Source: Nannochloropsis salina CCMP1776
Lineage: Eukaryota; Sar; Eustigmatophyceae; Eustigmatales; Monodopsidaceae
Length of the DNA stretch: 64,000 bases
Assembly: GCA_004565275.1 (NCBI GenBank)
Contig: SDOX01000145.1
Span: 69,071 to 133,070, forward strand
Reading direction: 5' to 3'
The notes below the pieces were generated by a model, which saw nothing but the letters and a program-made list of their open reading frames with translations, was not told the DNA's origin and ran no database searches. Below are positions 1 through 64,000 of the stretch, one piece after another. Both the position numbers and the translations under genes were made by a program. The stretch's first letter is position 1, and every line of letters starts with the position of its first letter.

Positions 1-1267
1 GGGCGAGTACGAGGAAGGTGAGACAGGGGTTGGAAGGCGCGACGGCTGAAGGGGGAAAGCCCGCGATAGGTGGTCGCGGCCGGGTGAAAGGGGAGGGGGA
101 GGGTCTAAGGACCAGCTCGGATCAGATCAGGGAAAGGATCTCCCCGAAACAACCAGCACGACCATGACCTTGCCTGTCCTTCCTATTCCTTCCTTCTCCC
201 TTCCAGAGCTGACCGAGTACGTGGTCACTCGCTGGTACCGGGCCCCTGAGCTTTTGTGCGACTCCTGCTACTATGGGAAAACGGTGGACATCTGGTCTTT
301 GGGCTGCATTTTCGCGGAAATGCTGGGCCGGAAACCTTTCTTCCAGGGGTCCAACCCTTTGCATCAACTGGAGACGATTGTCGCCAAACTCGGCCTTCCC
401 CCTCCGGAGCAGTTGACCTTCGTGACCCACCCCGCCGCAAAGAAAGCCATTTTGGCCCGAGCCGAGCAACAGCGACCGCGGCCGCTGCTTTCCTTCTTTC
501 CCCGTGGCACCAATCCCCAAGCGGTTGCCCTGCTCTCCCGGATGCTCACTTTCCACCCCGAGTATCGCATTACGGTCGAGGAGGCCCTCGCACACCCCTA
601 CCTCCACGAATTGCACTCTCAAATGGACGAACCCGCGTGCCAGAAAGCCTTTGATTTTGAATGGGAACGACTGTTGAGAGGGGCGGGCGGGGACGAGGGA
701 GGAGGGGTGCGAAGAAAGTCGGTGATACCGAAGCCCGTCCTGCAGCGTTTGATGTACGCAGAAATGCTCTTCTTCCGAGGCCTGGAAGAGGAGGAGGGCG
801 GGGAGGAAGCAGGAGGGGGGGGGGCGGAAGGTCTGAAGGAGGAAGAGGCGACTTCTTCCCACCATAAACACTCGGCTTCTTCCTCCTCCTCCTCCTCGTC
901 GCTGGGCATGTCGGAGTCGGGGGGAAGAGGTAGGGGCCGCTCGTCCAACCCCGTCTTGCCCCCTCCTCCCTCCACGGCTGCCGCACTCTTGGCGTGCACT
1001 TCACAACGGCAACACCAGCAGCAGCAACAACAGCAGCAGCAGCAAGAGGCTAAAGTGCAGGCGCATGGGCAAGAAGAGAAAACGCGCTCGAACGAGGCAG
1101 GTGTCACCGAAACACGAGGAGCCGTAGGGCCCGAAGGAGGGCGTGAGGGAGGGGAAGGAATGAAGGGAGGACGCCGGGGATGGGCATCGTCGGCCACGGG
1201 GGCAGGAGAGGGAAAGGAGGGTCCAATCGAGAGCCAAACAGGAAAATTAGAGCACATTGAGCGGTAA
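1..1267 (+). CDS. ERK-type MAP kinase, C-terminal half (5' part outside window)
   Basis: Seen: two exons, about 1-17 and 207-1267, joined across an intron with a GTGAG donor and a pyrimidine-rich CAG acceptor; the joined reading gives GEYEEELTEYVVTRWYRAPE. This is the kinase activation loop with a TEY dual-phosphorylation motif, followed by the P+1 loop and the conserved DIWSLGCIFAEML and RITVEEALAHPYL stretches. The DFG motif and N-lobe lie upstream of the window. TEY with TRWYRAPE is typical of MAP kinases that act in stress and growth signalling in cytosol and nucleus. After the kinase core there is a tail of roughly 190 residues, rich in Ser, Glu, Gly and Gln, with no domain I recognise; it makes the protein longer than a minimal MAPK. 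The stop is TAA at 1265-1267. The kinase call is secure; which MAPK subgroup is not. Confidence 0.88.
1010..1045 (+). repeat. CAG/CAA repeat coding a polyglutamine run
   Basis: Twelve codons, all CAG or CAA except one CAC, lie in frame in the tail of the MAP kinase gene and encode a Gln-rich run. The interruptions by CAA should slow repeat-length change. The following segment is Glu/Gly rich. Confidence 0.85.
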
Positions 1268-2957
1268 AGAGATAGCACCGAGATCTGCACACCCTGATCA
1301 GGGAATAACGGGTCAATGGTCAGAATAGGGCATTTGGCCGGCTGTGACGGACAGGAAGGAATGAAAATAGTGCGACCAGGCCTCAGGACACTTTGCTCGC
1401 AGGAACTTCAGGCGGAGGATGGAATGATACATGTCAGGCACCGTCTCGCAAAGGCGCGGCAGGGACGGCCTCAAGGGAAGGGGGAGCAGACAAAGCGCAA
1501 ATCAGGGCTGGGGAAGAACGGGAAAAAGGCGCCACCATGCATACACGGTGCTGCCTATATCTAAATCAAAGATGGCGGTTGAACCTTGCCATAAGAGTGC
1601 AACGCACTCACTCTCTTCTTGAACTTCACAGGGTCTAGTAACGCCGAAGTGTGAAGAAAAAAAAACGACATTGGGGAATAAATGCTTGGTGGGGAGCATG
1701 ATATTTGTCTTTTTAAACTGCGAACTCGCGGAAATCTTCCTTGTCGTCAAGTTTGTAGGCTCAAAACCATATCTTATGGCCATACGCTTCATTAACACGG
1801 AAAGCCCTCCTGCTGCATGGGAATAGCCATGAACAGCAAAAACACACAAACGATATGAGGGCTTACTCCACGTCTCTCTTAATTTTCCATAGCTCTATAC
1901 GGGGGACTATATTGCGTCAATTTTTATGTTGTCATTTGAGCCCTGGCTCTGGACTACGACGCTCGACAAAACATTTTCGTCAGCGCAATTTTTGATGCTG
2001 CTGTGCTCTATGCCCTGTTTGCGTTTAAGAGCGCATTTCATGGCAGAAATACAAATGCCCGACAGCTTCTTCGGATAAGCAAAGAACTTATGATCCTATC
2101 AAAGGCATTGCTTTCGCAAAAGACCCTGGATCGATCTTTTGAGCCCAACACAGGCTTAGACAGGGTGCGCTTGCGGAGTGGAGCGTATCTTTGAACTTCA
2201 AGAAGAGCAAAGCCTGGCTAGGTACGACCGTGTCCATCCATTGCCCCTTGATCTGAAAATCTACCCTTAACTAAAAGGTGACCCGCAGTTTCTAGCTCCG
2301 AAAACGTACTGTAGCCTCCTTCGCCCTTTTTCGTCGTCGACTGTGTGCCTGTTCAAGGTTCTCCGATTTGCGTGCTATTACGGTTGTCTGCGCTTGAAGG
2401 AGAGTCCTGTTACAGCAACCTGGCCAGCGATCCTCCTTGACCCACTAAATCTTTCCTTTGAAGGAGGAAGGCACCCTGGGTTTTCCCTCTCATTGGCCCG
2501 TGCATGCACCTTGGTCTCCATGACCAGACCCACATGTTGGTATATCGTCAAATAGTTGATGTTGGTTGGGTTGATGGGTTTGTGTGGGTGGTCATGATGA
2601 GTGGAGGATTAGGAGCAATCCTTCCCCTCCTGTTGCCTTGTGGAAGGGAAGCGAGCGCGGGTGTTTACCTTTACTACAGGCCTTGGTGTTATGCACCCTG
2701 TCTTCGTACACTTAGATGAATGAGAAACTTTGCAGCTTGTACTTACGTAATAGACTGTGGCATTTTGTGAAGTTGTGGATTGTCTTGAATAGGGCTGGTA
2801 TCATGCACTCTCCACCCTTCTGAGAGCTTCTGCATTCAAGACACATCTCTGTTTTACGTCGCAAATATGTGTCAAATCTTACATAACAATTTTCATACAA
2901 CATTTTTGCCATTGTTACAGTCGCCTTTCCATTCCTAGTCATCTTCTCACTTAAACC
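1268..2957. other. Intergenic stretch between MAPK and psbO
   Basis: Only short open frames without recognisable protein similarity occur here on either strand. The stretch becomes AT-richer towards psbO. It should hold the MAPK 3' UTR and the psbO promoter, but I see no motif I can name. Confidence 0.5.
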
Positions 2958-4861
2958 ATGAAGACCGCTGTCCTTCTTGCTTCCGTCGGGTGCGCTCAGG
3001 CCTTCGTCCCTCAGATGAACGTACAGCGTAAGTGATCGTTACTCTCAAGAAGGAATTCGCCCCGTTTAGAGTTTGGACGTACGTCGTGGCGATTTTGTGC
3101 TTGTCATCGTCTTTAAATCGTGGGTACGGGGGCACTTACGCCGAAAAGATCTGGTAGCCTTCCGAGATCTCCCCTTCAAAACGCCTCTTATGTTGACCGT
3201 GAAGAAGAGAGGTTTTTCTTCAAGCACAATAGAGGCAGCACATCCTCTCTGATGGTGACTGTTCTCGTCCATTCTTGTCCATCTTCACGACACAGCCTCT
3301 TTCCTGGATCAGCTCAAGAACGGCGTCTCCAAGGCCCTCCCCGTCCTTGTGGGCGGATCAGCCTTCCTGGCCCCCTCCATTTCCAACGCCTTGACGAAGG
3401 AGGATCTTTCCTCCCTCTCCTACCTCCAGGTACGCAGTCCTTTGTTTTGGGAGGGGCGTTGACGAATGCATGCTCCCCTTCTTGGGTATTTTCCTAGGGG
3501 TGAAACGACAAGGCGATCTCCCTTCTTTCTCTCTCTCGCTCCTTCTTTCTAGACAAGTTTCGAGCTCCATCCTGCGTCCCTTTAATTATATTGGATCCTC
3601 ACTTTTCATGTCTACACAGGTGAAGGGCACCGGGCTCGCGAATCGATGCCCCGAGGTGGTGGGGGAAGGCAGCATTGCCCTGCAAGGTGGGAAGACCTAC
3701 CAGCTCAGCGACTTGTGCCTGGAGCCCAAGACCTGGCAAGTCGAGGAGGAGGTGACCAACAAGCGGGGGGAGACGACCAAGAGCTTTGTGAACACGAAGC
3801 TGATGACCCGCCAGACTTACTCTCTCGACGGTGTGTCGGGGGATATCTCCGTCGGGGAGGGCGGGAAGATCAAGTTTGAGGAGAAGGACGGCATCGACTA
3901 TGCTGCCACCACGATCCAACTTCCGGGAGGCGAGCGTGTGCCTTTCCTTTTCACGATCAAGGAGCTGGTGGCCACAGCCGCGCAGCCAGGCAACGCCCTC
4001 AAGCCCGGCTTCCAGTTTGGCGGCTCTTTCAAGGTGAGGGAATCTTTTCGGTGCTAGGAGAGCTGTCCAGGAAATGCCTCAAGTTGTTTTATGCATACTG
4101 TTGTGGTGTTGGTGGGCGTTTGGGAGGATTGGGTAGGAGGCACAGTATCGTCCAAGCCCCTGGTCATGTCCTCCCCTCTTTTGCCCCTCCCCGCTCCACT
4201 TCCTCTGCTCCCCTTCCTACGTCCCATGTCGCCGTCGCCGGGTGGTGCGCCCGTCACTCACCCTTTTTTCTTCCCTCCCGAAACCCATTACATTCGCGTA
4301 GGTCCCCTCCTACCGCTCTGGTCTCTTCTTGGACCCCAAGGGACGAGGCGCGGTGACGGGCTACGACATGGCCGTCGCCCTCCCTGGTCTGCAGAACTCG
4401 GTCGAGGGTGACGAGGAGCTCTTCAAGGTGCGTCCTGGCCTAGGCAGTGAAAAGACATGCTGTTTGTCGAGTAGGGCGTGGTGCCCCCACTCTGGGGGTG
4501 GGAGGTTCTATCTGTGAGAACTATTGGGGTATTCCCGCCGGGAGAGTGCGCACTCGGTCTCGAATCAAGTACAAGGAGCGTGCATCCTACCGTCCTCTTT
4601 CCAGTTCCTTCACACCTTCCCTTTTCCCCTCCTTCCTTCCCTCCCTGTGTTTCCTCCTGTACGGCCGCATGGCAGGAGAACAACAAAATCTTCGACGTGA
4701 CGAGCGGGAACATCGAGCTGGAGGTGAACAAGGTGAACGTGGAGGAAGGCGAGGTGGGCGGCGTTTTCGTATCCACCCAGTTTTCCGACACGGACATGGG
4801 CTCCAAGGCGCCCAAGAAGCTTCTGATGAAGGGGATCTTTTACGGACGTTTGGCCCAGTAA
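2958..4861 (+). CDS. psbO: Oxygen-evolving enhancer protein 1 (33-kDa PSII manganese-stabilising protein)
   Basis: PsbO is a lumenal extrinsic subunit that stabilises the Mn4CaO5 cluster of photosystem II. Exons read as 2958-3027, 3296-3429, 3620-4033, 4302-4427 and 4676-4861; all phases fit and give 309 residues ending in GRLAQ-stop. Exon 1 encodes a signal peptide ending AQA before FVP, the Phe-start plastid motif of red-lineage algae. Exon 2 adds a hydrophobic lumen-targeting segment ([19 protein letters not shown]). The mature part begins near [20 protein letters not shown], and the conserved [10 protein letters not shown] motif is present. The family core is complete. The promoter lies in the 1.7-kb gap upstream. 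Exon 1 is almost exactly the signal peptide, as in two other genes of this window. Identification is secure. Confidence 0.96.
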
Positions 4862-5400
4862 GTCGTTAACGCCTTGGGAAAAGGAGCGGAAATAAGGGAC
4901 GAGGAGGGGGGGGCGAGCCGGATCCTCCTCCCTCTTCTGGATATCGGAAAGGGGAAGACGGTGTGTTTCGTGACATATGTTTTGCATTCTCTGTGTGGCG
5001 AGAGATGAGCTGTCGCCTCTTGTGTGTGGGAGGGTGATCACGAAGAGGGAGCGGGGGGGCAATCACGAAGAGGGAGCGGGGGAGGCATAGGACTGGTGAT
5101 GATGCTACGATAACCTAGATCGCGGGAGATGGATACTGGAAAGAATGACGAAGAACAGGAAGTGAACGCTCGGGAAAGAAGCACAAGGATGGCCGCATGC
5201 ACTCTGGGCCGCGCCTGGTGCTCTGTCACCGCATTTTACTTGCACTTGTGCTTCTTGCTTTGAATGCCCTCCGGACGCCCGCTAACCCCACGTCCCCGCA
5301 CTCCCCTACGCATACACCTACTTTCCATTTTTCTCGCTTTTCTTTTGTACACACATCTCTTAGAATTTGAAGCCTTTCTCTGCTCCCCGCCCTGCCCTCC

Positions 5401-8400
5401 TCACCTCCCCACCGCCCTCCGTCCATCTGCCTCCGACGACAGGGGGAACCCCCGCCTGGCCAAGGCATTGATGAGAAGGGCTTCCAGGTTCCGTGCCTCT
5501 GTCTTGGAAGCCACAGGAACGAACAACGCCTCCAAGTCGGACTCCGGTATTCGGGACTTCTTTTTGTGTGTTGCCCGGTGTTGGGCGAGCCGTTGGCGGG
5601 CGCTTTCCGTCTCACCCACGTAGAAGGAGGGGGGAGTAAGGAGGGCGGAGGAAGGGGGAGGGTAGAGGAGGACGTAGAGACAAGCGCTGCCTTCCAATGA
5701 CGGAGACGGCTCGTTGCCGGGAGGGACGCGTTGGAAGGGCGGGAGGGAGGGCAGGAGGGAGGGAGGGAGGGAGTTGGAGGAGGAGCTGTGGTACCCGCGA
5801 AAAATGGAGGCCAGGACTTCGGCTGCGCCCTCCAATGTCATCGACTCCTCGACCCAAGTCCTATCAGACACGCATCCTGCCTCTCTCGCCTTGTCTTCCC
5901 CATGCCCAATCCCTTCTCCAACGCCCCCCCCTCGAGTCCCGCCAGCCCCCCCCCTTCCCGTCTTCCTTGCTGTCTCCTCGCCCCCGACACGATACATCAA
6001 ATTCCCCCCCCAGGACCCGGGCTCTGGCCAGGATCGTCTCCGGAATCCCAAATTTTCGAGCGGTGTACCAGGCCATGGAGTCCAAGCACCGACCATCCTC
6101 CAGCTGGTACGTCCACCTCACGCGCCTCTCCTGCGGCCCCTCCTCCCCGCCCTCCACAACGTCTTCCTCGAACCCCATCCTCTTCCAGCGGACGCGATCG
6201 CTGGTCTGCAACGGCAGGTCGAAGATTTCGTGCAAATGGGTAGCAAATATCCCTGATGCCAGGTGGAAACAAACATTAATTGGCCAGGGAAAAGGGTGAG
6301 AATAGATCAGGGAAGCCAGTCACCGTCGAGCGCCCTCCCGCCGCGTTGAAACTCCGGAGTCATACCACCACATTATCCAAGATTTAATCCTCTTATCCAA
6401 TTGCACCCATCCACAGCCTACCTGTCACTGGCACAGCGTCCAACGCTTCGATCAAGGCTCCGGATAAGGCGGCCCCCTCCCTCGCCGAGGTACCTTTCCC
6501 CAACTCGTCCAGGAAGACCAGCGACCGAGACGTGCTGTCCCGCAACAAAACGCGCACGTCATCCATTTCCAAGGCAAACGCCGACTTTCCTTCCGAAGGA
6601 ACGTCGTAGCTGGCCGTGCGCAAGAAGAGATGGTCGAAGCGTGGAATCACCACGCTCTTCCTTCCCGCACCCGACCCGGCTTCTTGAAACTTCGTTCGCT
6701 TTCCACACAACCCGCCCTGGCCCCCGCCCTCCCTCACGTCCTCGAACCCTTCCTTGCCGGTCATACAGGGAACGAAAAGGCCGGCATTCCCCAAGAGAGC
6801 AGCCACGGCGATAGAACGCATCAGGGTGCTCTTTCCGCTCATGTTCGGCGCTGTCAACAGGAATAGGCCGTCCAAGTCGACGCTACTGCTCACACCCCCA
6901 CTGTTTCGACTCAGCCAGTAGGGCGTGAGGTTGGGAAGCCTCATGCGCCAGGACGGGCGGGAGGGCGGGGCCGAGGGATGAGAGGCCGGGGGGGCGGCAG
7001 GGGTGGAGGGAGAAAGCCCTCGGTCGCCTTCTTTCCCATCGCAGTCGCTGTCCGAAAAGGAGAGCAATGCGGGCAGCGTCCATCCCTTTTGCTTCGCGGC
7101 TGCCACGTGGGCGGCCGCGGCTTGAAGGACTACAGCCATATGGGTGGCTGTGATCATAGTGGGAAGATCGGACCGAAGGGTGGAGGAAAGGGACTGGAGG
7201 GCTCGCCGCACCGCCACTGTCGCATGTCCGCAGGCCTGCAGGTAGTCGTTCAGGGCGGTTTCGACTCGGGCGGTTGTGTAACGGCTCGATAACGGTTTTC
7301 GATGCCGGTCCGTGGGGTGGATATAGCCAGTGCTGGTCTCGGTTGAGGTGGCGGTGGGGGAGGGGCCGCGAGGAGAAAGGGGAGAGCGGAAGGAGGGAGC
7401 GGGTTTTTTTTTCATCATCACGGCATTGTTCAGAGGGTCCACTGTCACGTCGGCGCCCGGGTCGAAGTCTTGAGCGACCGCCCGAGACAAGGCAGCAGCT
7501 GTTTCTTTCACCCGAGCAAATGGCTCGAGGACCAAGGGGTGGGTGGGCCGGACGGTATTGCGAAAGGTTTCTTCGTTCCGCTCGAAAAAAACAGCGGGCA
7601 CGGTGGCGACCGTTGATTTAATGGATGGATCGAGCGTCTCCCCACCGTTTGCGTCGACGTCGTGTCTGTCGGTCGCTCCTTGCAACGCAGTCGTAGGCAA
7701 AGGCGAAGCCAAGGTCGAGGTAAAGGACGCGAAGGAGGATGGGAGGGAGGGCAAATCCTCCTCCGTGGCCGGAATGACCACATCTTCGATCGCCGCCAGG
7801 GCTGCCTTTCCCCGCACGCGCAACTCCTCTTCCGCAACTTCCATCCCACTCTCATACGCCACAATGGCCCGCAAACTTGGCAGTACCTCCCGAAAGACGG
7901 AAGTGCCCCCTTTCTCCTTCCCGCCTTCCCCCAAGACCACCAATAGACCCTGCAAACACCCGGCCAAATCGCGGAAGAGGGGGACGTTTCCCTGGCCCAT
8001 GCTCAACATCGCGACCATCTTCCCGACGCCGACGGGTTTGCAAAGGGGTGGAGCCGCGCCTACGACGGGTGTGGAAGAAGGGGTAGAGGACGTGGGAGAG
8101 GCCGGGCTTGAGGGACGGGGCCGGGCGAGGTGCCGGCAGAGGGCTTGCATGGCGTCGGCCAGGTGGTAGGGAGGCGGCGTGAGAAGCCAGCGGCGGAGGA
8201 AACGGGAGGAGTGGACACGGAGGAGGGGCAGGGCGTGGGCGGGGAGGAGGTGGGGAACCAGGTCCGGGACGGCCGAATTGGCCACCAAGCCGATCTGCAA
8301 GGCCGTGGCGAGGGGGATGGGCCGAGGGCGGGAATGCAAGGGCGGGGCCACGCGGACGTGGACCTGATCCGCCAGTGCCTCGATTTCCAGGTCCCGACCG

Positions 8401-10344
8401 AGGGCCTGAACGAGGGCCTGGTAGAAGGAGCGAGAATCAACATGTCCGAAGAGCTCTCGCCGTTCCACTTCCCCGCCCCCGGGAAGCAGGACGCGCAGAA
8501 GGCCCCTCTCCACGGCCTGGGTGTAGAGGGGTTCCGCCATCCCCCCCGCCAGCAGCATCATTTTGACCCCTTCCTCCGTCAAACCCTCAGTGATACGCGC
8601 CGTCTGTGCGTCCACGTGCACTTCCACCAGGGTGTAACCATTGCTGGGCAGGTTCAATAAACCCAGAAAAGGCCGGTTCTCCGGGTATTCGACGTCGTCG
8701 GGTCGTAGACAGCAGTCATACAGGTAAGTGGAAGCGCCCGGGGAGACGATTTGGGAGAGCAGGCGACTTTTAAGCTTGCTGGTTCGGGGGGAAGCGGAAT
8801 CCAAATCGCTTATTTCCTACAAACCGCGTGCACAAGAGGGTGTGGGGGTGATCACGATCAGGTGGGTTTGAAAGAAGACATTGACCCGAACGCTCCGTGG
8901 TGCGGTCCCACGGGCATGGGACAGGAGTCAAGCAGGAGGCAGGCACGACAGCAGACAAAAAGAAGCAAAAGGTGGAGGAAGAGGGAAAAGAGGGGGAAAA
9001 AGAGGCATGCGTACCTCAATCACAGCGACAGTGAGGCCCGCGGACGTGAGGCCATCGAGGGTCGCCTGCACGTTCTTGACGGGGCAGCCCGCCTTGGCCT
9101 TGCTCCCCATGGGGTTGAGCCCTGGAGGGAGGACCCAATGGGGGGGGGGGTTGGAGCGTGAGGGTCCGGAAGAGGCAAAGAGACAAAGACGAAGAATAAC
9201 GGGTGGTACAACGCGACGGCCAGTGACATGCAAAACATGGCAACGGGTGTCGTATAGCAAGAATGGGACCGAGAGGGGGGGGGCTGTGGGACGGACCTGC
9301 GTATTCGACCAGCATGATAGCATCCACGCCGTAGGTCTCGTAGAACTCACCCACCCGGGTCAGGATCACTTTTTCAGGGTGGGCTTTTTTTTGCGTGAGC
9401 ACAAAGTCGTAGAGAGTGCCGCGCCGCTGGGACAGAGTGGGGCCGGCATCGAAGCCCAAAGGGTTCGTGGGGAGGATCTGCGACACCAGCGCCCGCGCCG
9501 CCGGACGTTGAAGCATCGACAAACGCTTCAACCAGTAGGGATGCAAGGTATCAAGGCCCAGAGAGGAGGAAGGGGAGGGCGGTTGGCTGCCGGCGTAGAG
9601 GCGTTGCAGGTGACCAGCGAGGTGGTCGTCGGGCAGATCGAAAGGGGAGGAGGGAGGAGGGGAGGGGCTGGTAAAAGGCGAGGGGGGAGAAGATGGGGAA
9701 AGAAGGAGAGGTAGTGATTGATTGCTGCCATGCTGGCTCTTCCCGCCGTCGCTTGCGTCATCGTTCTCGGCCTTTTCCTCCTCCCGGGGCGCCATTCTAC
9801 CCGCGTCCTCTGAGATCAACATGTCTCTCTCCCGGACCAGCGACCCCTCCAGGCCGCCCGCCTTCTTCCCGGCCTCCGTCCTTTTCCCGATGATGTCGGC
9901 CACGGCCCTCTCGTTTTCCGGGGACGCCATGGAGGAAGATGCACTGGACAAGGAGCGGCTACTTTTCCCACCACGTTTCGTGCCTCGAGGCGGGGATTTC
10001 GATGTGGCTTTCGATCTCCCCGGCCCTTTCCTAGCCTGCTCATTACTATTACTACTACTGCTGCACCTGCTTGATACTCTTAGAACGTGGGATGGCGCTA
10101 CTCGGTCCAGGGAGGAGGACGGACGACGGTGGGAGGTAGAAGTTGCGGTCCCTCGGAGTCGCCACTGCGCAAAGCATAACCGAGTGCGAAATCCAGAAAT
10201 ATGCGGGACATGCTTACGCACGGCACATGAAAGCATGATACTTGTCGTGGTGGTCGCAATGGGCAGTTGTACGTGGAGAAGGAGAGCGGGAAGGAAGAAG
10301 CAAAAGAGCAAATGACGGGCGACGGGTCGAGACGAGACCTCCAT
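5401..10344 (-). CDS. MSH1: MSH1-type MutS homologue with C-terminal GIY-YIG nuclease domain
   Basis: Exons, 5' to 3' on the minus strand: 10344-9297, 9121-9015, 8816-6422, 6252-about 5996, and about 5880-5401; the last intron is unresolved, but a frame change demands one. Domains in order: a basic Ser/Arg-rich leader (a second Met at 10239 begins MLSCAVRKHVPHISGFRTR, mitochondrial-like); MutS domain I with VGEFYETYGVDAIMLVEYAG and KAGCPV; the lever and core; the ATPase with Walker A TAPNMSGKST and Walker B SLVFLDELGKGTS; the MutS tail IFATHLHEIFDLPLQ; then a GIY-YIG-like domain with FYVGETESARQRLAQHRATH. MutS plus GIY-YIG is the hallmark of MSH1, the organelle mismatch and recombination factor of plants, reported also in some other lineages. 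The organelle is inferred, not shown. Confidence 0.85.
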
Positions 10345-11202
10345 TTAGTACCATCAGCACATCTCTCCAGACTTTCGATTCCCCAGCTCCCTCCTGCCGC
10401 CTGAAACTGTGTCATGTGTTGACACATGTTGTGCAGTGTCATTTGTGTGAAGAAAAATTCCGGAATACTGCTGAACGATGTTTAAATTTCATGTGTGACC
10501 TCAACCAGGCAAAGCGAGGAAAACGCAACGAGGCAGAGCTGAAAGAATGGTTGTGAGCGAAATTAACAAGGCCTAAGCCATGATAAACAGGAAATTCATA
10601 GGTATCAAACACTATACGGGAAGGAAGTGCTCAAGAACGGAAGACAATGTCGTAGCAAGTGGAAGGGGGGAGGCGACGCCAGTGCGAGGGTCCTCTGCGT
10701 CCAATCACTCGGTGGGGAGGTTATCGACGGGCTGAAAAAGTTGACAACCCTGGAAAAAATTGCATCACGCGTATTTCCCGGTACAATGGGCGTCCTTTCA
10801 TTTCCATTTGTTGCCTGATTTTATTTTGTGACCGATGCTCAAAATTGCCCACGTTATCCTACGAAAAATTAAAGGTAAACAAGGCTACTCTTTGTTGCAT
10901 CACGGAAAAATTGATTCCTATTCCAACTGCACATTTTTCCATTTCACATTTACAAGTTTTGAGTTTTTACTCGGGTATTGACAGGATAACTTTACGTAGG
11001 GTGTTGCGTATCAATGTTGCCCCACCGCCATTTTTGTGATTCTTGCTCCAACTGTTGCTGTAGCCCCCTTTTGCACCGTCCCTTCCCTCCCCCTCCTCAC
11101 ATATTGAGATAATGTGACGCATCACGGTGGGAAAAAGTTGCATTTGAGGGCCGTACTTACTTTGAAGCGCATTTATTAATGCAGCGAGCTTGAAAGAATG
11201 CA
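10345..11202. other. Intergenic stretch between MSH1 start and FANCE-like 3' end
   Basis: No convincing reading frame. It should contain the MSH1 promoter, reading to the left, and the 3' UTR of the gene at 11.2-13.2 kb. The stretch from about 10,840 to 11,000 is AT-rich. Confidence 0.45.
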
Positions 11203-13209
11203 TCAGATCACCGCCGCCCTAATGTCAAGAGTAAAAAATAAAAAGCCGGTGGGAAAAGGTTGCAAGGATGCATGAGCATTCGCACGGACCAAAATCCTCC
11301 CAATCACCACATATACATGTATGGAAAAGCATAAAATCTTATCAATACAGTAGCTCTCTTCCCCCATCCAGCTATGCTCCTGCCTTGTGAAAACCATCGA
11401 AGTCCCTGTGTTCCCGCTGAGCACACCTGTGACTCTGCCGCCCGGGTCCGCAACACCTACCTCCAAAGCAGCCCGTAGTCGCTCCAGTACAACCAGTACG
11501 GTCTCATCTGACAAAGTGGGGCGCTGGCCCAGAACCGCCGTCAGCACCGGCAGTGTTACATCAGTCCACTCACACTCAGGGTAAAGCATCGCCCTCCTAT
11601 GCTCCAACCCGCCGCCCCCTCTTCTCTCCTCACTCCTCCCTTCCTTCTCAGTTCCTTCCAGACCACGGCTCTCCTCCTCCTCCTCCACGACCTCCGGACT
11701 TCCTCTCTCCTGCGCACCGTTCCCACACTCATCGCCGAGATTCAGCGACAAGTCCCAACCACACAACCCTCGGAGCAACTTCTCCAGGTACACGCCTCTC
11801 CTCCCACCAAAGCCCCCACTTCCTTCCTCCCCCATTCCAAAACATCCCTGCTTGATCACCCGAGCGACTGCCTCGCATTGCACGGAACCCAGAGACCCCG
11901 CCGGCTGGCAGAGGAGGGGGATGAGGACGTGGGTGAGGACAAGGGAGGGACGGAGGGAGGCTAGGCGTGCGAGGGCATCGATGAGCGAACGCGAGGCGGC
12001 TCCCTTGGAAGGCCAGAGGGGGGGAGGCAGGGGGAGAGGGAAGGTGAATGAAAGAAAGGAATGGGTGAGAGGGAGAGAGGAGCGAGATGGAATATCATTA
12101 AAAAAGTCAGGTGAAAAGAGAGCGAGGGGCGGCGGTCGATGAAGAATGAGCTGGGACTGGGCGGCCGAGGGGGGGCAAGGAAGAAACAAATCGACCCCTC
12201 AGGAGCACTCTTTCAGAAAAGGGAGGCCAAAAGATACAAGGAAGACAACAAAAGCAACGATACGAACGTCTGTGCAGGCAAGCTGACTGCCCGAGGGACG
12301 CGCCGGGCTCACCTGAAGACGAAGCAAGCGGGGTAAGACCGCGTGGCGACAAAACTGGCGCACCAACCCGACAGGAGCATCCCTCCGAACCATGAGCCAG
12401 CAGATCATCGTGAAAAATCGCTCGCTTGGCCTCTCCTCGCGATGTTCTTGCCGTAAACGAAAGCCTTCTTGGGGGGGGACGTCACGCGAGTTGCGCGGGG
12501 GGGGGAGGCAAGGAATCCAGACGCATGCCCGCAAAACGTCGTCCTTCCTGCCTTTCCCGTCCTCCCCGTTGCCCTCATCGTCTTGCAGGCGGGCACAGCA
12601 TTGAGACATGACGCCGACCAACTCGGATGCAAGGGCATCGGACATGACGGTAGGCGACCTGCGCGGGTCAGCAGGAGGCATCGCGACAGCGTCCGAACAA
12701 CCTGGAGAAGCCGACACCAGCGTGTGACGTGCTTCAAAAGCAGGGGTCGTTCCAAAAGGAACGTCATAGGTACCACTGGGAAGGTCACATACGCGGTCGA
12801 ACTCGAGGAGAAGAAAGCTCAGGCGACGAGAGAGGGAGTCGTGGTCATCGTCCCAGAGGAAGGCCACACCTTTATGACTGTGCAAGTTGTTACTGCGGTC
12901 ATCAATATCACAAATTTGGGCTTTTGATGCCGAAAAGACCTCGGCCTTCCAGGGGTCGAAGGCCTGGTGCATGCCTGTGTGTGCGATACCCCAAGGCGCA
13001 GCACCTAGAGGCACGGGTGTGCTCCAAGAAGAATTTAGCAAGATGTCGTCAATATTGTCATCCCTCCATCTTTCTTCTTCACATCTCCTGCCATTTATGT
13101 CCCATCCGCCCATGCGCTCGAGCCTAAACAATGTGTGTGATGACAAGTGTCTTGATAAGAATGAGGTCGGGACGGGGGAAGGAGATAAATGTACATAGAA
13201 ATAACACAT
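11203..13209 (-). CDS. Possible Fanconi anaemia group E-like (FANCE C-terminal) protein
   Basis: Exon 1 runs from about 13209 (or from a second Met at 13113) to 12313, ending at a CAG|GTGAGC donor. The next exon starts at 12003 after a CCAAG acceptor, in phase 0, giving LLRLQ joined to GAASRSLIDALARLASLRP. Further introns before 11203 are likely but not resolved, and the 3' end is uncertain. The helical repeats resemble the C-terminal domain of FANCE: an LxxALxxL helix, a block with HVLIPLLCQP and QCEAVARVIKQ, and a late helix WTDVTLPVLTAVLGQRPTLS. FANCE links FANCD2 to the Fanconi core complex in crosslink repair. This is pattern recall, not an alignment. An unrelated alpha-helical repeat protein is the main alternative. 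Confidence 0.4.
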
Positions 13210-13644
13210 GATGACCCGAGGTATATTGAAAACGACATGTTAGAGGGTAAAGGATCTCTCAACGGCTGTGCGTGTCCTATGATTCTTTGTCCCGTGGCCC
13301 CTAAGGTTCTTAAAGACCTGGAAAGAGGCAGGGCAAGTGGGGGGCTGCATTGGGAATGGAAAGCTTTCGGCGATATGATGGAAATGGGACCTCGGCCCAC
13401 CGATCCGAGGCTGATCCCTGCATAATGGCACCAGAGTCGCGTGCTAGTGTCGCTCACATGTGACCTGCATGCTTGTGTGGGGTTTTAACAGGTGCTGAAT
13501 AAGAGCTTGTCGTCATTTTCACAAATTCTGATGCGATTTTGTGGAGTTGTGAGGGACGTAATACACAACCCTGTCTTTGTTCCGCAAATGCATACCAGGT
13601 AGTTTGACCACGTCGAAACCCGGTTACAAGAAAGTGCTGCTACG
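13210..13644. promoter_or_regulatory. Shared upstream region of FANCE-like gene and CSP41b
   Basis: The two flanking genes are transcribed away from each other, so this 435-bp stretch should carry both promoters. No TATA box or other named element is recognisable. Confidence 0.45.
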
Positions 13645-14940
13645 ATGCGTGCCCACATCCACGCACTAGCCCTGTTAGCCTTGATGGCTGGAGCGTTGGG
13701 TTTCCAGGTACGTGAGCTATTTGTAATTTTCATGCCTCGTGCGTTAGTCCCGATGTGGCCGTTTGATCCCTTGCTCTACCTCCCCCCCCCAGATCCCATT
13801 GACGATGAAAGCTCCTGGTGCTGGAAAGAAGGTCCTTATCATTGGAGGGACACGTTTCAGTGGCTTATACCTCTTCAAAGAACTCCATGACCGGGTACGA
13901 GCCCTTTGCGTAAAAACCTCCACGCCATATGCCAGCCTACTCGTCTCTGTAGTCTGATATGCCCTCTCTGTTGTGAAAATATTTCATCCCCATGTCTACC
14001 ATTCTAACCGTCTTCATCATGATCACGGCCTACGCAGGGCTACGACATCACACTTTTCAACAGGGGTAAGACAGCGAACCGCCCGGTTCCAGGAGAGAGC
14101 GCCGAGTCATATGCAGAGCGGATCGGTCAAGCCACGTTTGTGAAGGGGGATCGCACCAATCCCGATGACCTCGCTGCACTCGCCAAGGCGCATGAATTTG
14201 ACATCATATACGACATGAACGGGAGAGAGAAGACGGACACGCAGCCATTGGCCGACGCGTATAATGGCAGAGTGGACCATTTCGTCTACATGTCTTCAGC
14301 AGGCGTCTACTTGAAAAGCGACTTGATGCCTCACAAGGAGACCGATCCCGTCGACCCCAAGTCCCGACACAAAGGGAAATTCGAGACCGAAACGTATTTG
14401 GCGGAAAAAGGCCTTCCTTTCACGTCTATTCGGCCCACCTACATTTACGGTCCTCAAAACTACAACCCTCTCGAGGAATACTTCTTCCATCGTGTCGTGG
14501 CCGGGAGAGCGGTGGCCGTTCCAGGGCATGGGCAGCACTTGACGGGCTTGGGCCATGTCAAAGATCTGGCCACGGCGATGGCGCAAGTGATCGGGCGGGA
14601 GCAGGCCAAAGGGCAGGTCTACAATGTCCAGCACCCGCAAGCCATTACCTTCGACGGTGCCGTGCGACTGGCCGCCAAGGCCGCTGGGAAAGATCCGGAG
14701 AGCGTGAAAATCGTACATTATGACCCCAAGGAGTATGATTTCGGCAAGAAAAAGGCATTCCCGATGCGGCCTCAACATTTTTTTACGAGCGTGGAAAAAG
14801 CCATGCGAGATCTGGACTGGATGCCGGCCTACGGGAATACGGAGGGGTGGCAAGACTCTTTCGACCAAGATTATGCCTTAAGGACACATGAACCAGATTT
14901 CGAATGTGATGAGGTGGTCCTGGCAGGAAAGAAAAAGTGA
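13645..14940 (+). CDS. CSP41B: Chloroplast stem-loop binding protein CSP41b-like (atypical SDR/epimerase fold)
   Basis: Exons 13645-13707, 13793-13894 and 14038-14940, all joined in phase 0, give 355 residues. Exon 1 encodes a signal peptide ending GALGFQ, fitting the plastid bipartite leader with Phe at the cleavage site. Exon 2 carries the dinucleotide-binding start KKVLIIGGTRFSGLYL. Exon 3 holds motifs that match plant CSP41b closely: VYLKSDLMPHKETD, DPKSRHKGKFETE, RPTYIYGPQNYNP, GLGHVKDLATA and YDFGKKKAFPMRPQHFF. CSP41 proteins bind and protect chloroplast RNAs and lack normal epimerase activity. The stop follows a Lys-rich end. Nothing is truncated. The main doubt is CSP41a versus b; the YDFGKKKAFP block favours b. 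Confidence 0.9.
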
Positions 14941-15463
14941 AGAAAGGAGGGACAGAAGGATGGTGAAAGTCCTAGAAAAAGTGCGAGGGAAGCACGCGCT
15001 TGTGCGGTTGTTCGCGCTGTTTCGGGGAAAAGGGGCTTCATCTTATAGTCGTGGTAGAGTATTTGCATATCTGCGGGAAACCGCCGAGTCGAGGAGCGGA
15101 CTCGACGAGATCTCCCGTGTGAGACAAGCGTAAAAGCGCGCGAAACGGTTAAGGGACTGCAGTGGTATATTAAAGAAGACTCGTCGGAAAAACAAGGTAG
15201 ACGCCTTGCTCATCCGTTCGATTTCGGCTGTTTGCCCCTTTTTCCGACCCACGAAACAGTACTTTTGTTTTCCACCACAATCCGTAGATCGCTCTTTGAC
15301 CTGTCATCGCCGCCTCGCATCTAACAAAGACCGCTCTTTTCTTGCCTGTTCTCCGTCTTCACTCGCGATATTTTCCCAGTATTTCCCTGGACTCGCATTT
15401 TCCATTTCCACATGACGAAGTCTCCATCCCAGAGACCTCCTCGTTTACTGTTGTCCTCCTTCT
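14941..15463. other. Intergenic stretch between convergent genes
   Basis: The region lies between CSP41b (+) and a hypothetical gene (-), so it should hold two 3' UTRs. It has no recognisable coding frame. It becomes rich in C and T from about 15,280 onward. Confidence 0.5.
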
Positions 15464-16699
15464 TCACTCTTGCTCCCTCTCTCTCTTTCTTACTTTATCT
15501 CTGTCTTTCGTATTTCGTGTCTCCCTCAAGACTTCTACCATGCGACGTACTACAGCACCTATCGTAACCCCTTCTCCTTCCTTCCACAATACCGGTGTTG
15601 GGTAATGCCCAGAGGGACAAAATTGTTCAATTTCTTCCTTCTTCGCGACCACCAAGTCCGCCGTGGCAGGGCCCCACTCTTCGCATAGAGATAGAAGCAG
15701 CTTGTGGGAGTGATTTGTCCCAATAATTCGACCGTGCTGCCGATGAAAGGGATCAAATGTTGCGTCTCTTACAAGTGAATCCACTGCATCTAGTGCTCGA
15801 TACACGAGAGCACTCCTGCAAATTTGTTTCCCCTTCTTTCTGCTTGCCGCTCTTTTCCTACTGCGAGTGGTGACGGTGTCAGTCGTTGTCATACGTGACG
15901 TGTTATTGTCAGCATTCTCATCACCCTTAGGGCTGGGAATCAACTGAGGGAGGCGCGCATCTTTAATGAGGGCCTTCTCCACTTCCTCGTAAGTTGCTTC
16001 GCAAAAAATATGGACAGGGATGATGTCGGAGAGTTCAGCAGTGCCAGCCTCGACCAAAATATGCTTGGCCTCATTTAATTCTGCCCAAAAAAATGTGAGG
16101 TGATAGAAAAGAGTGGTACAGAGAGAGGGGGAAAGAAAGAATGGTTCATAAGGAAAAGACAGTCAAGAACTCCAAAGACAACTAAATTTCCATTCAAAAG
16201 GCCCCGCGGGTGTAAAAACCGAAGGTATGAGGGTCCCACATGAGAAAAGTGCCAATATATAAGAGTCGAAGAGCGGGGGGTGGAGTAACACAAGAGGGCA
16301 TCAGGATTCTGCAAAATAGCAGATGCAGATTGGGAAGAAGGAATGAGTCAAATGTCATACCGATAGGAAAAAATGTAAAGATATTTATTTTATTTCATTG
16401 CCCGCATCCGCCACTTTACCTGACAGGAGCGCATCATTTGTCACAGACAAATCGATGAAAGCCTGATGCCAATCTGCTATTTCCTCTTCAAGCTCCTTGA
16501 TCCGTTTTCGTGTTCCACTTTGAGCTTGAGATAGCTTTGTATCCCCCCCCGCCGACAAGGCGGACGAACCCGAAGACGAGGGAGAATTTGATGGCGAAGG
16601 AGGATCCTGTATAGCTGGTTGATGGCTGCAATCGATTGGCGGGTCTTTGTGCACGGCCAAGCTCGTCTGTTCCAGATCCTCAAAATTATTTCTGCACAT
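15464..16699 (-). CDS. Hypothetical protein with coiled coil
   Basis: Two exons, 16699-16420 and 16080-15464, join across a 339-bp intron (CAG|GTAAAG donor, GGGCAG acceptor, phase 1), giving 298 residues. Residues about 70-105 form a heptad-like coiled coil (RIKELEEEIADWHQAF and on across the splice). A Lys/Arg-rich stretch (SRKRAASRKKGK) in the middle could be a nuclear signal. The C-terminus has no family I recognise. A clean splice that keeps the coiled coil continuous supports a real gene. The first Met at 16699 follows a possible acceptor, so this could be the 3' part of a longer gene that includes the exons at 17-19.5 kb; the in-frame stop at 17041 argues against that. Confidence 0.55.
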
Positions 16700-17040
16700 T
16701 CTCTGGGATGGAGTTCGTAAGGACTTATAAGTCTTCCTGACTTAACAACTTTGCCTTCTTTTGAGTGCATGCCTCCCTATGTACCTTCACGGCTTGGATT
16801 TCTTTCCAGTGTCGAAATTGATACACTTTTTCGTTATTGTCTCGCCCCATCTCAGAAGACGGACTTATCTCTCTAATCATGGCAAATATGTTTGGAGAGA
16901 AAATTGTGGATGATTGGCAGCATGTCTTTGACGCACTTTGTCTCCAAATATATGGATTATAGCATTTATAGCTGACTGTCAGATACTACGTGTGCACATA
17001 TGCAATTTTCCTATCAAAATTCTAAAGATACAAACCTCAT

Positions 17041-19543
17041 TTATGGCTTGGAAAGCCTCTTATCGAGCATGTTCGCCAGCCCCTGCCCTTCCATCTCTTT
17101 CGTTTTAAGTTCCTGTACATCAACTCCACTCCATCCCTCCATTTTCCTTTCACTTTTCATCTTGTTGGTAGCTGTATCGCTATGAAAAGACGCAAATGAT
17201 CCCTTTCCGCAGACATCCCTTCTGCGACCAACCATTTCCTTGCTCTTCACTTCATCTTCATCCTCCGCTCCGCTCTCTTCTTTGGATGGCTCTAGGTCCC
17301 ATGTGCTTGATGGTAAGATCGAGTAAGGGCAAAACTCGGCTGGAAGGCACGAGAAGAAAGGAAGCGGCAAGGTTTTCGGAGCATTGATTTTATCAAGGGA
17401 TCTCCATTCTCGCATCTGCATTACACCTTTTACAACCGTCGATGGTGATAACGTCGCAACTGTGGTGGAAGAAAAGGAAGGAGATACTTAATGGGCCTGG
17501 TGTTGCGAAGTAAAAACTTTAAGAAGGGGAAGAGGTCAAAGATACTCACCATCGGCAGATACTGGATCCTTCGCATAATCTATACGTCGGTCAGGTACGT
17601 GAGTACAGACAGGATTTATCTCCTTCCCGCAGAGACGTTGATATCCGATACATCTGCAACAGTCTGCATTAATGTCAAAACATCGGTTGCACTTCCTTAT
17701 GCTTGTCACATCAGAAGAAGTAGCATTATCGACTGTTTGGTCTGAGTTCATTTCACAACCATACACTTCGATAGCGTTGCAGTTATTCGAACTCAAGGGT
17801 TTTTCCCACTTTTTCTTGTCCAAAGGTCCCCAAGCACGCATAAAGGGTTCTGCCTGAAGTGTCGCTAAGTCTGTTTTTAATTCTGCTGATAACGCTGGTA
17901 CTGCGGACGTGGGTAAGTCACTGACTGATTGTCTTATGGACGCCACAGCTGAGGACGTATCGGATATTGTCCGTTCAGTCAACCGCGCGACATTATCATC
18001 AAACGTATTCGTAGACGATAAACAAAGTGCTTTCGACTCGCGTTTCCGCATGCTATTGTCGGAACTTGGTTCGCGCATTTTTCGGGGTCTTGGAAGTATG
18101 TTCTCCTCTGCACTGGACCTCGAGCTCCAAGAAAGCATGTGGTCGGTCACTGGCAGTGCGAGGAATGATGTGGAGACAGCTTCATTCCTCTCGTGATTAA
18201 GCGTGTCGGCGAAAGTCAAAATGTCTGCATCAAGGGGAGTAGGCTTTCTCCCCAGTTGTCTTTCTAACAGCCTGTCATACGACGAGAAAACTGGCGCATA
18301 CTCAGATTTCCTGAACTTGTGATCTTCGGTCTTCCCTCGTTCTTGTACCCATGGAAGCTGTTCCAGAGATTGCTGTTGTCGTATTCTTGTAGATTCGTGC
18401 AGGCATCTATGTTGTATGTCTATGCTCTCGACTTCTCTGTGATCCCATTGAAGCCCCCCCTCGATCTTGACACTCTCATCTTGTTCTTTTAACTCGTCTT
18501 CAAAGTTGGTGACGAATGTCTGAAATCCTACTGTTGCAGTCTTACGCCAAAAGCAGTAGAAAGCAGTTTCCAACGCCTCGAACATATTCGTATGATACGG
18601 ATACTTAAGCGGCACCAGCATTGGATATGTAATCGTAACACTAGTCGGGTTTGCCACGTGTATACGAACAAAACTACAAACGGCCGAAATCAGGGATTCC
18701 AAGAAGTCCTTTTATATATGGGACGTACAACCACCGTGCCCACATAGGGAAGAACAATTTTGTTGTATGCATTGAAGGGAAATCGATCTGTTAGATTCGT
18801 TAGAAGAGCAGGCTATTCCGCTGTACGCCGTCACTTTCTCAGAGAGAAGTTCCCTACTTACCGGAGGTTGTGATTTGTTGTCAGAAAAGTCACAAATGAA
18901 TAAAAATCCTTTAAGGGCTAGAGGTAATTGTAGAGTATTCCGAAATCCGTGGTATATCGCCAGCCAACCAGCAAACTGTGAGAGGGAGGGGCAATTGTGA
19001 AAAGGACGAAGTGTTCTACCATGTCAAGTCAGACTTCTGTGAAAGAAACATGGTATGATGAATACTATAAAGAAAAACACCCATAGGCTGCAATTGATGC
19101 GAAAGTTAGCCCGTGAAAATCGTTATTTCATCTCGACCGGTACACATGCTATGCATGGAAATAAAGCTTACCTCAGTTGGCATAGGTTGATTGATAGGGC
19201 TGATTCCAAAAATATGATACTCCTCCGGAAATTTAATACGGAGACACCCTATGACATCCTGCAATCCTTCGATGGAGGCATCGCAATATAGTCGTAATCC
19301 ATGGAGTGGCGATCCCAATATCCTTGCAATTCTCGAGAGCTGGCGTAGGTCTTCAGATGTGATCATGTTGTTTGCGAAGAGAATACCAAATATAATTGCA
19401 GGAAGGTATTTTTCTGTTGATGGATGAAGTTCTGGCAGTCTAACAACTAAAGGGTACATAATTGTGACCGACTTCCGAAAACACTCGAAGTGTTGATCGT
19501 ATAAAATTCTGAGCATAGCTCGCACAACGTCGGAAGTTGCCAT
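17041..19543 (-). CDS. Hypothetical protein, 649 residues, Cys-rich near the C-terminus
   Basis: Exons 19543-19172, 18708-17550 and 17459-17041 join in matching phases. The first intron acceptor (TATAAAAG) lacks a clear pyrimidine tract, so its exact end is less sure. The N-terminal 125 residues look globular and alpha-helical. The middle has a hydrophobic patch followed by a long polar, Ser-rich region. Around residues 465-500 there are eight cysteines in a short span (CNRC, DCCRC, RLCGK, PVCTH), suggesting metal binding or disulfides, but the spacing fits no zinc finger I can name. I do not recognise the family. The neighbour downstream on the same strand is also unrecognised. Confidence 0.55.
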
Positions 19544-20356
19544 ATTAACTTTTTATCGAAGATCGTTTCGAGCTTTCCCCGTCTTCTCGGGACCAGGGAA
19601 TAGAAAGACAACCACATGCTCGGCGGCTGGAATAGTGATTGAGTCGAGGTATCCATCGTAATAATATATCCAGTCCGATTCCTGCGTGCGCAGGCGCCTA
19701 CGCAACGCACTCAAACGACAAACGTGCCGAGGACCACTCCATTTTATCGAGTACATAGTCCTACGTTATGTCGGCATAGGATATGTCAAGCTTGAGAGTA
19801 ATATTATTCTTTCATGGAGCCCCATTTCAAGAAGCATCTTACAAAGCGAGCTCTCTACCCCAACACTACCCGGGGACTCTTAACTTGAGGCCCTCGTCGG
19901 CGTAAATGTTTTGTCCACGATGAGAACCGCACATCACCAAAAAAGCGCATATAATCCTTCACACAACAAATGACCCGATGACATATGTGGGGAAAAAAAC
20001 TCCCTTTCCGTTCTTCAAGGGTCCCCGCGGATTCTGATTTGAGTCTGTCCGTTGTCAGGGATCCTTGTGACGGAATAAGACCGAATATTTTCCTTAGGCG
20101 GGATAATTAACTGCTGGCCTCGAAGAGGAACGTTCCCTAAGATGTGGTCCCGACGCGAGCCCCCAGATTTTTCTTTAGTAGTTCCTGCTTTCTTTGGTAA
20201 GATTATGAGATATGATAGACTTGAAGCTTGCTTTTGATTGCGCAGCTCATGCATGGTGTGATGGTCTGAGATGACACGTAAAGGGCGACCTAATGCCTGT
20301 CGCTCTGATTTTAAGGGTCACAGAGCTTATATATACCCGACTACAGGGGGCCTTAT
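19544..20356. other. Intergenic stretch with divergent promoters
   Basis: It lies between the start of the 649-residue gene (-) and the start of the Pol X-domain gene (+). I see no coding frame with family similarity. Both promoters should lie here; no motif is identifiable. Confidence 0.45.
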
Positions 20357-21687
20357 ATGCACAAAGGCATACTACGTTTGAGCAGTATATTTCTTATACA
20401 CTCGGCCTACTTTTGTAGCACCTTCAGACTCATCGGCACGAACAGGCTGCGCACTCTTTTTCCGCAATCCCGTTTGTACGCCCCAACTCTTGTGGCGTGG
20501 GAGAAGGATCAACCAGCAGACTTGCAAGAAAAGTTTGGAGACCGCTTTCAAGATAGTGACCATAAAGAAGGACAAAAAGGACACATGGCTCGTAAAACCA
20601 CAGCAGATCCTATCAAAGGTAGCAGCACTAAGGTCAGTGCTGCTAAAAAAGCTTCTCCTAAGAAGAAGGCAGAGACACCGGGGAAAAGCAGGAGCGGTAC
20701 GAAGTCTGTAACACAGAATACGAAATTGAGTGCTGGAAATGAAGTTGAAAGAGAACTCAAGACCCCACGTCGGTATAAGGAAGGAAGTACAAAACAAAAA
20801 ACACGCAGAGGCAAAAGTCCTGAGGATCTTGAGGACGATGTGGAGGTGATGGCGGAGAAAGTGGGGATCGAGCTACCTGAGGACGAAAAGCAGAAAGAGG
20901 AGGAGGTGGAAAGTGCCATCGAAGCGACGAGCGATCGCCCATACCGCGAGTATTCCAAACAGGGCGCCCTTGAGGTATGATTGAATTGTAAGAGAATAGG
21001 CATGGAGGGATTTACATGTTATGTACAATTACGTAATTCTTCTTTTCTTTTCTCTGGTGCTTTAAGTCCTTGTTTTTGAGATACGATTTCTTCCTGTACA
21101 TTACATTACCAATAGAAACTGAAAAAAACACATAAAGTGACGGAGAATAAGGCGGGGGAAGGAGACCCGTTCTCAGACGCCGCCCGACGTGCTCCTAAAT
21201 CTAAGCGCGGAATCAATGCCCCCCCTTCGGAAGAAGAGAAAGATGTACCTCCGACAAAGCGTCACACCAAAGCTGGAGACATGAGCGAACGTGTAAGTGC
21301 ATGCGAAGACACAAAGCAGGAAAAGGGATGTTTTGTATGTACCGGGTGATGCAAAAAGGGCCAAGGCGACGCGAACCTGAAGTACGTTCCCATCCCCCAC
21401 GCATTTTTCCACAGAGCAAGGTAACAAATGAAAAAAATCGTCCGTTGGCCGACGCCTTATATGAGCTGGCCGACTTCGTGCTGCACGGTGACGCGATTCA
21501 GAAGGGGCTGAGTTACCAGAAAGCCGCTAAATCAGTACGTGAGGCGAAGCAACCTATCACATCCAAAGATGTAGCCCTCAAATTGACAGGGGTTGGGAAA
21601 AGCGTGGGTGGTAAAATCGAAGAGTACGTGAAGGAAGGGAAGATCCAGGTGCTGGAAGAGTACCGAAGCGGAAAACGAGGCAAGTAA
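20357..21687 (+). CDS. Lysine-rich protein with a stand-alone DNA polymerase X 8-kDa (lyase/HhH) domain
   Basis: Exons 20357-20974, 21116-21292 and 21415-21687, joined in phase 0, give 355 residues. The first 60 residues contain a hydrophobic then Arg-containing leader that could target an organelle. Residues about 75-260 are low-complexity, rich in Lys, Glu, Ser and Thr, resembling a histone H1-like tail. The last 90 residues match the N-terminal 8-kDa domain of polymerase beta/lambda: RPLADALYELADFVLHGDAI, then QKAAKSVREAK and a helix-hairpin-helix LKLTGVGKSVGGKIEEYV. In the family this domain binds gapped DNA and removes 5'-deoxyribose phosphate. The polymerase fingers, palm and thumb are absent; the frame stops cleanly after RSGKRGK and no catalytic domain follows downstream. 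So it is either a dedicated DNA-binding or lyase protein, or a truncated Pol X. Confidence 0.75.
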
Positions 21688-22482
21688 GGATAGGGCTCCC
21701 GTGTGAAAGAATGGTGCGAAAGGAGAGAAGACAAACGTAGCTGGACGAATCAAGCTACGGCGATACAAATGCGTAAGATGTGTTGATGTACTGAATTGAG
21801 GGAATGGTTGCATGCTGGTTGCTCCAGATTTGTCTGAAAAGGTAGTTTGAGGAGGAAAGCTCAATTGAGAAGAACATGTGCTTCGGATTGCAAGCTTGTA
21901 TACTTTTAAAAGACTGAAAAAAATCTGATAACACAAAGTGGTGTTCGTTTTCTAACATTTGGGTGCTGCATTTCTTCTCGGCATGTGTTGAGCCTTCTGG
22001 GTGAAGCTTGGGATGTGACCCACGGGTTGGAGGAGAAAGAAATACAAAATGAAGGTAGTGATGCGCTGAACTCACTTGGCGAGACATCTGCTTGGATTTG
22101 GTGCGACAATTGTATCGCTTAGATGTCTCCTGTAGCCACGTCATCATGATTTAAGAGGATCTTTGACTTTACGGGCGATCGATCGCGATGGATGTGTGTG
22201 CTGGATAGTGCCATCCCTCGCAGGGTTCTCGCCTTTACCTTCGACCTTCTCTCTCCATACCCTGTTCTATAAGTATTCGCTGCCTTCGTCTACTTTCTTT
22301 CCTGCTTGACACAGTCGTGAGGTGGTGTGCGTCCCTGCTGCCCAAATGATTTCGGTTATGAGGAAACGCCACGCCATCTTCCTCCTGCATGATCCCGCTT
22401 TTGGATACTGTACACTTGAACCTGCGCTCTATCCTCATTCTTTCGCATTTACTTTGAATTGTTTAAATCGTCGCAGGCCGGG
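21688..22482. other. Intergenic stretch between convergent genes
   Basis: The Pol X-domain gene (+) and GFAT (-) converge here. There is no recognisable coding frame. A local palindromic run of GATCG units occurs near 22,174-22,190. Confidence 0.45.
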
Positions 22483-22728
22483 CTAGATCAGTACCGCCAT
22501 ACGCATCTGATTCCCTTCCACCAGGTCGTTCTCGGTAAAGTACCCGTCTCCTTCCTCCACGTCTTCCTCCTCCCCTCCTTCCGCAAAATCCCTTTCCCTC
22601 GTGTTCCCTTCTTCCAATTCCTGTCGCAAGCGCATTTGTTCTTGCACCCAGGCCCACGTTGCCCTTCGCTTTCGCAGCCACTCTTCCTTTTCCTTGCGTT
22701 TGCGATCTTCCTCCCCGTCGTATGCGAG
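22483..22728 (-). other. In-frame open extension directly after the GFAT stop codon
   Basis: After the GFAT TGA (22729-22731) the same frame stays open for 81 codons to a TAG at 22483-22485. The extension would be highly charged, rich in Glu, Arg and Lys with several Trp. The base after the stop context is C (TGA-C), a leaky context in some eukaryotes. GFAT ends at its normal C-terminus, so this is probably 3' UTR, but stop read-through or a separate exon cannot be excluded from sequence alone. Confidence 0.3.
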
Positions 22729-24909
22729 TCAATCGACCGTCACCGCCTTGGCCAAGTTCCGAGGCTTATCAGGGTTGATCCCTCGCAAAACCGCTAATTC
22801 GTAGGCAAGCAGTTGCAGCGGCAAGGTGGCGATCAAAGCCGTTAACGGACCGTTATTCGGGACAATGATCGGATCAGGGACCAGCCCTCGGGCCAATTTC
22901 GGGTTGTCGGTGATGACGATCAAATCCGCCCCCCGCGCTTTGACTTCTTCGGCAGCCGTGCGCATGTGCTGAGCATGTTCGTCGTCGAGGATCAGACAAA
23001 TAATGGGGGTGGCGCCAAACTTTCCCTCCTTGCCCTCTATGAGGGCGAAGGGCCCGTGTTTGAGGGCCCCCCCGGAGTAACCTTCGGCATGGATGTAGGC
23101 CATCTCCTTGAGCTTTAACGCCCCTTCCAAAGCGATCGGCTCCCCGTACCCTTTCCCCAACAAGAAGATGTGCTCCTTGTCCTTGAGACGAACGGCCAGC
23201 TCCGCGCACTGTTCCCGCGTCCGTCGGGCCATTCCGAAACCGATCGGCATCCGTTGCAGGGCTTCTAGAAGCTCTGTCACCCGCCCCGGGAGTGCCTCCT
23301 CCCCGGCCTCTTCCCGAACCTGCCGGAACCAGGCCGTGATCAAGGTCAGCACCGTCACCTGCGTGGTGAACGCCTTGGTGCTGGCCACGGAGGACTCGCG
23401 CCCGGCGTTCAGGTAGACCCCGAGTTTGGTGGTGCGGGCGATGAGGGAGCCAACCGTGTTGACCACCGACATGGTGGGGAGGCCCATTCGGTCCGCCAGC
23501 ACCACCGCCCGGTGCACGTCCTTGGTTTCCCCCGACTGGGAGATGGCGAGGAGGCCGGCGTGGTGCTTGGGTAGGTCGGATAGCCGGACTTCCGCCGCGT
23601 CGACTGCCATGACGGTGCGGAAGGCTTCGAAGTCCCGCATCAATTTCGCCGCGTACATGGCCGCATGCAAGGACGTGCCACAACCGGTCAGAATAAGGTG
23701 CTTGATGCTTTGCATCCGTTCTTTTTGTCGGTCCAATCCTCCCAGGTAGACGCGCGTGTCGCTCATGCGGCCCCCAAAGCCTAGGGCTCGGGCGATCGCT
23801 TCTGGCTGTTCCAAACACTCGCGGATCGTCCAGTGCGGGAAAGGGGCAGGGGAGAGGAGGATGTTCACGTCCGGCGCTTTCTGCACGCGCGTCAAGTCCA
23901 AGGTGGACCCGTCCGCCCGGACCACGCCCAGTTCTCCGTCCTTCAGGGCAATGAAATTTTTGGTGTGCCGGTTGAAGGCAGACGTCTCGGAGGCGATGAA
24001 GACCCGGCCTTCCCCAATGCCCAACACCATGGGCGAGCCGTTGCAGGCCACCACCAATTCATCGGGCTCTTTGGGAGAGAGCACCACCAGGCCCCACGTA
24101 CCGTCACAGCGTTTTAGGGCCTCTGCGGTCGCATCTTTCAAGCTCAAATTCTCATCCAGGCCCAGGCCGATCAACTGCGCGATGATCTCCGTGTCCGTCT
24201 CGGAGACAAACTTGATCCCGTGGGCATGCTGGAGTTCGTGTCGAAGCTCGTGGCTGTTGGTGATGGTGCCGTTGTGCACTACCGCCACCCGGCCCTTGCT
24301 GTCCGTGTGGGGGTGTGCGTTCAGGTCGGTCTTGCCCCCGTGTGTGGCCCATCGAGTGTGGGCAATCCCCACGTGATGCCCCTTGTGCCGGTGGCTGTTT
24401 TCCTTGACCAGGTCGATGCAGTCGTACGTGGAGCCCGCGGAGGCATACTTCGTGACGGTCAACACGCTGTCGTGCGGGGAGATGGTCGCTATTCCGGCAG
24501 AGTCGTACCCACGATTTTGCAGCACGGTCAGACCCTCGATTAGAATGGAACGAGCGTCGTCCTCTCCGATTACACCAACAATCCCACAAGCTTCTGCGGG
24601 CGAGTCTTGCCGCTCTGAGAGTGCACCTAGGGCAGCAGTAGCCGCTGCCAGACCCCAGCCCCACCGCATGAACGGGGAAGAGGAGGAGGAAGAGGAGGAG
24701 GAGCTACCGGGGCTCATGTAGGCTGCCCTGCTGGCATATCTTCCTACCACATTTTGTTGTGGGTATCGTTGTCTGGACGAGTTTTTTTGGGCGAAGTTAC
24801 CGGAAAAGGAGGACGTCATCTTGATCACTGTGCTTGCCCAAGCATGCCTGCTCCCTCGCCGCACTAGGACACTAGAAACCTGCGCATGCATCCCTGGCTT
24901 GCTCTTCAC
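22729..24909 (-). CDS. GFAT: Glutamine:fructose-6-phosphate amidotransferase with long N-terminal presequence
   Basis: A single 726-residue frame. GFAT makes glucosamine-6-phosphate from fructose-6-phosphate and glutamine, the first step to UDP-GlcNAc. The class II glutaminase domain starts at Cys108 (CGIVGVIG) and holds [18 protein letters not shown] and HNGTITNS. Two SIS sugar-isomerase domains follow, with [27 protein letters not shown] and [11 protein letters not shown]. The end [13 protein letters not shown] is the canonical terminus. In the family the catalytic Cys is normally residue 2, exposed by Met removal. Here 107 residues precede it: a basic stretch, a Ser run (about 69-78) and a hydrophobic segment ([15 protein letters not shown]). 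A precise cut before Cys108 would be needed for glutaminase activity. The presequence suggests an organelle; mitochondria are most likely (inference). Confidence 0.93.
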
Positions 24910-25820
24910 CCTGCTTCACTGGTGTTGCTGCTTCAATTTTGAATTAGATTTGGTAGAAATGTGAGGGTAGAGACGACGTAAGTTGAATTTTTAAAATCGT
25001 TTTCAGTCGAAAATATGAAAGCACACGGGCTCGCTCCCATTCAAAGCGGAGCATTTCGGCAAAAAGGCAAGGGGCCACCGGCTCCAAAAAGTCAAAGGCT
25101 GTGACAATGCTGTTGAGTTCTTTCAACACAAGCCGCATATCAGCAAAATGGGTCAGTGAACCCATTGCTTTACGGGTCAAAGCCACACCGCCCGGGGCAG
25201 CACATTCAAACTAGCCCCTCCGCCAGCATATGGCCCATGCATAAAATTGCTCGAGATCGCCCTCAAATTCTCCACATATTCCTGTCCCGACTTCCGCTTC
25301 TCTTTCGCTCTGCGCCCTTGCTTAAAAAAGAGGGTGCGCGAAAGCGTGGGATGGGACGCGTGGTTGGAAGAGTGGCACATTTGAGCCAATGGCGGCAGCA
25401 TTACGATTTAGTCGTTCTTCTACGATTCGAGTTGCCGCCCCAGCACCATCTCCAAATAAAAATTAGCGACAAAACCCACGACCCTGCAGCGCATCAGGGC
25501 GACGAAAAGCATGACACGATATCAAACCTAGAAAGTGACTGGCCTGAGTGCGAGTAAGTGCAAGCCAAGGAACAAAATAAAATGCTCGCGTCCTTTTCTA
25601 CAGAGAGAGCCACTGACCAGTCCTTCTCTGCGTCTTGCATTTTTTACTTTTTTAACTCATGCCGTTGGAATCGTCGGACCATTTTTCATTGATTCTTATG
25701 ATTACAAACAGTCCGTACATCCTTTAGCGATCAACTATCACGAACAACACTCCCACCATGACTCCATTCCGCTACGCTGACTTCAGAGGCTAACACAGCG
25801 GCCCCTCACCGCTGGCAAAT
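24910..25820. other. Intergenic stretch
   Basis: The region separates the GFAT start from the 3' end of glutaredoxin, both on the minus strand. It should contain the GFAT promoter. Short frames on both strands show no family similarity. Confidence 0.45.
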
Positions 25821-27145
25821 TTAAAGGTCCTTCGCCGACACGAGGAGGCGCTTCAACTCTCCCTTGGAATGCAGAAGCAACTGTGAAGAACAATAGGGAC
25901 TGAAGGTAAGCAGAGTGTTCCGAGGCCCGTTATGTGGTTCGAAAGAGAAGCTTTTCGAGACATATTCCGACGCTCTTGCCAAGCTGGAGGGAAAGAGAAA
26001 GGGAATAGGAAAGGCAAGCAACCTGCCACAGACAAGTGCGCACCGTGTCATCCGCCCCGCCGATGCTTTTCCCACCGATGAAGACGTTGGGCACGGTGCG
26101 GCGACCCGTCATGTCGGCCAAGACACGTTGGAGGGCGGGCCCGTCCGCACGTTGGTCGAGTTCGATGATCTCACAATCAGCGCCCACGGAGGCCAGGGTG
26201 CTCTTGGCCCGCATGCAGAAGGGGCTAGAGAACCGCGTGCGAGAGGGAGGAATGAGTCGTTGATCAAAATCCCCGTTGCGATGCATCAGGCAAGGTGGAT
26301 TGGGAGAGAAAAAGAGAGCAAACAAGGAATCGAAAGGGAATCCTCGCGCACGCACCAGTAAGATTTGCTGACGACAAAACAGGCGTTCGAAGTGATACCA
26401 GCCACCAGAAACGCCTCTTCTTTGGACTTAACGGCGTCGATAAGTGGAGAAAAAGGCACGTGTATGTAACAAGGTGAGATTTCTAGCTGCGGGCATCCCT
26501 TTTGAGCAAGAAGCTTGGTAAATTTACGAGCATCATTGAGCACGGACGCTGACGGCGGAGAAAAATACCGACACTTCAAATACGAATGCTTCGAGGTGGG
26601 AGAAAAGGCTGATAGCAAGCCTCTCTGGGCGCTCGCCATGGTAGGGTTGGAAGCATCAGTCCGCTTCTCGAATATTCTCACTTACATTACCAGAGCACGT
26701 CAGGCCGGAAGGGCATTTGGTTGCGACAGCAAGCTGTGTGTGCGTGAAGATGCAACGATAAAGAGACAAAAAAGAAGAAGAAAAGGAGGCGATGAGGGCT
26801 TCCGCGCTACCGAAGAGGGACGTGTCGCCTGGGAGACGCTAGACGGTACACGCACTCCATGCCACTCGTAAACCAGAGATTTGCGCGTGCAACCTTATTT
26901 GACAAGCTGGAAATGCGGCAAACGCTTGGCTTTAATAAAGAATGTTTTCGTGAGCGATGCCAAATTTCGTCACGGGAAATGCTGGCCATCAGGGGAAGAG
27001 TCCGAACTCGTCCTTGCAGTGTTGAAATTTATTTCACAACGGGAGAAAAGCGAAGTTGTCACATGTCTGTCTTTAGGGTGCGAGAGCATCGTACCTGGAG
27101 GAGGGTGGCAGCGAGGAGAAAAATAGGGGCAGCAAAAGACTTCAT
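25821..27145 (-). CDS. Dithiol glutaredoxin (CPFC) with N-terminal signal peptide
   Basis: Preferred model: exons 27145-27095, 26733-26691, 26419-26356, 26224-26044 and 25880-25821, all phases fitting, giving 132 residues. Exon 1 alone is a signal peptide (MKSFAAPIFLLAATLLQ). The active site C-P-F-C is assembled across a splice: SKSY plus a split Cys codon, then PFCMRAKS. The TVPNVFIGG loop (cis-Pro) and GGADDT helix complete the glutathione site; the C-terminus is HSKGELKRLL. Dithiol glutaredoxins reduce disulfides or glutathionylated proteins using glutathione. The leader implies entry to the ER and then secretion or the plastid. Alternative: start at 26681 in one longer exon without the signal peptide. 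The glutaredoxin core is certain; the 5' exons are less so. Confidence 0.82.
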
Positions 27146-27362
27146 CGTGGCTTTGGTTTCTGTGGTATGAGGGAGGCATCGTAATGAGGTGAGTTTCGGC
27201 AAAATACAAGGTGCCACGGCAAAATACGACTCCTTGTATGTAAGTCTTACAAATACACGAAAAGTCAGCAACGCGTGGATTAATTTGGCGGACGAAATTG
27301 TCCCTCTGAATTTTGAATTACGTCGATTTGATCGCCTTCTATGGAGGCCGCATCGCTTTATA

Positions 27363-27460
27363 GATCCTCCGAACACAACTACTAGTAGACCGTCCGAAAA
27401 CCAGCCACAGTAGTGTACCAGACCCTTTGAACACATATAGACCCTCTGAACACGAGAACC
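27363..27460. repeat. Degenerate direct repeats beside the transposon relic
   Basis: A motif close to GACCCTCTGAACAC recurs at about 27363, 27388, 27421 and 27440 with small changes. Such short subterminal repeats are common near the ends of DNA transposons, and a transposase relic begins about 280 bp downstream. No matching inverted copy was found by eye at the far end. Confidence 0.45.
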
Positions 27461-27736
27461 CTCCAAAGACTACCCGTCGAAGTTTCCAGGGTCGAGTGAA
27501 CTAAAGCTGTATTTGGGTTCCATGCCTGTTTTCCTTGCCTGCACCCTTTTCCTTCGAATAGTCCCGGATGATCGAGCCGTGAAGTGCTGGCCCATGTACT
27601 ATATTCTAGTAATGGGTAAGCGGTCCCACGTCCCCTTTCTGCGACCACTTTAAATGTCAAATCATAGTCCATCAATTCCAACATTGCAAGAATTGACGAA
27701 CCTACATCCTTTGGACATACTCTCACTCCAGCAGCC

Positions 27737-29079
27737 TTGGACAACGTGCTTGTGCGTGGTTGGCAAGACGAGGAAGACGATGAAGAATGCCGGAAACGCA
27801 AGTTCGCCGCTTGGATGATTTTTATTATTTCAACTTATGTAATCATCATGAACAACCCACTGATGGCTAGCCCTGAGCCATGGTACATAGACCCAACGAG
27901 GCCGCGTACTCTTGAGGCTGCCCTCGCCTTGCTGGGCGTTCACGTGGAGTTCTTAACGCGCTTCACCGCCGACGAGATAAACACCCTCGTGGTGCGGACG
28001 GGCCTGGCACACATCCGATCTAATATTCCCGGGTACGTGCCGCCCTCGATTGGTCGGCTGACAGGATACATGATTCCATACCTTCACATCTATTGCTTAC
28101 TGCCCCTCCACCCCGACTTCTTACAGAGCGAGAACGTGCGAAGGAGATCTGGCATTCATGATGCTGACAAGACTCGCGCATCCATTAAGCGGGAAGAACT
28201 TGCAGGACCTGTTTCGGGCGGACCGGACACAAATCGCGCGGTGGACGAACGCCTGCCTCGGATGTCTCCATCCGACCCTAACGATCCCAGGCCGATATGC
28301 AAGCCCCAAGTGAATCAAGCTTCGTGCTATTCCGGTCCGTCATCCGTCCACTTCCACTCTGAAACGTCCTCTTTCACACTCTAACTCACCCCCATTTATT
28401 GACCCCGACACCGACTTCGACAGAGTACTACAAGGCTCTCGGCCTCAAGTTCCAAGGCGGCGTGAGCGTCACGGGCCTCTTCGAGGCTTTCTTCGACCCA
28501 GGTAATCCCATACTTTCTCTCCCATGCGTGTATTCCATCCTCCATTCACGAACCCACTTGTCTCCCACACCACCAGAGGGTGGCAAGGAGGAGGACTCGA
28601 CGCTCTGGGCCAAATCTTGCGTTTCCGGCTACCTCAATTTCATCTGGGAGTGCAGGGAGTCTGATTACTGTGACGGTGGGCGCTGATCTGCTGTCGGGGA
28701 CTCGACCCACAACGGGTGCAAGGAGGATCTTGTCTGCGCCTTCGACCCCATCCAACACCTCAGCCCGGAACAGCTCCACTTCAACACGGGCATCACCCGC
28801 GTCCGAGTGACGGTGGGGTGGGTGTTTACGCATCTCTACAACCTCTGGGAGAGCCTTTAATCCAAGACCTTGAAGAGAATTGGGTGTACCCCGTTTGTGA
28901 AGCACATCATGGTCTGCGTCCTTCTCACGAACATGCGCACCTGCCTCCGCGGGCAAATCCAGATCTCGACGTACTTCCAAAACTCCCCCCCCACACTCGA
29001 CGAATACCTGGACTTGTCCAAGCCCATCCTTAGCCGCATCGAAAAACGCTTACAGGACAGGACCTCGACGACGCGCTAA
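27737..29079 (+). mobile_element. Degraded DDE transposase relic, PIF/Harbinger-like DNA transposon
   Basis: Three pieces on the plus strand match the DDE superfamily endonuclease (HARBI1-like) pattern. First, a helical N-terminal segment with FLTRFTADEINTLVVRTGL. Second, a helix-turn-helix FMMLTRLAHPLSGKNLQDLF followed by TQIARWTNACL; it joins the first piece across a plausible intron (GTACGT donor near 28032, TTACAG acceptor at about 28126). Third, a C-terminal segment with LSPEQLHFNTGITRVRV and, after a stop at about 28858, IMVCVLLTNMRTCLRGQ and PPTLDEYL. The central catalytic part with the DDE residues is not recognisable, and at least two in-frame stops (near 28684 and 28858) break the frame, so the copy is dead. 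The ends of the element are not defined. Confidence 0.6.
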
Positions 29080-29477
29080 TCGCCGTCTCCTGAAAAAAGA
29101 AACCAACCAAAAAGGAAAATAACGACACCGCCTTCATTTTTTTGATTCACCATCATTTGTCACCGTGGCAACCTTGCACAGGTGCCTTTTTGTGAAGCGA
29201 TTTTCAATTTTAAATTTGCGTTTGATCAAGCACGTACCCCCCAATTAATCGAGCACCATGATACCAACCCTTCCGCCCCACCCGTCCCCTTCTTCAAACA
29301 CTCCGCTTTTCCAACATTTTGGTCGGAATGGTCGCAGCATCAGCGAGGCGATGTGATGTAAATTTCGGCCCAACATGCATCTACACGTGTTTCAATTCTT
29401 TTTCAAAACTTAACTTTCCCATTTCCTACCCATTTGGGCTTGAATGATGTGGATTAAAACTTTTTTCCTGCCCTGCT
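29080..29477. other. AT-rich stretch downstream of the transposon relic
   Basis: AT-rich with poly-A and poly-T tracts; no coding frame. It contains the ATG18 3' UTR and perhaps the unrecognised right end of the transposon. Confidence 0.4.
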
Positions 29478-31545
29478 TCATCCCGTCTTGCCGCCCAATA
29501 AGCGGGGAGCCCCGGCCTGGGAGGCAGCTTCTTCTTGCAATAATGTTTTTTCGTCCAACAATCGACAGTTTCCTCCCCGTCTCACATCTAGCTCAAACCG
29601 GTAGAAAAGGCCTTCCGCGGTCAATACGATCAAAAACTCTTCATCCGTCTCCTTGCCTTCTTTGATCGCCCCCTCGCCCTCTCCACCGGCCCCGCGTCGG
29701 CCAGGCACTAAAGCACAGACCTGCCTTTTCCATTTCCCACTTTCCCTGTTCCAGTCTTCTTTCACACGCGCTTGAGCAAAGGAGCGGATGCCTTCTATAC
29801 CCTCCACGGTCTCCGACAAGGAGTTGGAAGGAAGGAACTTGGTCATGAGCTCGGAGGAGGAGGTGGACAACGAAGAAGGAAAATTGCCAGAGAAGAGCCC
29901 TCCACTAGTACCTCTCGCCCTGAATGACAACGGCATCTGATGCGAGGACGAAGCAGGGTCCTGGGACTTTTTACTCTGGTCGGAGCGAGGCGGTCGGAGG
30001 GGTGGAGGGGCGGGAGAGGAGGTAGTCGAAGAAGGGGAAGAGGGCAGGTGAAATACATGAACAGTGCCTTTGTCACTCGAGGCGGCCAGTCGAGAGCCTG
30101 CCCGATTGAATGCAAGCGAATATATGGTGCAAGGGGAATGTCCTCTGTGTGCAGACGGGGAAGAGAGGCTGTGAGACCTGGCACGGCTCTTTTCGCCGGA
30201 CATCAAGACCAATCGGGCCTCCCCCGCTCGCAGAAAGGCCTCCCGATCCATCCCTGAAATGCCCGCATTAAATCGCCTGCTCGAGCTACAGACAGCCCGA
30301 CGTGGGGATGAAGATGCTTCGGGTCGTTCATGCCGGTGGCGCAGACCTGAGAAAAAAAACCACGTCACAGTCTCCCGCCGCATCCCCCCCCCCCGATAAA
30401 CCCATGCTCCAGGAATGCCTTTAGGTCATAAAACATCCCTTCTATTCGTCGCCTACCCACCTTTCTCTTCCGTCGTCTTACCGTCGTAGGGTGAACAGAG
30501 GGTCCCCTGCAGGCACGCTGAAGACGCGTATCACGGTTCCCTGCTGGGACGCGGTCGCCAGGAGAGTTCCGTCAAGGGCGAAAGCCAGTGCGGCCAGCTT
30601 CGATTTGTGCGCCGTGATTTGATTCAGCAGACGGGGACAGAGCGCGTCGTACAAGAGGACAACGCCGGGGTCATGGGAGGGGAATGCTAAGAAGCTGCCT
30701 CAAGAGGTGTGTCAACGAAGGGGGGGGGGGGATCCAGTAAAAAATGAGACTCCCACTTTCGAAGCGATGCACTAGCATGAGTATTCTGACAATCAAGAAG
30801 AAGGACATGCGCGGTCTGGTACGCCTTCCCCTCCCGTCTCCCTTATTAACTTCTCAACCTTCTTCCCCCGTCAAACCTGGGATCCTCCCTTGCCGATAGA
30901 GCCAGCAAGCCCTGTTTATTTTCGACAGTTTCTACATCGAGCATTTTTTCCATTTTTTCTAGGTCAAATATGTACAGACTCTTTTCCAAGGCAACCACAA
31001 GCCGGTGCCTATTCATTTTAACGCCTACTATTTTGGCCACGAAAGCCAGGTCGAATAAGGAAGCTTTTCGCTTCGTGTTCCACACTTTCAAACAACGAGG
31101 CGAAAAGCCTTCTTGGTCCCCGGCCCCGACTAGCGCCAAAAGCGAGGTGCAATACAGCATCTCGACAAGACCGATCCCTCCCACGCTTTCGTGAAACGAA
31201 GGGCGGAAAAGGTGGGTGTTGAATATGGTGTACCCTCGTGAGGTGCCGACAGAAAGGCAGCTAGCATCCTGATTAAATCCATAGCAGTAAACCGCCTTGT
31301 ATGTGTGATAAGGCAAAGTAAAATAGTGAATGCGAAGATTTCAAATAGAGGAGAGACACTCTCTCCAGCTTGGCAACTCTCGGAGAAAACCCATCCTTGG
31401 AAAAAATACAAAACAACTCTCCAACAAGGTCTAGCTATTTAACACAAGCACATGAGTGAGTTACCTCTTTAGGTATTGGTAGATTGCCAGAATTTTTGCC
31501 TCTGCTGCCGCCAGCACTGCTCCCCCTATCGGCGTTGTAGCTCAT
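29478..31545 (-). CDS. ATG18: PROPPIN beta-propeller, ATG18/WIPI-like autophagy protein
   Basis: Exons 31545-31465, 31295-30877, 30694-30482 and 30144-29478 join in fitting phases to give 459 residues. Motifs in order: GFNQDASCLSVGTSRGY (blade 1), GGIGLVEML and LVGAGDQ (blade 2), TKRKASLFDL and KMNRHRLVVALE (blades 3-4), ITAHKSKLAALAFALDGTLL and QQGTVIRVFSV (blade 5), then the L-R-R-G motif (residues 236-239) that binds two phosphoinositide headgroups, and SLAFNRAGSRLAASSDKGT (blade 6). The LRRG arginines are encoded on either side of an intron. PROPPINs read PI3P on forming autophagosomes and PI(3,5)P2 on vacuoles. A long Ser/Pro-rich insert follows blade 6, where the membrane-inserting loop lies in relatives. 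Start chosen as the first Met of the open exon. Confidence 0.9.
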
Positions 31546-32094
31546 GGACTTCCTGGTCAATCGTAAAACGGTATGGAAATTTGAGAGTCGAAATCCATTT
31601 CGTACGACATGGAGGCTACCACGCTTACGACAGGCCTTCGCAACCTTGTAAGTAGGCATGTCTCTTGCTTTACGACAATGGGTGTGCCCCATACTCGAGT
31701 CTACGCGAGTTGAAGTTTCGGACGAATAACCTCCTGTCCCCTTCCAAGGGGAAGCCCTATCCCTGGATACATGCCCGGCTTTTTCTGGGGATGGGTTGCA
31801 TGCATCAGAAGATTCCCTGAGAAAACTACAGAAAATCTACCTCCAAAAAGGCGAGTGTTACATGTGAGAGAAAAAAGGCGGGCCGTGACTCGGTGGCCCC
31901 CCCTGCTTCATCAAATTTTGTCTAAAGAAAATGTGATGATATACGAAAGAAGCACAGCCGATGTTGTTTCCTTTGCATTCGCCGTTGCCCTTACACAACA
32001 GTCATATTTCCCATGAAGAAGCTATCCCTGCACTTATATGCCCCCACCAACTCGCCCCGTCTCCATATGTCACGTTTTCCTTCTCGGGTTAAAT
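31546..32094. other. Intergenic stretch
   Basis: It separates the ATG18 start and the CNNM-like 3' end, both on the minus strand. No convincing coding frame; a pyrimidine-rich block is present from about 32,080 on. Confidence 0.45.
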
Positions 32095-35464
<3,370 letters not shown>

Positions 35465-36187
35465 GAAAGAAGAAAGGTGTTGGAGTCAGGCGTTCGAAGT
35501 CGGTATGATGGTGGCATGAGTGCACGAAAGCATATTATGATGACGACGAGGCGGGATGACAGGAGTGCGACAGTCACGAGCGTCGCCTTCGACCACGGCA
35601 CGAGCGTGGAAGAATTTGTGCTATCACTGTCCCCGAACAATATAGGAAACATATGCATACAACGAGAGGTAACATTGGCATGGTGTTGGGCCATCCCACT
35701 GCGAGTTGCGTGTCGGCTGCTGGTATTTGAAGAGGGAGAACCCTCGCTCTCTGCAGGGGCGAGCAAAGGAGAGAGCAGGCGTGCTGGCAAAACATAAAAA
35801 CTATCCGCGCGACAATCTGGCAGGAATAAACCAGGCATCACCACGAATGTATAACTCCGGTACGACACGCACAGTTCTGCTTGTGGTGTCCGCGGGGGTG
35901 TTTTTCAGGACTTTTTCGAAGTGAACGAGGGCCTCCCTAGCGGGATTCGGAGAGCCGTTAAATCGATCCTCCACCAGATCCGTTTCCCCGCCCCTATGGG
36001 AGATAACACCAATCAGGACTCCCTGGAGCCTTCTTGCCTTGCGTTTCCTTTCTCTTGCTGCAGGCTATACCTTCTTTCTTTTGTAACAAGGGTGTTGTCG
36101 TATCATGCGATCTCACTCGTTTTATGCTGTACTTTTACCTTTAGACAGAAGAGGCGATACGGGGGAAAAAAGGGCGCGTCAAGAATC
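35465..36187. promoter_or_regulatory. Divergent promoter region of CNNM-like and SEC12 genes
   Basis: The flanking genes point away from each other. The SEC12 frame extends upstream of the chosen Met to 35921 without a stop, so part of this stretch could be coding; the family match begins only at 36188. Confidence 0.4.
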
Positions 36188-37798
36188 ATGGTCGATAGCC
36201 TTTCGCACACGCTGCCTTTTCCTGCTTTCGCTGTTGACTGGGTAGATGCACACAACATTGTCATTACGGGTGGGGGAGGCGCAAGCAAAACCGGCGTTCC
36301 AAACGGTGTCCTTTTGTATTTAGTCCGCGGCGGGGTCGAACGTTTAGTGCAACGACGCTTCTACCAGACGGGTGATGAACTGCCATATTTTGCCAAAGCC
36401 CTTCCTTCTCTCGACCTGCTCGCCGTTGCTATTGGAAATCGCGTGGAACTCCTCCGTCTTCACAACATAATGCCCTTGACTCGTGTCTTGGAGTTGGCCC
36501 CTGACCCGAATGTCATGGACCCGACCATGATAATTGCTTTCTACCAAGGCACAGGCACAACAGGCGTTGACGCGCCAGACAACATGCCGCAGGATGCCAC
36601 CAACATTTTGATGGCCGTAGGGGCGCACGATGGACACATTCGATTGTTAAAAATAGCCCCCTCAGAGACGCAACATACAGAGGACGTGAAAAGTCACGAA
36701 AGCGAAGGTCCTCCTACCGTGTCGCAGCTTGGTATAACCCCCACAGCCACTGAGAAACCATATCGAGACATAGCTTTCCACCCTTCAGGCTGCTTTGTCC
36801 TAGGTGCGTGTGAGGATGGAAGCTGGCGTGCATTTTGGGTCTCTAGGGGCGAGCGGCAAGACCACCAGGGCGCGTGTCCTCCGGCCTTTACCCTGGTCGC
36901 CACCAGCAAGGGCGGCATGGAGGGAAGCACGGAATCCGCCGCAGGAATTGTGGCAAAGGATCAGAAACAGGGCATTTTTTACACATGTCGGTGTGGCAAA
37001 TTTTCTGAGGATGGTCGGTCTTTATTCACCGTGCACTATGTCCGGCGGGGACCCAAAAATACCGACAAACGGCCCGTCTTGACCAAATGGGGGGTGGAGC
37101 TGCGAAGAGAAGAAGAGCAAGGAGGAAAGGGGGAAGCAAGCGTGTCTGTCCGGCTTGTGAGAAGCGTTTGCTTGGCGGGTGTGGACCCGATCATGTGCAT
37201 CGATCTGCGGGGCCCGGTGGGAGTAGCGGGGGACTGCAGCGGGCGGACCATCATTTTCCAAACCAGGAATTTGTCCTGGAGAGCCCGGGAAAAAATGCAC
37301 AATTTTGGAGTCACTTCTCTTTCTTTTTATCCCGCCTGGTCCTTGGCGGGCCCGCCTCACGCGTCTACTGTAAGGGAGGAGGACGTGCGAATAGCCTCGA
37401 CTTCCGGCGACAAAACCCTGCGGCTTCAATACCTGCAAGCTTCCCGTCAAGATCACAAACGGATGGGGTGGATCCGCTGGTCATGTAGCTTTATCCTCTG
37501 GCTCTTCTCGACGGTGGTGTACCTCCTGCTCTTCGTCTTGGTCCTGCTCGGGCTGATGGTCGCCCTGGCCCTCGTGTGGGACGTACCCCCGGACAGGGTC
37601 TTCGACCAATTCCTGGCAGGCGTCTACGAGCCTACAGTCTGGCAACCGGCAGTGGCGCAGGTGCAGGTGCTGTGTAGAGAAGGACTGGCTGTTTTACGCG
37701 TTTCCCAGGGATACGTGCAGGAAAAGATGGGGCCGTGGGTTTCCACGCTCCTGAACAGGGCTAGAGTGGCTATCACGGGTGGGGTGGAAGAGTTGTAG
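36188..37798 (+). CDS. SEC12: SEC12/PREB-like guanine-nucleotide exchange factor for Sar1
   Basis: Single-exon gene of 536 residues from the Met at 36188, where similarity starts (LPFPAFAVDWVDAHNIVITG). A seven-bladed beta-propeller follows. The GGGGASKTGVPNG loop is the K-loop that inserts into Sar1 and binds a potassium ion in yeast Sec12. Near residues 435-462 there is one transmembrane helix (LWLFSTVVYLLLFVLVLLGL), followed by a short lumenal tail, the usual type II ER topology. Sec12 loads GTP on Sar1 to start COPII vesicle budding. Length agrees with the family. The open frame continues 5' to 35921; that part is hydrophobic and without similarity, so a start there is less likely. Confidence 0.88.
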   Translation: MVDSLSHTLPFPAFAVDWVDAHNIVITGGGGASKTGVPNGVLLYLVRGGVERLVQRRFYQTGDELPYFAKALPSLDLLAVAIGNRVELLRLHNIMPLTRVLELAPDPNVMDPTMIIAFYQGTGTTGVDAPDNMPQDATNILMAVGAHDGHIRLLKIAPSETQHTEDVKSHESEGPPTVSQLGITPTATEKPYRDIAFHPSGCFVLGACEDGSWRAFWVSRGERQDHQGACPPAFTLVATSKGGMEGSTESAAGIVAKDQKQGIFYTCRCGKFSEDGRSLFTVHYVRRGPKNTDKRPVLTKWGVELRREEEQGGKGEASVSVRLVRSVCLAGVDPIMCIDLRGPVGVAGDCSGRTIIFQTRNLSWRAREKMHNFGVTSLSFYPAWSLAGPPHASTVREEDVRIASTSGDKTLRLQYLQASRQDHKRMGWIRWSCSFILWLFSTVVYLLLFVLVLLGLMVALALVWDVPPDRVFDQFLAGVYEPTVWQPAVAQVQVLCREGLAVLRVSQGYVQEKMGPWVSTLLNRARVAITGGVEEL

Positions 37799-38538
37799 CA
37801 ATAGTGTGAAAGCATTAGAGCGACATGTTGGCGAAGCGGTATGCCGGCTTTTCAATCCGTACCACTCAATAGTCCACCCTTCAAAAGCTCATATGGACAC
37901 AAAAATCAGGCAGCAATGCGATAAATTTAAGCGAAGGAAGGAGAATCCCGTTGGAGCAGGCGACAAAGAGCAAAGTCGCCATGTGTCCGTATTACCATAC
38001 GGACGAACATAATAAAACCGAACCAAACCGCGTATCCTGTGAAAAGTCCGAGGACTGTCGGGTCGATCTACACAAGGCGAAGAGCGGAAGTGTAACAATA
38101 TGCCGACCCGAGGTGTGATTTTATTTTCCTTGTTCTGCTGTCCAACGTGTGCAAAAAAATTGCTGCCTCGTATGCTTCCCAATCCGTAAGAAGATTGGAC
38201 GGGCAAGGAAAAAACTTTCTACCGCGCACATTTGAACTGATTTGACCGATTCCCCTCTCAACACCAGAAGCAATCGCTGCTTCCTTTACCTCTCTGTTTC
38301 TATATCACTTTCCATTAACTTGCCGTGGATGCAAATTGTGAATCTTTATCCGGGTCGCTCGTAGCCTACAAGGCTACCTTTTTACGCCCCTCACTCAGAT
38401 ATTTCATGAAAAAGCTAGGATACGTTGCTTTTGACATCTCTTCCCAACGCGCAATATGATGCATCTTTCATAACCTCAATTTCGACTGCTGATTATCTCC
38501 CTCGTCTCAAATCATTATTTCCCCACCGTTCTTCCTCC
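37799..38538. other. Intergenic stretch between convergent genes
   Basis: SEC12 (+) and the beta-propeller gene (-) converge here. No coding frame with similarity is seen. It is moderately AT-rich. Confidence 0.45.
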
Positions 38539-41195
38539 TTACGTCCGGGTGGGCAGGCGAGGAGACACAAGCGCATGGCCCCGACGGAGGACCACGAACA
38601 AAAGCGCCAGCACCGCAAGACCCGCCGCGATGAGGGTGGCTCCAACGGGCATCGTGACGTCGTGCAAATTACCATGCAGCATCGACGTAACACCACGGCT
38701 CATGTCCTTCTGGAAATCAGCCGACAAAGAGCGGAACCTGTGTAATGATTGGTCGAGGGGTTGAACCGACGGGGAATTACGGTGTGGGTGTTCTAGACGG
38801 TTGGATCGACGTTTGAATCCAAAAGTCCTTTCGCCACATTGAGTTCGAGAATGAGAAAAATGACAAGAGGGGATAGGGACAACAAGGAGAAATGTGAGCG
38901 CACAGGGTTGGTTGGAAAACTTGGTGGAATGAGAAACAGCCAAGTGATCCATACACTCTCCTTTCAAGCTTCGCATGCCCTCGCTTTCTTGTCCACTCGA
39001 TCCTTCCTTGCCTCTCTTTCTAGTAAGATAAAGAGAGGGGAACTTACTTGGTGGTGGTCGTCGTCCCGCCCGCGGGCATGGGGGACACGTACACGATGCC
39101 CCCCACCGACCCAATCACGATCTCATTGTCCCCAATGGCCTCCACGCCAGCATAGAAGGGATTGATGAAGATGTTGCGCGCCCCAAATTCCTCGTAGAAC
39201 TGATGGCTAAAGACGTCCTTCCCCGTGTCCATGTCCATCCCCAGCAGCGTCCACTGACTGGACCCCGCCTCCGCGCCGACGCAGTAGGCCGCGTTGCTTC
39301 CCTTGGAGATAAGGGGGATGCTGGTCCCACACGACTTGTCCATGCGCGTCCATGCCCGGCTGACCTTGTTCTGGCCGTTGCTCTCCATGGCATGAGGGTC
39401 CATCTCGTACACCGCCATGCCCGGGGAGTAACACCCCAGGGCCGGGGGGCAGGCACGAGAAAGGAACAGGTCAGTGCTGTTGTACGGGAGAAGCTGGTCG
39501 CAAATCTGGGGGATCTGCTCGCGGACAAAGCCGCCTTGGGGAGCCTGAGAGGGTAGGGGCAAGGACAGACAAGGACGTAAGAAGAGGACCATGACCCGGG
39601 GAGGACCGAGTCCTCCGTGGCTGCTCCCGCTCCCTTCTCCGCCTCGTAACTTCACGGCCACTCCAGGGCCCCCTCTTTCATGCCCAACCCCCAACCTTAC
39701 CGTCGTGCAAAAGACACTGTCGTCTAATTCGGTCATGCCCATGTAGTTTTGGACCACAAAGGCCTTGCACCCGTCGACAGCCACGCTCTGCTCGCTTTGC
39801 GTGGGCAGATTCCCGTTCTCGTCCTCGGTAAACTGCACCTTTCGGCTCCCGGCCAACACACCTTTCTCCGCGTCGTACCAGAGCACATTCATGGGCATGG
39901 CGCCATCCGTAATCACGATCGTCTTCCTGCCTCCGCACTCGCTAATCGAGGGGGTGCTGCCAGCCCCCGGTCCCAGCCGTCCGATGTACCAAGGGGCCTC
40001 CGGGCCGTAAATGGTGCTCCACTTGAAGCCCAGACGTCCCGTGGCAGGGTTGAAATCGACACGGCAGACTTCACGCTGCGTGACAATGAAAATGCCCTGC
40101 CCATCGGCCGAGATCGAGTTGGATACCTCGTTGTTGCTTGTACGGGTAAAGTCGCCGAGAGCCAGAGTATCCATGAGGACAAAGCCGCCTTTCCCGTCAG
40201 CACGGGACGCCATCAGGACGCCCGTTTTGGAGCACACCACTACGGTACCATCGTCCAGGACGGTCACCCCGACCAAGTGGTCCGCGCCGGAGGGATTGGT
40301 CCACACCGGGAGCGCTAACTTCCCCAACGGCTTGATCGAGTATCCTCCCTTCCGCCCGCCTTCCTCCACCAGCGTGTACGAGACCAAGGAATCATTGTCC
40401 GTCGTGAAGAAATGGGACTGCCCATTCACTTCTCCGACAAATGCATAAGAGCCATGGAAGCGGAAGTTGTAGCCATGGTCGTACTTGGCCACCTCCTGCA
40501 ACGTCCCGGGCGCCTCCGGGCTCACCTTGTAGACGATCACGTTGCGGATCGTCGAGGTCCACAGCAGGGTGGAACCGTCCGGACGCTTGTCTGTGATGAC
40601 AGAGACGGGGTTGGAGTCCGCAAGGCTGAAGCCCAGGAGGACCGAGGCTTGGTCGGCCATGGAACGGAGACCTCCGTTCTTGGAAGCTCCCAGCATGGAC
40701 GTGAGAAGCATTTGGGCCACGCCGGTGTTGTCCGGCTTTTCATTGATGGTCTGAGACGTAGCAAAGGTGAATGGCCCCGCTGCGGTCACGGGACCGGAGT
40801 AGTCAGAGTTGTCCTTGGACTGGACGGTTCCATGCACGATGGGCCAGCCCTTTGGAGCGAGGGTGATAGGGACCGTGGGAGCCTTGCCGCCGACCGGCTG
40901 TAGAGGAAATTGGACGATTAGAATGAGCTGAGCTATCTACAACGTTCAATAGCTAGCCTATGGAGACATGCAGGTGGGTGTGCATACAATAGCATGGCTC
41001 AGCTGAGAAGCTGATTGGCGCATTTATCTTGGGTGCCAACGAATTTGCGAGCACAAAAAGAGAATGAGAGTACTAAATCATCTCTAGCTTCTCCAGCTTC
41101 GTGATATAATCGATACAGGCGTCTTGCAAGAACTTTACCTTAGGGGCGAAGGCGCCTCCAATGGCACCGTCAGGCTTGATCTCAATACCAGACAT
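38539..41195 (-). CDS. Beta-propeller (quinoprotein/PQQ-like) protein with C-terminal membrane anchor
   Basis: Exons 41195-41139, 40897-39701, 39544-39048 and 38737-38539 join in fitting phases, giving 649 residues. The short first exon encodes a leader with no hydrophobic core (MSGIEIKPDGAIGG). The body has repeated strand units with a PQQ or quinoprotein flavour (HLVGVTVLDDGTVVVCSKTG; SISADGQGIFIVTQ; VCRVDFNPATGRLGFKW; STPSISECGGRKTIVITDG; DNEIVIGSVGGIVYVSP). A Thr run follows. One transmembrane helix (ATLIAAGLAVLALLFVVL) lies about 20 residues from the end with a basic tail, so it looks tail-anchored with the propeller in the cytosol. Bound cofactor and enzymatic function are unknown; a purely structural propeller is equally possible. 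Confidence 0.7.
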
Positions 41196-41938
41196 TGTTT
41201 GTTGGTAGGTGTTTTCAATTGAATTGGGTGGATGCTGTGTCAAGTGTAAAGAGGATTAAGACGGATATTGTTAATAATTAAATATAATTAGGTACTAATA
41301 ATTAAGTATTTTATTGAGAAGATACCATGAAATCTTCCCTGTACTAGTATAGTGGTCACATTCCAAGCTTGAAATATTTTAGACAGGTAGGACATGACCC
41401 GGTGCAGGTGAAATATATGTCGCACCTGGTCTGCGACAAAACATCTTTCGGTAAGCAAAAGCCGTCTTCATGCAGGCAAAAAGCACCAAAAACCAAAGCA
41501 AAGAAGTGTGTTGACGGTGAAGGATCTTGAAAGGGAGGGAAGCGTGTGGGAAGGACGGCGAGGATGACGCCCGTCGGCTTGTTGCGCCATTCAATGGGCC
41601 GCGTCGCTCGGACTTCCGTTTCGGGGCATCTGTCGGGAAATTCAAAATTTCAAACACCAGGGCCGCCGCTCCCTCCTCTCTTGCCTTGGTACGTCTTTGT
41701 GTCCATGAACGTAAATTTACGTTGTTGGGTCAGGAAAATCATTCTAGTGATTCAGAAAAAGTCAATCAGAAAAGAAAAGATATTTGCCGCTTATTATCTT
41801 TGCAGATAGAAACTATTATTAGGTCCCCCGATTTTGATTGTGAACATATTCTTATCAGACACAATCTAACAATTCCTTTGCTGTTTTCGAGTGTTCTTTA
41901 TAATTGCTTGTTGCCATTTCAGTCACAACTCATCGAGC
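41196..41938. other. Intergenic stretch with AT-rich island
   Basis: It holds the upstream region of the beta-propeller gene (-) and the 3' UTR of Z-ISO (-). A strongly AT-rich island with TAATTA and ATAATTA repeats lies at about 41265-41320, just upstream of the beta-propeller start. No coding frame with similarity. Confidence 0.5.
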
Positions 41939-43756
41939 TCACCAATGTAATGTCCAGCTCCCTGCTTGCATGAAAGGGTGTGCCAGATAAGCTCCTAAAG
42001 TCCCCACTCCAATAATGAGATAGGGAAGCCTCGCAAATTCTTTCCAGTAATCGGACGGGAGGACTTGTCGACCTTCCAAAATGGCAGCAAAAGGTGTGAC
42101 AGATGTTTGTTCCTTAAAAGCTTCAAAGACTTCATCGCCATATTTGTCTCGAAGCCGCCGATCCCCGTTCCAAACACTGCATGGAAGTTATGATGAAGAA
42201 TGAAGCTATCCATAAATCAAGTTGCTCTGAAAGTAAATCATATGAATGTCACCGATTTTTATACGTACCCAAAAACGTGATGTGCCATCAAAAAAGCTGA
42301 TGCGACGAGAACGAAAGAATTTCCCATCCATAAGGTATGGGCTGCACACCAAAGCGCTTGGCCTACCATTTGGGGATGGCTATGGAAAGATGTGAATAGA
42401 TAGATTATTTAAGAATAAGTACAGGCACAAAGAAGTAGCAAGCAGCTAGTAGAAAGGCGCGCAGAAAACTTGAAAAATGATCATTGCGTGAACAAAGTAG
42501 CACAGACAGGAAACGTAAAGTTTTACTTGCCGAGTGATACGCATTATTCCCGTGGCCCACATATGCAGCTTTGGCTTTTCAACCGCCGCAATCTCCAACA
42601 AGTTAAATGTGGACGGGTAGAGGAAATAAAAGGAGATGAAGGAGACGATCCAAACTATTTCATGGACACCTATTTTGAGGGAAAATTGAATCGTTAGTAC
42701 GGGACCTGGACACAGACGACGCTTCTTGCGTCGAAATGCGATCTAATCATGTTTCGCATATTGATCTTTCCCACGCCCTTACCCATTCCATTGCTAAACC
42801 TCACGTGTCCCTGTCCCCTAACCAGCATTTGCTTCGCCCTACAAGGTTAAATGACAAGCTTACCGGGTACAAGCTTTACGTCCCATAGTTGAGCACCGTC
42901 GTATCGATGGTTGATGAAATATATTATCGCAGAGCTCGCTAATGGAAGGCTCACCAACGCGAAGACGACACGCCACGCCTAAGTGTGCAAGGGTTTGCGA
43001 GACATAAAAAAGATGATGAGATAAGAAATGTGCTGATCTACAACAATCATTCCCACCCCACATCCCCCACCCCAACCCACGCCACCACGTTTGAGCTGCA
43101 GTGTCAGACATCGTCTTCATTGTATTCTCATCCTCCCTTACCCTTGCACCGATCACTTCTTCAGCCCATGGACGCAAGCTGGCCAGACCGCTATGTGCTA
43201 CACCAAAAATGGTCAATAGCAAAATAATGGCTGCCTCAGAAGAATGACCAGGCACAACGCTCTCTATGAATTGAATGTATTCGTCGCCTAGGCCCGTACT
43301 AGGATTAATCCAAGCAAGAAACAGTGCGCCCAAAACAGTCACTAGGAGAACAGTGAAAATGCTCCAATCCTGGAAAAAAAGTGATTGAAAACATGTGTTG
43401 CAGTTGAGGATGAAGAGCGAACAGAGGAAACCATGCCACAATTGACAACTCTTACTTTGAGGCCTGCCTACCTTAAGATTCTGCTCTTTCAGACTGAAAG
43501 TAGCTGCGTCTTCGCCGACCAAATTTTCACCCCGTGATTCAGTAGAATATAATATTGTAGACGGAGCAGTGTTCCGATAGAACGCATGCTTGCGCACAGG
43601 GGACGAAGAGGGAGAAGTTGAGAAGGACGGCTTGACGGGCCTGATACTTTTAGCCACCAACGAAGGAGAAACAGTCGGACGGAAAAACGCATTCGACAGC
43701 ATGCAGTCCGTCAAAAGTACAAGAAGTAGTAGTACTGCAGCCCCACGTAACGTCAT
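41939..43756 (-). CDS. Z-ISO: 15-cis-zeta-carotene isomerase
   Basis: Six exons: 43756-43472, 43369-43142, 42978-42864, 42669-42531, 42379-42269 and 42176-41939, 371 residues. Z-ISO is a heme-b membrane protein that isomerises the 15-cis bond of zeta-carotene in carotenoid synthesis; it belongs to the NnrU family. Start chosen at 43756, where [18 protein letters not shown] with SNAFF gives a clear bipartite plastid leader. Core motifs: [109 protein letters not shown] and [19 protein letters not shown]. The intron between exons 4 and 5 only keeps the conserved TRHPQ reading if its donor is GC (GCAAGT), a known minor class. The family core is complete. Confidence 0.93.
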
Positions 43757-44285
43757 CGTCGCCCAGAACCCTGTCTGCGTGAAGTGTGTCAGTAGGAAGG
43801 ACGTGAGGCCAAAGACCCTCGCAATGAGCCACCTGGGGCGAGTAGCAACCTTTTTTGCTGACGCGCATGTCCCGATGGAACGCAGGAAAGTCGTTTCAAG
43901 TTCCATCTACAGCCCTACAAGATATATAGACCCCATACAAATGCGTGCTGTGGCTGGTATGCAAGTCAATCTTTTCCAGCATCATGCATCTTGTTCAACT
44001 TCCAGCGGCTGACAACCTCCCCACCCCACGATATGGCTCGAAGCATAGATCGAGCATAAGACAACGAGAGGGTTTGCCACAAATAGAAATTAAAGAAACA
44101 ACCTTTTTTATCTGCTGGAAGTACATGATTTGTAGTTACGAGTTGGGTCAGATGTCTTCAATCAAAATTGATTATATCGTCAGAATATGTCATGTAGCAG
44201 CATGGCAGGAGGGCGGCACACCGGCCATCTTGGAGTGTACAGATTTCGAAATGCGAAAATTATCCCAATTTTCAAAAAATGGTCA
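43757..44285. other. Intergenic stretch
   Basis: It contains the Z-ISO promoter (reading left) and the 3' UTR of the minus-strand gene to the right. The Z-ISO frame is open upstream to 43906, but that part lacks leader character. Confidence 0.45.
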
Positions 44286-46233
44286 TCACCATAAGCCTTC
44301 ATCGTCGGGAATCATCTCGTGCGAGATATCCTTCCGTTCCTCGTCCTCCTCTGGAGGCAGAATATATTTTCTACGTGCGACCCGGACGGGAGAAGCTTTA
44401 CATGTCCTTGATCGACTTGACGGAGTCGAGGAGGCAATGGTGGAAGCAGTGTTGGAGGAGTAAGACCGCATATCCCAAAGGTCGTCGAACAAGGCACCTC
44501 CTTCATCCTTGGAAGTGTCGACTTCTTCCACGCTGGAAGCACTTAAGCGAATTTTCCGGGTCTTTCTGGGCTTGGGAGGAGCCGAAGGTGAATTTTGAAC
44601 AGCTTTATTCTTAGGAGCACTTTCCGCCAGTGTTTCCACAAGTGTTGGCACCTTACTTTCGTTTGCAAAATCGGAGATAGGCAAAGCTCCGGTGGAATTG
44701 ACGCCAGCAGGTAGGGTAGCAGGGGCGCGGCCGTTGGATGACTTTTCTATGATGGGTTCATGCGCATGGGGCGACAGAGGCGGGAGCGGGATGAGCGTGT
44801 GGATAGAGGAATCGGAGGAAAGGGAGGAGGGAGAGCGGGGACGAAAATATTCTTGGGGAGATAGGAAATCCATCTCCGAAGGCAAGTAGTCGGAGACGAG
44901 GTTTTTCCCTGACTGGAATGCGGGCAGACCATCCTCCTCTGTGCGCTCGATCCTTGGAAGCAGGATGCGGGAAAGGAAGCCGGTGATGAGCCTAATGTCC
45001 CGCTTGTGAGAGATCACGGTTGGACTCGCGTCGTCCTTCGTGTATGCCTGACAGAGGCGGAGGACGGCTGCCTCGAGCTCGGCGTTTGTGGTGACGCTGG
45101 TGGGAGGGAAAGGGGGAGATAGACGCGCAACGAAACATTCGTGAGAAACGCGACAAGGAAGGGCAGTGTCTTTTCACACGGGCATCACAGGCATTGCGTG
45201 ATGAAATCAGGTTAGCTAGCAAGCCGAAGTTTCGGGAAATTCGCGTGGGCGAAGGCCATTCTCTCACAAATACTCACGTGGTCATGCTGGCTGCAATGTC
45301 GGAAGTCACCTGTCCCAGCGGTCGAAAGCCTTGGATTTGCTCCACCTCCACGCTCAGTCGCCCCTCCTCCTTCTCTGCTTCGTCTTGCCCGGCTGTTCCT
45401 CCTGCCTTCGCCGGGTCTGAGACTGGCTCTTCCGTTTCCAAACTCACCGTCACCGACTGGCAGCGATGCGGTCGTCGACGCTCATCCCCCTTTTCCGTCC
45501 CTTGACTTGTTTCATATCCCACTTTCTCGCTCTCCCACGTTGGCATCTCCTTGTCCCCCTCCACCGCCGAGGGCAAGACCGGAATGAGAATCGTCGCCTC
45601 TTGGTCGCGCAAAGTAAGTCGCACCCGATTCATTTCCCCCTGTTGAAGCCCATTCGAGCCGATGATAGCCACGGTATCGGAGAGCGTCTTCAGAAAGACC
45701 CGGGCGGCACCCTCACCACTGCAGGGACCGACTGACTTGGGTCGATGTCTTGAATGAATGAATGATGAGGGTTCATCTTTCTCGGTACCGAAGACGCCTG
45801 TAGACTGCACCTGTCTAGGACGACGAGCAGTGATCATCTGAGAGCTGCTTGGATTATTGAGGCCGCTGGTGTTGTCGACATTAATCGCTTCCTCTTCATC
45901 TACGAAGGAAATCGGTGGCAGAGAGAGCTCCTGATCCTCTCCATCATCTTCTTGATAAGCGATATGCGTGGGATGCTTATCTGCAGATGCTTTAATCACA
46001 GCTGGAATGACTCTTTCTTCCTCAGCCTCGCCAGCTGTGACAGAGATAGGTTCATCGGGATGTCGCTCTCCCTCTCGGCGCTCATCCTCAATAGTAAACT
46101 GCAGCTTAATTTTCCGCCTAAAGAGTGATGCATCTACCACAGTTACCAGTGATTCTGTATCCCCATTAGCTTTTGTGATATACTCGTGTTTGTAACCCAC
46201 AATACCACCCAGAGTGGAAAGAGTCTGGCCCAT
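44286..46233 (-). CDS. Hypothetical acidic protein with N-myristoylation-like start
   Basis: Two exons, 46233-45278 and 45096-44286, join across an intron (CCAC|GTGAGT, CCACCAG), giving 588 residues. It begins MGQTLSTLGG: Gly2 with Ser6 fits the consensus for N-terminal myristoylation, which would tether it to a membrane. The body is rich in Glu, Ser, Thr and Pro. A structured helical block spans the splice (ITNAELEAAVL-like, seen as TTNAELEAAVLRL, then KRDIRLITGFLSRILLPRIE), and a basic patch (KPRKTRKIRL) lies near the C-terminus. I do not recognise a family. Continuous reading across the splice supports a real gene. Confidence 0.6.
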
Positions 46234-46778
46234 TAGTGGCCCTGTGGAGGGGCGAAAGAGACGAGATGAAGTACATGCAAAAAAGCTTTTCCAACAGGAT
46301 GTACATGGCGGCGTATTTACTTTAGCATGATGATATAGCTCTCAAGTCGCACATCGCTGTCAGTTTCCCTTCCGAACGCGACCAGGAAGCCGAGCTCGAG
46401 CCTCCCTGCATCTGCTGCTCTTCATGGGCCCATTTTTCAAAATTTTGAAAGTAGGGAGTATGATACACAGCAAACGGGCTAGCAAATCGATCTTCAAGCT
46501 ATCAACTAAGCAAGAGTATTCATAGGTCTTCCTACTCTCCAAACACTTTTTATTTTAACAAAAGATCCGCCCCCTTGAAGCATTTACCATTCGATTATTA
46601 AAACAAAAAGTTTGGTATGAACAACACGACTTGATTTAAGGAATACGACTTGAGAAGGAAAAGAAAACCGAAACAAGCTTGTGCATTTAATTCGCCTGCT
46701 TTGGCTGTAAATCAGATTTGAGGCAGCTTCATTTGTAAAGTATATTCGTCGATGGCGCGCAACACACAGTAAAATCAC
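46234..46778. other. Intergenic stretch left of the hydrogenase locus
   Basis: It contains the promoter of the hypothetical gene to the left? No: both flanking genes are on the minus strand, so it holds the upstream region of the 44.3-46.2 kb gene and the hydF 3' UTR. AT-rich; no coding frame. Confidence 0.45.
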
Positions 46779-49017
46779 TCATTCTTTCATGTCAGTCGGA
46801 GGGGACAAGGCACACACGGGGGTCAGGCAAGACGACCCGGATTTCGATGCCCTCCGCCCTACATCTCCATCCTGTTCCACCAGTGTTGCATGCTTGCTCA
46901 AAATCTCTGGTATTTCCACCCCAAAAGGACGTACCGCCCTCAACATGGCCTGCGGTGCAGCCGCGTATGCCAACAGAAGGCCATAGTTTGTCGTGGCAAC
47001 CCCCCCGTCGGCACATTCTTCCATGCGGGCCCGCACCTTTTGCCTGTCGATCATGCAGCCGCCGCAATGGACCACTACATCGTACCTCCCGTCTTGCAAA
47101 GCCTGCCAAGGAAATTCTCGGCCGTAGGCGTGATGAATATGGAAATCAAGGTGTGGAAACGCCCTCCGAAGGGCCTGAGGTAGCTGCACCGTGCCAATAT
47201 CGTCACACGCCTCTGGGATCCGGACATGATTGCATGCCTCCGCTATCAACACCCTCGTCTCTTTCCCTCCTTTGGTCAGCCTTGCCTCCTCCTCCATCTC
47301 CACCAGCCGGGTCATGCCCTCCACAAAGGCCCCCAACCTTCCCCCGCTCATGTGCTGAATCATGACGATGCTAAAGGTGGTAATGTCCACCGGCATCTGA
47401 AGCTTAGTAAATGATTCGTCCCCGGCAAGAGGCGGCAAGGTCCAGGCGTGGACGACGTCGATAGCTTGAGAGTCGGTGACGACCAGGCTACCCGGAGGGA
47501 GGAGGGAGAGGAGGGAGAGGAACTTGGCTTTCTCCTCCCCGTAGGGTGATTGCTTGGAGGAGACGGAGGGGGAGGGCGAGGAAGGGGGAAAGGATCGGGC
47601 TTTGCTCAGGTTCATCCGGTGGGCGATCGTTGGGATGTAGTGGTGGAGGCAGAAGGCTTGGAGGAGGGCCTGAGGCCGCAGGAGGCGGGTGAGGGGGGTC
47701 TCGGCGTCCATGGGGATGTTGAGGAGGACGATTTTGTCGTGATGGTATTGGAGGGGGAGGAGGGGAGGTCCGGGGTCCTCGGTGGGCAAGGAGGGGGCGG
47801 AGGCAGGGCGGGAGGACGGGCGGAGGGAGCGTAGGAGGTGTAAGGCCAGGGCCTTCCCCGCGCCGGGGGCTGTGAAGTCCGCCGTGAAGGAAGGGAGGAG
47901 GACAAAAGGGGAGCCCTCCTGCTCGCCATCTGTCGTGAAGAAAGGGAGGTTCCTTCTGACCGGGGGGCTTGCACTGGCCGTGGACGGGCCGATCGGCCTC
48001 CCCCTCCTACCTTGTCCCCCTCCTCCTCCCTCTACTCTTTTTAACGAGGATGAATTTTGTCCCTTGACATCCCTCCGAATACATTCTACGATGGAATTAA
48101 TCAGTTCCCTCACCCAAGGTGAGCTAGCGCCTGCCTCACCCGTCCGTTCCTCCCCCCCCCCCCCAGACTCGTCCTTCCCTCCCGTGCCACCTCCTCCTCT
48201 CTCTCCTTCTTCAAGTTGAAGACGAGCATGGCGCGGCGTCCCCGGCGGTCCATGGCCTGCACGAGGGAGGAGAGGAGGGAAAGAGAGGAAGGATCCGCCT
48301 GACAGGCTGTGTACGGTGGCGTTGCCATTGCGCTTTCGGACATATCCACTCCTATCCCACCTCCTCCCTCATCTCGGCGCCGTCCTTCCCTTCCCGTTCC
48401 ATCATAAGGCCTTTGGGACGAGGAACTCGACAGGATCTTGGAGAAAGGATCAATCACCACCAAGGCCACGTCAATTTCCTTCAAGGCCTGGTAGGTCCGC
48501 TCTTTTTTCTTCTCTCCCAACGCCCCCACGTCATCGATACCCGCCGTGTCGAGGAGCTTCACGGGGCCCAGGCCATGCAGTTCCAAGAGTGCAGCTTTGA
48601 CGTCGGCAGTGGTGCCGGGAGTGGCATCGACAATAGAGGTGGCCTGCTGGGTGAGTGCATTCAAACACGTGCTCTTGCCCGCGTTCATTTCCCCCACCAA
48701 GCCAATGAGGAGGCGGTGCAGCCCCGTCGAGGGAGGCGCCTTGGCGGTAGCCGACGAAAAAGAAGAAGCAAGGAGCGAGAGACATGGAGTACGTAAACGT
48801 CTGAGAAAGGATGACGGGATGGAGAGGGGGGAAGGAGGGCAGCACGTGAGTGAGAGGGGTTACTTGTAATGTTGAGGGCCCGAGAGTTCTAAACGTTCAA
48901 GCCACCCTTCTCGAAGGTCAAAATATATGCCTGTCTACCTGACTGCCACAAGGCACACTTTAGGAATGCATGCTAGTTGTAACACGAACCGCACCTGAAC
49001 GCTGCACTGCGCGGCAT
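46779..49017 (-). CDS. hydF: [FeFe]-hydrogenase maturation GTPase HydF
   Basis: HydF is the scaffold GTPase that receives the 2Fe subcluster from HydE/HydG and passes it to HydA. Model: exon 1 49017-48995, exon 2 48800 to about 48120, exon 3 about 48113-46779; an intron or frame change near 48060-48150 is required but its exact ends are unclear. The Arg-rich start MPRSAAFRRLRTPCLSLLAS looks like a mitochondrial presequence. GTPase motifs: P-loop GEMNAGKST (44-52) and LLDTAG; the usual NKxD is replaced by a NLKK-like segment. The dimerisation and cluster domains show LVVTDSQAIDVV, ITTFSIVMI, EACNH and HCGGCMIDRQ; the three cysteines are those that hold the [4Fe-4S] cluster in characterised HydF. 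Low-complexity Ser/Gly/Arg inserts enlarge the protein. hydF and hydA are head to head. Confidence 0.92.
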
Positions 49018-49354
49018 TCTTCCTTTCTTTCGTGACGTTCTGAGCTTCAACTCAGCGCCAAAGGGCTTGTTCTGACCGCGATGCCTGTATTAACAAATGT
49101 CTTTCAAAGCCTTTGCGCTGCGTTGGCATGGCCCGTGTCCGTGCGGGCATTGCCTGTATTGCCGGCGGGGGTGGCATGGGTCGTGGGAAAGGAAGTTTAC
49201 ACGATGCCAGCAGGTTCAAAAGGATGTCGTGCATGTCGCTCGTTTCCAGGACCCTCGCTTGAATGTTCTACTTTCTTCTTTTTTCAAGGCCATATTCTGA
49301 CAAATATTCTGTCACCAACACATCCTACGGACACAAATGCAGATTTAGGGGGCT
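49018..49354. promoter_or_regulatory. Shared promoter region of hydF and hydA
   Basis: The start codons of hydF (-) and hydA (+) are 337 bp apart, so both promoters must lie here or within 5' introns. An open plus-strand frame begins at 49081 and runs over this region, but it is not in the hydA frame. No known anaerobic or copper-response element is recognisable by eye. Confidence 0.6.
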
Positions 49355-51847
49355 ATGCGCGGCCTGCGTCTCCCGAAGCGGGTTATTGCGCACCGTGGAA
49401 CCGGCACATCGTCTGCATTCGCTCCTGTCAACCTGGCGCGGCCCAGACTGTCATTCTTGCGCCCTCGCCCCACCGCAAGCTCTGCTTTTTCCGACCACGC
49501 ACCCACCCCAAAAAATGCCATCCCAAATTCCATTCCAGGGGTGCACGAGGAGCTTGTGAACGTGGAAGTCAATGGATGGAGTATCACCGTTCCAGCGTAC
49601 TCGACCTTATTGGAAGCCGCCCGGGCCGCAGGGGCCTTCGTGCCTACCTTGTGTGCACACCCTTCCATTCCTGCGCGCGCCACGTGCCGCATATGTTTAG
49701 TGGAGCTCGAGACCGACCACGGGGTGAAGGAGGTGGTGGGCCCCGCGTCGGCCACGGACGCGAGGAGAGTCACGAAGCTTGTGCCCGTCACAAAGTTGGT
49801 CCCTGCCTGCGTGACGCCTGTCAAGGAGGGTTGTCGCATCCACACGCATTCTCCCGACGTGCTGAGCAATGTACGCTTTGTGCTTCAGCTCCTACGGGCC
49901 AAGCATCCCAACACCTGTCAGACATGTGACGCCGATGGGAATTGCACTTTTCAAGACTTGTTGTATCGGTATCAGGTAATTTGATTCGCTATTTACCAGC
50001 CCTCCCATGGTATCGCGTGCACTTGTGAAAATACATGGATCATGCACTCTATGATCTGTGTCTCCACTCCTTTCGTGAGGCCGGCTCATTTAAAAACCAA
50101 CACGTGCCTCTCCCCCTCCTCCTGCGCCTCCTCCATCTTTCCCAGGTAGAAGACGTCGCTCCCCCCGGAGTCCGGCGCACCTTCACGCACCACCATGAAT
50201 GGGACGGCGGGGCCAGCATTGCCGCCGCTTCGGACAGTCAGGGCCCGATGCCTTCCGAGGAGGATCCTTTCAATGCCATTACGTTCGACCCGGACAAGTG
50301 CGTCAAATGCGGGCGATGCGTGGCGATCTGCCAGCGGATCCAAGGGGTGGGGGCGATCGGTTTCGTCGGGCGAGGGGTCGATGAGCATGTGTCGACCACG
50401 CGGGGGCTGCCGTTGGACCGGACCAAGTGTATCGAGTGCGGGCAGGTACGGGGGGGGGGGGGGGGACGTAGCACAGTAAGGGGATTTCCTGTGTGTTAAT
50501 GGCTGGTGTATTTCGGTGTGTCGTGGGATCTTCTCTCCAGGGACATGACCCGAGGGGAGCGTCCCGAAGGGGGCTTCGGAGCACGCGTCGTCCAGTTGCC
50601 CTCAGACCCGCGTACCTCTTCTCCTTTCCGCCCCCCTCCAGTGCGCCGCCGTCTGTCCCACGGGGGCCATGCGGGAGCGACACGAGCTCTTCCAGGTGAT
50701 AGACGCCTTGGAGGATCAAAGCCGGGTGAAAGTCGCGGCCGTGGCCCCCTCTGTACGCGTGGCAATGAGCGAGGAATTCGGCCTGCCGCCCGGGCGCGTC
50801 TCCATGGGGCAAATCGTCGCGGGCTTGAAACTCTTGGGCTTCGACTACGTCTTCGACACGAATTTCTCCGCAGACTTGACCATCATGGAGGAAGGCACGG
50901 AGCTCCTGTCGCGGCTGCGGAAAGACCCGGGGGCAGGGCCCCTTCCGATGTTCACCTCTTGTTGCCCGGGTTGGATCAACCTGGTCGAAAAAAACTACCC
51001 GGAGTTGATCCCTCACCTCTCCAGCTGCAAGTCACCGCAGGGGATGATGGGCGCTTTGATCAAGAATGTATGGGCCCCGCGCTTGGAGCGAGACCCGGCG
51101 GACGTGGTCTCGGTCAGCGTCATGCCGTGTACGGCGAAGAAAGGGGAAGCCCACCGCCCGGCCGACAGGGGGGCCACCTACTCATCCAAGATCGACGGTC
51201 CCGTGCCCAACAACGACTACGTCTTGACCACGCGGGAAATCGGGCGATTGTTTCGCCTGCGGAAAATAGCGCTGCCTGCCTTGGATGCGCAAGTGCCCGA
51301 TGACCCCTTGGGAGAGAGCACGGGTGCGGCGGTCCTTTTCGGCGCGACCGGCGGGGTGATGGAAGCGGCGTTAAGGACGGCTTATGAATTGGCCTCGGGG
51401 GGACAAGAACTCCCAAAGATGGAAATGAGCGACATTCGGGGATTGCAAGGGGTCAAATCCTCTCGGGTTTGCATCCCCAATCCGGATGGGAAAGGACCAG
51501 GGGCGGTGGTACGTGTTGGTGTCGTGCATGGGACCGCGGAGACACGGGCATTGTTGGAAAGAATGAAGCTGGGGGATCCAGCCGCTCAATTCGATTTTGT
51601 GGAGGTGATGGCTTGCCGGGGAGGCTGCATTGGGGGAGGTGGGCAGAGCAAGAGCGACGACGCCTTGGTCCTGCAGAAAAGGATGGCACACGTGTACAAT
51701 TTGGACGAGAAGAGCGAGCTGAGGAAAAGCCATGACAACCCCAGCATCCAGAAACTCTACGAAAGCGAACTGGGAAGACCGGGAAGTGCCCGGAGCCATG
51801 CATTGTTGCATACACATTACTCAGACCGGTCCGAGCAAACAACATGA
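49355..51847 (+). CDS. hydA: [FeFe]-hydrogenase with N-terminal iron-sulfur relay
   Basis: Reversible H2 production from protons and low-potential electrons. Exons 49355-49975, 50146-50445 and 50642-51847 (phase 0) give 708 residues. A basic leader of about 60 residues is mitochondrial in character, although it also contains SSAFAP, a plastid-like motif. Then a [2Fe-2S] domain (Cys100, 111, 114, 152), a His-ligated [4Fe-4S] site (His184, Cys188, 191, 197; NuoG-like), two ferredoxin-type [4Fe-4S] sites (CVKCGRCVAIC; CIECGQ spliced to CAAVCPTG), and the H-cluster domain: TSCCPGW (414-415), MPCTAKKGEA (Cys469) and MACRGGCIGGGGQ (Cys632, 636). All H-cluster ligands and the proton-relay Cys are present, so it should be active. 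The layout is that of clostridial CpI, unlike the short chlorophyte HydA. Confidence 0.96.
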
Positions 51848-52163
51848 TTCGAGCATAAGACCTCGGGAAAGAGACTGAACGATATGTTGCATCTGCTTTA
51901 TTGGGGCAAGGTTTTGAAAAGAATGAATGATTTAAAAAAACAAACTACGTAACAAACGGAATCTGCACGGGCCTTGGTGCAGAAAAAAACAAAGCTTTCA
52001 ATAAAGCACTTGGAGCAATTTTTCACGCTGTTCCATCACGTGTGCTTGTCATTCAATTCTGTGTCTGGTTATCTCTCCCAAATATCACCCCATTCTTCTG
52101 CACAATATTCCTCCTGATCTTCTCGTCTATATCAATGACACATGCCATCGCTACGACCATGCC
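51848..52163. other. Convergent 3' region of hydA and hydG
   Basis: Both genes end into this 316-bp AT-rich stretch. An AATAAA-like signal lies near 51999 on the plus strand. No coding frame. Confidence 0.5.
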
Positions 52164-55100
52164 TCAAAAATACAGGTCTCGCTTCCCCTCCAAAAGGTGC
52201 CGGCGTTTCCTGTCGTACGCACGCTTGGCGTTGTCGCTCATGAGCTGACTCTCTCGATGTATGACTTCTGCGCCTATCGCCTTGGTTTGAGGACTGGCAT
52301 AATCCTGGCAAGTGCGGGTGCCATGTGGAAGGAGAGGAACAATGATGAGGGAGGAAGTTAGCTGAAAGATAAGAGGATAGTCAAGACAATATTATGCGAC
52401 AAGGGTTTTGTGTCCGCCAATGAAATTTTACCCCTTCTCCTGAACAAAAGAGAAACACAAAGCAAAGTCATACCTCCATGTACTCCTGCAGACTGAGCAA
52501 AGCATTCGGCTGGCAAAAGTCCTGAATGCGTCCACTCTTTGCGATCTTCATAAATGCTGCCCCGGTGCGTCCCTTCCGATAACAAGCCGTGCAAAAGGAG
52601 GGGATGAATCCGTCGTGAAGCAGGTCTTTAATGACCGTATCAAGAGGACGATGATCCTAGAGAGCGGGGAAAGAATGAGACGTCGGGATGGGTAGGTTAG
52701 TCAACAGACACAGAGAGCAGGGCCACCTAGAGACATTAAAAACAGCCGGAAAAATGGAATGACAGTAGCCGAACTTGCATCCTGCTTCTTATATCCGATC
52801 CATACACGCACACCCCCAGTGCCGCACCTGTAAACAGAACTGTCCACGTCTCAATTTATATTCCTCCGTGTCTTCCTCCTCTTCCTTGTGCGATGCATCC
52901 AGAGTGGCAGGAGGAGGTAGTTGCGACTTGGCCGGCCGCCCTGCTATGTATCCGTTGCCGCTCGTGCCGGCGGTGTTGCTAATGAAGGGGGCGGCGTCGC
53001 AAGAGGTATCGCGGTGGTAAGCCCCCACGTCTGTGCGTGACCCGGCGCTGATTTGAGAGATGCCCAAGCGTAAAAGCTCCCGACGTATCTGAGCTGACTC
53101 CCGGGTGGATAGGATCATGCCTGCAGACAACCCGCGAAGGGTAGGAGGGAGGGGATGGAGGAAGGAAAGGGTCAAGAAAGTGAGCAGATCACAGCTGTCA
53201 TCAGCAATACGACCGTCCAGCTTGCAATCTTTCTAAAGATCCTTTTTACTCCCCCATTCCTCCACATAGAAGCCTTTCTTACCCGTGTAGGGGACCGCAC
53301 ACCGAATGACAGCTACCAGTTTCTTGAAATCGTCGTCGTGAACCGGCATGGGGATGTGCTCCGCTGCCGGGGCGTTCAGGGCCGGCTGCATGCGGGGGAT
53401 GGAGATAGTGTGGGGTCCCGTGCCGTAGGTGCGATCGAGGTGGTGGGCGTGCATGAGGAGGCCTAATACCTCGAAACGGTAGTCTAGTGGCAGAGGGAAG
53501 GAATGTGAAAGGCAGGGAGGAACAATGAGATCGCGCCGGGTCCTTTGTACGGGAGACAGAGAGACGTCGCAGAAGGATTCTGAGAGACGGAAAGGGTTGT
53601 GCGAAGGCACTCCCTTTCGTTACGACCCCGAAAAAAGAATAAAATGGAAGCGATTGATACATGGGAGAGAGCCTCCGGCCAAAAGAACGTGAGAAGTCCC
53701 TTCTACCTTCCTAAAGATAAATAGATTTGTGCCCCAACCCATTACAGACGTCGCGGAGCCAGATCCGTTCCCATCACCGGCCCCCTCCTTTCCTTACCGG
53801 CCAAGCCGAAGAGCGCCCCGATTCCCACGTCATCCAGGCCACCCAACTGCGCCCGATCCATGGTCAGGATCCTGGGCCGTGATGTGAGTTGGTGAGCGTA
53901 ATTCAGGACAAGAAGATCCCGCCAAGGACGACTTTCTCCGCGTCTCTTCTGTCTCACTTACGTATCCTCCCCTAGCTTATGGCGGCTGGCACGACTTACC
54001 TGTGATTGTAGTCGCTCTTTGGTCCACCGGGATGCATTTTCCGAAAAGTGTCACGGTGGTAGGTTTCCTGGAAGAGCGTGTAGGTACCTGTGGCAATGCC
54101 ATTTGAAATTTGTGGGCGCTTTTCTTAAATCGCCTCCAACGCAGGGATATGAACTCTCGTATGACACTCAAACACCAGCATGTGTGAAATAGGAAAATAA
54201 AATGACCACTAAAGAAGGGTACCAATGTATTGAGTAGCCTTGAGGCGTCGCATGTCGGAGACGGAGAGGGAGGGAATCTCCACGTTGATCCGACGAATCT
54301 CCCCACACGGATTAGGGGTCTTGACAGTGCCAACCTGAGATGACGAATCAGTGTCAAATGAGCGATAAACGGGGCTGAGACACGGTGAAAATCGCCTCCT
54401 CGATGGGGATGAGGCTGTGCGATACGGTCAATTTCAAACACGAAGGCTTGCAGGGACCTGTCTGCCGTCTGTTGGAAGCAGCAGCAGTCTTCCCCTCCCC
54501 TACTGACGCCTCCAATGATCTATCGGAAGTGTACGTACCACTTGGACTGCCTCGAGAAACCGGTCAAACGAATACTTGGGGTGCTCGCCGGTCAGAAGCA
54601 GCAATCGTTTGTGTCCGATCGCCTCCAAGGCTTCCACTTCTTGTCTGGGAGGGCAAGGGACAATCCTCGTGATTGATCTCTTTCTGACAAACCAACTTGA
54701 TCCTAGTCCCTACGCTACTTGTACGCCACTTATAACGTAATCCGGATCATCAACGTACAAACCTCAAACCACTGCCCTTCGCGCCGTCACACACCCAGGG
54801 CGCCATCTATGCCGATGTACCTTGCTGTCACACACGTAGAATCAGAATTATTCTTCTCCCAGACACAGTCACACATCGAAGCAATTGTCTCTAAAAGAGA
54901 CACGAGTCTTCAGGTATTTCTCCAGCAAACCTACCGCAACTCGTCCATGGTGAGCATGCTTCGCTGCATCTGCTTGTTGGCCCCACGGAAGGCACAGTAC
55001 TGGCACGTATTTACACACCAGTTGGCCAAGTAAACAGGCGCAAAGAGCACAATACGGTTGCCTGTTGAAAAAGACATGAAATAGGTCAGAAAATTCATCC

Positions 55101-55729
55101 GGAAAAAGCCTGCAACAATCTACCACAAGGACCGAATTTCCCCTAGCTTCTGCTTCAATCATGTGTTCTTAAGATCCTACCGTAGATCTGTTGCTTCACA
55201 TTCAAGGCAGCATCACACAAAAGCTGCATTATGTCTTTGTTCCCCGAATCGACGTTTAAGAGTGTAGCTGCCTCCTCCAGAGTGAGTCCTTGAACAAATT
55301 CATTCTGGGGCGGGTCTGCGGTAGGGTGCCCTGGGGGCATGGCCTGAAGCCGGGCCCTTTCTTGAGCAGCCACTAGAATAGCTTTGACGCATGCGGCATC
55401 TTTTGCCTGGTATTTGCACGCACAATGTTGGTGGGCATATGCGTCGTGAATTTGTTGGGGCATATACATATGGAGCGTCTTCCCGCAGTCGTCCTCCGTC
55501 TTCGACCCACCTTGTCTTTTGTCTCCTCCAATAAGCGATTGATCAGACCTTCGTTGATAATTTTGGCAGGGTCCTCATATTTATGGTGGTGTTCAGTCTC
55601 GATTGACCATTGAGCCAGCCAGCGTTGCTGGTGGTGTCTGGATGGCAACTTACCTCCCCGGGACGCCGCCGTCGGGGTCGTAAAGAGACTTCGAGGACAA
55701 AGCCGGCCAGACGCCCGCCACAGCATCAT
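52164..55729 (-). CDS. hydG: [FeFe]-hydrogenase maturation radical-SAM enzyme HydG
   Basis: HydG cleaves tyrosine to give the CO and cyanide ligands of the H-cluster. Eleven exons: 55729-55511, 55406-55181, 55061-54935, 54644-54539, 54334-54223, 54087-54000, 53871-53798, 53483-53283, 53120-52828, 52656-52474 and 52304-52164; all phases close and give 589 residues. The Arg-rich, acid-poor start (MMLWRASGRLCPRSLFTT) is a typical mitochondrial presequence. The SAM cluster motif CVNTCQYC lies at 164-171; LLLLTGEHPKYSFDRF and SAGSRTDVGAYH follow. The C-terminal auxiliary cluster motif C-x2-C-x22-C (504, 507, 530) is intact. An insert of about 50 residues rich in Ser and Glu sits after the SAGSRT motif. 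hydG and hydE are head to head. Identification is certain. Confidence 0.96.
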
Positions 55730-55916
55730 AAGAGGGACCGACACACGCTCAACTATCTTGATTGAGAGGCCGTAGGAAAGATGAGAGGGAAAACGCGTGG
55801 TTGTCTCGCTTGAAAGCGGAACAAACGCTTCTTGAATTGCGTTGTCTCTCCTTCTGCTTCAACTTTGTCAGGAAGAAGTGAACCAGGTCTTCAAAGTCAC
55901 TTTCGCATTCTCACGC
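55730..55916. promoter_or_regulatory. Bidirectional promoter of hydG and hydE
   Basis: Only 187 bp separate the two start codons, so transcription in both directions must start from this short stretch or close to it. That makes shared control of the two radical-SAM maturases likely. No defined element is visible. Confidence 0.7.
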
Positions 55917-58123
55917 ATGCAACAATCACTCACGCCAGGCAACGGCATGCTTGTACCCCGAGCACTGCATTATTTTCCTGCAAACGTGGTGGTGCTTTCG
56001 GTCTGTGGCAGCTGCCTAGGTTTCCATACCAAACAGATCCTTCGAGCCCGACGCTTTTGGACATGCTCCTGCCCTCGCGCCTTGCGCCGCCAACGATCAC
56101 TGTCAGTCACTGCACGCCATGCCAGCGACAAAGGCACTGCGAGAGGGGGTGCTGAGCCTCTTTGGTCACCCTTGAAGGACTTCCTTGGCCTCGATCGTTT
56201 GGACGCAGGACAAAAGCTGGACATCTCTAGGCGGCAGTTGACAGAACTCTTGACAACGAAAGACAGGACTTTAATCAAGTCCATGTACGCTGTGGCTGAG
56301 GCTGCGACGAGTACGTTCTTGCGATGTTCTATTTGTGTTTTTCAAATATGTACTGACATTTTCTTAAACCGGAAGGCGCAACCCGTAAGGATAGGATGAA
56401 AGCTCAGTACAGTCGAAGACTAGGCTAAAAGCCTTCATAATAGCACGTCCATGGGATCTATCCAAAAATTATCGCAGGCCTAAAAAATAAAATAATGGGT
56501 ATAAATCACATCGTTGTGAATCCATCACTTCCACATCTCTCTTTCCCACTTCCGTCCTATCTGTTCGCAGCGGCATATTTCGGCACCAAAGTGTACGCCC
56601 GAGGCATCGTCGAATTCAGCAATGTCTGCACCAAGGATTGCTTTTACTGCGGTATCCGCAAGCACACGGTAAGGGTCGGCCCTATCATGGAACAGGAGAG
56701 CCGGACGCATTGGAGACATGGGGATTGCAACCTGTCTAAAGCCCAGCGTTCCTCCCCCGATCCTCCCTCACGCTCTCCCTGGCCACGGATCACCCGCAGA
56801 AGGTACACCGCTACACGATGACAAAAGAGGAGATTTTGGCCTGTGCGGAATTTGCCTATTCTCAGGGAATGGGCACACTGATGCTGCAATCGGGAGAGCT
56901 GCCTTCCCCTGAGAGAATCAAGTGAGTACGACGGGAGCGGGTACCCGGTGGGACAAGGCCGGAGCGATGATGAGTAGGTCCAAGCGAGATTCTAGGCGTA
57001 AATCATACTGCCTTGACATGGGTTCCACCCCACCCACCCCAGCTTTATGTTAGATGTGGTGCGGGCCATACGACGGCGCACAATGGACCTGGCATGCGAG
57101 TCTCCCCCCTTTCCCTCAGCCGGCCCAAACCAGCGTGACTTTCCTTCCCAGCGCGGTCTCGCCGTCGCCCTCTCCTTGGGTGAGCTCCCGTCGTCAGTCT
57201 ACCAGGCCTTCTTGGAGGCAGGGGCCTCCCGCTACCTGTTGCGGATCGAAACCAGCAATCCTACTTTGTACACCAGGCTCCACCCTGCCTCCCACTCTTT
57301 CCAGGCACGTCGCAAATGCCTGGAAGAACTGCAGAGAATCGGCTTCCAAGTGGGGACGGGCGTGATGGTGGGGGTGCCGTTCCAGACCGTGGAGGACCAG
57401 GCCAACGATCTCCTTTTCTTCAAGGTATGTGCCACCCCCCCATCTTCCCCCCTTCCTCCAGCATACCGCTTGACGCTGCATCGCCCCTTCTTGCGCCCTC
57501 CCCCTCCCCCTCGTTCACAGGAACTCGACCCCGACATGATCGGACTCGGCCCGTACATAGTGCAGTCACAAACGCCGCTGGGCAAGCTCTGGCTGGAGGA
57601 GCACGGGGAGGAATCCGCAGCGAAACAGGAAGCAAACCGAGTGGCGCTCCTGGAGAGGACCACACGCATGTACGCCCTGGCCCGAATCATGCTGGGCAAC
57701 GTCAACATTGCCGCCACCACGGCACTGGAGGCCTTGGATCCGGAGGGGAGGGAGCTCGCGTTGCGGCGGGGGGCGAATGTGGTCATGCCCATCATCACGC
57801 CACAACGCTTGCGAGGTAGGCAGGGACCAAAGCCTTGTCAGTGGTGACGTATAGGATCTTACGACAAGTGCTCTGTGGCTCCATCCAGCCGCTAAGTTTT
57901 TGGAAACTTTTCTCGTGCTCACAGCCTCTCCTTCCCCCCTTGTACTTTACTTCCCCCCCCCTTAGGCCAGTATGAAATCTATGAAAACAAATCAGGCATC
58001 GATCAGGATGCATTGGATAGCACCGCGTGTCTGGAGCGGCGGGTGCGAATGGCGGGGAAGGAGTTGCTGCTGGATGGAGGCTGGCATGACCCACCCCATT
58101 TTGTGAGACCCTCTGTAGAATAG
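55917..58123 (+). CDS. hydE: [FeFe]-hydrogenase maturation radical-SAM enzyme HydE
   Basis: HydE acts with HydG in building the 2Fe subcluster, using an Fe(Cys)(CO)2CN unit to yield the dinuclear precursor in current models. Exons 55917-56310, 56571-56668, 56800-56921, 57043-57424, 57521-57815 and 57966-58123 give 482 residues. The radical-SAM motif CTKDCFYC (151-158) is followed by GIRKHT. Other HydE blocks are TLMLQSGE, ALSLGELPSSVYQAFLEAGA, YLLRIETSNPTLYTRLHP, GFQVGTGVMVGVPFQT, IGLGPYI and the final NVNIAATTALEAL with GANVVMP. The leader is longer than in the partners: a hydrophobic patch (VVVLSVCGSCLGF) and an Arg-rich segment (ILRARRFW; RALRRQRSL). This could be a bipartite plastid leader or a mitochondrial one. 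A 20-residue insert before GLAVALSLGE stays in frame. Confidence 0.95.
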
Positions 58124-58396
58124 TGTGCGAGACCAAAGCCCGAACAGACACGAGACCAATGCGAAATGACTTCTTTTATTTCTTCAATTGTTTCCTTGCA
58201 TACAAAAGCTTTAGAGAGCCATGACCAATAGCCATGGATGAGAAAACAAGTTTGCGTTGAAGTTCTGTGTTTTCGCTACCGCGTCTACCGGCCCCTACAC
58301 TACGTAATGAGTCCTACCTGAAACAATTACCACATGATTCACCTACACGCTTACATTTCGTCAACATCACTTTACCCTCTGACGAAAAGTTGTGGC

Positions 58397-58714
58397 TTAT
58401 TTCGGCCCCTGTCCCGAAAGCCCATGACTTCCTCGTTGGGCATTCCAAGACTGCTTCGCAATCATGAGTCCTTTCTTCCCGTGCATGGGATCGTCACCCC
58501 GCTCCACATGGCGGTGGTGCTTCTGCTCCGCATGCATTGCCAGATCCTGCTGTTTGTGCACGTCTTTGGCCTGAAGACCTCGTTCTTGTTCGTGGAGGAT
58601 GTTGTGAATGAGCCCGTGGGCTGTCCCCGCAGGAGCTGGATGCTCTGCAACCACCCCGGCCTGGAGAGTGGGGGCCTCAGGCGCTTGCTTGGGTGCCTCG
58701 GGTGCGTCGGACAT
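58397..58714 (-). CDS. Small hydrophilic hypothetical protein next to hydE
   Basis: A 105-residue single-exon frame from a proper Met (MSDAPEAPKQAPEAPTLQAG) to a stop. It is rich in Ala, His, Gln and Lys, with at least eight His in the second half (QKHHRHVERGDD), and has no hydrophobic segment. Its composition resembles stress-type disordered proteins. I do not recognise a family. It is convergent with hydE (273 bp away). The amino-acid bias and length above chance make it plausible, but proof is lacking. Confidence 0.45.
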   Translation of the reverse strand: MSDAPEAPKQAPEAPTLQAGVVAEHPAPAGTAHGLIHNILHEQERGLQAKDVHKQQDLAMHAEQKHHRHVERGDDPMHGKKGLMIAKQSWNAQRGSHGLSGQGPK

Positions 58715-61308
58715 GTCTTTAGTCTATAGTGTGGACCTGTGAGTATGTGTGCGGTTGGTTGAATAAGTTATAACGCTCATCTGAAACCCAAACAGGAGGC
58801 CCCGTCTCCATCGCCCTCGACGGGGTGGAAGATGAGAGTACTGCAAGATACAAAGTCCTATAAATACAACGGTGCGGCTTCCCCAAGACAAGACAACAGA
58901 AGCAACCTTGAATACTAAAGCATTCTTGCACATGTCGTCGAAGAAAGCGAAACGCCTACAATGAGCACGTCTAGCTTTTCTACTTCGAGATTGAAGGACT
59001 GCAGGTTTATCGCCTTGAGAATTTTCAGCTGAAGAAAGGGAGGAAAAAGTTCCCGAGGGCTCGAGACATGCTCGGGCTTAATTTCCCTCGGTTAAAAGCG
59101 GGCTTTTCCAATCCCGTGCCTCATTTTCAGCCAGCGTAAGCATATTGAATGTGCTTCTGACAAAGGATGATCGACTTTCTACTTCGTTGCGAGCAAGGCC
59201 GGGGGGGGCAGATATCGAGCAACACAAGATGAAATATGCACGTGGGAAAGCTCGTTCAGTGCCTCGATCCTGTCCCATGCTCTAAGTGAAAGACACCTAT
59301 CCGGGGGAATAAATGGTGTCTTCCCGGAAAAAGGCATATGACGTGTAGTAAATAAAAATCTCATTTGAAACCATATGATATTTTCTCTGTCCCAACTTTT
59401 TTTGGCAAAATTTTATTTCCCACATGTGTGTAGAGGCACCTCAATAAAGTGAAGGATGAAATCTTTGGTACATTGAGTATCATAGATGGACGCGCAGTGC
59501 GGATCAGGTACTCATTAAAATGGTTCAGAGTTGGATTCAAAATCCCTTTATGAGTCGCTACGGGAGATACGTGCAGGACCACAAAAACTTCTGTACGTCT
59601 GTCCAATCACAAGCACGTACGCTTATAGTAGAACACTGCACAAAGCACGGGACTTCTTTCCAGGGGGGTGGATGGTAGCAATCCAATTCTTCACATCCAA
59701 CAATAACCAAAGTCAATTGAGTCAATGGAAAGATGTTTTTTGAGATCAATGCTTCGTTCATTTCCTTTGATCACCTGTAAAGATTGATATTGATACTTGC
59801 TTTCAGCAAAAACGTTTTTATTTTGCCAACTTAAAACAGTGGAAATGGTGGATCGTAACTTTTGAGCAGAGGGGAAACGAATTATTTGGCCATTGACTTC
59901 TCGATTGAAAAAGGTATCCAGAAGCTCGGTAGGTGATAGAATAAAAGTGATATTTTCAATCTGTACCGAAACAAACTTCTTCCTTTTAAGGCATGAGTAC
60001 ATCTTGCAAGTAGACGACAGAATAAAAGTGATACCTTTAATCTCTGCCGAAACGAACGGCTTCAAGGCATAGAATGCATCTTGCAAGAAGTGTCCCTCAG
60101 TCGTCGGCTTGCACGTCATCCATTATCTACATGACCTTCAAAGCACCCCCTTCTATTTATATGCTTGATTATCAGACAACGTTGCGGCCCCCTTCTTAAG
60201 CCGTAAAGCATTTATTAAAATAATGGTAGACAATGATCAGTTATGGCTTCTTGCTTAACTTTATTCAACCCTTTCGGTTTACCTTCTATGTCTTCAGCGT
60301 TGTTGCCATGCCGCCTGAAACAGCCCAGGACGGGGGGGGGGGTAGTCAAGCTGTGAAATGCATGCGAAAGCTCTCTTTTTATCCTATGCAAACGGCATAT
60401 ACAGACATATTTTTTAAAATTGAAATTACTTTAAAACTCACTACTTTCCATCGAGTTGTGACCACTGCTCAATGGCCCATCATTACAGTCCATCCTCGTC
60501 TCGCTCTTCTTTCTTCAGAAAGGATGGGATTGAGATCTTTTTAGCAAATATGAAGATTAAAAGTGAATGTACACTTACTTATTGCGAGTGGGACACGAGC
60601 GTTGATGAGGACATGACTAGCGTGTGCCAGCTCTATGCTCAAAGCACCGTGCTCGCCGAAGATATCACCCCGAATTTTTCACACAGAAAACGCAGAGCAC
60701 ACCTCTCCTCTCACTTCCTCTGAGTGTTCATGATACTTTCCGGTGCATATCTGGTGTTCTCAGGGAGTAGCCACTACGGTCATCGTCTGGCATTTCCTCC
60801 CGCTCCGGCCGTTTTCTTTCAATTTCCACTCTCAGACCAGCAGCCTTTCATCGAATGCCCTGGCCTTTTCTTTCAGCCATCGCTGCATTATGTGTGGTCT
60901 CGTCGTCATCGCCGCAGGCCCCTTTTCCTGACATGAAATTTGTGGAAATATGTACCTAGTGGTCGGCCGCCTTACTTGTTCTGTTGGTTTTCATATTTGA
61001 GAGTAACCTCCCTCCACGCTGACGTCGAACGACTCATGTTCTGGGTACAGGGAGCACCGGCGTCGTGCGGGGTGCGGCTGTGTGGGCACGACAGCTGGGC
61101 GGTGGCGATTAGGTGTCGGGGAAAAAAGGGGGGATCATAGTAAGGATTGGGGAGCTCAAGTGCCATTCAGTCACAAAGTAGCGAAGAAAGGACGGAAAGC
61201 GTCCATATCGGGGCGAAGTCAAGCGCGCAACAAATGTACCATGGCTTCGAGGCCGAGTACGGCGGGGTTGGCGAGGAGCTGACATATCCTCTGTGCAGGG
61301 AAGAAGAA
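58715..61308. other. Long stretch with no recognised gene
   Basis: This AT-richer stretch separates the hydrogenase locus from the regulator at 61.3 kb. Apart from one weak repeat-bearing frame (59691-60119) I see no coding candidate, RNA gene or mobile element. The promoters of the small gene at 58.4-58.7 kb (-) and of the regulator (+) should lie at its two ends. Confidence 0.45.
59691..60119 (-). CDS. Weak candidate gene with an internal duplication
   Basis: A 142-residue frame from a Met. Two adjacent units of about 27 residues resemble each other (ALKPFVSAEIKGITFILS and CLKRKKFVSVQIENITFILS). The DNA repeat behind them is about 75-82 bp, at roughly 59934-60010 and 60016-60090. The reading frame is kept in both copies, which favours a former or present coding role. 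No family is recognised, and the AT-rich setting weakens the case. Confidence 0.3.
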   Translation of the reverse strand: MTCKPTTEGHFLQDAFYALKPFVSAEIKGITFILSSTCKMYSCLKRKKFVSVQIENITFILSPTELLDTFFNREVNGQIIRFPSAQKLRSTISTVLSWQNKNVFAESKYQYQSLQVIKGNERSIDLKKHLSIDSIDFGYCWM

Positions 61309-64000
61309 ATGGACACACACCCCGCGCTGGGTGGTCCCTTAGATGGGGTTTCAACAGCCATGTCCGCTTTGAGCACTAGCTTCGCAGCGACGGGTCATGG
61401 GCCGGGGCCGGCCCACGAGGGCCACGCTAGCGGTGCTTTTGCTCCCCCGTCCACGGAACATGCCGGTTTCATGTGCGCAGCTCCCATGGCCATGGGCACG
61501 GCAGACGCTAGCTCGGCCCATCTGCCCTTGGGCCATGTGGGAAGCGGGAGTAGTGGCAACAGCAGATACAGTGGGAGTGGCGGCGACAGCGTGAGCGTGG
61601 GGACTGGTGGCTTCCATCCATCCTTCTCGAGCGGCCTTCATTCCTCCTCCGGGGGGGCAGCCGGGGATATGCCGAATGCGGAGTTGGTTCGCGTTCGAGT
61701 CGAAACTTCTGGAAAGAAATTGCTGAGGGAAGCTGCCCTGCTGACCCGCCTGGCCGAGATACTGCTTCCAAAGCAGGAACGAGGGAGCGAAGAGGGGAGG
61801 GGCTGGGCGGAGGGGGATGCGGGGGCGGTGGGTTGGACAGAATGGTTGGCAGGGGAGCTTGGAAACGACACGAGGCGTGCTCGCTTCTTACTCGCCATGT
61901 CGGGGGAGAGGGAAGGAGACGAGGAGGCGGTGGAGCGAGGAGGGGACGGAGGGAAGGCGCTCAGTCGAATACGCGACGCACTCCGAGCCTACGTCGCAGG
62001 CGACCCGCCTGCTGCATCCCTTTCCCACACAGCCAGCCACCACCCCCTTGCCTCCTTGGGCCCCTCCCTCCTCCCGCCGCCCCACTTGGTCATCGTCGTC
62101 GACCACCCTCCCACAGCGCTCGCCTTGACCCGCCGCGCCTTGGAGGCGGGGCTTCGAGTCTCGGTGGCCCGCAATGCCTTCCACGTCTTGAGCGAGGTGA
62201 TCGAGCGCGGGGAAACCTACTTCCACGGGCTGGTTCTTGAGGTAGACTCGCCCATTATGAGCGGGCTGGAGGCCGCCATGAAGTTCAGAGGGCTCCCCTC
62301 CCCCCTGGTGGTGCTGGGAGAGGGGGAGAGAGGTGCGGAGCAAGGAGGGCCCGCGACCCAGACAGCTGGGGCGGAGCAAGGAAGGGAGGGAAGGCGGGGA
62401 GGACTAGAAGGTAGGAAAGGGAGCATGCTCTCGGCGACAGCGAAGCTGATGATGGTGATGGTGGTGAATGGCAGCCGGCACGCGAACTACTCGGGCTTCG
62501 AGGCGCACGCCCTGTCGGCGGGGGCGGATTATGTGGCACAGGAGTTCGAAGAGCTCTCCTTCGAGAATTTGAAGAAGCAGTTGGAGCGGAGGAGCGAGGT
62601 TGGGATGAGGGAGGCCGCAGGGAGGGCAGTTGAGGATGTGGCACAGGGCGGGGAAGGGAGGGCGGGGGGCGAGGAGGGAGGGAGGAGGGGAAGAGGAAAG
62701 GCTGCCAAGCCGAGCAGCGGGCTCAGGCAGGGTCTCCCCTTGGCCCGATTGCCGTCGTTCACATGGACGGGCGCCCTGCCTTTGTCGAGGGGGGAGTCAG
62801 CCTCGCTCTCTCGATCCAGCAGTGAGACGATCAGGTCGGGCAGACCCGCCTGGAGCGCCGGGGAGACGTCTGCGATGGACTCAACCATCATGGGGCTCAG
62901 CCCTTGGGAGGACCTCTCTGTTCCCCGCGGAGGTAGCCTCTTGCCCATGGCCCACTCCCATACGGCGGCTGCCCACGTGGCCCTGGCTGCTGGGGCCGAC
63001 GGGGGAGGGGGGGAAGGAGGGCCCGACGGAGGGGGGGGCGGATATGGGCCGGGACAGGCGAGTGGGGGTGGGGAGGTGGCGGCTCGGGAGCTCCGGCGGA
63101 AGGACAAGCGCGTCCGACGTGCCTGTATGTATTGCCACGGGAAGAAACTGTCGTGCTCCTTCCACAGGCCTTGCGACCGTTGCTACGCCTTGAATCAGAA
63201 CTGCGTGGAATACGTGCCAAAACAGCGGACTTTTGACTCCACGGTGAACATCTACTGCCCGCCCGCCCCAGGTCCTGCCGCCAGGGCGAAGAGCGAGGAT
63301 GGGTGGGGCGCGGAACAAGACGGGGTCTTCGGGAAGGAGAGGAAGGAGTCTTTGCCCTCTCGGACCAGTAGCCCCTCCCTCTCTACCTCCGGCAGCACCT
63401 ACGGGATCGCCCCGCCTCCGGCCTCTGCCAACGCGGCGAAAAGTGTGGGAGGCCCCCTCTTGTCCATGTCCTCGCATCCTTGGTCTCATGTGGGGGATAA
63501 CAGCGGGGTAGGAAGCGGGAGAAGTGGTGTCAGCGAGGCCGGGACTCTGGCAAACAGCAGCGGGAACCAGAGCAGCGGGTCGAAACGGAGGCGCAAGGGG
63601 GTCGAAGGGGGCCGTTTCCAGCGGGAAGAAAGCGTCGCGGGCGGCAGGAGGGGAAAGCAGGGCCAGGACGACAGAGAAAGCGGGACCGGCCTGGGAGCAA
63701 ACGAGACTGAGGAAGCAAGGGGGCGTATAGACCTGGTCATCTCGCCCCCCTCCTCCGCTTCCTCCGCCCCGTCCTGCCCGACCCCCCACCTCCTCTCCCT
63801 CTCCCCCCCCAGTGGCCTCATTCCAGCCGCCACCATGTTCCCTGCCTGTTCACCGCGCACCGCGGCGGCGGCGGTGGGGGCGGCGGCGGCGGGAGCGGCG
63901 GCGGCGGGAGCGGCTGGAGGATCTTGGAAATCGGAGGCATCGGACAAGATCCACCCTTCTTCCTCGTCCTCCACATTCAGATCCCCTCACCAAGCTCTCA
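61309..64000 (+). CDS. Pseudo-receiver plus Zn(II)2Cys6 regulator (3' end outside window)
   Basis: The frame from the Met at 61309 stays open for 897 codons to the window edge. Residues about 258-410 match a response-regulator receiver: HLVIVVDHPPTALALTRRAL, a VSVARNAF strand, then LVLEVDSPIMSGLEAAMKF. Here Glu311 stands where the phospho-Asp should be (46 residues after Asp265), and the usual late Lys is replaced (GADYVAQEF), so it is a pseudo-receiver and Glu may mimic the phosphorylated state. A Gly/Glu-rich insert lies inside this domain. Residues 606-632 form an exact Zn2Cys6 cluster, C-x2-C-x6-C-x5-C-x2-C-x6-C, preceded by a basic stretch (RRKDKRVRR). Such clusters bind DNA in fungal regulators and occur in Nannochloropsis, where one affects lipid content. 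Targets are unknown. Low-complexity Gly/Ala runs continue to the end. Confidence 0.82.
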   Translation, partial: MDTHPALGGPLDGVSTAMSALSTSFAATGHGPGPAHEGHASGAFAPPSTEHAGFMCAAPMAMGTADASSAHLPLGHVGSGSSGNSRYSGSGGDSVSVGTGGFHPSFSSGLHSSSGGAAGDMPNAELVRVRVETSGKKLLREAALLTRLAEILLPKQERGSEEGRGWAEGDAGAVGWTEWLAGELGNDTRRARFLLAMSGEREGDEEAVERGGDGGKALSRIRDALRAYVAGDPPAASLSHTASHHPLASLGPSLLPPPHLVIVVDHPPTALALTRRALEAGLRVSVARNAFHVLSEVIERGETYFHGLVLEVDSPIMSGLEAAMKFRGLPSPLVVLGEGERGAEQGGPATQTAGAEQGREGRRGGLEGRKGSMLSATAKLMMVMVVNGSRHANYSGFEAHALSAGADYVAQEFEELSFENLKKQLERRSEVGMREAAGRAVEDVAQGGEGRAGGEEGGRRGRGKAAKPSSGLRQGLPLARLPSFTWTGALPLSRGESASLSRSSSETIRSGRPAWSAGETSAMDSTIMGLSPWEDLSVPRGGSLLPMAHSHTAAAHVALAAGADGGGGEGGPDGGGGGYGPGQASGGGEVAARELRRKDKRVRRACMYCHGKKLSCSFHRPCDRCYALNQNCVEYVPKQRTFDSTVNIYCPPAPGPAARAKSEDGWGAEQDGVFGKERKESLPSRTSSPSLSTSGSTYGIAPPPASANAAKSVGGPLLSMSSHPWSHVGDNSGVGSGRSGVSEAGTLANSSGNQSSGSKRRRKGVEGGRFQREESVAGGRRGKQGQDDRESGTGLGANETEEARGRIDLVISPPSSASSAPSCPTPHLLSLSPPSGLIPAATMFPACSPRTAAAAVGAAAAGAAAAGAAGGSWKSEASDKIHPSSSSSTFRSPHQAL

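Follow-up and report, generated by a model that had tools for sequence, protein, structure and literature searches.

The source of eukaryotic hydrogenases, and the number of times they were acquired, have long been debated in connection with the anaerobic history of mitochondria. In the window (the whole stretch of 64,000 nucleotides that was analysed), hydF (−), hydA (+), hydG (−) and hydE (+) occupy positions 46779-58123 as two head-to-head pairs. The four-gene cluster is already known and has been in print since 2012; we consider it probable (about 0.8) that the locus is this known hydrogenase cluster, from Nannochloropsis or a close eustigmatophyte, and that its four genes form a set of mosaic ancestry. 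Beyond the published cluster, the present analysis adds the placement of the proteins in trees, which give them no common bacterial sister among the sampled genomes, the observation that the hydE/hydG pair occurs in Volvox but in none of the bacteria counted, and the features of the leaders. If the parts are mosaic and the derived layout is common to green algae, the argument about origin becomes testable gene by gene, and the hydE/hydG pair would be a marker for shared descent or shared transfer.

Gene models and conserved residues

Gene models were obtained by spliced protein-profile alignment and hand curation. They placed the four genes, and their head-to-head pairing, where the original prediction had put them, and gave the following features:

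46779..49017, minus strand: hydF-like gene, exons 49017-48995, 48800-48114 and 47973-46779, 634 aa (spliced model)
49018..49354: intergenic region between the hydF and hydA start codons, 337 bp, candidate bidirectional promoter (gene models)
49355..51847, plus strand: hydA, long (M3-like) [FeFe]-hydrogenase, exons 49355-49975, 50146-50445 and 50642-51847, 708 aa (spliced model)
51848..52163: gap between the convergent hydA and hydG stop codons, 316 bp (sequence)
52164..55729, minus strand: hydG, 11 exons, 589 aa (spliced model)
55730..55916: intergenic region between the hydG and hydE start codons, 187 bp, candidate bidirectional promoter (gene models)
55917..58123, plus strand: hydE, 6 exons (55917-56310, 56571-56668, 56800-56921, 57043-57424, 57521-57815 and 57966-58123), 482 aa (spliced model)

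As had been proposed, the locus is rich in spliceosomal introns, with about 19 in the models of the four genes; those of hydA, hydE and hydG are all GT-AG (17/17). The HydF model is less sure at two places, the first exon and the second intron. The choice of first exon is based on two points, the absence of an upstream Met in the frame and the agreement of the phases. At about 48.11-48.17 kb, the change of frame might reflect an indel within a stretch of 13 G and not an intron. Clustering by chance or by assembly error was ruled out, because clusters have been published for two Nannochloropsis genomes and the exons are joined by GT-AG introns. Outside the cluster the annotation consisted of stop-to-stop ORFs, by which most spliced genes are missed; the Pfam matches of 30 such ORFs, 28 of them belonging to the 57 window ORFs of at least 170 aa, included no other hydrogen-related family.

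When compared with the curated NCBIfam profiles, three of the proteins exceeded the family cut-offs: HydA (TIGR02512, [FeFe]-hydrogenase, group A; 468.6 vs 405.95 bits), HydE (TIGR03956; 324.6 vs 254.6 bits) and HydG (TIGR03955; 493.7 vs 312.15 bits). HydF stayed below the cut-off of TIGR03918 (225.2 vs 325.55 bits), as did its bacterial sisters (299.7 and 300.8 bits). The C-terminal part of HydF matched PDB entries 5lad, 3qq5 and 5kh0, labelled as GTP-binding proteins, which we take to be HydF. At columns at least 95% identical among the sampled bacteria, the residue was retained in 104/107 cases in HydA (50 bacterial rows), 32/32 in HydE, 46/49 in HydF and 88/95 in HydG, and every Cys and His in such columns was kept in all four proteins, which agrees with the earlier claim that the catalytic and cluster-binding residues are intact. 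In HydA these comprise all 22 Cys/His columns (H-cluster Cys, accessory-cluster Cys/His). HydE has an intact CX3CX2C motif (C151, C155, C158), and HydF retains the GTPase core and the CxH...HCxxC site (C484, H486, H539, C540, C543). The Cys residues retained in HydG include C164, C168, C171, C504 and C530; the C-terminal CX2CX22C also has its middle Cys, C507, in a column outside the 95% list.

HydA is a long [FeFe]-hydrogenase that combines an H-domain with accessory iron-sulphur clusters. Judging from the families named above, two radical-SAM enzymes, HydG and HydE, would make the components of the two-iron centre (CO, CN and precursor), and the GTPase HydF, which has a [4Fe-4S] site, would carry this centre to HydA. 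In dark anoxia, electrons, probably from ferredoxin, would then pass to protons via HydA. The layout itself suggests that the four genes are expressed from two shared promoter regions.

Layout in other algae and in bacteria

The original prediction guessed that such a locus might have been reported before, and this was correct. According to the available part of Vieler et al. (2012, PMC3499364), N. oceanica CCMP1779 has a single hydA flanked by unfused hydE, hydF and hydG that directly adjoin it, as in the window; the same text cites a similar N. gaditana cluster, describes H2 measured from N. oceanica cells with methyl viologen, and puts forward recent horizontal transfer as a possibility. 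The view that these genes are dispersed in most eukaryotes was too strong for algae. The excerpted text of the Volvox cluster report, published in 2015 (PMC4416025), describes a cluster HYDA1-HYDA2-HYDEF-HYDG in Volvox carteri, and places HYDEF and HYDG near one another in Chlamydomonas and Chlorella. As in the window, the Volvox genes are clustered and HYDEF (−) and HYDG (+) are head-to-head, 425 bp apart; unlike the window, Volvox has two HYDA genes without F-domains, HYDE is fused to HYDF, and some 57 kb, containing other genes, separate the outermost members. The head-to-head hydE/hydG pair, common to the window and Volvox by these published coordinates, may reflect a common ancestry among algae. 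For at least these two genes it favours an old common algal origin.

Among 80 bacterial HydA loci, 8 had HydE, HydF and HydG inside the fetched flank; the three maturases were searched for in the genomes of 50 of the 80. Head-to-head hydE/hydG was found in none of 29 bacterial genomes (hand count) and head-to-head hydF/hydA in none of the 8 loci holding all four genes, so the rearrangement of the genes followed any transfer or took place independently of it. The hydA-hydG-hydE-hydF runs of Thermotogota (L012, L013, L014, L017) resemble the window in the closeness of the four genes and in a HydA of the bacterial group nearest to it; they differ in lying on one strand, in being intron-free and in having HydE and HydF of another type. 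Conversely, two Bacteroidota MAGs (the genomes of L055 and L067) carry the variant HydE and HydF that are sister to those of the window, but their four genes are on separate draft contigs and their HydA and HydG are of another type.

Ancestry of the four proteins

Separate trees were built with bacterial sampling centred on genomes with a close HydA, the window proteins being the only eukaryotic rows in those of HydE, HydF and HydG. The original prediction had linked shared sister groups to a joint origin; in the sampled genomes, no single bacterial sister was common to all four proteins. The HydF of the window grouped with a rare Bacteroidota form (support 100/100), and its HydE with the same form (100/99) in a sister group that also includes one deltaproteobacterial MAG; both proteins are long branches. 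HydA grouped with Thermotogota plus Pleionea and with Chlamydomonas HydA1, and HydG stood alone. The nearest HydA among prokaryotic contigs was that of Thermotogota (the best four at 53-55%), and the window proteins were only about 35-50% identical to the highest-scoring bacterial forms. The tree tool gave warnings of long branches meeting in the case of HydF and between HydA and either HydA1 or Pleionea, of an odd letter make-up in HydF, and of a bootstrap that had not settled in the larger HydE tree. A long-branch check left out G048 and seven long HydF rows. An L024 HydF match (another GTPase) and L225 (213 aa) were dropped, and L240, with an internal stop, was kept out of the trees. In the available part of Degli Esposti et al. 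(2016, PMC4967309), Rhodospirillales stand beside eukaryotic maturases; this group was not deliberately included in the present sampling.

The link to the Bacteroidota form was also seen in individual residues: 36 HydF residues were exclusive to the window and two Bacteroidota genomes, whereas none of 200 control pairs had more than 3, and HydE gave a weak signal of the same kind (5, with at most 3 in the controls). The form is rare. In the class of G044 (295 genomes) a close HydF was found in G044 alone (146 bits vs at most 71.5 for the others), L190-L193 being the only matches of this class in the trees; in the phylum of G045, 1 of 349 genomes gave a match at E 1e-15 (67 bits), and in that of G026, 51 of 299 did at E 1e-20 (best 83 bits). 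AU tests rejected common placements of the four proteins. G039 and G044 combine the variant HydE/HydF with another type of HydG and HydA. Grouping the window with these two was rejected for HydG (p-AU 2e-4) and, once HydA1 was included, for HydA (p-AU 2e-7); grouping with the Thermotogota core was rejected for HydE (2e-3), HydF (3e-5) and HydG (1e-4).

These results bear on how the set was assembled. A complete operon may have been transferred once from a single bacterium and later acquired introns and a new order; the bacterial loci with all three maturases near HydA fit this idea, bacterial sets are themselves mosaic, as in G039 and G044, and the authors of the Volvox report, in the text available, prefer a transfer remnant (PMC4416025). 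However, none of the sampled genomes holds the nearest relative of every one of the four proteins, and the AU tests reject both groupings. Because the HydE/HydF sister is rejected by HydA and HydG, joint acquisition, one of the two possibilities named in the original prediction, is unsupported in the form of one intact operon from any sampled bacterial lineage, and we regard a single transfer as rather doubtful. An already-mosaic donor is possible, as is stepwise gathering. Alternatively, the genes may have been gained separately over time and then gathered within the eukaryote as selection favoured their joint expression from common promoters; this would account for the differing sister groups and for the absence of the head-to-head pairs from bacterial loci. 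Against this, words common to the two intergenic regions gave no clear signal (6-mers, p 0.27; 7-mers, 0.044, borderline; 8- to 10-mers, 0.06-0.12), and neither region contains GTAC or TATA. In addition, the available portion of a further study (PMC3897525) shows a joined tree of all four proteins that places N. gaditana with green algae, and therefore the set may predate this lineage. We consider such gathering less probable than not.

Recent horizontal transfer into Nannochloropsis, the possibility raised by Vieler et al., would explain the clustering, but we find it very improbable given the roughly 19 spliceosomal introns, the low identity to bacterial forms, the grouping of HydA with Chlamydomonas HydA1 and the divergent pair common to Volvox. 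In the preferred reading, a known cluster of mosaic ancestry, HydE and HydF would derive from one bacterial type, HydA would be Thermotogota-like and HydG would be unplaced. More tentatively, algal hydrogen metabolism might go back to two or more bacterial sources, perhaps three (HydE/HydF of the rare Bacteroidota type, a Thermotogota-like HydA, and HydG from an unsampled line). The head-to-head hydE/hydG pair would have arisen a single time in an early alga, to be retained, or transferred as a unit, in both green algae and stramenopiles, and the later green-algal HYDE-HYDF fusion would have joined proteins that arrived together.

Leader features

The N-terminal extensions noted earlier on the proteins of the locus were upheld. 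The leaders of HydA, HydF and HydG are Arg-rich, have no acidic residue in 40 and reach a hydrophobic maximum of 0.42-1.32; they look mitochondrial. That of HydE, with a maximum of 2.49 compared with 2.00 in the plastid control PsbO, is not clearly so. The HydA leader also contains SSAFAP, which resembles the stramenopile plastid motif but has no hydrophobic stretch ahead of it.

Gene models and published clusters

Gene models were obtained from stop-to-stop frames and profile-guided spliced alignment followed by hand curation. They placed four genes within 46779-58123: hydF (-), hydA (+), hydG (-) and hydE (+). Together with the start-codon spacings (337 bp for hydF-hydA and 187 bp for hydG-hydE), these models confirmed the cluster of two head-to-head pairs that had been proposed from the sequence; hydA and hydG are convergent, with 316 bp from stop to stop. 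The expected abundance of introns was also borne out, with 2 in HydA, 5 in HydE, 10 in HydG and 2 in HydF. The first exon of HydF was picked by phase and is therefore uncertain, as is its second intron, where the reading frame shifts near a run of 13 G; an indel is possible instead, because the corresponding run of 13 C on the + strand (48152-48164) sits at the frame change. A run of 16 G was also observed on the + strand at 50450-50465.

HydA, HydE and HydG scored above the curated NCBIfam cut-offs, and HydF below its own (225.2 vs 325.55 bits). We examined the columns that are at least 95% conserved in the sampled bacteria and observed that 104/107 are retained in HydA, 32/32 in HydE, 46/49 in HydF and 88/95 in HydG. 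Every Cys and His in such columns is retained in the four proteins, in agreement with the original prediction of intact residues. HydA is of the long form, with N-terminal iron-sulphur domains, and the top PDB matches of its H-domain were 4r0v, 2n0s, 3lx4 and relatives, which we take to be Chlamydomonas HydA1.

The suspicion that this locus had been noted earlier proved correct, since such clusters are already in print. In N. oceanica CCMP1779, a single hydA is immediately flanked, upstream and downstream, by hydE, hydF and hydG, HydEF is not fused, and H2 accumulated only with methyl viologen; the same paper mentions a similar cluster in N. gaditana (Vieler et al. 2012, PMC3499364). The N. 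gaditana HYDA groups with green algae, and a joined HYDA+HYDE+HYDF+HYDG tree places this species as basal among algae (D'Adamo et al. 2014, PMC3897525). The Volvox cluster has been compared with those of Nannochloropsis (PMC4416025). The matching cluster and a PsbO gene with a plastid-type leader in the window are consistent with a eustigmatophyte.

Ancestry of the four proteins

For 50 of the 80 HydA loci, the source genome was searched for HydG, HydE and HydF, and trees were then built. HydF grouped with two Bacteroidota MAGs, G039 (Bacteroidia) and G044 (Prolixibacteraceae), with support of 100/100; this grouping persisted with 55 rows and after omitting seven long rows, and the tree tool gave a long-branch warning in every run. 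The three sequences have 36 residues in common that occur in no more than 5% of the remaining 34, vs a maximum of 3 for 200 random other pairs. HydE grouped with G039, G044 and a deltaproteobacterial MAG (100/99); in the larger tree the bootstrap had not settled, and only 5 exclusive residues were found with these sisters vs a control maximum of 3. This HydF form is rare, G044 being its sole carrier among 295 genomes of its class, and it scores below the curated cut-off in the bacterial loci as well:

L219 5685-6944, L220, L221 and L222: divergent HydF/HydE type of the two Bacteroidota MAGs, with ordinary bacterial genes on the contigs

Algal contamination is an unlikely source of these genes, because the contigs bearing them contain long intronless frames, including rhamnosidase and RlmD.

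In the contig scan, the closest HydA among the matches listed were from Thermotogota (best four, 53-55%). HydA paired with HydA1 (92/83, with a long-branch warning), and both belonged to a group supported at 97/92 that also included 16 Thermotogota rows together with Pleionea and Eisenbergiella. When Eisenbergiella was omitted and HydA or HydA1 was included alone, each grouped with Thermotogota and Pleionea (100/98 and 98/97). HydG had no firm sister: it was weakly associated with Riflebacteria and Aminicenantes rows in the first tree (76/35), and stood alone between two large bacterial clades when 15 rows were added. At E 0.001, no HydG match was found in 12 of the 50 genomes, all with a close HydA (loci L001, L011, L015, L021, L023, L024, L025, L040, L044, L060, L068 and L074); HydG-less genomes may be either incomplete MAGs or carriers of hydrogenases without maturases.

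A joint origin, one of the two possibilities originally suggested, was not supported in this sample as coming from a single donor, since the separate trees and AU tests gave no common sister, and none of the sampled bacteria was the nearest for all four proteins. Placing the window with G039 and G044 was rejected for HydG (2e-4) and for HydA with HydA1 included (2e-7), and placing it with the Thermotogota core was rejected for HydG (1e-4), HydE (2e-3) and HydF (3e-5). A single donor with a mosaic gene set is possible, as is an unsampled donor; bacterial sets are mosaic too, since even in G039 and G044 the HydA and HydG are of another type. An alphaproteobacterial ancestry of eukaryotic hydrogenases has also been argued (Degli Esposti et al. 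2016, PMC4967309); our sampling was centred on genomes with a close HydA rather than on the genomes of that study.

Orientation of hydE and hydG

By hand count, HydE and HydG lie on the same strand in 29 of the 29 bacterial genomes where both exceed the cut-off on one contig, and hydF/hydA are head-to-head in none of the 8 HydA loci (of 80) that hold all four genes. In a published table, Volvox HYDEF (minus) and HYDG (plus) are 425 bp apart, a head-to-head arrangement like that of the window, and HYDEF is near HYDG in Chlamydomonas and Chlorella (PMC4416025). The matching passages on the Volvox and Nannochloropsis clusters contain no remark on this shared orientation, nor do the papers listed for HYDEF and HYDG mention "bidirectional promoter" or "head-to-head". 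An old shared algal ancestry of the pair is plausible.

Predicted location and neighbouring genes

From their families, HydG and HydE would produce ligands and HydF would carry the two-iron unit, after which HydA would be activated; the electron donor is presumably ferredoxin. By simple measures, the leaders of HydA, HydF and HydG are mitochondrial-looking, and that of HydE has a hydrophobic core resembling the plastid-targeting control in the window:

About 2958-4054, +: PsbO (manganese-stabilising protein), plastid-type leader ending AQAFVP

The mitochondrial-looking leaders would fit the predictions for core chlorophytes, in which long HydA often, and maturases generally, are predicted to be mitochondrial (PMC12924338).

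Neighbouring frames in the window
6396-10344, -: MutS-like protein split across a pair of open frames, with MutS domains V and I
14023-14937, +: epimerase-domain frame, ordinary neighbour
22732-24915, -: SIS and glutamine amidotransferase frame, ordinary neighbour
33872-35485, -: CNNM frame, ordinary neighbour
61144-63999, +: long open frame, truncated where the window ends, that carries a Zn(2)-Cys(6) cluster domain of fungal type

The last of these lies about 3 kb 3' of hydE and could possibly encode a transcription factor adjoining the cluster.
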